Translations under genes and position numbers: made by a program
Shown here: positions 1-27,245 of the stretch, in pieces
Position numbering within the stretch: position 1 is the stretch's first letter
Layout: the number at the start of each line of letters is the position of its first letter
The notes under the pieces: model-generated
The model's input: only the letters and a program-made list of their open reading frames with translations
What the model was told of the DNA's origin: nothing
Database searches by the model: none
IMG/VR virus record: IMGVR_UViG_3300009081_000038
Location: 1-27,245 of that record
Length of the DNA stretch: 27,245 nt
From: a virus
Strand: one strand, 5' to 3'

Positions 1-34
1 CATCAACCGTCAGAGCCGCGAGCGCGGCAAGTAG
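1..34 (+). CDS. C-terminal end of a coding frame entering from the left edge
   Basis: Ten codons in the frame beginning at base 2 (INRQSRERGK) are followed by TAG at 32-34. The next gene has its ribosome site (GGAG at 34-37) directly after. If the two window ends are joined, the gene starting at 26635 continues in this frame: 611 plus 34 bases is exactly 215 codons. This piece would then be the basic C-terminus of the repeat-containing structural protein. Alone it is too short to identify. An unrelated truncated gene is the alternative, because a one-in-three frame match can occur by chance. Confidence 0.5.
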   Translation, partial: INRQSRERGK

Positions 35-42
35 GAGCACAC

Positions 43-546
43 ATGTCCCTCGCAGCCCTGAATACCGGTGGCACTCCCCTCGCCCTCGTGGCGCAGATCA
101 ACGACGGCACTGGTGAGACAATCACCGTTGCCGCCGCTGCTACGCCGCAGGCCATCCTGAGCGCCACGCTCTACACCGCCGCAAAGAATAACGCTGGCGG
201 CGCTCTTTCGTTCGTCGGTTCGACTGGCGTCGTCACCGTCGCCCAGCCTGCCGGCATCGGCGACTATGAGGTGTTCGCCATCGTCGGCGACGGCATCGGC
301 ACGAACAGCGCCGTTGTCGACGTCGAAATCTGGGCCAGCGTCGGTGGCGCAGCCAAGGCGCAGATCGGCGTGGGCTCGCGCAAGACCGAGCTGTCCACGG
401 CGTCGCGTATGGGTATGCCCGCTGCCTATGCCGTGTTCTCGCCGACCGCTGTCGGCGACACCGTCGAGGCTCGTGTGCGCGTCGGGACCAACGGTCACGC
501 CCTGACCATCCGAGACTTCAGCCTGATCGTCCGCAAGATCGGCTGA
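43..546 (+). CDS. Small Ala/Gly/Val-rich virion-type protein, 167 aa
   Basis: An ORF of 167 codons starts with ATG eight bases after the preceding TAG and has GGAG about five bases upstream. It is rich in Ala, Gly, Val and Thr, has almost no charged residues in its first 80 positions, and lacks membrane segments or signal peptides. The pattern of short alternating beta strands suits a decoration, fibre-tip or minor structural protein. No catalytic motif is visible. It would sit directly after the tandem-repeat structural gene if the window ends join, and it is followed by a strong hairpin at 570-594. No family was recognised; the structural role is inferred from composition and position. Confidence 0.8.
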   Translation: MSLAALNTGGTPLALVAQINDGTGETITVAAAATPQAILSATLYTAAKNNAGGALSFVGSTGVVTVAQPAGIGDYEVFAIVGDGIGTNSAVVDVEIWASVGGAAKAQIGVGSRKTELSTASRMGMPAAYAVFSPTAVGDTVEARVRVGTNGHALTIRDFSLIVRKIG

Positions 547-569
547 ACGTCGACGACAACGTGACACGC

Positions 570-594
570 AACAGGCCCCCTTGTGGGGCCTGTT
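570..594 (+). terminator. Perfect 10-bp hairpin between late genes
   Basis: AACAGGCCCC and GGGGCCTGTT are exact inverted repeats around a CTTGT loop. There is no T-run after the stem, so it is not a textbook intrinsic terminator. It ends five bases before the AGGAGG ribosome site of the next gene, so it could equally stabilise the upstream mRNA end or modulate translation downstream. Confidence 0.5.
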
Positions 595-607
595 GTCTAG
601 GAGGCAC

Positions 608-838
608 ATGAAGATTCGCACACCCGTTATCGGTGACGCCGTCGTCGTCGTCATCTCCGACACCTACGCCTGCCCCGGATTCGTGCGTCGCCACCTCGGC
701 GGTGGCCGCATCTCTGCGGACTACTTTGGCGGGATAAACATCGCGACGCGCACCATGAACCACCGGTCTGTCGGCGAGTATCCGCACTGGCACTACCCCG
801 ACGTCGAGCCGACGCACACGACGGAAGTGGAACGGTGA
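608..838 (+). CDS. Hypothetical protein, 76 aa
   Basis: The start is set at ATG 608 because a full AGGAGG ribosome site lies at 599-604; an upstream TTG in the same frame would begin inside the hairpin. The product starts MKIRTPVIGDAVVVV, has hydrophobic strands, and ends in a His/Pro/Trp-rich stretch (PHWHYPDVEP). No domain was recognised and no membrane helix is convincing. Its TGA overlaps the GTG of the metallophosphoesterase (GTGA at 835-838), so the two are probably translationally coupled. Confidence 0.75.
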   Translation: MKIRTPVIGDAVVVVISDTYACPGFVRRHLGGGRISADYFGGINIATRTMNHRSVGEYPHWHYPDVEPTHTTEVER

Positions 839-1608
839 CCCGCCGCAAGGGAAAGCTGCGGGCCGACGTCGAGCACGTCATGGTGTGCTCTGACGTCCAT
901 GTGCCCTTTCATGACCCGTTTGCGTGGGCGGCGTTCATCAAGCGTCTCGAGGACTGCAAGCCTGACCGGCTCGTCATCAACGGCGACTTCGCCGACTTCG
1001 CTGCGGTGTCGCTGCACGACGACGGAGAGCCACGGCAAGCGTTCCTCGCCGAGCTTGAGCAGGTGCGAGACGAGTTGTCGCGACTGCGCAAGATCATGGG
1101 CAAGAAGCCGATCCACTACGTCGAGGGCAACCATGAGGACCGCTATCGGCGGTTCGTCGCGAAGACAGCGCCGGCATTGGCGGGCATGGAAACGTGGGCC
1201 TCCGCGCTTCGTCTCGTCGATCACGCCATCACGTCGACGCCATACGGCGAGGTTCACAAGATCGGGCACCTCGGATTCACCCATGGTGTGTTTGCCGGCG
1301 ATGCCTACTGCAAGTCGCACCTCGTCAAATACGGATGCAACCTGGTGATCGGGCACTGTCACCGCGCACAGCTCTACACGATGCCCGTCGCTGGCCCTGA
1401 GGGCTCGCAGCATGTGCGCGGGGCCTTCGGTCTTCCGTGCCTCGCTCCCGTCGACAAGTGCAGCTACATCAAGGGGCCGACAGGATGGACACAAGGCCAC
1501 GGCGAATTTTGGATCGAGCGCAAGTCTGGCCGATTCACGGCGGATATCGTCGTCTACACCGAGCAGCGTTTCTGGCGGGATGGCTCCTGCTACGACGGGA
1601 GGGCGTGA
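835..1608 (+). CDS. Metallophosphoesterase, calcineurin-like
   Basis: The 257-residue product carries the metal-ligand motifs of the calcineurin-like phosphoesterase family in order: DVH at 20-22, GDFAD at 50-54, GNHED near 97-101 and GHCH near 175. These bind two metal ions and hydrolyse phosphomono- or phosphodiesters. The substrate is unknown; phage members have been proposed to act on nucleotides, nucleic-acid ends or small phosphorylated metabolites. The GTG start overlaps the preceding TGA, with no better start. It lies between a virion-type gene and the lysis-like cassette, so it is probably expressed late. No signal peptide or membrane helix was seen. The family is clear; the role is not. 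Confidence 0.9.
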   Translation: MTRRKGKLRADVEHVMVCSDVHVPFHDPFAWAAFIKRLEDCKPDRLVINGDFADFAAVSLHDDGEPRQAFLAELEQVRDELSRLRKIMGKKPIHYVEGNHEDRYRRFVAKTAPALAGMETWASALRLVDHAITSTPYGEVHKIGHLGFTHGVFAGDAYCKSHLVKYGCNLVIGHCHRAQLYTMPVAGPEGSQHVRGAFGLPCLAPVDKCSYIKGPTGWTQGHGEFWIERKSGRFTADIVVYTEQRFWRDGSCYDGRA

Positions 1609-1610
1609 CC

Positions 1611-1871
1611 ATGGACATGCTTGATTTGATCATCCTTCTCGTCGATTGTGTCGTCGTCGGCTTCGGCATGGCTGTAGGTGACTGGATCGTCAAAGTGATT
1701 GCCGTGCGCCTTCTCAATAGCGAACAAGCGTCACTGCATGACGTCGACGATTCTGAGACTGACGAGGAGGAGGACGACAAACGCAAAAAACTCCGCACCA
1801 GAAAGCCACCGGGCAAACCAAGAGGCGGCGTTGGTGGGGGTTCCGGTTCCCCTGTCGCGGTGATACCGTGA
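1611..1871 (+). CDS. Small single-span membrane protein, candidate holin or lysis protein
   Basis: ATG 1611 is chosen because GGGAGGG at 1597-1603 has good spacing, whereas GTG 1605 is too close to it. The 86-residue product opens with a hydrophobic stretch (about residues 5-33, beginning LDLIILLVDCVVVG). This is followed by an acidic patch (DSETDEEEDD, about 47-56), then a basic Lys/Arg tail and a Gly/Pro-rich end. One membrane segment with a charged cytoplasmic tail fits small phage holins or membrane accessory proteins. It sits directly upstream of a patatin-like lipase and a few genes before the candidate endolysin, which supports a lysis role. The function is inferred from topology and context only. 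Confidence 0.75.
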   Translation: MDMLDLIILLVDCVVVGFGMAVGDWIVKVIAVRLLNSEQASLHDVDDSETDEEEDDKRKKLRTRKPPGKPRGGVGGGSGSPVAVIP

Positions 1872-2716
1872 CCGGCATGTCACGTCGTCCAGTGTACGCC
1901 AGCATCAGTGGAGGTGGCCCCGCTATCACCTACCTCGCCGGTGCTGCTGCTGCCGTCGACGCACACGCAAAAGTGCTCGGGTGGAGCGGTGCATCGGCAG
2001 GGTCCATCGTCGCAACGTGCAAGGCGTTTGGCTTGCCCGACGAGGTCATCGTCGCCATGCTCGTCGACGTGCTGGAGAGTGGGCAGACTCTCGCGCTGTC
2101 GCCGGCCAGTGTGCCTCGTGGGGGTCTGTTTTCGCTTGATGTGATCGGCGACCTCGTCGACATGCACATCGGCAAGGGCGCACGACTCGGAGACGCAACC
2201 AGCGGGCTTGTGGTGTGCGTAACTGACCTCGACAGGGCGAGGCCCGTCTACCTCTCGAAGCACAGCACACCGAGGATTGTAGTGCGTGAGGCGGTCATCG
2301 CTTCATCGTCTTTCATGTGCGGCGTGGTCCCAGCGGCGACAGTCCCGTCAATCGGGACGGAGTTGTCGCCGGACATCCGCCTGTATGGCGATGGCGGGCT
2401 CACCGACAACACCGTCGACAATGTGTGGGACCACAAGCCAGAGCCTCGCGTGTCGGTGCGTCTTGGCGAGGCACCGATGGACCCGGCCAACCGCATCCGT
2501 CCATGTGACGTCCCAGCGATTCTCTCTGCGATTCCCCGTGCTCTGCTGTGGGCTCCCTCGCAACGCAAGTCCAGACGCACCGACGGACTCGACGTCGACA
2601 TCGACGCCGTCAACGATTGGGCATTCAAGAAAAACAAGCAGCGCGTCGAGCGCGAGTGGTCGACCGGATACGACACCGTGCGCCTCTGCGGCGGCTGGTT
2701 TCGAGGTGTGGCGTGA
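1868..2716 (+). CDS. Patatin-like phospholipase
   Basis: The 282-residue product has the patatin hallmarks: a glycine-rich oxyanion segment SGGGPAITYLAG (14-25), the nucleophile elbow GASAG (41-45, Ser43) and the catalytic Asp in DGG (175-177). This family uses a Ser-Asp dyad to release fatty acids from phospholipids. No signal peptide is visible, so it would act from the cytoplasm, perhaps on the inner leaflet. The start is GTG 1868, overlapping the upstream TGA; ATG 1877 is an alternative. It lies between a small membrane protein and the candidate holin/endolysin genes, so a contribution to lysis or envelope remodelling is likely. All key residues are present, so it should be active. Confidence 0.9.
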   Translation: MTGMSRRPVYASISGGGPAITYLAGAAAAVDAHAKVLGWSGASAGSIVATCKAFGLPDEVIVAMLVDVLESGQTLALSPASVPRGGLFSLDVIGDLVDMHIGKGARLGDATSGLVVCVTDLDRARPVYLSKHSTPRIVVREAVIASSSFMCGVVPAATVPSIGTELSPDIRLYGDGGLTDNTVDNVWDHKPEPRVSVRLGEAPMDPANRIRPCDVPAILSAIPRALLWAPSQRKSRRTDGLDVDIDAVNDWAFKKNKQRVEREWSTGYDTVRLCGGWFRGVA

Positions 2717-2958
2717 TTGAGCAGATTGCCATTGGTGCTCTCTCGGCAGCGACAGGTGGCGCAGCGGCGTGGGCGGCGCTACAGGCTCGCGTGCGTCGTC
2801 TTGAAGAAATCACGGCCGACCTTAAGAGCGACAAGGCCAGCAAAGAGGCGCTGGCGATGGTGGCGTCCTCCGTCGAGAAAATGCAAGCCGAGATGGACAA
2901 ACGATTCGACCGCATCGAAGCACTTTTGCTGAAGGGAAACCACAGTGGAACTCGCTAA
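2713..2958 (+). CDS. Small membrane-anchored coiled-coil protein, lysis-associated candidate
   Basis: GTG 2713 overlaps the TGA of the patatin gene. The 81-residue product has an Ala/Gly-rich hydrophobic N-terminal helix (about residues 4-24, IAIGALSAATGGAAAWAALQ). It continues into a heptad-like helical region, VRRLEEITADLKSDKAS, that extends to MDKRFDRIEALL. An N-terminal anchor plus coiled coil resembles small holin-associated or hemolysin XhlA-like phage proteins, although in XhlA the membrane helix is C-terminal. No catalytic motif is present. Its end overlaps the next gene by 14 bases. The lysis role is inferred from position. Confidence 0.75.
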   Translation: MIEQIAIGALSAATGGAAAWAALQARVRRLEEITADLKSDKASKEALAMVASSVEKMQAEMDKRFDRIEALLLKGNHSGTR

Positions 2959-3142
2959 CTACGTCGCCGCAGAATGGCAGGCCATGCTCGCTGGCGGCGG
3001 CATCTATGCCGTCGTTCGCGAGGTGATTGGCTTCGCCCTTCGCTTGTACGCCGCTCGTCTCCGCAGCGATGACGACCCCAAGAATGACGCCGTGGCAGAC
3101 GTCGTCGACAACGCCGCAAAGCGAATCGAGGAACGCCAGTGA
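2945..3142 (+). CDS. Small hydrophobic protein, 65 aa, candidate holin component
   Basis: The GTG start lies inside the end of the preceding gene, after AAGGGAA at 2933-2939, which is a moderate ribosome site. The product has a hydrophobic or amphipathic centre (about residues 14-38, including GGGIYAVVREVIGFALRLY) and a charged C-terminus. One membrane-associated helix is plausible but is interrupted by Arg and Glu. It is followed by a GTGA overlap with the 42-residue gene and then the C39-like peptidase, so it belongs to the same coupled cassette. No family was recognised. Confidence 0.7.
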   Translation: MELANYVAAEWQAMLAGGGIYAVVREVIGFALRLYAARLRSDDDPKNDAVADVVDNAAKRIEERQ

Positions 3143-3267
3143 GACGCTACGTTGCCCACTACGTCGACGGCCGCACCCGCTACCTGTGGGCCATGTCCCC
3201 TGAGCAGGCCGCGCAACAGGCTCGATTTTATGGCGAGCCCGACGTCGTCATGGCGGTGAGTGGATAA
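3139..3267 (+). CDS. Hypothetical protein, 42 aa
   Basis: A short frame from GTG 3139 to TAA 3267 encodes MRRYVAHYVDGRTRYLWAMS followed by a further 22 residues. It overlaps the upstream stop (GTGA) and its own stop shares one base with the next ATG (TAATG), so it is coupled on both sides. That makes it a likely real gene despite its size. It has beta-hairpin-like aromatic residues and an Ala/Gln-rich helix (EQAAQQARFYG). No function was recognised. Confidence 0.65.
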   Translation: MRRYVAHYVDGRTRYLWAMSPEQAAQQARFYGEPDVVMAVSG

Positions 3268-3863
3268 TGCACGGCTGGCCCCTCCCGTCTCGCGTCATGT
3301 GGCAAGGCGACCGCCGATGGGGCTCGTCGCCATACGGCCTCGGCGGCAAAACCGTTGCGCAGTGGGGATGCACGGCCACCAGTCTGGCCGAGGCACAGCG
3401 GGCATCCGGCATTCGCGCTGGCGCAACGCCTCAAACGGTCTGTGAACGCGCCGCGCTTGCGTCCCCGCCCGTATGGGCACCCGGCTCCTCGCTCGCCGTC
3501 CTGCCACGTCTGGCGCGGTCTGCGGGGTTCTCCTGTCCTGACACTGAGTCAGCCTGGACGGTGGCGAAGGGGGCCATGTCGGCGCGGCAAATGAGCGTCG
3601 CAATCTGCGACGCAATCGACCGTCATGGCATCCAACCACGACACGGGTTCGCGTGGTTGCATGTCGACTACACCGGCGACGACGTAGGCGAGCACTGGAT
3701 CATGGCGCTCGCCTACGATGACGACATCATTTATGCGACCGACAGCGCACCGGCGAAGGTGGTCCAAATCGACCGGCGCACCCTACAGGCTGAGGTCATG
3801 TGGGGCGCGTCACCGAGGCGCTATCGCGTCGTCAGAGGGTATCCTCTCGTCGTCACGGGGTAG
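3267..3863 (+). CDS. C39-like cysteine peptidase, candidate endolysin
   Basis: The 198-residue product matches the C39-like, papain-fold peptidase pattern: QGDRRWGSSPYG (13-24) leading to the catalytic Cys35 in QWGCTATS. A later His143 in GEHWIMAL and Asp159 in YATDSA complete the expected Cys-His-Asp arrangement. Phage proteins of this type often cleave peptide bonds in peptidoglycan. It is the last gene of the plus-strand lysis-like cassette, which supports an endolysin role. No signal peptide is visible, so a holin would be needed for export. The TAG stop overlaps the end of the converging minus-strand gene by 11 bases. A structural or processing peptidase is the main alternative. Confidence 0.75.
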   Translation: MHGWPLPSRVMWQGDRRWGSSPYGLGGKTVAQWGCTATSLAEAQRASGIRAGATPQTVCERAALASPPVWAPGSSLAVLPRLARSAGFSCPDTESAWTVAKGAMSARQMSVAICDAIDRHGIQPRHGFAWLHVDYTGDDVGEHWIMALAYDDDIIYATDSAPAKVVQIDRRTLQAEVMWGASPRRYRVVRGYPLVVTG

Positions 3864-4461
3864 CAGTCGCCCGATGCCTCGCCGTCTCGTACTTGATTGC
3901 AGACGAGCAAGCGACGTCACCGCAGCACGGCCTAGCGGCACCATGTCGGCCGGTGACTGGCAGGGCAGTGCGGCACCAGTGGCAAGGCACCGTCTCCGTC
4001 TGCTGCTTTTGGCCCTTGCGTTCGGCGCGATAGACCCTGCCCTTGTGACGACGGCACTCCGTGGCGGCGCACCATGTGCGCCCTGAAATCAAGCCCTGAC
4101 CCCACAGTCGGGTCGGCTCGCCACAGTGGTGGCAGGCGACGTACACCGGCTGGCCCGCCTTGCCTTCCTCTCGTCGTTTTCTCGTGCGCTTGTCGCTCGC
4201 TGGCGGCTTGTCGCGGCGAGACTTCTCCGGTTTCTCGTCGTCGACGTTTCGCACACGGCAACGACTGGCGCTGTCGTTGATCACGAGCCTGCGCTCGTCG
4301 CAGACCTCTAACGCCTCGCGGTCGGTCATGTCTCGACATGCGCGGCCGGCGTCGACGCCGCATTCCTCGCAGCGGGCGTAGCTGGCCCATGGCCCACGCT
4401 CAATGATTCGCTGGTACGTCGACGGTGGGTCGAGTTTGTCGGTGCCTCGGACTCGGGTCAT
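3853..4461 (-). CDS. Cysteine-rich zinc-finger protein, 202 aa
   Basis: Three groups of paired cysteines suggest zinc binding: CEECGVDAGRAC (Cys31, 34, 42), CHHC followed by a later Cys, and CHWC followed by CCGDVAC near the C-terminus. A highly basic linker (SDKRTRKRREEGK) lies between the first and second groups. Such modules bind nucleic acid or proteins; the first resembles short CxxCG fingers common in phage proteins. No nuclease motif was recognised. ATG 4461 overlaps the TGA of the upstream membrane peptide gene (ATGA). It is the last gene of the leftward operon and converges with the C39-like peptidase gene. The target is unknown. Confidence 0.8.
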   Translation of the reverse strand: MTRVRGTDKLDPPSTYQRIIERGPWASYARCEECGVDAGRACRDMTDREALEVCDERRLVINDSASRCRVRNVDDEKPEKSRRDKPPASDKRTRKRREEGKAGQPVYVACHHCGEPTRLWGQGLISGRTWCAATECRRHKGRVYRAERKGQKQQTETVPCHWCRTALPVTGRHGAARPCCGDVACSSAIKYETARHRATATP

Positions 4462-4595
4462 GACTCACGTCCATAGAATGATTGCAAAGCTTCGTGACGA
4501 CGCCGGGCGCGTTCCCGCGATTCCCAGACGTCGGCGAGGTAGACAAGGCCGACAGCTACGCTGACGACGACGATGGCAAAGAGTATGGCGATCAT
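4458..4595 (-). CDS. Small single-span membrane protein, 45 aa
   Basis: The frame from ATG 4595 to TGA 4458 encodes a hydrophobic helix (residues 2-22, starting IAILFAIVVVSVAVGLVYL). An Arg/Glu-rich cytoplasmic tail containing ESRERARRRHEAL follows. It overlaps its neighbours by four bases on both sides (ATGA at 4592-4595 and at 4458-4461), which strongly suggests it is translated. It is a membrane protein in an operon of DNA-modification genes; its function cannot be assigned. Confidence 0.7.
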   Translation of the reverse strand: MIAILFAIVVVSVAVGLVYLADVWESRERARRRHEALQSFYGRES

Positions 4596-4969
4596 GGGCG
4601 CTCCAACGTGTCACCGGGTACGGCGTCGAGGGCGGCGAGGGGCACACTTAGATCGCCACACAACGGGCACTTCATCGACGCGTTTTGGCACCCCGACGTG
4701 TGCTTTCTGGCGATGTCCACAACCGCCATCGCCAACCGCAGCCGCTCGCGTAGCGCCGCGAGTTGGATGTCGATTTCGTCGCGCTCCCTCGCCAGTTTGT
4801 GGACGGCCATCGGGATCTCGCCTTGCGCCGTCGGCTCCTCGACAGGCAGGCAGATGCCGGCAGCGGTGAGGCTGGCGACTGCCTCACGCTCCAGCCTCTC
4901 CGCGCGGGCGATGGCGGCGTCGCGTTGCCTTCTCACGTCGTCAATCGTCTCACCTTCAGTGTCGTGCAT
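4592..4969 (-). CDS. Coiled-coil protein with a C-terminal CxxC pair, 125 aa
   Basis: ATG 4969 is preceded by AAAGGAG at good spacing. The product is mostly alpha-helical with heptad-like charged repeats (DDVRRQRDAAIARAERLERE and, later, LARERDEIDIQLAALRERL). Near the C-terminus is KCPLCGD, a possible zinc site together with an upstream Cys-Gln-Asn. No enzyme motif is seen. It starts 13 bases after the methyltransferase stop and overlaps the membrane peptide gene downstream. Small coiled-coil proteins are frequent in phage early operons; a scaffolding or inhibitor role is possible but unsupported. Confidence 0.8.
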   Translation of the reverse strand: MHDTEGETIDDVRRQRDAAIARAERLEREAVASLTAAGICLPVEEPTAQGEIPMAVHKLARERDEIDIQLAALRERLRLAMAVVDIARKHTSGCQNASMKCPLCGDLSVPLAALDAVPGDTLERP

Positions 4970-4981
4970 GATGTGCTCCTT

Positions 4982-5686
4982 TCAAATCAGACCGGGTTGA
5001 TAGCCTCTGTCGAGGCGTCGCTTGGCGATGGCGTGGTGCTCGGGCTTCTCTTCGCTGGTGATGCAGCGCCGACCCTCCATCGCCGCCGCAAGGGCGGTGG
5101 TGCCGGAGCCACAGAACGGGTCGACGATGAGATCGCCGGGGCGGCTGTAGTCGCGGACGATGGCTCGCATGAGGACGATGGGCTTTGCTCCTGCGATGCC
5201 GGACCCCTTCACCGTCGGCGCTTCATAGGCACCGGGCAGGCAGCCCCACGCTGCCATCGTCTTGTTTCTCGGACGGCCAACCATCATGTAGACCGCCCAC
5301 GACGACGGACCATCACCGACAAGGCGCGGGCGCTTTTGGATGATGGGCACCGGCGCAAACGCCAGCCGGCCAGCGTCACTGTAGGCGGCTTCCCATGCCC
5401 CGATCAGGTCATGGCTTGTCATCGCCACGATCCAGCCGCTGCACCTCGTCGACCACGCCCACACGAACGCCTTGACGTCGTCGAAGGTCCAAGCGGCGTA
5501 ATCCAGCGTCTGGCGTTCGGTCGGGTTCGTCCTCGCGGGGTCAGAGAAACGCTCGTCGCCTGCGAGGCTGTCATGCCCTTCATGCGTCCTTGCCGAATAC
5601 GGCGGGTCACAGATGACCGCATCGCACGTCGTCACGTCGGCAAGCACGTCCTGCCAGCGCCCTAGGCGCAGATCGATAGGGCTCAC
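4982..5686 (-). CDS. DNA methyltransferase (N6-adenine or N4-cytosine)
   Basis: The 234-residue product has DPPY at 27-30 (catalytic motif IV) and DPFCGSGTT at 189-197 (the S-adenosylmethionine-binding motif I). The order, with the catalytic motif first and the SAM motif late, is that of beta-class amino-methyltransferases. It would methylate the exocyclic amine of adenine or cytosine in a specific DNA site, which cannot be predicted here. The GTG start overlaps the upstream TGA. No endonuclease partner is present, so it is an orphan methyltransferase, probably protecting phage DNA from host restriction or regulating phage genes. It shares the operon with a Mom-like modification enzyme. Confidence 0.92.
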   Translation of the reverse strand: MSPIDLRLGRWQDVLADVTTCDAVICDPPYSARTHEGHDSLAGDERFSDPARTNPTERQTLDYAAWTFDDVKAFVWAWSTRCSGWIVAMTSHDLIGAWEAAYSDAGRLAFAPVPIIQKRPRLVGDGPSSWAVYMMVGRPRNKTMAAWGCLPGAYEAPTVKGSGIAGAKPIVLMRAIVRDYSRPGDLIVDPFCGSGTTALAAAMEGRRCITSEEKPEHHAIAKRRLDRGYQPGLI

Positions 5687-5844
5687 ACTCCACCTCTCAC
5701 CAGCGACCGCAGCCGCTCCACCTCGACACGCAGGCGATCACGCTCGCCGACAATCTCGTGCCATTTGTCGAGGGGCACGATCACGACGTCGTCGACATCG
5801 ACGACCATCCACGAGTCAATCCACCGACGGATGCGGGCGATCAT
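5683..5844 (-). CDS. Small helical protein, 53 aa
   Basis: ATG 5844 to TGA 5683 encodes MIARIRRWIDSWMVVDVDDV, a strand-like middle, and an Arg/Glu leucine-heptad tail (ERDRLRVEVERLRSLVRGG). It overlaps the upstream coiled-coil gene (ATGA) and the downstream methyltransferase (GTGA), so it is coupled on both sides. No family was recognised. A dimerising accessory protein of its neighbours is possible. Confidence 0.7.
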   Translation of the reverse strand: MIARIRRWIDSWMVVDVDDVVIVPLDKWHEIVGERDRLRVEVERLRSLVRGGV

Positions 5845-6329
5845 GGCTGGGCCTTGGCGGCTTCAATCAGCACACGACGCGCCCAGGTGCTCACCTTCAT
5901 CGGTCGGCCACGCTCGTCGATGACGGCAGCGGCGGCTGCGATCTGATCGAGGCGACGGTCGCGGTCGGCCAAACCAGCGAGCCGCGCCTCGCTGCACTCG
6001 CGCAGGCGCTCGTTCTCGGCGCGCAGCGCACGCACGACCTGTTCCGTCGTGGCGAGGTCGCTGTTCGCCAGCGTCGTCGCCTCTTCGTCTGCTCGCTTGG
6101 CCTCGGCGCAGAGGCGTGCGATCTCCTCCTGCGCCTCGTCCAGTCGCTTCGCCTCGACCCGTGTAGTCAACAGGCGCAGCGCCTCGTCGCGCTCGCGCTC
6201 CAGCGATACGCAGCGCCGCTCTACTTCACGCAGGCGTCGGAAGACGTCGTTCCGTTCTTCGATGGCCTTGTCCCGCTGCTCGACGACCTTGTCGGCGTCA
6301 AAGTCTCGTCGGCTCTCCCAGTTGCTCAT
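5841..6329 (-). CDS. Long coiled-coil protein with a C-terminal duplicated helical domain, 162 aa
   Basis: ATG 6329 is taken as the start because it overlaps the upstream TGA; a more upstream in-frame ATG would run deep into the preceding gene. Residues about 10-115 are almost continuous charged heptads (for example EERNDVFRRLREVERRC), a probable coiled coil. The last 35 or so residues (IDERGRPMKVSTWARRVLIE followed by AAKA) are nearly identical to the C-terminus of the 56-residue protein encoded at 6574-6744, and the DNA is also closely related. The tail may be a DNA-binding or oligomerisation unit. No enzyme motif is visible. Confidence 0.78.
   Translation of the reverse strand: MSNWESRRDFDADKVVEQRDKAIEERNDVFRRLREVERRCVSLERERDEALRLLTTRVEAKRLDEAQEEIARLCAEAKRADEEATTLANSDLATTEQVVRALRAENERLRECSEARLAGLADRDRRLDQIAAAAAVIDERGRPMKVSTWARRVLIEAAKAQP
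5860..5885. repeat. Direct repeat, copy 1 (26 bp exact, longer approximate)
   Basis: These 26 bases are identical to 6599-6624. Similarity continues with scattered changes to about 5943 here and about 6680 there. The repeat encodes the shared C-terminal segment of two nearby proteins, so it is a coding duplication and a possible recombination substrate. Confidence 0.9.
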
Positions 6330-6577
6330 TCTTCTCCTCGTGCTTTCTTGATGGCGGCGCGGGCCGACTCCATGTCTTGCTTGTGCTCTTCTGAAGGCCA
6401 AGATCCCCAGCGAAACAGCCGCTCCAGCGCCGCCAGCAGGTCAGGCGCGGCGGCGATGAGGTGGGCGTCTGGGATGCTGACCCAGCCAGTCACCTCGGCT
6501 CCGCTGGCACCGTCAACGGCGGCTTGGCCAGATTCAAGTGCGCCAATGCGCCACGGTCCCGGTGTGTGCTTGCTCAT
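6326..6577 (-). CDS. Conserved phage protein of the HTPGPW/AAPDLL type, 83 aa
   Basis: The product starts MSKHTPGPWRIG and later contains DAHLIAAAPDLLAALERL. These two blocks characterise a widespread phage and prophage protein family of unknown function. The length is usual for the family. The start overlaps the upstream TGA (ATGA at 6574-6577) and the stop overlaps the downstream ATG. It is a good marker of a phage early operon but has no assigned reaction. No motif suggests catalysis. Confidence 0.82.
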   Translation of the reverse strand: MSKHTPGPWRIGALESGQAAVDGASGAEVTGWVSIPDAHLIAAAPDLLAALERLFRWGSWPSEEHKQDMESARAAIKKARGEE

Positions 6578-6744
6578 GTGTTCTCCGTGGCTTTCGCCGC
6601 TTCAATCAGCACACGACGCGCCCAAGTAGACACGCGCATGGGTCGGCCGCGCTCATCGATGACGGCGGCGGCTGCTGCGTCGAGGGCCTGCCGTTCGGCG
6701 GGCTTGAGATCGATGTTGAGGGCGATGCGGGGTTGTTTTTTCAT
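6574..6744 (-). CDS. Small ribbon-helix-helix-like protein, 56 aa
   Basis: ATG 6744 is preceded by AAGGAGACA, a strong ribosome site. The product has a short strand (PRIALNIDLKPAERQALDAA) followed by a conserved helix region, VSTWARRVLIEAAKA. This strand plus two helices is the size and layout of an Arc/MetJ-type ribbon-helix-helix DNA-binding unit, though no family match could be tested. Its C-terminal two-thirds is duplicated at the end of the coiled-coil protein at 5841-6329. It may regulate the operon. It overlaps the Mom-like gene stop by four bases and the next gene start by four bases. Confidence 0.7.
   Translation of the reverse strand: MKKQPRIALNIDLKPAERQALDAAAAAVIDERGRPMRVSTWARRVLIEAAKATENT
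6599..6624. repeat. Direct repeat, copy 2
   Basis: Second exact copy of the 26 bases at 5860-5885, within the 56-residue ribbon-helix-helix-like gene. The two copies are 739 bases apart in the same orientation. Confidence 0.9.
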
Positions 6745-7361
6745 GCTGTCTCCTTCGGGTATGGCTCCCGCTTGTAGCGGATTGCCTCATTTACTCTGCG
6801 TTTCCATCGTCGATCTCCGACGACGTAGATGTATCGGTGTTTGCGCGAACGCTGCGAAAGGTAGAAGGCGTCCCCGTAGTCTTTGCGAATGGCAAAGGCG
6901 CGGTCCTCGACACCCCGATAGCGGTCGGCGATGGTCTGTCCGTGCAAGTGCTCTTGGCCCTTGATTTTCCAGTCAGTCCTCTTGGCGGACAGTCCGTAGT
7001 AGCCGAAGTTGCAGGCCTGATAGACGGTGCCGACGTGACCCTGAGCAGTGTCAGCAAAACTCACCACAATCGACGGCGGTAGCAGTCGCAGACTCCCACC
7101 AACAAGGCGCGACGCCTCGTTGTGTTCGTTGTGGCGCAGCACTAGCCTATTCAGCTCAAGGACGCTGGCGGCGTAGTCGGGGCCTGCGATGCCGCTGCGC
7201 AACGGCGCAGATGGCGGCGTTCCGTAGGTCACAACGCCTCGCAAATCGTCGCCGTCGAACAGGCCAAAGGCGTAAGAAATGCTCGGCCAGCGACGCGCAT
7301 AATGCACGTCGAGAATCAGCGGAGCGCAGGCGGCGCGTGACACCGGGCGAATGTCATTCAT
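6741..7361 (-). CDS. mom: Mom-like adenine hypermodification protein
   Basis: The 206-residue product closely follows the phage Mom family as I know it: HYARRWPSISYAFGLF, then GVVTYGTPPSAPLR, LELNRLVL, SFADTAQGHVGTVYQA, and the C-terminal HLHGQT and KHRYIY blocks. Mu Mom belongs to the GNAT-like fold and replaces the N6 hydrogen of adenine in DNA with a larger group, blocking many restriction enzymes. ATG 7361 is preferred over ATG 7382 because it overlaps the upstream gene end and removes a nonconserved leader. No Com-like zinc activator, as used by Mu, is immediately adjacent. It is in one operon with a DNA methyltransferase and a DGQHR protein. Product chemistry and target sequence are not determinable here. 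Confidence 0.85.
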   Translation of the reverse strand: MNDIRPVSRAACAPLILDVHYARRWPSISYAFGLFDGDDLRGVVTYGTPPSAPLRSGIAGPDYAASVLELNRLVLRHNEHNEASRLVGGSLRLLPPSIVVSFADTAQGHVGTVYQACNFGYYGLSAKRTDWKIKGQEHLHGQTIADRYRGVEDRAFAIRKDYGDAFYLSQRSRKHRYIYVVGDRRWKRRVNEAIRYKREPYPKETA

Positions 7362-7563
7362 TGCGGGCCTTCTCCACCGCATCCATGATCTCTCGGTAGC
7401 AGTCCTGCGCCCAGCGCAGCAGGGCCGCGCTGTCCTCGCCGGTGTCGACGAGATCCATCACCCACTGAGTCACATCGACGCCATCTGCGGCGCTGGCAAT
7501 CTCGTCGTCGGTGGGGCTGTCGTCGATGCCGGGGTCGGGCAGGTGGCGGTCGGGGTCACGCAT
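7354..7563 (-). CDS. Acidic hypothetical protein, 69 aa
   Basis: ATG 7563 is chosen because it overlaps the end of the upstream gene; longer in-frame starts lie inside that gene. The product is acidic with an N-terminal Asp/Pro-rich segment (MRDPDRHLPDPGIDDSP) and a helical C-terminus (SAALLRWAQDCYREIMDAVE). It overlaps the Mom-like gene by eight bases, so it may be coexpressed with Mom at a fixed ratio. No family was recognised; a partner or acidic DNA-mimic role is only speculation. Confidence 0.7.
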   Translation of the reverse strand: MRDPDRHLPDPGIDDSPTDDEIASAADGVDVTQWVMDLVDTGEDSAALLRWAQDCYREIMDAVEKARNE

Positions 7564-8302
7564 TGGGAACCTCGAAATCACAGGTGGCGCGATAGATTTT
7601 TGGCGCACGTTTTCCTTCGGCGTACATCGTGATCGCTCGCACCGCATAGAGGTATTGCTCGACTCGAGTGTGCTTGTGTTTCGTGATTCGCGCCTTTAGC
7701 GCACAAATTGGCGACGTGGCTCCGTCCCAATCGCCGGACTGATATCGCCTCGCAAAGTCAATTGCCTGGGCGTGACTGAAAACACCTGCAACGACAGACC
7801 GGATTATCGCGCCTGTGACGGCGGCGTGTTCGTCTCGCATTGCAGAGACAATGTCGCGGGTGATTTGCGCATGGGTGCCGCGCATCCATGCGGCGATTTC
7901 GGCCTTGCTTGCGGTGCGAGTTTCGGTGCCGAGAATCGCCGCAAAAACAGCCGACCCCAGCTTTTTTGCGTTGATTTCACCTGCAAGGTGCAGGACGTCG
8001 CCAGAGGACCGGCGGGCACCGTCGCCGATGACGGCAAAAGAATCCGGGTCGCACCCACGGGCAACGGCCATATACACGGTCGCGCCGCTCATGACGACGG
8101 CGCAGAGCCGGTGCTGGCCATCGATGAGGTCGCCGTTTGAATCGAAAGCAATCCCCTCGTGCGTCGTGCGCCATTCTCCTCGGGACATTGCGTCTGCCAG
8201 CGTGATCACATGCTTGCGCTTGATCGGTCGATTGCGGGTGTTGCTTTCAAGGTAGGCAGTAGCGATTGACGGCGTGATTTTTTCGGTCGTGATTGTCAGC
8301 AT
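7556..8302 (-). CDS. ParB-like/DGQHR domain protein
   Basis: Using ATG 8302, which has GGGAGAGACA just upstream, the product is 248 residues. Its core IDGQHRLCAVVMSGATVYM (60-78) is the DGQHR signature of ParB/sulfiredoxin-fold proteins, preceded by GEWRTTHEGIAFDSNGDL. ParB-like nucleases and DndB, a regulator of DNA phosphorothioation, share this motif. The C-terminal half is helical with a basic segment (KARITKHKHTR). It is upstream of and coupled to the Mom-like gene through a small protein, so a DNA-binding, nicking or regulatory role in modification is plausible. Whether it is catalytic is unknown. ATG 8323 is an alternative start that directly follows another stop codon. Confidence 0.8.
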   Translation of the reverse strand: MLTITTEKITPSIATAYLESNTRNRPIKRKHVITLADAMSRGEWRTTHEGIAFDSNGDLIDGQHRLCAVVMSGATVYMAVARGCDPDSFAVIGDGARRSSGDVLHLAGEINAKKLGSAVFAAILGTETRTASKAEIAAWMRGTHAQITRDIVSAMRDEHAAVTGAIIRSVVAGVFSHAQAIDFARRYQSGDWDGATSPICALKARITKHKHTRVEQYLYAVRAITMYAEGKRAPKIYRATCDFEVPNA

Positions 8303-8323
8303 TGTGTCTCTCCCTTTTCCCAT

Positions 8324-8413
8324 TCAGTGATTGATCAGCAGCAGGAACGCCCACACGGGCAAACGACGGCGCTTGGCTTCAGCCACGATGGCCCTCTGCA
8401 TGGTTCGGCACAT
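8324..8413 (-). CDS. Very small coupled ORF, 29 aa
   Basis: ATG 8413 to TGA 8324 encodes MCRTMQRAIVAEAKRRRLPV and then a hydrophobic end (WAFLLLINH). Its ATG overlaps the upstream TGA (TGATG). Its TGA is directly followed by an in-frame ATG of the ParB-like gene (TGAATG). The double coupling supports translation, but at this length chance is possible. It may be a coupling leader rather than a functional protein. Confidence 0.4.
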   Translation of the reverse strand: MCRTMQRAIVAEAKRRRLPVWAFLLLINH

Positions 8414-8613
8414 CACAGCACCCCGTAGATTTCAGCGAGCTGGGCCAGCGCGTCCTCAAGGTCGCGATCCTCGCCCATCTCGGCGGCCCACTGCTCGGCC
8501 TGCTCGTCGGTGATCTGGTGGTCGTCCTCCGGCGGGTCGTCGCGAGTGTCGGGGAGGTCAAGGTCTGCGCCCCAGTAGTGATCAGCGCCGGGGGGGATGT
8601 AGCTGTCGGTCAT
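8413..8613 (-). CDS. Acidic hypothetical protein, 66 aa
   Basis: ATG 8613 has the ribosome site AGGAGAGAGACACC, the same leader type as its upstream neighbour. The product is strongly acidic: DTRDDPPEDDHQITDEQAE followed by MGEDRDLEDALAQLAEIYG. No membrane helix or cysteine is present. Highly acidic small phage early proteins are sometimes DNA mimics that inhibit host nucleases, but this is only a compositional resemblance. It lies second in the leftward operon. Confidence 0.75.
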   Translation of the reverse strand: MTDSYIPPGADHYWGADLDLPDTRDDPPEDDHQITDEQAEQWAAEMGEDRDLEDALAQLAEIYGVL

Positions 8614-8649
8614 GGTGTCTCTCTCCTGTGGGTGTGTTGGGGGTGATGG

Positions 8650-8946
8650 TCAGCCGACAGCGCCAGCGAGGATCCACTCGGCGACCTGACGGCGGCTCTT
8701 GCCGCCCTTGCTGCGGAGGGCGATGGCGGCGACCTTGGCTGCACTGGTGTCGCCAGCGTCCAGCGCGGCGACCTCGAACCCGTCGACGTCGGAGAGGTCG
8801 ACGATGCTGTAGCCGTTCTCGCCGACGACGCTAGCGCCAAGAGCGCGGGCGTGGGCCATGTTGCCGCTGCTGCCGATGACCGAGCGGTCCTCACGGGCGA
8901 CGACGACGAAGGGCTTGGAAGCGAAGGTGCGGATAACGTTGGTCAT
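8650..8946 (-). CDS. Hypothetical early protein with basic C-terminus, 98 aa
   Basis: ATG 8946 is chosen for its ribosome site CAGGAGAGACACC; the longer frame starts upstream inside the promoter leader. The product has an N-terminal beta-rich domain (TFASKPFVVVARE, then GYSIVDLSDVDGFEV) and a C-terminal helical basic part (RSKGGKSRRQVAEWILAGAVG). It is the first gene after the strong promoter at 8993-9021, so it should be expressed highly and early. No family was recognised. First-in-operon phage genes often target host functions; that is inference. Confidence 0.78.
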   Translation of the reverse strand: MTNVIRTFASKPFVVVAREDRSVIGSSGNMAHARALGASVVGENGYSIVDLSDVDGFEVAALDAGDTSAAKVAAIALRSKGGKSRRQVAEWILAGAVG

Positions 8947-8966
8947 GGTGTCTCTCCTGTTTCGGA

Positions 8967-8982
8967 CCGGCACCCCTGCCGG
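8967..8982 (-). promoter_or_regulatory. Hairpin in the 5' leader of the leftward operon
   Basis: CCGGCA and TGCCGG are exact inverted repeats around CCCC, placed between the promoter and the ribosome site of the 98-residue gene. It has no following T-run, so mRNA stabilisation or leader regulation is more likely than termination. Confidence 0.45.
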
Positions 8983-8992
8983 CCACATCCAC

Positions 8993-9021
8993 AGCCTACA
9001 TACCCGCTACGCAGGTGTCAA
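8993..9021 (-). promoter_or_regulatory. Sigma-70-type promoter for the leftward modification operon
   Basis: On the minus strand TTGACA (9021-9016) is separated by exactly 17 bases from TAGGCT (8998-8993). The -35 box is a perfect consensus and sits in TGTGCTTGACA, an extended element shared with two other promoters in the window. Transcription would start near 8986 and give a leader of about 40 bases before ATG 8946. Just upstream, AGCACA (9021-9026) and TGTGCT (9038-9043) form an inverted repeat that could bind a regulator. Confidence 0.75.
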
Positions 9022-9046
9022 GCACATGTGTGTTGATTGTGCTGTG

Positions 9047-9064
9047 ACCGCATTGGGATGCGGT
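9047..9064 (-). terminator. Hairpin after the exonuclease gene
   Basis: ACCGCAT and ATGCGGT are exact 7-base arms around a 4-base loop, 14 bases beyond the exonuclease stop. No T-run follows, so termination strength is uncertain. It separates the recombination operon from the promoter of the next operon. Confidence 0.4.
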
Positions 9065-9077
9065 GGATCAGAGCAGA

Positions 9078-9776
9078 TCAGATCAGATCAGGCCGGCGGG
9101 CAGACATGATCCGCTGGTAGATCGCCCGCACCAGTCGCACGTCGTCGGCGCAGTAGGACGCCACGCGGCCGATCTGGCCAGCACAGATCAGGGGCCAGAC
9201 CTGTGATCCGTCGATCCCGTCGGCCCCCTTGATCGGCGCATCCACCGCAAGGGCCAGCGCCAGATCTCCCAGGCTGACCCGGCCCCGGGTATCGCCGCAC
9301 CACAGGGCCATCGTGCAGCGCCAACGATTCGCCCTGTCCCACGGCGTCATGCTTGTCCCGTCGGGGCTGCACCCTGCGATTGCGGCCGGCAGATAGACAC
9401 CGTGCGCGGTCGCCCGCTGGCGGATCATGTGGCGGTCGAAGTCGGCTCCGTGAGCCACAATGGCGTCGAGGTGCCGCGCAAAACTGACGTCCTTGTCGAG
9501 ATCGATCACGTCCTGCGCAAACCGGCGCAGCATGGCCCCTTCGCCGTCGGGGTCGGTCCCGTCGCGGACGTAGGTGATCGGCTCGTCGCCGTCGGTGGCG
9601 ACGGAGATCACCCACAGCTCGCCGAAGGTGCCCGATAGGCTGGTCTTCTCCAATGCCTTCGCCGCATCTTTGGCGGCCCTGTCAAGGTCACTCGGGTCGT
9701 AGTGCTTCCTTGCGATGTGGGCCACGACGTCGGGCCTTGTCGAGGGGCCTGTTTCGGTGTCGATGTAGATGATCAC
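9078..9776 (-). CDS. 3'-5' exonuclease, DnaQ/RNase H-like fold
   Basis: The 232-residue product has the DEDD exonuclease motifs: Exo I YIDTETG with Asp6 and Glu8, Exo II IVAHGADFDRHMI around residue 110, and Exo III YCADDVRLVRAIY near the C-terminus, where Tyr and Asp fit the DEDDy subtype. Such enzymes remove nucleotides from 3' ends using two metal ions and assist replication proofreading or recombination. No polymerase domain is attached, and the length is normal for a stand-alone phage exonuclease. ATG 9776 overlaps the TGA of the RusA-like gene, so it belongs to the recombination operon. Confidence 0.85.
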   Translation of the reverse strand: MIIYIDTETGPSTRPDVVAHIARKHYDPSDLDRAAKDAAKALEKTSLSGTFGELWVISVATDGDEPITYVRDGTDPDGEGAMLRRFAQDVIDLDKDVSFARHLDAIVAHGADFDRHMIRQRATAHGVYLPAAIAGCSPDGTSMTPWDRANRWRCTMALWCGDTRGRVSLGDLALALAVDAPIKGADGIDGSQVWPLICAGQIGRVASYCADDVRLVRAIYQRIMSARRPDLI

Positions 9777-10138
9777 TCTGCGCTCCCAATCTCAATCGTG
9801 AATCCGCACCGCGCCGTCTCGTCGACACGCGCACGGCGTTGGTGATAGCGCCATGTAATCGGCGCGGTGGTCCCGTCGTGCGTTCCGTAGTGCCGCGCTA
9901 TCTCGTCGCGGACGTACTTAAAGGCCGACGGCAAGTTGTCGTCGTCGAGGTCACGCGGGCTGATTCGCGTGAAGGTCACGACGACAGGAAGGTCAGGCAG
10001 CGCACGGCTGCGGAGCAGCCATGCGGTCGTTTGCTTCTCGCGGTCCTTGCGTTTCTGTGTCGTCTTCCAGTGGCCGCGAATGTTGGTCCATGCGTCGACG
10101 CGGATGGGCGCGTAGAGGTGGATGGGGTCACTCGGCAT
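9773..10138 (-). CDS. RusA-like Holliday junction resolvase
   Basis: With ATG 10138 the product is 121 residues, the usual RusA size. The central block SPRDLDDDNLPSAFKYVRDE is the Asp-rich core of RusA-family nucleases, where conserved aspartates bind metal. It is followed by HYGTHDGTTAPITWRYHQ, matching the later acidic position and strand. RusA enzymes cut four-way DNA junctions symmetrically. The N-terminal part contains a basic WKTTQKRKDREKQT segment. The start overlaps the regulator gene by 11 bases. It fits with the Sak4-like ATPase and DUF669 protein upstream as a recombination and replication module. Exact biochemical activity is not shown by sequence. Confidence 0.75.
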   Translation of the reverse strand: MPSDPIHLYAPIRVDAWTNIRGHWKTTQKRKDREKQTTAWLLRSRALPDLPVVVTFTRISPRDLDDDNLPSAFKYVRDEIARHYGTHDGTTAPITWRYHQRRARVDETARCGFTIEIGSAE

Positions 10139-10382
10139 CGGACACCGTGAGAGCGCCGGATTCTGCAAGTGTGTCGCCGTAGAATGCCCGCAGCGCGACG
10201 ATAGACTCCGTCGACGGGCAAGCACCCTCGTTCTCCCAGACTGACAGCGAGGCAACGCTACAGCGCGTTTCACGAGCCACGTCGGGCAGACTCATGCCCA
10301 TGCTCTCACGGAGAGCCCGTAGGCGAGTGCCATCAAGCATCGTGCGGGCTCCGTTTTTTCGGTCGTACCAGGTGCGGGCCAT
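10128..10382 (-). CDS. XRE-family helix-turn-helix regulator, 84 aa
   Basis: ATG 10382 has GGAGA upstream. The product holds a clear Cro/C1-type HTH: LRALRESMGMSLPDVARETR followed by CSVASLSVWENEGACPSTES. Proteins of this size usually bind an operator as dimers and repress transcription. It sits after a strong hairpin at 10401-10426 that ends the DUF669 gene, so its expression may depend on terminator read-through. No integrase or divergent repressor pair was found, so a role in timing of early genes is more likely than lysogeny control. Its operator is unknown; the palindrome at 11704-11724 is one candidate. Confidence 0.85.
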   Translation of the reverse strand: MARTWYDRKNGARTMLDGTRLRALRESMGMSLPDVARETRCSVASLSVWENEGACPSTESIVALRAFYGDTLAESGALTVSDAE

Positions 10383-10400
10383 TGCGTTCTCCAAAGCAAA

Positions 10401-10426
10401 GCCCCGCACGGATCACCGTGCGGGGC
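10401..10426 (-). terminator. Strong hairpin between the DUF669 gene and the regulator gene
   Basis: GCCCCGCACGG and CCGTGCGGGGC form a perfect 11-bp stem with a 4-base loop. On the minus strand it begins nine bases after the DUF669 stop and is followed by TTTGCTTT, an imperfect T-run. It would terminate most leftward transcripts, allowing reduced expression of the regulator, resolvase and exonuclease downstream. Confidence 0.75.
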
Positions 10427-10434
10427 GATGGGCG

Positions 10435-10953
10435 TCATCCCTTGCGGGCCATAAATCCGGGCTTGCTCGTCGGAGCCGACGCGGCGGGCTTGCTGGCGGC
10501 GGCGACGGGCGCAGCGCCGGCGCGGGCCTTGAACGCCACGACGTCATTCGATGCATCGTAACCGTTGGCCGCAGGGCGCACCTTCAACTTGACAACGATC
10601 TGCGCTCCGACGCACGGCGACAGGCTCATGCCGGTGACGCCGCAAGCGTCGGCCAGCTCGGCAGATTGGCGCTTGCCGATATCCAGCATTTGCTGGCCCT
10701 TCTCGTCGGTGCGGATTGTGCGCAGCGTGATGCGCGTCCAGATCTTGCGGCCCCTGTGATCGCCGTCGTCGACGGTCAACTCGACATTGGCCTGAACGCT
10801 CTGCTCGTCGCGGGTCTTCTTCGCCTCGATTTTGCTGACGGTGACAGGGTAATCACCGGCAGGCAGCGGATCGAAGCTCGACGGGCGGCGCTCGACGCTG
10901 GCGACGTCGAAGTCAAGGGCAAGGGGGTCGTTATCGTTGGTCCAGTCAGACAT
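10435..10953 (-). CDS. DUF669 family single-stranded DNA-binding-like protein
   Basis: ATG 10953 is chosen for GAAGGAG at good spacing; the longer frame runs into the ATPase gene. The 172-residue product has the DUF669 pattern: an acidic N-terminus, PLPAGDYPVTVSKIEAKKT, then VQANVELTVDDGDHRGRKIW, and a helical IGKRQSAELADACGV block. A Lys/Ala/Pro-rich tail ends SKPGFMARKG. DUF669 genes are commonly paired with phage AAA ATPases of the Sak4 type and are thought to act as single-strand-binding proteins. The tail is basic rather than the acidic tip of bacterial SSB. It starts five bases after the ATPase stop. Confidence 0.85.
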   Translation of the reverse strand: MSDWTNDNDPLALDFDVASVERRPSSFDPLPAGDYPVTVSKIEAKKTRDEQSVQANVELTVDDGDHRGRKIWTRITLRTIRTDEKGQQMLDIGKRQSAELADACGVTGMSLSPCVGAQIVVKLKVRPAANGYDASNDVVAFKARAGAAPVAAASKPAASAPTSKPGFMARKG

Positions 10954-10957
10954 GATT

Positions 10958-11680
10958 TTACTCCTTCGTCGCGGAAACTGCCGCGCCAGCATGAGCCGCC
11001 ATCTTTGCCACAACGGCACCGAGGTCGGCAGGTTCGAGCGGGTCAAGAGCCCCGCTGCGGTCTTTGGCGACGCTTCGCGCATCACCGGAGGTCTGGAGGT
11101 AGCGCACGGCTGCCCGCTTGCCGTCGGGGTCGACTTCGTCGACGCACACAAGACGGAACACCTCATCAAAAAGGTAGGGGACGGCGTCGCCAAGCTTTGC
11201 GCCGGGCATCGAGATCCCGTAGGAGATCCGGCCCGTGGCGTCGTCCTTCACCTTGGCGAGTTTGGCGCTGAAATAGACGCCAATCGGCAGATCACGGAAG
11301 GCCCGCATCGCGGCGGTGACGCGCTCAATGACAGCGCCGTAAGCTTGGCGCGGATCGGTCACTTTCTTTTTCTCTGCGGTGAGGACAACCTCGGCAATCT
11401 CTGAAATGCTGTCCAGCGCGACCCAATCGTAGCCGTGGCCCTTGCTGGTCAAGTGCTTGTGCACGTTGATCAGGTCATCGACGGTGACAATCTCGACGAC
11501 GTCAAAGCGGTCATCTCCCGAGGCAAACGACAAGGACAGCAGGCCCGACTCTGCGGACACAATCAGGACGCGGCCCGGAAGGCTGCCGATAAGCGTCGTC
11601 TTGCCGATGCCACTGTCACCGTAAACCAGCACCTTGGGTGCGTGAGGCCGTATGGCTTGCGCCAGTTTCATGATCTGCAT
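10958..11680 (-). CDS. RecA-like AAA ATPase, Sak4-type recombination protein
   Basis: The 240-residue product has a Walker A motif GDSGIGKTT (21-29), a Walker B-like strand YDWVALDSISE, and the size and layout of phage AAA_24/Sak4 single-strand annealing ATPases. These RecA-core proteins promote annealing or strand exchange in phage recombination, usually with an SSB-like partner, which here is the next gene. ATG 11680 has GAGGAGAG just upstream. It is the first gene transcribed leftward from the divergent promoter region at 11699-11732. Assignment to the ATPase fold is secure; the Sak4 subtype rests on length and context. Confidence 0.85.
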   Translation of the reverse strand: MQIMKLAQAIRPHAPKVLVYGDSGIGKTTLIGSLPGRVLIVSAESGLLSLSFASGDDRFDVVEIVTVDDLINVHKHLTSKGHGYDWVALDSISEIAEVVLTAEKKKVTDPRQAYGAVIERVTAAMRAFRDLPIGVYFSAKLAKVKDDATGRISYGISMPGAKLGDAVPYLFDEVFRLVCVDEVDPDGKRAAVRYLQTSGDARSVAKDRSGALDPLEPADLGAVVAKMAAHAGAAVSATKE

Positions 11681-11698
11681 GTGCTCTCCTCTTGTGCC

Positions 11699-11732
11699 TT
11701 GACTTCTATCGGGGGCCGATAGAACGTGTCAA
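11699..11732. promoter_or_regulatory. Divergent promoter region with central palindrome
   Basis: Leftward: TTGACA (11732-11727, minus strand) with TAGAAG after 18 bases or ATAGAA after 17. Rightward: TTGACT (11699-11704) with TAGAAC after 15 bases, which is suboptimal. Between the -35 boxes lies the palindrome TTCTATCGG-GGG-CCGATAGAA (11704-11724), overlapping both -10 regions. A bound repressor could block both operons at once. Confidence 0.7.
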
Positions 11733-11754
11733 GCACAAAGGAGCAAGACAGATC

Positions 11755-13485
11755 ATGAAACTTCGGGACTACCAGCAAGAGGCAGTCGATGCGGTGTTTT
11801 CGTATTGGGAACGTGCGCCGTCGACGCCAGAGAAGCCAGCAAGCCCCCTTGTGGTGATGCCGACGGGGTCAGGGAAAAGCCCGACCTTGGGCGAGACGAC
11901 TGCGCGGCTTGTGCAGGATTTCGGGTGCCGCGTCGTGATCGCGACCCATCGGGCGGAGCTCATCATCCAGGATGCAAAGGCGGTGCGGTCGATCTGGCCG
12001 ATGGCCCCGGTCGGGATCTACAGCGCCGGGCTTGGACGAAAGGAGATCGAGCAGATCACGATCTGCGGTGTCCAATCGATCGTTCGGTCAACGTCAAGGC
12101 TCGGGCATGTCGACGTCGTGATCATCGACGAGGCGCATCTTTTGAGCCCTGAAGATGCGACGTCCTACCAGCGCATGATCGCAGACCTGCGAGCAGTCAA
12201 CCCTGACCTGCGGATCCTCGGGTACACCGCGACGCCGTACCGTCTCGGGCAGGGCTACTTGACTGAAGGGGACAGTGCGCTTTTCACGGCCGTGGCCTAT
12301 GACGTCGACGTGAAACGCCTCATCCGTGACGGGTGGCTTTCGCCTGTCGTGACGGGGTACGTCCGAGAGCAGATAGACCTATCCGACGTCGGCATCCGCA
12401 TGGGTGAGTTTGCGGCGAAAGATTTGGAGATGGCTTGCGACGTCGACAAGATCAACGGCATCGTCGCCGACGACGTCAAGGGTGCGCTAGATGGCGGGCG
12501 GACGTCGGCCATGATCTTTGGGACGTCGGTGGCCCACGCAAAGCGTCTGCGGAACGAGCTGCAGATCCGCGGCGTGTCCTGCGACGTGATTACCGGCGAG
12601 ACGGAGCGCGGACAGCGGGACGAAATCATCGGGCGATTCAAGGCGCGTCAACTTGCGTGTCTTGCGTCCTGCGACGTCCTGACGACTGGCTTCGACGCGC
12701 CTGTCGTCGACGTGCTGGCATTGGTCAGGCCGACCATGAGCCCTTCTCTCTACGTCCAAATGGTCGGGCGTGGGATGCGGCTTGCCGACGGAAAGACCGA
12801 TTGCCTCCTGCTTGACTACGGCGGCAACATCGCAAGGCATGGCCCCATCGACGACGTCAAGGTGAAGCCCAAGGGAAAGAAGAGCGACGGCGAAGCACCC
12901 ACTAAGACCTGCCCTCAGTGCCTTGCGCAGCAAGCTCCGGCGGTGCGGGTCTGCCTCCACTGTGGCTACGAGTGGCCCGCGCCAGAACGCAAGGCGAACG
13001 ACAAGGCCAGCAACCTGCCGGCGCTGTCGTTGGAGATCAAGCCCAAGGCTCCGCCCGTGCGTCACGACGTCGGCGCTGTCGAGTGGCGCAAGCACTACAA
13101 GGCCGGCGACGACAACGCTCCACCGACGCTGCGGATCGACTACTACCCGCTAGGTGGGCCGCTCGGGCTTGGGCGCAAGATCGTGTCTGAGTGGGTGTGC
13201 GTCGAGCATGAGGAAGGCTCGTTTGCGTGGCGCAAGGCGATGAGATGGTGGGAGGAGCACGTTGGCTGTCGCCTGCCAGAAAGCGTCGACGATGCCCTCG
13301 CCCTCCTCGACGACGGGCACATGCGGCCAGTGGTGGCTGTCGAGACGGAGAAAGACGGCAAGTGGGACCGCGTCGTCGCCATCCACCATGGCAAGCGCCG
13401 TGAGATTGATGACGATGGCGAGAGCGAGTCAGAGACTCAACCTGCCGATGGCGACAGTTTTGGAGAGGACGATCTGCCATGGTGA
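11755..13485 (+). CDS. Superfamily 2 DEAD/DEAH-box helicase with zinc finger
   Basis: ATG 11755 begins MKLRDYQQEAVDAV, the canonical Q-like start of this family, with AAAGGAG upstream. The 576-residue product shows motif I PTGSGKS, motif II DEAH (near 125), motif III TATPYR (near 160), and motif VI QMVGRGMR (near 350). A CPQC/CLHCGYEW zinc ribbon follows near 390. The fold is that of phage and UvrB-like DNA helicases that unwind DNA using ATP. A C-terminal domain of unknown type follows and ends in a very acidic tail, EDDLPW, resembling the tip of bacterial SSB. It is first in the rightward replication operon and overlaps the next gene by seven bases. Confidence 0.93.
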   Translation: MKLRDYQQEAVDAVFSYWERAPSTPEKPASPLVVMPTGSGKSPTLGETTARLVQDFGCRVVIATHRAELIIQDAKAVRSIWPMAPVGIYSAGLGRKEIEQITICGVQSIVRSTSRLGHVDVVIIDEAHLLSPEDATSYQRMIADLRAVNPDLRILGYTATPYRLGQGYLTEGDSALFTAVAYDVDVKRLIRDGWLSPVVTGYVREQIDLSDVGIRMGEFAAKDLEMACDVDKINGIVADDVKGALDGGRTSAMIFGTSVAHAKRLRNELQIRGVSCDVITGETERGQRDEIIGRFKARQLACLASCDVLTTGFDAPVVDVLALVRPTMSPSLYVQMVGRGMRLADGKTDCLLLDYGGNIARHGPIDDVKVKPKGKKSDGEAPTKTCPQCLAQQAPAVRVCLHCGYEWPAPERKANDKASNLPALSLEIKPKAPPVRHDVGAVEWRKHYKAGDDNAPPTLRIDYYPLGGPLGLGRKIVSEWVCVEHEEGSFAWRKAMRWWEEHVGCRLPESVDDALALLDDGHMRPVVAVETEKDGKWDRVVAIHHGKRREIDDDGESESETQPADGDSFGEDDLPW

Positions 13486-13730
13486 CTGACGAGCAGTTGA
13501 TTCAACTGAAGGACAGTGGTCTTCCAATGCAGGAGATTGCTTCGCAGACAGGGCTGCCCATCGGGTCTGTCAAGTCGAGGCTCTACCGGCTGAGGCACGG
13601 GCGATGGGCTGTCGGCAAGTGGATCAGGCTTGACGACGCCAAGCGGTTGATCCGTGAGGCATACGAGGCGGGCCAGTATGGGCTCGGCATTGAAGATCTG
13701 ATTGAAGAGTTGGGGAGGATTCAAAAGTGA
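13479..13730 (+). CDS. Small helix-turn-helix protein, 83 aa
   Basis: ATG 13479 overlaps the helicase stop. Residues about 5-45 (LIQLKDSGLPMQEIASQTGL then PIGSVKSRLYRLRHG) form a helix-turn-helix of the sigma-70 region 4/MarR-like tri-helical type. The C-terminal half is helical and acidic (RLIREAYEAGQYG). It could bind DNA at an origin or promoter or act as a helicase accessory factor. It is between the helicase and primase-polymerase genes and overlaps the latter by four bases, so it is coexpressed with the replication genes. Confidence 0.8.
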   Translation: MVTDEQLIQLKDSGLPMQEIASQTGLPIGSVKSRLYRLRHGRWAVGKWIRLDDAKRLIREAYEAGQYGLGIEDLIEELGRIQK

Positions 13731-14842
13731 CGACGACGATGACGAATCTTGAAGCTGCCCTGTGGTACGCAGAGCGCGGGCTTGCGGTGTTCCCTTGCTC
13801 GCCCGGCACGAAGATCCCTTTTGCGGGTAGCGCCGGGTGCAAAGACGCGACGACGGACGAGGCCACGATCCGCTCGTGGTGGGAGAAGACGCCAAGTGCG
13901 AACGTGGCGATTGCGACGGGCTCGGTGTCTGGCATCTACGTCGTCGACATTGACGCGGCGTCGTCGGAGATCATGCCGCGCCTGCCGGAGACGTGGATAG
14001 CAAGGACACGCGGCGGCGGATGGCACTACGTCTACGCGCTGCCGGAGGGTATGCGCCTACCCAACACAGCCAAGTCAAGCCCTAACGCTATCAGCCCCGA
14101 TGCTGACACGCGTGGCGAGGGCGGCTACATCGTGGCGTTCCCGTCTGTCGTCGAGGGCAAGGGCTATACATGGACGAATGATGTAGATCCGGTGCCGTTG
14201 CCGTCGTGGATCGTGGACAGGGTGAAGCCACGACAGCAGGCGATCACACTGACGCGCCAGACTTTTGCGCTCACTGCGACGTCGTGGGCAGAGACGGCGA
14301 TGCGGCAGGAAGTCGACGAGGTGGCGCGGACAGGAAAAGGCGGGCGCAACCATGCGCTGGTTCGTGCGGCTTTCAAGTTGGGCCAGATCTGCGGCGCGGG
14401 CCATCTGTCGTTCGGCGTAGCTGCGGACGCGCTCTACAGCGTGGCCCGTGGTTGGGAGGGAGAAAGCGAACGCAAGTCGAGGGGCACGATTGAACGTGGA
14501 CTGAAGGCTGGCGCGTCGCATCCTCGGAGCCCTGCCGACAAAGCGATCATGGAGTCTGACAGCGGCTACTACGTCGACGAGATCAACGCGCTGGCGATTG
14601 AGCCGGAAATCATCGTGACGCCGGAGAGGGCTAAGCCCAAGGGGCCGACGCCAGCCGAGCAGGACGCCGCACGTTGGGCAATGCTGGCCGACGTGAGGGC
14701 GCTGGGCGGGCTCTGTGACACGTTCTGCGGATGGGTGATCCGTGGGGCCGATCATCCGCAACCTGGACTCACCATCGCGGCGCTTCTGGCCCTCGGGTCG
14801 GCGATGGCTGGCCGTCGGCTTGTGTACCGCCGCTCGACGTAG
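13727..14842 (+). CDS. Primase-polymerase, N-terminal part of an interrupted primase-helicase
   Basis: The N-terminal domain matches the bifunctional primase/polymerase (Prim-Pol) family: ALWYAERGLAVFPC (11-24), GCKDATTD (37-44), the metal-binding VVDIDAA with Asp74 and Asp76, and GGGWHYVY with His100. These enzymes make primers and can extend DNA. After the domain comes a helical linker and then the start of a DUF3987-type helicase (ending ALGSAMAGRRLVYRRST), where the frame meets TAG at 14840-14842. The same frame stays open for 371 more codons and encodes the Walker A and the rest of the helicase. The stop is thus an internal amber codon in what should be one protein of about 747 residues. 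Confidence 0.85.
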   Translation: MTTTMTNLEAALWYAERGLAVFPCSPGTKIPFAGSAGCKDATTDEATIRSWWEKTPSANVAIATGSVSGIYVVDIDAASSEIMPRLPETWIARTRGGGWHYVYALPEGMRLPNTAKSSPNAISPDADTRGEGGYIVAFPSVVEGKGYTWTNDVDPVPLPSWIVDRVKPRQQAITLTRQTFALTATSWAETAMRQEVDEVARTGKGGRNHALVRAAFKLGQICGAGHLSFGVAADALYSVARGWEGESERKSRGTIERGLKAGASHPRSPADKAIMESDSGYYVDEINALAIEPEIIVTPERAKPKGPTPAEQDAARWAMLADVRALGGLCDTFCGWVIRGADHPQPGLTIAALLALGSAMAGRRLVYRRST

Positions 14843-14854
14843 AGGCTCGACGTC

Positions 14855-15970
14855 GTGTCCATGGCGTCGTCGGGCGAGGGCAAGAACCGTCCGCAGTCTT
14901 GTCTTTCAAGGGTCATTGACGAGTGCTGGCCAGCATTGCGCGGTCCAAACTCTTTCTCGTCGGGGCCTGCTTTCGTCGACGGCGTGAGGAAGGCTGTCGG
15001 CGCTGGCGTCGCAACGTGTCTTGTGCTTGACGAGTATGGCATGCAGCTCGGGAACATGATGGGACCAAGGGCGGCGACACACCGGCAGGACATCAAGCAG
15101 TCTCTGACGGAGCTGTCCACGAAGGGCACAGACAAATGGTCCCCGGCGGTGTCGCTCGTCAAAGGCGGCGGCAAACTCGACTTGATTGCGCCTGTCGTGA
15201 CGGTGCTTGGATCGACAACGCCGGAGAGCCTGCACAGTGTCCTGACGTCGGTCGACGTGGCGGACGGCTTTGTCGGTCGTCATGTGTGGATGCGCTCACA
15301 GTGGGTGCTGCCAGACTGGCAGCCGCCAGAGACGAGGCCAGACGACGATCTGCCGCTGGACGTTCGGTCGGCCGTGCTGGCGGTGCGTGAGCGTCATGAG
15401 GCATGGCACCTGGCCCTTGCGGTGACGGTCGACACCGGCGTTGATCAGCTTCGGCTCTATGACTCGGTCACGATGCCGGAAGAAGACGCGGCGCGTGACC
15501 TGTTGACGAGGTGCAAGATCGACGCAGACAAGGCGCGGCGCGATGGCACTCGGCAGGATGTGCCTCCAGCGGTGCTGGCCCGTCTGCCGGAGTTTGCCGG
15601 CCGGTTGGCGATGGTCCTTGCCGCTCTGGCGCAACCAGAAGCGGACGTGCCCGTCGTGACGGAGGATTGCGCCCGTGTGGCGGTGGCCTTGGCCGAAGAG
15701 TCGGCACGGGTCTTTGCCGGGAGTCTGGCGGCCAATCGTCGGGCATCGTGGGATGACCACGCGGCGCAATGTGAGCTTGTCCTGGGCGCTTTGCGGGCCT
15801 CGGGCGGGTCCATGGGCAGGTCGGACCTCTTGCGGGCCTGTAGAGCGCTCCCAGCGCGTCTGGTGGGCGAGATTGTCGACCGGCTTGCCGAAGAGGGGAC
15901 AATCGTGGTAGCAAAAGAGCCTACGGGCGGACGCCCACGCGAGATTTACGCGCTGCGTCAACAGGGATAA
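14855..15970 (+). CDS. DUF3987-type primase-helicase, C-terminal part after the amber codon
   Basis: In the same frame as the Prim-Pol part, the product starts near the P-loop ASSGEGKNRPQ and contains CLVLDEYG as a Walker B-like strand. It continues with VVTVLGSTTP and SVDVADGFVGRHVW, typical of DUF3987 helicases that form the motor half of phage primase-helicases. Possible re-initiation starts are GTG 14855 (AGAGG nine bases before) or ATG 14861, but both would remove the first beta strand of the ATPase core (RLDVV), so a separately translated product would probably be impaired. The C-terminus is winged-helix-like (GALRASGGSMGRSDLLRACR). Read-through, sequencing error or a nonsense mutation are all possible. 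Confidence 0.8.
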   Translation: MSMASSGEGKNRPQSCLSRVIDECWPALRGPNSFSSGPAFVDGVRKAVGAGVATCLVLDEYGMQLGNMMGPRAATHRQDIKQSLTELSTKGTDKWSPAVSLVKGGGKLDLIAPVVTVLGSTTPESLHSVLTSVDVADGFVGRHVWMRSQWVLPDWQPPETRPDDDLPLDVRSAVLAVRERHEAWHLALAVTVDTGVDQLRLYDSVTMPEEDAARDLLTRCKIDADKARRDGTRQDVPPAVLARLPEFAGRLAMVLAALAQPEADVPVVTEDCARVAVALAEESARVFAGSLAANRRASWDDHAAQCELVLGALRASGGSMGRSDLLRACRALPARLVGEIVDRLAEEGTIVVAKEPTGGRPREIYALRQQG

Positions 15971-16247
15971 TACTTACGCGGGAAAAAAGGGTGGCGGGTT
16001 CGGCGGAAGTCGGACCCGCTACTGCGTTTTGGGAAAGAAGGATCTAAAACAACGGAAGCCCCTATATATAAGGAGTTTTCTTAGGAGATCTCTTTACTCT
16101 CTGATCGATACATCAAGAAGGGCCTCACCTCCGCTCTTGCCCCGGCGACTGGCCCGTGCTACCCTCCCCCCACGTCACCCTGCTACCGTCTCTCGGCGGG
16201 TTGGCGAGCACCGGACACCCACCGGATTGCGACTGGATTCCGCCTGG
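15971..16247. other. Noncoding region with an AT-rich block
   Basis: No supported gene lies here. Bases about 16024-16118 are unusually AT-rich for this DNA, including TATATATAA at 16063-16071, the palindrome GAGATCTC at 16085-16092 and repeated AGGAG. This could be a promoter region or a replication origin next to the primase-helicase gene. The remainder is C-rich with no recognisable structure. Confidence 0.5.
15994..16019 (+). terminator. Hairpin after the primase-helicase gene
   Basis: GCGGGTTC and GGACCCGC form an 8-bp stem with one G-T pair, 24 bases after the stop. The following GTTTTGG is only a weak T-run, so it is a possible but leaky terminator. Confidence 0.45.
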
Positions 16248-16278
16248 ACCCCGCCTGCGCTGGCGGGGTTCTTTTTTG
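16248..16278 (+). terminator. Intrinsic terminator of the replication operon
   Basis: ACCCCGCC and GGCGGGGT form a perfect 8-bp stem with a 6-base loop, followed by TTCTTTTTT. This is a standard rho-independent terminator for the rightward transcript and insulates the next promoter. Confidence 0.88.
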
Positions 16279-16328
16279 ATCTGTCAGCGGGCCTGATCCG
16301 GCTTTGGGATGCCGCATGCACAGCATGC

Positions 16329-16357
16329 TTGACAGATGTGTGGAGTGCAGATAGACT
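16329..16357 (+). promoter_or_regulatory. Sigma-70-type promoter for the two middle genes
   Basis: TTGACA (16329-16334) and TAGACT (16352-16357) are separated by exactly 17 bases, with the shared extended element TGCTTGACA. Two GCATGC palindromes (16314-16319 and 16323-16328) lie directly upstream and could be operator half-sites. Transcription would begin near 16364, before the ribosome site of the 47-residue gene. Confidence 0.78.
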
Positions 16358-16398
16358 GATCTCACCGGGGCAGGGTGCTTCGGAAAGGGAGAGACAAG

Positions 16399-16542
16399 AT
16401 GCTAGACACCGACACCAAGCCTGCCGCGACCGTGATGGTCACCATCACCAACCCCGACGGCTCGGTTGAGTCGTTCTCCTCCACCCCCTCGGACGCCATG
16501 CTTGTGGCCCTCGACGACTGGCAATGGATCGCGGTCGACTGA
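16399..16542 (+). CDS. Small hypothetical protein, 47 aa
   Basis: ATG 16399 has GGGAGAGACA upstream. The 47-residue product is MLDTDTKPAATVMVTITNPD followed by a Ser/Thr-rich turn and a helical end, LVALDDWQWIAVD. It is acidic and has no membrane segment. It is the first gene after a strong promoter and just ahead of the late region, a position where phages often place regulators, but no DNA-binding motif is seen. Confidence 0.7.
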   Translation: MLDTDTKPAATVMVTITNPDGSVESFSSTPSDAMLVALDDWQWIAVD

Positions 16543-16568
16543 CCGCTTTCCATTGCGACCGATAAAGA

Positions 16569-16590
16569 GCCCGCAGCGCCAAATGCGGGC
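16569..16590 (+). promoter_or_regulatory. Hairpin between the two middle genes
   Basis: GCCCGCA and TGCGGGC form a perfect 7-bp stem with an 8-base loop. CTTCACTT follows, so there is no proper T-run. It may partially terminate or stabilise the message between the 47- and 120-residue genes. Confidence 0.5.
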
Positions 16591-16606
16591 CTTCACTTGG
16601 AGAGAC

Positions 16607-16969
16607 ATGACCGCCTACATCGTCTTTATCACAGCGGGCCAATACTCCGACCGGTCAACGGTTCCCCTTGTCGCCTGCTGTGACGAGCAGGTGGCGGACG
16701 CCGTTAAGGTCGAGGTGGAAGCCGAAATCAAGCGGCTGGGGGCCATCGCGGCGGCGTCAGACGGCGGCGGGTGTCATATCGCCGTCATCGGTGGGACCGT
16801 CGTCCTTGACACATGGTCCGCCGAGAACGAACCCGTGTGCGGCGTGATGGCGACCCCACGGCTCAGAGGGTTCAGCTGGCGCCCGCCATACCCCGACGGC
16901 ACCCGCTACGGCGGTGAGGTCGAGGTGGTGATCGTCGAGATCCCGAGCATTGGCCCCGTTTTCACCTGA
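16607..16969 (+). CDS. Hypothetical protein, 120 aa, upstream of the late promoter
   Basis: ATG 16607 has GGAGAGAC immediately upstream; the longer frame would cross the previous gene. The product starts MTAYIVFITAGQYSDRSTVP and has beta strands alternating with a helix (DAVKVEVEAEIKRLGAIAAA). It ends in a proline-rich then Val/Ile-rich strand. A CC pair occurs near residue 23 (VACCDEQ). No family was recognised. Its place directly before a late promoter and leader terminator is where lambdoid phages carry the antiterminator Q, but only position supports such a role. Confidence 0.75.
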   Translation: MTAYIVFITAGQYSDRSTVPLVACCDEQVADAVKVEVEAEIKRLGAIAAASDGGGCHIAVIGGTVVLDTWSAENEPVCGVMATPRLRGFSWRPPYPDGTRYGGEVEVVIVEIPSIGPVFT

Positions 16970-16977
16970 CCCCACTC

Positions 16978-17002
16978 GCCCCGGTTCGCCGGGGCTTTTT
17001 TG
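16978..17002 (+). terminator. Intrinsic terminator with TTCG loop
   Basis: GCCCCGG-TTCG-CCGGGGC followed by TTTTTTG is a textbook rho-independent terminator with a stable tetraloop. It begins nine bases after the 120-residue gene stops and ends the middle transcript. Confidence 0.93.
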
Positions 17003-17031
17003 TTGCCTCCATCGCTACCACGCGCTAGACA
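17003..17031 (+). promoter_or_regulatory. Candidate late promoter
   Basis: TTGCCT (17003-17008) and TAGACA (17026-17031) are 17 bases apart; the -10 box resembles TAGACT and TAGGCT of the other promoters, and the -35 is a weaker match. CCATCG (17009-17014) and CGATGG (17039-17044) are inverted repeats flanking the -10 region. It is the only promoter seen before the packaging genes, but a terminator lies between it and the first of them. Confidence 0.55.
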
Positions 17032-17064
17032 ACGCCCACGATGGAGCCCTGACAAGGCAGATGG

Positions 17065-17097
17065 ACCCCCGGCATGGTGTCGGGGGTTTGTTTTTTT
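17065..17097 (+). terminator. Leader terminator or attenuator before the late operon
   Basis: ACCCCCGGCA and TGTCGGGGGT form a 10-bp stem with one G-T pair and a TGG loop, followed by a long T-run interrupted once. It is a strong intrinsic terminator about 30 bases after the predicted late start and 27 bases before the first packaging gene, so late transcripts must read through it. Confidence 0.88.
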
Positions 17098-17123
17098 GTG
17101 CCAATCTGGCATGATCGTCGCGT

Positions 17124-17612
17124 ATGAACTACCCCCGCAAGCCGGTGTCCGGCAAGCAGGCGGGGCGCTTACTCCTGCCGCATTGGCTGCGGGAAGCCTC
17201 CGCCGAGATTCTTCGGATCGAATATGCGGTCGGCGTTGCCCGTCCAGAGGCGGCATGTGCGCCCGGCGAAGACGCCGATGATCGCGTGATCGCCTTGGTG
17301 GCGGACGCATCGCCAGAACTCCGCCAGAAGTGCCGGGCTTTCGTGCTGGGGCACACCCTCGCTCCCCACGCGAAATGGGCTCCTGAGCCAACTGAGGACG
17401 CCACAGAGGCCAAGGCCGGGCCAACGGTCGAGGAACTGGAAAACCATCTCCGCGAGCTGGCCGAGTCGGGCGACCGCGCCGCCATCCTCGCCATGTTGGC
17501 GGCCCTCGACCCCGCCCGCTACGGGCCACCTGGACGCACGGTCGCCGACGCGCCCGACACTGTGGACGTGGTGGACTGGGTTCCGGCGGTGGTCACGCCG
17601 GCCGGGAAATAG
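17124..17612 (+). CDS. Candidate small terminase subunit, 162 aa
   Basis: The product begins MNYPRKPVSGKQAGRLLLPH and is followed by helical segments (WLREASAEILRIEYAVG and ENHLRELAESGDRAAILAML), then a Pro/Asp-rich tail. No clear ribosome site precedes ATG 17124. It sits six bases before the large terminase start, which is the normal position of the small subunit that recognises packaging sites. The length is usual for that role. The sequence has no diagnostic motif, so the assignment depends on position and helical content. Confidence 0.6.
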   Translation: MNYPRKPVSGKQAGRLLLPHWLREASAEILRIEYAVGVARPEAACAPGEDADDRVIALVADASPELRQKCRAFVLGHTLAPHAKWAPEPTEDATEAKAGPTVEELENHLRELAESGDRAAILAMLAALDPARYGPPGRTVADAPDTVDVVDWVPAVVTPAGK

Positions 17613-17618
17613 CGCACC

Positions 17619-18932
17619 GTGCTGAATATTCAGCGCGGCGCGGCGACCCTACTGCCCCATCAGCTTGCGCTTGTGGGTGACAGGACGTCGCGGATCAAGG
17701 TCCTGCAGGGCGGCTACCGCAGCGGGAAAACGGTCGCCGGTGTCGCGGCCGTCGTCGACATGGCGTTCCGGTCTGGTGGGTTCCCGATCCTCGTCGTCGA
17801 GCCTACCTACCGCATGGTCGTCGACGTCTTCGTGGCGACGGCGAAGAGGATGCTGGATGCGTGGAAGCTGCCCTATACATGGCACAAAACGGACAAGATC
17901 CTGACCATCGGACGGCGCAAGCAGGTGGAGATCCTCTGCCGGTCGGCCGACGAGCCCCGCTCCCTTGAAGGCATCACCGCTGGCGGGCTGCTCGTCGACG
18001 AGTGGGAACTCTGCGACGTCGAGGCCCTGACGACGGCGATGGCCCGTGTGAGCATGGGGCCGTGTCAGCAAATCGTGCTGACGGGCACCCCTGAAGGCTA
18101 CGGCCCTGCCTATGAGATGATCCTCGCCAAGCCGAGCCCCGACGTGCGGCAGTGGTCGGTGACGTCGTCGGCGAATAGCTATCTGTCGTCGACGTATGTG
18201 GAATCGATGCGTCAACGCATGGACGACAGCACGGCGTCAGAGAAACTTGACGGCGTCCGCACGGCCAAGGGCGGGCGCGTCTATGGTAGATTCGACCGGC
18301 GAGTGCATTGCGTGTCGCCCGTCGTCGTGAGGGGCACCATTCAGATCGCGTGTGACTTCAACGTGCGCTACATGCATTGGATCGTCGTCGAGACGGACCA
18401 GTCGCAACGCACGACACACGTCGTCGGCGAGGTGATCAAAGAGGGCGGCACGACGACGGACGAACATGCTGAGCGAGTGGCACAGTGGATCGCGCACTAC
18501 CTCACCCGCACAAGAGGGAGGCACTACACGCGAGACGACGTGTACCAGATGAGACTACAGGCGTTCGTCGACGCCAGCGGCACGGCGCTTCGTTCCACGT
18601 CGACGAAGAGCGACGTCGCGCTGTTGACGCAGGCCGGGTTCAGGCCAATCCACGGCAACGCAAACCCGCCCGTCAAGGACAGGGTCAACACGCTGAATGT
18701 GCTCTTCCGTGATCGGCGCGTGACCGTCGATGCCAGCGCGGCTCCCGTGCTCACTCGGGCGCTGGAAACGCAGGCACTGGACAAGCACGGCGACCCCGAC
18801 AAGCGCGGCGATATCGATCACGGTATCGACGCCCTCGGTTACCTCTGTCACTGGCAATGGCCGGTGCATCGTCCACGGGCGAACCAGACAACGCCAGGTG
18901 ACGCACTGACCGACGAATGGGGGCGAGTCTGA
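17619..18932 (+). CDS. terL: Terminase large subunit (packaging ATPase/nuclease)
   Basis: The 437-residue product has the packaging ATPase Walker A motif GGYRSGKT (31-38), Walker B LLVDEWE (near 125) and the coupling segment VLTGTPEGYG. In the C-terminal RNase H-like nuclease, ACDFN carries the first metal-binding Asp, and DIDHGIDALGY near 400 the last. It pumps DNA into the procapsid and cuts concatemers. GTG 17619 follows the upstream TAG by six bases. The length and motif order are complete, so it should be functional. This gene places the phage among tailed viruses. Confidence 0.95.
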   Translation: MLNIQRGAATLLPHQLALVGDRTSRIKVLQGGYRSGKTVAGVAAVVDMAFRSGGFPILVVEPTYRMVVDVFVATAKRMLDAWKLPYTWHKTDKILTIGRRKQVEILCRSADEPRSLEGITAGGLLVDEWELCDVEALTTAMARVSMGPCQQIVLTGTPEGYGPAYEMILAKPSPDVRQWSVTSSANSYLSSTYVESMRQRMDDSTASEKLDGVRTAKGGRVYGRFDRRVHCVSPVVVRGTIQIACDFNVRYMHWIVVETDQSQRTTHVVGEVIKEGGTTTDEHAERVAQWIAHYLTRTRGRHYTRDDVYQMRLQAFVDASGTALRSTSTKSDVALLTQAGFRPIHGNANPPVKDRVNTLNVLFRDRRVTVDASAAPVLTRALETQALDKHGDPDKRGDIDHGIDALGYLCHWQWPVHRPRANQTTPGDALTDEWGRV

Positions 18933-18974
18933 CCGGGTGTTTCCGCTTGACTTTTGGCGTGGTAGGGTTGCGGC

Positions 18975-20522
18975 ATGATTTCCTACAACGCCGCAAGCGA
19001 TGCCGTGATCGAGACAATCCGACAGCAGGCCGGCGCATGGATGCCCGACCAACTGTCGGCGCTACTCGACGCTGGCCGCAAGACGCGACCCGCTGACTAC
19101 GACAGCGTCGTGAAGGGGCTGGCGGTACGCTACTCGGGCGACCAGGCCAGCGTGATTCGCGACGCCCTGAAAAAGGCCTATCCCCGCACCTACCAGCAAC
19201 TTCCGATTGACCCCGTCAACTGGCTTCGATTTTTTGCGAGGCAGGACAGCGGCGTCTACGCCACGCCAGCGGACCGCACCCTTGTTGACGACGAGGGCGA
19301 GGCGCTTGACGAAGAGGACGAGCGCCTTGTCGCTTTCCGCCGTGGGCTTGACGAGGCCGGCATCGACGTCGTCATGCCAGAGATGGAACGGCGCTGTCAC
19401 GCTGGCGTCCGTGCGTCGTTTGCGATGGTCGGCTGGCGCAAGATCGGCGACATCGGCAAGCTCGTCTGCCAGATCTATTGGACGCACGACGTCGTCACGC
19501 TGGCCCATCCATCGGCCCCCGATGACCCCGACGCGCTGTGGCTTTGCGCGATTAAGCAGGCCACGCCGTCGTCGGCGTCGCCGCTGTGGTGGGTGTGGTC
19601 GAGGGAGTTTGTCGAGGATGATGCTGGCAATCTCGTTTCGTTCGGCGCGTGGTCGCATCGGCGCGTGTCGGAGGACGGCAAGACTGCGACGGCGTCGGAG
19701 GCATATGAGGGCCGCTTCCCCGGCGCGTTCCTGCGCATCGAGCCCGGCGCTGGCGGTATCTGGCCCGATCCCGACCGTGACGTCGTCGCCAACGTCGACC
19801 GGCTGAACGTGTCGAGGTCCAATCGGCAGCACGTCGTCGATATGCAGGCCCATGCGACGTGGGTCTACAGCGGACTCACTCGCGAAACGAGCGAGCTGGT
19901 AGGCGGTCCAGGTGTCGTGTTGCAGATCGGGTCCGGCGAGACTCTGCAAGCGCAGACTGCCGGCGCGGACCATGCTGCCATCGAGGCCAGCGCGACTCGT
20001 GATTTGCAAGAACTCGGCGTGTCGCGTGGCAACAGCCCCGACGCCTACGCCGTTGAGCCCGGTGCGCCGCAGTCCGGCGTGTCGCGCATGATCGCGAACG
20101 CTCCGCACGATCAGCGCGTCGCGGAAAGCAGGCCCATCTTCAAGGCGTTCGAGGAAAACCAACTCCTGTCCATCGTCGTCGACGTGCTGCGCTTGTTTGA
20201 TCCACAGAGCCCCGCTGAGTTTGGCGACGTAAAGCCGATGGTCACGCTGTCGATGGGCAAGACCTACGAGGCCGATCAAGAGAAGCAGGATCGTGTGTTG
20301 GCGTTGAAGGAAGCCGGGCTCGTCGATGAGGCTGACGCTCGCGTGATGCTGGGCCTGAGTGCCGACCGTGCGACTGCGGAGGCGTACCTTGAGCAGATGA
20401 AGGCCGTCCGTGCGCCACAGGTCAGTCTGCCCGGCGCACTGGCGGGCTCTCCGTTCACGGCGAGACGCGAGACAACCGTCGTCGAGGAAGAGGACGAAGA
20501 CGAGGATGAGGCCACGTCGTGA
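18975..20522 (+). CDS. Portal protein
   Basis: The 515-residue product follows the terminase gene, as portals do. The middle contains ARQDSGVYATPADRTLVDDE, a WWVWSREF segment, and the region GPGVVLQIGSGETLQAQTAG, with long helices afterwards (for example MIANAPHDQRVAESRPIFK and an acidic tail EEEDEDEDEATS). This resembles SPP1-type portal proteins. It would form the dodecameric ring through which DNA enters and leaves the head. ATG 18975 has only a weak AGGG site. The stop overlaps the next gene (GTGA). Identification rests on size, order and general pattern; no single motif is diagnostic. Confidence 0.85.
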   Translation: MISYNAASDAVIETIRQQAGAWMPDQLSALLDAGRKTRPADYDSVVKGLAVRYSGDQASVIRDALKKAYPRTYQQLPIDPVNWLRFFARQDSGVYATPADRTLVDDEGEALDEEDERLVAFRRGLDEAGIDVVMPEMERRCHAGVRASFAMVGWRKIGDIGKLVCQIYWTHDVVTLAHPSAPDDPDALWLCAIKQATPSSASPLWWVWSREFVEDDAGNLVSFGAWSHRRVSEDGKTATASEAYEGRFPGAFLRIEPGAGGIWPDPDRDVVANVDRLNVSRSNRQHVVDMQAHATWVYSGLTRETSELVGGPGVVLQIGSGETLQAQTAGADHAAIEASATRDLQELGVSRGNSPDAYAVEPGAPQSGVSRMIANAPHDQRVAESRPIFKAFEENQLLSIVVDVLRLFDPQSPAEFGDVKPMVTLSMGKTYEADQEKQDRVLALKEAGLVDEADARVMLGLSADRATAEAYLEQMKAVRAPQVSLPGALAGSPFTARRETTVVEEEDEDEDEATS

Positions 20523-21334
20523 GCGGGGCGGATGCTGCCGGCGTCGTCGCCGATGCCGCCGTCGAAGACCTGCGACGTCTCGAGGTGGCACTTGAGCGCG
20601 ACCTTCTGCGAATCCTCTTGTCCCTCGACACCGTCCCCGGAGAGGACAGCCTCGTCCGCCGACAAGCGCAGACTTCAGCGGCTGTCCTCTCGCAGATACG
20701 TCGCCGACTGGAAGCCGAGGGGGAAACGGTACGCGGTGTCGTCGGACAACGCGCCGTCGAGGCCGTCGCCGCTGTCTTGGGTGCGCCTCCTTCGGCGTTA
20801 TCGGTCGACGCGAGACGAGAACTAGACGCCATCGTCAATGGCCAAGTCGCCGACGTCGTCGCGGTGTTCAGGTTGGCTCGTGAGGAGATGCGCGACGCCG
20901 TGTCTCGCGGCATCACGTCCAGTGGGTCGCTTGCCGACGTCATCGAGGAAGTGCGGGCGCGACTGTCGACGACGTATGTCCGTGCGTCGGCCGCAGTCGA
21001 TGCCGCCATCATGGCGGTCGGTCGACGGTCCGTTATCTCTGCGGCCCGTGAGGTCGAGGCGGAACTCGACCTCGTCTACGTCTACGTCGGGCCACGCGAC
21101 GCGAAGAACCGGCCCTTCTGCAGAACGTGGGTCGGCAAGGCAGTCACCGATCCCGCCCGCCTCGACAACGGACAGGGCCTCCCTGCCGACGACTATTGCG
21201 GCGGGTACAACTGCCGGCATAGCTGGGCACCGACGACGGTGGAGACGGCGGTCCGTGAAGGGATCGAGATTTATCGGCCCGATGGATCAAGGCTCATTAT
21301 CGACGCTGAGACGATGGCTATGCAACGGAGGTGA
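20519..21334 (+). CDS. Minor head protein, MuF/SPP1 gp7-like
   Basis: The 271-residue product is helical for most of its length and ends in the typical MuF-type C-terminal block. An Arg/Cys region (RPFCRTWVGKAVTDPARL) is followed by LPADDYCGGYNCRHSWAPTT, in which Cys, Asp and His residues are conserved in phage head morphogenesis proteins. Such proteins are internal capsid components packed in a few copies near the portal and may be ejected with DNA. GTG 20519 overlaps the portal stop. Its position after the portal agrees with the family. No toxin domain is fused. Confidence 0.88.
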   Translation: MSGADAAGVVADAAVEDLRRLEVALERDLLRILLSLDTVPGEDSLVRRQAQTSAAVLSQIRRRLEAEGETVRGVVGQRAVEAVAAVLGAPPSALSVDARRELDAIVNGQVADVVAVFRLAREEMRDAVSRGITSSGSLADVIEEVRARLSTTYVRASAAVDAAIMAVGRRSVISAAREVEAELDLVYVYVGPRDAKNRPFCRTWVGKAVTDPARLDNGQGLPADDYCGGYNCRHSWAPTTVETAVREGIEIYRPDGSRLIIDAETMAMQRR

Positions 21335-21338
21335 CGAC

Positions 21339-21950
21339 GTGGGAATCACAACCAAACGGAGCGGCACCCCGGTCAAGTTTGACCCCGAGAAAGCAGCCAA
21401 GGTGATCGGTGCCTTTGTCCCCGGCGCGATCCTGCGACGCACGGATCAGGGCATCTCGTCGACGGGGCAAGCGTTTGCCAGCTACTCGACGCAGTACCGA
21501 CGACAGCTACAGCGCATGGGCGAGGATCAGAAGATAGACCTGCGCTTGACCGGCGGACTCATGAACTCCATCAAGGTCCGCGAAACGCGCATTACCGGGA
21601 CCGGCGTCGAGGTCGTCATCGCGCCAGACACGGGGTCGAGCAGCCAGGTCCGTGCGCCGTCAGAAATCAGGGCGCTCCGTCGTGCTGGCCTTGTCGAAGG
21701 GCGGTTCGGCGAGACAGGCATCAGCAAGACCCTGAGACGTGGCGAGGCCCGTCAACTTGAACGCGACCTCAAGCGCGAATCAGGCCAACGACAAATCAAG
21801 ACCGGCGAACAGGGACCGCCACACAACGTGCTGGGCTACTGGATCCACCACGGCACCTCGACGACGCCAGCGCGTCCGTTCATGGGCCTGACGCCAGATC
21901 AAGAGCGCGAACTGAACGTGCTGCTTGGCAAGGCGAAGGTCTTCGGTTAG
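21339..21950 (+). CDS. Virion morphogenesis protein, Mu gpG-like
   Basis: GTG 21339 has GGAGG at good spacing and lies eight bases after the MuF gene start-stop site. The 203-residue product includes QYRRQLQRMGED, LTGGLMNSIKVRE and a C-terminal HHGTSTTPARPFMGLTPDQE. The PARPFMGL ending is characteristic of phage virion morphogenesis/tail completion proteins (Mu gpG, P2 gpS). These proteins assist head-tail joining. The family call is based on this pattern and on its place after the MuF-like gene. Confidence 0.75.
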   Translation: MGITTKRSGTPVKFDPEKAAKVIGAFVPGAILRRTDQGISSTGQAFASYSTQYRRQLQRMGEDQKIDLRLTGGLMNSIKVRETRITGTGVEVVIAPDTGSSSQVRAPSEIRALRRAGLVEGRFGETGISKTLRRGEARQLERDLKRESGQRQIKTGEQGPPHNVLGYWIHHGTSTTPARPFMGLTPDQERELNVLLGKAKVFG

Positions 21951-21973
21951 ACCCGCTCATGGCCTCAGCTCGC

Positions 21974-22213
21974 CTAGCCCCCGGCTCCGCATGGTGCGGT
22001 GACCGGGGGCGCGTTTTTGCGCAGCACTTCGGCGCGTCGCACGATCACCCCATAGAGCGCCGTCCGTTCTGGCGTGTTGGGCAAGCGACACACAATCGAC
22101 AGCGCAGCGTCAAGGTCGGCCAGCGTCTCGGCCAGCAGAGCCAACCCGGCCTCCCGTTGGCGCTTGACTCGGCCGAGCTGGGCGTGGGCGCGAGCAATTG
22201 GATCGTGAGGCAT
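21974..22213 (-). CDS. Possible minus-strand gene inside the late operon, 79 aa
   Basis: ATG 22213 to TAG 21974 encodes MPHDPIARAHAQLGRVKRQR followed by GLALLAETLADLDAALSIVC, which has a natural helical amphipathic pattern and lacks the Arg/Pro/Ser excess of shadow frames. No plus-strand gene occupies this interval. A perfect TATAAT lies upstream on the minus strand (22258-22253) but without a good -35 box, and no clear ribosome site is seen. Its 3' end overlaps the terminator at 21977-22018. It would be a small separately expressed gene inserted between structural genes. Confidence 0.5.
   Translation of the reverse strand: MPHDPIARAHAQLGRVKRQREAGLALLAETLADLDAALSIVCRLPNTPERTALYGVIVRRAEVLRKNAPPVTAPCGAGG
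21977..22018 (+). terminator. Intrinsic terminator within the structural operon
   Basis: GCCCCCGG and CCGGGGGC enclose an inner CCGCA-TGG-TGCGG hairpin, forming a long two-part stem followed by GCGTTTTT. It begins 27 bases after the gpG-like stop. It should reduce plus-strand expression of downstream structural genes unless antitermination operates, or another promoter lies after it. Confidence 0.8.
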
Positions 22214-22267
22214 GGCCCACGCTGCATGGGGTAGCGCCCGGACGTCAACTGCATTATAGTGCAGGCC

Positions 22268-23173
22268 ATGCAGCGCGTGCTGGTCGGCTCCACAGACACG
22301 ATCCTGTCGTATCCGCGCCTGTCGACGGATGGCGGTGTCTCGACCGGCGTTCCCTCGTCGGCAACGGCGAGACGCATCCCGTCGCAGTCTCCCGATGCTC
22401 TGGGGGCCTACGTCGCCGCTACGGTCGACCCGCTGTCGACGACGACGCAAGGCGCGGTGCCGGAAGGTGCCGATAGTCTCCCGCTCGCGGCGTCGGTCGC
22501 CATCGTCGCCGGCCGGCGCTATCTCGTGACGGACTCGTCCAGCGCCCGCCCGGTGGTGGTTGTCGCGGCCCGTAGTGGCACCCTGTCGACTCTGTGGCTC
22601 GCTGAGCCCCTGCCCTGCGACCTCGGCCATGCGTCGACTGTGAGCGGTCTGGCGGTGTCTGTGGCCCTGACGGCAGCACAGACCATCGAGCCCGGCGCGG
22701 GTTATGTGCTCTTCCGCGCCACGGTCGACGGCGTTGTGCGTGAATGGGACGAGTCGTTTCGTGTCGTCCGGCGCATCACGTCGATTGCGCTGTCGCCGAC
22801 AGAGCTAACGCAGTCCTACCCCGTCGTGCGGCAGATTGCGTCATCGTCAGACCTCACCCTCGAGGAGGCCATTCAGGCATCATGGCGGATGGTGCTTGTT
22901 CCCGCGCTTGCGGCGCGTGGCATCCTCGACGAGGACGTGCTCACCGATGACGTGCTTGTGCCGATGCATGCTGCCGCCACGGTGGTCCACCTCGCCCGCC
23001 AGTGGCCAGCCGCCCCGTCGGAATTCGTGTCGCGACTTGAAGCTAGCTACGAGCAGATCAAGCAGACCACCTACGACCGTATCGACCTCATCACCCGCTC
23101 GCAGGACGAGGTCACGCCGGAGATTCCGACGCCGGGTTCGCAGGGTCCGCGCTTCATGAGGATCTCACGGTGA
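22268..23173 (+). CDS. Structural protein, connector-like, 301 aa
   Basis: ATG 22268 is preferred; GTG 22259 in frame is an alternative and neither has a strong ribosome site. The N-terminal half is beta-rich (DSLPLAASVAIVAGRRYLVT and SSARPVVVVAARSGTLSTLW). The C-terminal half is helical (LTLEEAIQASWRMVLVPALA, then PMHAAATVVHLARQW). This beta-helical layout plus position after MuF and gpG-like genes fits a head completion/connector or head-tail joining protein. No family was recognised with certainty. The stop overlaps the next gene (GTGA). Confidence 0.78.
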   Translation: MQRVLVGSTDTILSYPRLSTDGGVSTGVPSSATARRIPSQSPDALGAYVAATVDPLSTTTQGAVPEGADSLPLAASVAIVAGRRYLVTDSSSARPVVVVAARSGTLSTLWLAEPLPCDLGHASTVSGLAVSVALTAAQTIEPGAGYVLFRATVDGVVREWDESFRVVRRITSIALSPTELTQSYPVVRQIASSSDLTLEEAIQASWRMVLVPALAARGILDEDVLTDDVLVPMHAAATVVHLARQWPAAPSEFVSRLEASYEQIKQTTYDRIDLITRSQDEVTPEIPTPGSQGPRFMRISR

Positions 23174-23622
23174 CGTGGCAGGATGCCCGCCGCGCCCTTG
23201 TGGCGATCCCCGGCGGCATCACCCCTGCCGTCGTCTCGCGTGGGCTCCCGTCGCGTTTTACGCACGATGTCGCGGGCCATGACGAAACGGTCGGTACGCA
23301 GTCGCGCCGATGGTGGGGGCGCGTGTTGTCGGGCGCAGCCGAGGGGCCATACCAGGTGCAGCAGACCCGGCATCGGCTGACGTGGGAAATCGTCGTCGAG
23401 TACGTCGACAGCGTCGGCAACACGAGCGCCATCGATGAGGCCATCCCGACCGACGCCGCGCAACTTGCGGCGGCATTCGCCCTCGGGTCCAACTGGGACC
23501 GCGCTACGTCTGGCATCGTCGCTGTCACGCCAGCAGGGACCGACGTAGCGCCCTACACTGTGGAGCAGGTGAGCGGTGCCCGCCGCCTGCGAATGAATCT
23601 TGAAGTGAGGTACAGCACATGA
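23170..23622 (+). CDS. Head-tail or tail-terminator-like protein, 150 aa
   Basis: The GTG start overlaps the preceding TGA and the stop overlaps the next ATG (ATGA at 23619-23622). The product is mixed alpha/beta with a conserved-looking RWWGRVLSGAAEGPYQVQQ segment and a strand region HRLTWEIVVEYVDS. It ends with RRLRMNLEVRYST, typical of a final beta strand in tail terminators. Its size and place just before the tail-tube-like gene fit that role. No motif proves it. Confidence 0.65.
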   Translation: MTWQDARRALVAIPGGITPAVVSRGLPSRFTHDVAGHDETVGTQSRRWWGRVLSGAAEGPYQVQQTRHRLTWEIVVEYVDSVGNTSAIDEAIPTDAAQLAAAFALGSNWDRATSGIVAVTPAGTDVAPYTVEQVSGARRLRMNLEVRYST

Positions 23623-24848
23623 CCGACGTCGCTCGCTTGTCCACGTTGCGCTACGGCCTCCACACGAACGCCTTCACGTTCACCGGCACGCCGACGCTCG
23701 TGCCGCTCCGTCTCACCGACGACGGCGCGTCGTTCCTTCCGCGCAACCGTGCGCCGATTGCGCGGTCGCTGCGGTCGCTGTCGGGCCGGCGCTACTCGCA
23801 TGTCCGTGGTGTGCAAGACCTCGCCGATATCTCCGTGGCGACGGAGATGCGCGGCGTCAACGCCAACACCGGCGCGGCTGTCACCGACTGGGAGGCGAAG
23901 ATGGAGCAAGGCTACCTGCTCGCCTCGCTCTTCGGCGCTGTCGCTCCGGCGACGACGGGCGTTGCGCCGACTGTCGCTGCAAGCGGTCACACGCCAGCGT
24001 CGGGAATCATTGCCGTCGTCGGCACGACCACCGCGAACGGGCAGGTTATCGCCTTCGCTTCGTCGGCGGGCTTGCAGATGGGTCGCATCGCCAGCGGTGG
24101 CGGAACCACGACGCTCACCCTCGACCATCCCTACAGCGGCACCCCGACGAGCGGAGCCACTGTCTTCCGCAACGCGGTCTACACCGTCGCTGACGCCGTC
24201 ACGCACCACGTCCATGCGATGTTTGCCGCAGAGGGCGAGGACTGGCGGCGCGACTACTTCGGCTGTATGCCGATGAGCCTTGCGCTTGCCCTGCCGAATG
24301 CCGGTCTTGTCGGCATGACCTCCGTGTTCTCGCCGACGTCGTTCAGCGACGTTGCCGAGGCCAACCCGGCCCACGCCGAGCCCGTGTCGGGCAACCCCAT
24401 CGTCGTCGACGCTTGCCGTATGTGGTTCGCCGGCAACGACGTCATCGCCCGCGACTTGACGATCAACTACAGCGCGGCGACGACGCCTCGTGTTGCGTCG
24501 ACGCGCACGAACGGTCGTGTCGGTGGCGTGAGCAGCACTGGCGACGGCAAGACCTTCACGATGGAATTCAGCGTCTACCTCGGCGACGCCAACCTCGCTG
24601 GCGAGCTGCAGGACAGCGCGGGTTCACCGACGCTGAACGACCTCATCGGCGACAGCGACGCCGCTGGCGACGTGTCCGTGACCCGCAAGGTGTCACTCCA
24701 AGTCGGCACCGAAATCGGGGCCGTCATGTATGCCTACATGCCTGAGGCTGATTGCGTGGTCACCACGCAGCACGTCGACGGCCTCACCGTTGCTCGCGTC
24801 GTTGCCACCGGCACCGGCGCTCTTCCTGCTATCCTCTCTGTGGGGTGA
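23619..24848 (+). CDS. Tail-tube-like structural protein, 409 aa
   Basis: The product has the general pattern of tail tube proteins. The N-terminal half includes SVATEMRGVNANTGAAVTDW and a Thr/Gly/Ala-rich central domain that may be an inserted Ig-like or variable domain. The C-terminal half has ARDLTINYSAATTPR, KTFTMEFSVYLGDAN and AVMYAYMPEADC, as in siphophage tube subunits. This would make the tail a tube polymer, although no tape measure gene was found. The ATG overlaps the upstream TGA. Alternative: another virion scaffold or shell protein. Confidence 0.6.
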   Translation: MTDVARLSTLRYGLHTNAFTFTGTPTLVPLRLTDDGASFLPRNRAPIARSLRSLSGRRYSHVRGVQDLADISVATEMRGVNANTGAAVTDWEAKMEQGYLLASLFGAVAPATTGVAPTVAASGHTPASGIIAVVGTTTANGQVIAFASSAGLQMGRIASGGGTTTLTLDHPYSGTPTSGATVFRNAVYTVADAVTHHVHAMFAAEGEDWRRDYFGCMPMSLALALPNAGLVGMTSVFSPTSFSDVAEANPAHAEPVSGNPIVVDACRMWFAGNDVIARDLTINYSAATTPRVASTRTNGRVGGVSSTGDGKTFTMEFSVYLGDANLAGELQDSAGSPTLNDLIGDSDAAGDVSVTRKVSLQVGTEIGAVMYAYMPEADCVVTTQHVDGLTVARVVATGTGALPAILSVG

Positions 24849-24852
24849 CACC

Positions 24853-25254
24853 GTGGCCGTCCGCATCGCAAACACCGTTCGCAACACTCGCGTCGACTCA
24901 ATCCGTGCCGCCGTCGACGCTGGCTCTGGCGCGGGCCTGCTCCGCATCTACGCCGGTAGCAAGCCGACGAAGGGCGGCACCCCTGCCGGCGCTCTGCTCG
25001 CCGAGCTGACTTGCGCCGATCCCTGCGGCTCGTCGTCGTCGGGTGTGCTGACGTTCACGACGCCGTTCTCCGACACGTCGGCGAACGCCACGGGCACGGC
25101 GGCGTTCTTCTACTTGACCGACAGCACCGGCACCTTTGTGTGTGATGGTGACTGCGGCACGTCGGGCAGCGACCTCAACCTGACGACGCTGTCCATCGTC
25201 TCGGGCCAGCCGGTGCAGGTGACCAGCCTGACCATCACTGACGGCAACAACTGA
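24853..25254 (+). CDS. Small virion protein, 133 aa
   Basis: GTG 24853 is chosen since GGGGTG lies just upstream and longer frames run through the preceding gene. The product begins MAVRIANTVRNTRVDSIRAA, then VDAGSGAGLLRIYAGSKPT. It continues with beta-rich Thr/Ser-rich segments (SGVLTFTTPFSDTSANATG) and ends in strands, LTTLSIVSGQPVQVTSLTIT. Small beta-rich proteins of this type are common in phage tail and capsid decoration genes. A cysteine pair (CADPC) and later CDGDCG are noticeable. Precise role unknown. Confidence 0.75.
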   Translation: MAVRIANTVRNTRVDSIRAAVDAGSGAGLLRIYAGSKPTKGGTPAGALLAELTCADPCGSSSSGVLTFTTPFSDTSANATGTAAFFYLTDSTGTFVCDGDCGTSGSDLNLTTLSIVSGQPVQVTSLTITDGNN

Positions 25255-25475
25255 TGCACGACGTCGACCCGGCGCTTAACCTCGGTCACGCACAGTGGGA
25301 GTCGGCGACGGCTCCCGCTGGCGAGGCCGACGCCGAAAGCAAGGTCTTCTGGCGTTGCGTCAAGTGCGCCCACGTTGTCGGGTTCTGGCTCGATGGCCAC
25401 GGCTCAAGCCCCACGTCGACGACGACGCAGCCACCCGCTAACGTCGGCATCTATGCCGGCGAAGTCTGCACCTGA
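25254..25475 (+). CDS. Small protein with CxxC motif, 73 aa
   Basis: Its ATG shares a base with the upstream TGA (TGATG), so it is coupled. The product has WRCVKCAHVVGFWLDGHG, a CxxC pair, followed by a flexible Ser/Thr/Pro stretch (SSPTSTTTQPP) and a final EVCT cysteine. A zinc-stabilised small fold is possible. It is placed between structural genes and probably a minor virion or assembly protein. No family recognised. Confidence 0.72.
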   Translation: MHDVDPALNLGHAQWESATAPAGEADAESKVFWRCVKCAHVVGFWLDGHGSSPTSTTTQPPANVGIYAGEVCT

Positions 25476-25487
25476 GAGGACGACGAC

Positions 25488-26612
25488 ATGGCCAACGTGA
25501 TCGCACGACGTAGCACCAACGCCAGCAAGCTGGAGCGATGGCTTGGCGCGGACCAGGTGGAGCATATCTCAGGGTCCATGCGTGACTGGCACGGCAAGCG
25601 CCCGATCCTCATCAACGGCGTCCCCGGTGCAGGCGGTGTGTGGTGCGGTCGCGGTGGTGACTTCGTCGGCAAGATCGACGGCGGTGACTTCATGTCTCTC
25701 ACCGAGCGATGCGTTGAGCGTGTCGACCACGCCATCGGCAAGGTCGCCAAGCGTCACCGGATGCACGGGTTCTCGTCGCTGTCGGACCTGATCAACGAAG
25801 TCACGAACAACGGGAAGCGCAGGGACTTCACGCTTGCCAAGAATGGAACCACGACCGTCGTCGGCGGAACCAGTTCCCTTTGGCGCGTCGGTAACTATCC
25901 CCCTGCGGGGACCGCTGCGGCGGCTGCTCCCGGTGGCACCGCGCCCACCAGCGCGACGCAAGGCGCGTTCTTTTTCGTCAACCCGTCGTCGCCAGACACG
26001 CAGCACTTCGTTCGTTCTGACATCATGTCGACTCTCGCACCGCGCACTTTGCTGCTCTATGACCGGCTTTTTCAGGTCAACAAGACGATGTCGTCAACGG
26101 CGACGGAGGCCGTCACCGGCACACCCACGCGCTACCAGAACACCGCCGATGACCAGCCGGATTCCTGCGACGGCAACTTTCTCATGGTTGAAGTTCAAGG
26201 GACCCTAGGAAACACTGCGCACAACTGGACCGTCTGCACCTATACCGACCAAAACGGCAACGCCTCGACGCTGCCGTCGCTGACGGGCAACACATCGACG
26301 GTGATCAACCGTCTCGATCACCCGCTACATCAGTGGTTCGCCCCGCTTGCGGTTGGCGACAACGGCATTCGCACGTTGACGCAGATGCAGTGTTCCGCCT
26401 CGGTGACGGGCACGGTGGCATTCGTCATCGGGCACCCGATTGCGTTTTTGCCGTGCGTCGTCGCCAACATGATGACCATCGTCGACGGGATCAACACCGC
26501 ATTCAATTTGACGCGCATCTTCGACGACGCTTGCCTTGCGTTTTTGGACGTCAACAGCGCGTCGACGACGGGGGCAACTTTTAACGGGATGTTCGCCACG
26601 GCGTCGGGCTAG
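25488..26612 (+). CDS. Large structural protein, candidate major capsid or tail protein, 374 aa
   Basis: ATG 25488 has AGAGG upstream. Features include NGVPGAGGVWCGRGGDFVGK near residue 45, a helical segment (FSSLSDLINEVTN), a Gly/Pro/Ala linker (PPAGTAAAAAPGGTAP) and a beta-rich C-terminal half with WTVCTYTDQNGNAS and VTGTVAFVIGHPIAFLPC. The length is appropriate for an HK97-type capsid protein, and no better major-capsid candidate is present, but the position after a tail-tube-like gene is unusual. A tail or fibre protein is the alternative. It is probably a virion protein in many copies. Confidence 0.6.
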   Translation: MANVIARRSTNASKLERWLGADQVEHISGSMRDWHGKRPILINGVPGAGGVWCGRGGDFVGKIDGGDFMSLTERCVERVDHAIGKVAKRHRMHGFSSLSDLINEVTNNGKRRDFTLAKNGTTTVVGGTSSLWRVGNYPPAGTAAAAAPGGTAPTSATQGAFFFVNPSSPDTQHFVRSDIMSTLAPRTLLLYDRLFQVNKTMSSTATEAVTGTPTRYQNTADDQPDSCDGNFLMVEVQGTLGNTAHNWTVCTYTDQNGNASTLPSLTGNTSTVINRLDHPLHQWFAPLAVGDNGIRTLTQMQCSASVTGTVAFVIGHPIAFLPCVVANMMTIVDGINTAFNLTRIFDDACLAFLDVNSASTTGATFNGMFATASG

Positions 26613-26634
26613 TCTGACGTAGGAGGTCGAGGCC

Positions 26635-27245
26635 GTGCATCGCATCTCTGGCAACGGCCTCAAGGTCCAATCGTGGGCGCAGACGCAGTGGGCGACCAAG
26701 CCCACCAACCACGATCCAAATCCGCCGATCAACCTCGAGGAATCGAGCGACGTCACGCTCGGCGACGCCGTCGTCAGCGGCAGCGCGACGGTAGGGTCTG
26801 GTAGCGGCGTCAACGCAACCGGCGCAATCACCCTCGACACCGTCGCCGTCTCGGGCAGTGGCCGGCAGACGCACGTTGCGACAGGTGCTGTCACCCTCGG
26901 CACCGTCGTCTCGGCTGGTAGCGGCCGGCAGACACACGTCGCGACTGGCGCTGTCACGCTGGACACGGTGGCCGTTGCCGCAAGCGGCTCGCCCGTCATC
27001 GTCGCGACCGGGGCAGTCACCCTCGGCACGGTGGCGTTCTCTGGTGGCGGCCAGCAAACACACGTCGCCACCGGCTCCATCACCCTGGACGCCGTCGCCT
27101 GCACTGGCGTCGTCTCCGACGTCGTCTTCGGCACAAGCGCGGTCACTCTCGACACCGTCACCGTCGCGGGATCGGGCGACGTCGGCGCATCATCCGTCGA
27201 TGGCACTGGCGCTATCACGCTGGATGCCGTCACGGTTGCAGGTAC
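26635..27245 (+). CDS. Tandem-repeat structural protein, runs off the window end
   Basis: GTG 26635 has AGGAGGT at 26621-26627, an ideal ribosome site. The first 203 codons are visible without a stop. The N-terminus is MHRISGNGLKVQSWAQTQWA, followed by a linker and then tandem 21-residue beta repeats of the type ATGAVTLDTVAV-SG-GRQTHV. Such Ala/Thr/Gly/Val repeats form beta-solenoid or fibre-like structures in phage fibres. Joined to the left edge it would be 214 residues and complete, ending AGTINRQSRERGK. The reverse strand also carries a long open frame here, but it is a by-product of the repeat composition. Confidence 0.78.
   Translation, partial: MHRISGNGLKVQSWAQTQWATKPTNHDPNPPINLEESSDVTLGDAVVSGSATVGSGSGVNATGAITLDTVAVSGSGRQTHVATGAVTLGTVVSAGSGRQTHVATGAVTLDTVAVAASGSPVIVATGAVTLGTVAFSGGGQQTHVATGSITLDAVACTGVVSDVVFGTSAVTLDTVTVAGSGDVGASSVDGTGAITLDAVTVAG
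26815..27129 (+). repeat. Five 63-bp tandem coding repeats
   Basis: Units begin at 26815, 26878, 26941, 27004 and 27067; each encodes 21 residues starting ATGA(I/V)TL or ATGSITL. Partial or divergent units precede (SSDVTLG) and follow (GTSAVTL, then GTGAITL). The DNA copies differ at many third positions, so the array is diversified rather than recently expanded, and length changes by recombination remain possible. Confidence 0.88.

Follow-up and report, generated by a model that had tools for sequence, protein, structure and literature searches.

Two operons diverge from a 74-base gap in the phage genome considered here, recombination genes leftward and replication genes rightward, and the question this raises is whether both are controlled from a single site in that gap and, if so, by which protein. 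The window, by which we mean the whole stretch of DNA analyzed, is an entire IMG/VR virus record of 27,245 bases with 64% G+C. Its gap spans positions 11681-11754, from the start of the Sak4 gene (11680, minus strand) to that of the helicase gene (11755, plus strand). The original prediction placed here a perfect dyad overlapping the -10 regions of both operons, with TTGAC on each outer side, and proposed that a single protein, either the XRE protein or the small helix-turn-helix (HTH) protein encoded at 13479-13730, could regulate both operons through it. The dyad is real, and the gap and the flanking TTGAC motifs (11699-11703 on the plus strand and 11732-11728 on the minus strand) were likewise borne out by the sequence. 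Coordinates are collected in Table 1, in which the start of the single-strand DNA binding protein (SSB) gene was taken from the translation. Further genes lie beyond xre in the leftward operon; the far part of the leftward genes encodes a Mom-family DNA modification protein (6741-7382; PF25680, E = 3.6e-38), and the phage also encodes a patatin-like phospholipase (1868-2716; PF01734, E = 7.1e-12).

Table 1. Features of the divergent gap and of the operons on either side of it
Feature	Position	Strand	Remarks
xre, 84-residue XRE/HTH_3 protein	10128..10382	-	leftward gene 3; HTH_31, HTH_3; phrog_3 repressor
Terminator-like hairpin GCCCCGCACGG-TGAT-CCGTGCGGGGC, then TTTGCTTT	10401..10426	-	top terminator-like site of 9000-15000
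SSB, single-strand DNA binding protein (DUF669)	10435..10953	-	leftward gene 2; DUF669 E 3e-8; phrog_6015, phrog_378
Sak4-like single-strand annealing ATPase	10958..11680	-	leftward gene 1; phrog_124 E 3.2e-49; AAA_24
CAGATCATGAAACT around Sak4 start	11664..11677	-	inverted repeat I1, 14 nt, 100%; mirror of 11749-11762
Candidate rightward -35, TTGACT	11699..11704	+	best rightward candidate in gap
Candidate leftward -10, TAGAAG	11703..11708	-	spacer 18; reads 11708 to 11703
Dyad TTCTATCGG-GGG-CCGATAGAA	11704..11724	.	perfect 9-bp arms, 3-bp centre
Conserved dyad core TTCTATCG-N5-CGATAGAA	within 11704..11724		arms conserved, centre free
Candidate rightward -10, TAGAAC	11720..11725	+	spacer 15
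Candidate leftward -35, TTGACA	11727..11732	-	best leftward candidate in gap; reads 11732 to 11727
CAGATCATGAAACT around helicase start	11749..11762	+	inverted repeat I1, 14 nt, 100%
Superfamily 2 DNA helicase	11755..13485	+	rightward gene 1; phrog_16 E 1.1e-89; ResIII, Helicase_C
Small HTH protein	13479..13730	+	between helicase and primase; partial (half) Sigma70_r4_2 match
Bifunctional primase/polymerase	13727..14842	+	Prim-Pol E 4.4e-38; phrog_1156

As a bare dyad this sequence is modest evidence, with three equally long perfect dyads (arms of at least 9 bp, spacer of at most 6) elsewhere in the window, at 569-595, 10401-10426, and 21050-21073. Its pattern, which was picked after it had been seen, occurs once in the window at up to three mismatches and in 0 of 100 shuffles, and the half-site CGATAGAA is found in the window within the dyad only. 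What places the dyad above chance is its conservation among relatives. Searches of the viral collection with the Sak4 and helicase proteins yielded 17 and 65 loci, and an aligned set of 13 helicases used as query added 80 further rows, one of them already in the set. L019 and L002 are identical to the window here and were excluded from all counts; L035 and L062, which have no gap, were also excluded.

The window's TTCTAT...ATAGAA dyad, which defines class 1, was present in the gap of 22 loci (window included) with 17 distinct gap sequences, so the conservation in related phages by which the original prediction could be checked was indeed found. Across the 120 pairs formed by the 16 gaps of equal spacing, the 16 arm positions showed 98.4% pairwise identity and the 5 central bases 45.8%. 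Across the loci of all 17 distinct gaps, identity at the fourfold-degenerate sites of the first 100 codons of the helicase gene was 50.9%. The arm and centre figures exclude L033 on account of its spacer, which is 3 bases shorter; its promoters are also weaker. Fixed arms around a free centre indicate selection on the arms as a sequence-specific site with two-fold symmetry, the way in which a protein of like symmetry reads DNA. Constrained arms, a free centre, and fixed spacing (equal in 16 of the 17 distinct gaps) are the marks of a dimeric-repressor operator, and two half-sites so spaced look as they would for a dimer.

An exact or one-mismatch copy of the dyad occurred once per record in 11 of 11 relatives. 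Weak three-mismatch matches lay elsewhere in 3 of 14 records; among the 11 relatives' records, G007 has a match of this kind and one matched a reversed control pattern. The longer pattern TTCTATCG-N5-CGATAGAA-N1..6-GTCAA was found on 19 contigs of the viral collection, all 19 within the family of helicase and Sak4 relatives; in a further contig set, used as a same-dyad test, 13 of 14 belonged to the family, and L092 had no related gene.

Other relatives carry different dyads at the same place: TTGTAGC-N4-GCTACAA in L034, L048, and L099, GTAGC-N4-GCTAC in L042, and GTTTCTC-N9-GAGAAAC in L044-L046. A search for the class-2 dyad returned 12 contigs, 3 of them in the family; the other 9 had no match to Sak4, SSB, XRE, helicase, or primase in the DNA examined.

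We then considered how the dyad lies with respect to promoters. A stock sigma-70 scan found no promoter in the gap because its -10 rule requires a final T. With the final -10 position relaxed, a scan gave a best candidate in each direction, and 0 of 500 gap shuffles reached either score; start sites would be expected near 11696 leftward and near 11732 rightward. TTGAC-N12..20-TANAA occurs exactly twice in the window, once in each direction, and both occurrences are in the gap. The overlap of the dyad with both candidate -10 regions was confirmed, with -10 calls that rest on the relaxed consensus. The leftward candidate was prominent also in L040, L034, L099, and L042, at a spacing of 17, and a leftward spacing of 17-18 recurred in relatives carrying other dyads. 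The rightward spacer of 15 is short and poor, and many shuffles equalled or exceeded the rightward promoter scores of L034, L042, and L045 (p = 0.07, 0.10, and 0.69). The promoter candidates in the gap resemble the Caulobacter RpoD consensus, TTGaCgS / GCtANAWC (PMC8144410).

Judging from their geometry, the opposed promoters would overlap too far for two polymerases to be accommodated at once. The gap appears to work like a bidirectional promoter but is an overlapping divergent pair of promoter candidates: bidirectional promoters in the sense of Warman and Grainger have starts around a shared -10, and the window has two distinct -10 candidates.

An alternative is that the arms are nothing more than the -10 elements of a bidirectional promoter, facing opposite ways, with no regulator and with conservation arising from polymerase contact only. 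Symmetric bidirectional promoters are described as common in bacteria (PMC12825309), and the TTCTATCG and TTGTAGC dyads share TANAA, their promoter part. Against it, the inner CG and outer TT/AA of the arms are as fixed as the -10 core, with fourfold sites 51% identical; the inner CG is kept though a -10 would seem to have no need of it, and a perfect two-fold match of 8-9 bp exceeds what a -10 should require. We regard this explanation as unlikely. In its favour, several distant relatives have, in place of the dyad, mirrored elements that are simply the -35 boxes (GTCAA..TTGAC) of two separate promoters.

None of the three dyads was found anywhere in the DNA examined for 23 more distant loci, several of which, among the gaps inspected, seem instead to have separate back-to-back promoters. 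Such promoters replace the central dyad in L050 (2500-2811), L051, L059, and L101-L106, for example as TTGACA-17-TAGAGT both ways, and in the L050/L051 relatives CAGATC is found repeatedly, in the two promoters as well as in the leaders. An XRE match was present in 17 of the 23 (some on one contig), including L043, L050, and L101-L106, and XRE must act elsewhere or otherwise in those relatives that have it and lack the three dyads.

For the window's dyad, by contrast with the second protein that had been proposed, XRE is the likely binder. It was present in all 18 class-1 relatives and all 6 other-dyad relatives whose contigs reach the place of xre; L023, L027, L031, and L044 lack a match because their contigs end before the gene. 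XRE was also the sole HTH_3 match in each of the nine records searched. The window's protein belongs to HTH_3 (PF01381), scoring 30.2 bits against a curated cut-off of 23, and was again the sole match, at 30.6 bits, in a record-wide search. Its AlphaFold2 model (pLDDT 90.8) has helices at residues 18-27, 32-39, 43-50, 58-68, and 70-75, a five-helix HTH fold like that of phage repressors, with CSVASLSVWE as the predicted recognition helix. Foldseek placed it near DdrO, P22 c2, SinR, and restriction-modification controller proteins with E values of 0.002-0.02, none reaching 0.001 or below.

The 13479-13730 protein was rejected as the binder: it is absent from all 19 class-1 relatives covering its place, and a Sigma70_r4_2 match was found in 2 of the 9 records searched and missing in 7. 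It is an accessory gene of few relatives. As L042 and L048 both encode it and both carry other dyads, it is not tied to the window's dyad. Of the idea of a single regulator for both operons, what stands is one conserved dyad with XRE as a good candidate, on the strength of its presence in class 1, its being the only HTH_3 protein, and a divergence that tracks change of the dyad; what falls is the second candidate.

To compare the dyad with protein divergence, we took 12 representatives of 25 loci, one per 90% XRE identity, giving 66 pairs. The AUC separating same-dyad from different-dyad pairs was 0.94 for XRE, 0.86 for SSB, 0.70 for helicase, 0.69 for primase, and 0.67 for Sak4, values reached by 8, 33, 302, 253, and 315 of 5,000 label shuffles, respectively, though these shuffles overstate independence because the dyad changed independently only two or three times. 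Dyad change thus appears to follow XRE divergence better than that of the other four proteins, but the co-variation is partial. L034 and L038 illustrate the pattern. Their identities to the window are alike for Sak4 (82 and 80%), helicase (75 and 70%), and primase (66 and 65%), while XRE is 39% identical in L034 and 71% in L038, and of the two only L038 keeps the window's dyad. The Sak4 gene, roughly 80% identical to the window in both, lies between the dyad and xre.

L040, too, keeps the window's dyad, with Sak4 at 38% but XRE at 48%, and L034, L048, and L099 combine a common recognition helix, RTAAA[VI]CSLE, with a common dyad. Other comparisons fit less well. Only 3 of 10 recognition-helix residues are the same in L040 and the window, which have one dyad; L034 and L042 agree at 2 of 10, yet both have GTAGC-N4-GCTAC, and L040 and L045 agree at 6 of 10 with different dyads. 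The dyads of L037 and L042 also differ, with XRE 57% alike. The partial correlation between XRE and dyad class fell from 0.75 to 0.35 when SSB too was held fixed (Sak4, helicase, SSB). That of SSB with dyad class was likewise 0.35, so part of the signal could come from SSB and XRE being linked in one segment. The link between XRE and the dyad is, by these comparisons, not a clean one, and the predicted recognition helix does not cleanly track the dyad.

Another reading is that the dyad binds a different protein, such as a regulator from the host, a replication initiator, or a phage DNA-binding protein that went unrecognised, with the link to XRE a matter of shared ancestry. An unrecognised binder is conceivable in that several of the window's proteins matched no family. 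The site also sits where recombination genes adjoin replication genes, and GC skew increases toward the right from about 11 kb; a skew change there is also expected from divergent transcription. A host factor would leave unexplained the wholesale change of dyad between phages whose Sak4 proteins are about 80% alike. The site may be a replication origin, but the dyad has neither a further copy nor iterons, and a single copy argues against an iteron origin. XRE, moreover, tracks the dyad best of the five genes compared, SSB being close. We consider a binder other than XRE quite unlikely.

Regulation of both operons from one site appears, on the sequence comparisons, well supported. The account we favour, and hold to be fairly probable, is that an XRE dimer on the dyad makes it a single operator that shuts both overlapping early promoters, including that of its own operon. 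XRE might instead activate, or act as a two-way switch, repressing the leftward promoter, which is strong, while assisting the rightward one, which is weak and short-spaced. The rightward score was below the leftward in 18 of 20 gaps (not in L104; leftward p similar in others), and SoxR is described as activating one direction and repressing the other at a bidirectional promoter (PMC12825309). The dyad, however, covers both -10 elements about equally, a geometry that would favour a block of both, and we judge such a switch very improbable. That the perfect 9-bp inverted repeat acts as an RNA hairpin or cruciform is scarcely credible and was rejected, as the class-1 arms are nearly invariant without paired changes and the predicted starts lie outside the arms, so that neither main transcript should carry the full hairpin.

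If an XRE dimer does close both promoters, a further feature of the leftward operon bears on when. A terminator-like hairpin lies between the SSB gene and xre, its T-run merging into the xre ribosome site. Hairpin arms of 8-12 bp with a T-rich stretch directly before xre were present at 16 of 18 loci examined and absent in L034 and L099; the stem letters differ in L036, L037, L040, L042, and L045. The T-run TTTGCTTT is modest in the window's class. Annotated terminators after the DUF669 gene occur also in Bhz54 and PaMx25. Read as an intrinsic terminator, the hairpin would allow immediate production of Sak4 and SSB, with XRE and the genes behind it dependent on read-through. It probably delays XRE, giving slow negative feedback.

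In the sequence of events we propose, one RNA polymerase at a time could use the two overlapping opposed promoters. After infection, host polymerase would fire both ways, its leftward transcription yielding Sak4 and SSB and its rightward transcription the helicase and primase. XRE, encoded by the third leftward gene behind the terminator-like hairpin, would accumulate late and slowly. Once there was enough of it, a dimer would settle on the dyad with one recognition helix per arm, and the bound dimer would shut both operons, xre's own included.

At lambda OR and in the CI/Cro system of TP901-1, a small HTH_3 protein acts with dyad operators over divergent promoters, and the operator letters vary between relatives. 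The window shares the HTH_3 protein, the dyad over divergent promoters, and letters that differ between relatives, but has one operator, one HTH_3 protein, and no second repressor, and its dyad separates recombination from replication genes where CI/Cro separates lysogenic from lytic ones. A lambdoid lysis-lysogeny switch has two antagonistic repressors and several operators; here each of nine records had one HTH_3 protein, and there is one dyad. In 9 records searched, which may be fragments, there was no Phage_integrase (tyrosine integrase) match.

More distant phages share parts of the layout. Stenotrophomonas phage Bhz54 and Idiomarinaceae phage 1N2-2 have Sak4 proteins 47-49% alike to the window's, and in both, as in Roseobacter phage CRP-901, a small gene heads the primase operon opposite the recombination genes; it is annotated as HTH in 1N2-2 and CRP-901. 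Unlike in the window, the helicase gene lies in the recombination operon in all three. Gap dyads with other letters and longer centres than the window's were seen between the primase and recombination operons of Bhz54 (12-bp arms, CAACCCCGTATT-N10-AATACGGGGTTG; L198:3646-3805) and CRP-901 (10-bp arms, ATCTTTACAG-N13-CTGTAAAGAT; L201:548-671), and the 1N2-2 gap has no dyad of 6 bp or more. The small proteins of the three phages are not evident relatives of the window's XRE.

Three other systems offer further comparison. At acrA/acrR of Escherichia coli, mirrored promoter elements are described as loading polymerase either way, in a mutually exclusive manner, and AcrR, from one of the two divergent units, as repressing both RNAs (PMC12825309). 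The window resembles it in its opposed promoters and in a regulator candidate encoded by one of the divergent units. The two directions at acrA/acrR share one -10, whereas the window has separate -10s 11 bp apart and, unlike acrA/acrR, each -35 adjoining the other promoter's -10; the acrA/acrR regulator is of the TetR family, and the window's candidate is an XRE protein encoded third in its operon. The overlapping divergent promoters Pr/Pc of pLS20 are likewise under one regulator, RcoLS20, which represses the main promoter and controls its own; that system uses two multi-site operators and DNA looping where the window has a single dyad (PMC4207663). TgrL is an XRE regulator from a phage, expressed early by the virulent, lytic Caulobacter phage phiCbK; it was studied on host genes, at sites reported to have one strong and one weak half-site, as against the window's perfect inter-operon dyad (PMC10688885). 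Our literature searches on this arrangement and on phage repressors with divergent promoters found nothing on this phage family, which does not imply absence from print.

The symmetry of the gap extends well beyond the dyad, a feature the original prediction had missed. Nearly the entire gap forms a gapped inverted repeat, with a score of 28.5 against a maximum of 16 in 2,000 shuffles, and each arm, followed outward from the dyad, has the sequence GTCAAG-CACAA-AGGAG-CAGATCATGAAACT, interrupted by small gaps. This is partly explained by both proteins starting MKL or MQIMKL. Outside the dyad, the symmetry is strong in the window's group and decays in other loci. In most loci the similarity of the two leaders outside the dyad exceeded that of almost every shuffle (not significantly in L042, p = 0.054), scores that are inflated by the ribosome sites common to both. 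The evidence for concerted change of the two leaders appears mixed: no foreign right leader matched better in 5 of 21 loci (L020, L022, L028, L040, and L045), and in L037 and L041 the right leaders of 19 of 20 other loci did. It is a speculative and rather doubtful extension that the gap is a mirrored control cassette, with one operator and near-identical leaders and starts over about 50 bases per arm, that would tie transcription and translation of recombination and replication together, its operator and XRE being exchanged as a specificity unit across the intervening conserved gene, like immunity groups, in phages without sign of lysogeny.

The mechanism is of a familiar, known kind, and its conserved instance in these uncultured phages is new. 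Should XRE bind the dyad, a single small protein and a 21-bp site would set the levels of recombination and replication in an uncultured phage family, and the three or four natural dyad types with their XRE proteins would offer a ready test of how phage repressor specificity changes. With a terminator before xre, the system would be a clean case in nature of negative feedback that sets in with a delay.

Follow-up and report, generated by a model that had tools for sequence, protein, structure and literature searches.

In phage lambda, a Q-type protein is encoded just 5' of the late promoter, and the pR'-tR' pair comes with the 6S RNA leader. A nut site consists of boxA followed by a boxB hairpin of ∼5 bp with a GNRA-like pentaloop, and N is a small arginine-rich protein. 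The boxB loop of phage P22 is GACAA (PMC12550061), and in Xanthomonas phage Xp10 the p7 protein carries the host RNA polymerase past intrinsic terminators ahead of the late genes (PMC6624301). In Thermus phage P23-45, extended −10 middle and late promoters are distinguished from −10/−35 promoters, with gp39, which also antiterminates, having the lesser effect on the extended −10 kind (PMC7403470); the middle and late mRNAs of phiYS40 are reported to be leaderless (PMC3594737).

We analyzed a viral record of 27,245 bases, of IMG/VR type and with open ends (hereafter the window; features lie on the + strand unless stated otherwise). As in lambda pR'-tR', a promoter, a short leader RNA, and a strong terminator stand directly before the late genes, the promoter of the window being weak by consensus. 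On the same strand, 5' of this leader, lie helicase, primase, and DUF3987 genes, followed by an intergenic stretch that carries two small genes. The first packaging gene (17124–17612; 162 aa; start without SD) is assigned as the small terminase, terS, by position only, having no family match; TerL, the terminase large subunit (17619–18932), was identified by family searches. Close and distant relatives were collected by TerL searches, and further ones by leader patterns (loci numbered with the prefix L). No matches were returned by a DNA search of 15500–18500 against annotated phages or by a search of Rfam, and TerL found no relative, and hence no host, among 84,980 bacterial and archaeal genomes. 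The TerL of L016 and L017 is recombinant, its C-terminal half matching the window TerL and its N-terminal half coming from another lineage. The window also encodes a Mom-like DNA modification protein (6741–7382, − strand; phrog_1384, 3.7e-48) and, in its tail/lysis part, a patatin-like phospholipase (1868–2716). Between helicase and primase lies an 83-aa protein with a sigma-70 region 4 match (13479–13730; Pfam 1.8e-6) that most relatives lack; considered as a late regulator, it was set aside, being present among the loci compared only in L016 and L060.

Terminators and the leader island

A strict scan of the whole window yielded forward terminators only at 16246–16271, 16978–16995, and 17060–17092, compared with an average of 0.05 for each strand in shuffled sequence. 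Two of these three are the terminators proposed in the earlier note (16978–17002 and 17065–17097), which are thus real; the third, an intrinsic terminator after the DUF3987 gene (16246–16277) that would insulate the late side, had been overlooked and is kept in L003, L004, L005, L009, L010, and L022. The terminator at 16978–17001 (GCCCCGG-UUCG-CCGGGGC) combines seven GC pairs with a UUCG loop and T6, and one like it is present in L004 and L010. The leader terminator (17060–17097) has a long stem, 15–16 bp in total, with a CCCCCGGCATGGTGTCGGGGG core at 17066–17086 and an invariant CAUGGUG loop.

The same loop recurs at an internal late boundary, in a terminator-like hairpin at 21977–22019; the structure reported there (21977–22018) exists and folds well (z −3.5). 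Hairpins in which a CATGGTG loop is flanked by five or more further pairs occupy 24 non-redundant contexts; nearly every one stands ahead of terS or at this internal boundary, and other CANNNTG heptamers rarely lie within such hairpins. We rejected the explanation that such terminators are a habit of the host, as a pattern scan of the 84,980 genomes turned up 43 hits, scattered over unrelated phyla and without enrichment in any lineage. Other hairpin loops also repeat before terS, namely CTCACRG and CAATTCYG (L064, L065, L069; L054, L055, L057, L062, L071, L077), as if each clade kept its own terminator loop at this place. An insertion (∼22023–22230) that separates the internal terminator from the start codon at 22268, and that is absent from L003, L004, L005, L009, and L013, contains a small leftward ORF (21974–22213, − strand).

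The leader aligns as an island (16996–17115) at 85–94% identity in L003, L004, L005, L009, and L010 and at ∼89% in L016, and it is also found in L022, L028–L030, L032, L058, and L059. Promoter, small hairpin, and terminator recur together as one conserved island in ∼10 related viral contigs, and the terminator at 16978–17001 precedes it; this supports a conserved unit of promoter, leader, and terminator that is shielded from transcription entering from upstream. The leader promoter itself (17003–17031; TTGCCT-17-TAGACA) fared less evenly. Its match is weak (7/12, with the final T of the −10 hexamer at 17026 missing), and with 263 sites on the + strand at least as good, the match alone is at chance level; its conserved position and the better hexamers standing there in two distant loci (TTGACC-17-TAGCCT in L078 and TGGACA-17-TAGGCT in L081) back it. 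Seven loci (L006–L008, L064, L067, L069, and L070) have no leader promoter, yet keep the terminator and the start-site promoter described below. The inverted repeat CCATCG (17009)/CGATGG (17039), suggested earlier as a regulator site, is broken in L003 and L016, and we rejected it as an operator because it is not conserved among relatives.

The predicted leader RNA is ∼60 nt long (17038–17097), with its start placed by the spacing from the −10 hexamer and its extent backed by structure and covariation. Across 11 leaders, including that of the distant L078, the RNA would form a 3-bp hairpin with an invariant CUGACAA loop (GCC-CUGACAA-GGC, 17046–17058; boxB-like, with one pair compensated in L016) followed by the long terminator stem with its invariant CAUGGUG loop, and 98.9% of pair cells are standard. 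The helices contain five pairs with double changes, a number reached in none of 500 shuffles, although relatedness inflates such counts. The covarying hairpin stem thus supports the predicted leader RNA. Its conservation calls for a function and exceeds what a useless by-product would show, a point that counts against the separate-unit model set out below. Two further candidates in this stretch were discarded: a mini-ORF (ATG-GAG-CCC-TGA) is broken by 1-nt length differences among relatives, and a GACAAG motif in L081 was judged a coincidence of the 5' arm of the terminator.

The small-gene cassette

The two small ORFs upstream of the leader, which the earlier note had placed in the position of lambda Q, both exist and encode acidic proteins of 47 aa (16399–16542) and 120 aa (16607–16969). 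Neither has a match in Pfam or PHROG searches, and none of the tests made identified the 47-aa protein as a homologue of Q. A stricter promoter scan of 10000–27245 passed a single promoter, TTGACA-17-TAGACT (16329–16357; 10/12), which precedes the two genes and was missed in the earlier note; its counterparts (TTGACA/G-16/17-TAGA(A/G)T) occur in L004, L010, L016, L006, and L030. The small genes are absent from L003, L005, L009, and L022, where the leader directly follows the 16246 terminator, and in L004, L010, L016, and L030 other small ORFs take their place while the leader stays. Relatives of the 120-aa protein are encoded in L066 between TerL and the next gene (1277–1627) and in L065 on the opposite strand (4135–4398); such differing late and early-side positions mark a mobile small gene. 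A pattern scan of viral contigs gave no relative of this protein, nor did phages, and its single-sequence AlphaFold2 model (pLDDT 40.6) was too poor for a structure search. Since the small genes are absent, replaced, or relocated while the leader stays, their pattern is that of a moron cassette and not of a Q gene: judged by these comparisons, the two genes are a transferable cassette with its own promoter and terminator. Having no family match, being acidic, and being absent or replaced in close relatives that keep the leader, they do not qualify as counterparts of Q.

Promoter-like sequences at late start codons

Promoter-like sequences, missed in the earlier note, lie at the starts of the 17124 (terS), 18975, and 22268 genes. 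When we counted −10-like hexamers 5–8 nt before the start codon, one was present at 21 of 22 loci for terS (2.7 expected), at 22/22 for the 18975 gene (1.4 expected), and at 13/16 for the 22268 gene (1.6 expected), with the proviso that the loci are related and the counts not independent. An SD-like sequence, present in most other genes of the window, was found before these genes at 1/22, 4/22, and 0/16 loci, respectively.

The predicted terS promoter (17088–17115), identified by alignment and motif counts, consists of TTGTTT at 17088, a 16-nt spacer, and CATGAT at 17110, with the TG of an extended −10 at 17107–17108; its −35 falls within the T tract of the leader terminator. In the window this promoter reaches only a modest 7/12, and 8 nt separate its −10 from the ATG, so that the mRNA may carry 1–3 leader bases. 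Aligned at the start codon, the terS upstream regions of almost all divergent members display TTG-16/18-extended −10, 5–9 nt before ATG or GTG, with the extended TG in 17/20 and TTG at the −35 position in 16/20. The features of the leaderless extended −10 kind, that is, a −10 near the start codon, a TG extension, and no SD, are therefore found together. The spacer holds the inverted repeat TGCCAATCTGGCA (17099–17111), a possible regulator site: TGCCA-3/5 nt-TGGCA spans the terS promoter spacer, and the 3-nt form occurs in 29 copies in the loci compared (redundant loci counted) versus 0.8 expected.

The predicted promoter of the 18975 gene (18960–18974; TG-G-TAGGGT, 6 nt, ATG) is conserved as TAGnnT or similar in 22/22 loci, and that of the 22268 gene (22249–22267) is the palindrome CTGCATTATAGTGCAG around TATAGT, 7 nt before the ATG, conserved in most members. 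In L078, a palindrome of the latter type also precedes the 18975 homologue. Such a palindromic promoter, CTGCANTAKANTGCAG, precedes late genes that differ from member to member (22249–22264 in the window; ∼1833–1850 and ∼4856–4874 in L078) and may represent a late promoter module that can move. The cassette promoters belong to the −10/−35 kind, and the late promoters mostly to the extended −10 kind.

Since each of the three genes has a conserved −10 at its start codon and is hardly ever preceded by an SD, neither terminator requires antitermination. This holds in particular for the internal terminator, for which antitermination had been thought necessary: the 22268 gene after it has its own conserved −10 and no SD, and its start-site promoter is retained in L006 and L064, which lack the internal terminator.

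Organization of the late genes and role of the leader

From the terminators, their conservation, the covariation, the −10 hexamers at start codons, the lack of SD, and the mobility of the small genes, all read directly in the sequence, we infer that the late genes probably form separate, leaderless or nearly leaderless transcription units insulated by terminators, together with the start sites, timing, and regulator of these units and the function of the leader RNA. The promoter of each late unit would overlap the start codon of its first gene, so that the mRNA has few leader bases or none, and terminators with strong hairpins would block transcription arriving from upstream. At 17088–17123, an extended −10 promoter whose spacer holds an inverted-repeat operator would start the packaging unit just past the leader terminator, and equivalents of this promoter would serve the 18975 and 22268 genes. 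The leader (17003–17097) would be a promoter-RNA-terminator element yielding mostly terminated RNA of ∼60 nt. Most probably, this RNA is either an independent small RNA or a side product of attenuation, and read-through to the late genes may occur as a secondary route. Both the leaders found without small genes and the phages that lack the leader promoter while keeping terminator and start-site promoter favor separate units.

Compatible with this organization, though rather unlikely as a specific role, is a leader that forms a dedicated gene for a small RNA, which would act in trans on targets of the phage or of its host and whose 3' end would be the terminator. Its own promoter position, the covarying two-hairpin structure and terminator shared with the distant L078, and its occurrence independently of its neighbors fit such a gene, against which count its length of just ∼60 nt and its place, always directly before terS.

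We consider an antitermination switch unlikely. According to this explanation, transcripts from the leader promoter would stop at 17060–17097 at the early stage, and at the late stage a phage factor would let them pass by acting either on the leader RNA with its nut-like hairpin GCCCUGACAAGGC or, in the manner of Q, p7, or gp39, on RNA polymerase. The order of promoter, conserved hairpin, terminator, and late genes matches nut systems, the leader is strongly conserved, and its hairpin, invariant in the loop and compensated in the stem, lies between promoter and terminator and shares GACAA with the P22 boxB loop. A nut-like role is therefore possible by analogy, but where a lambdoid boxB has 5 bp and a pentaloop, the window has a 3-bp stem and a 7-nt loop, in a single perfect copy; the boxA-like stretch, judged by eye, is unconvincing (only 7/12 and missing in L078), and no N-like arginine-rich protein was found on looking at the two acidic small proteins. 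Xp10 p7 provides a precedent for passage through intrinsic terminators ahead of late genes, which the window has too; unlike Xp10, the window has its own promoters after the terminators, and no p7 relative was found among the proteins scanned. Nor is there a Q family match or a conserved gene in the Q position, and many relatives that keep the rest lack the leader. The start-site promoter downstream of the terminator argues against late mRNA starting at the leader promoter, and terS has no SD for a long mRNA. With what appears to be its own promoter at the first codon, the packaging gene does not need a lambda-type read-through switch, and the Q-like switch suggested at the outset, already weakened by the mobility of the cassette genes, is not upheld. 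About as unlikely is a leader RNA that serves a non-lambdoid phage group as a nut-like element of minimal size, in which a phage factor reading the CUGACAA hairpin and/or the CAUGGUG loop would co-ordinate read-through with the leaderless, operator-bearing late promoters. Finally, it is highly improbable that terminase binds the CAUGGUG hairpin region in DNA form as a packaging (cos/pac) site, for while this region adjoins terS and its long inverted repeat is kept across ∼50% TerL divergence, a second copy lies within the late operon (21977–22019), the loop differs or is missing there in several relatives, and the G-U pairs and T tract fit RNA.

Separate units with start-site promoters would instead recall P23-45 and phiYS40, in that the late promoters of the window are mostly extended −10 and predicted to be leaderless, while the cassette ones are −10/−35. 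These are different phages with very likely a different host, and it is the group of the window that has palindromes resembling operators around the −10; the likeness is one of mode of working, not of family membership. If the separate-unit model is right, an uncultivated phage group divides its late region into successive units that are separate and nearly leaderless, in place of one long antiterminated operon, with palindromic sites around the −10 and shared-loop terminators at unit boundaries. The model supplies exact positions for 5'-end mapping and cautions that a promoter-terminator leader before terminase genes is not always a Q switch; if right, it would make this group a sequence-predicted counterpart to Thermus phage late control.
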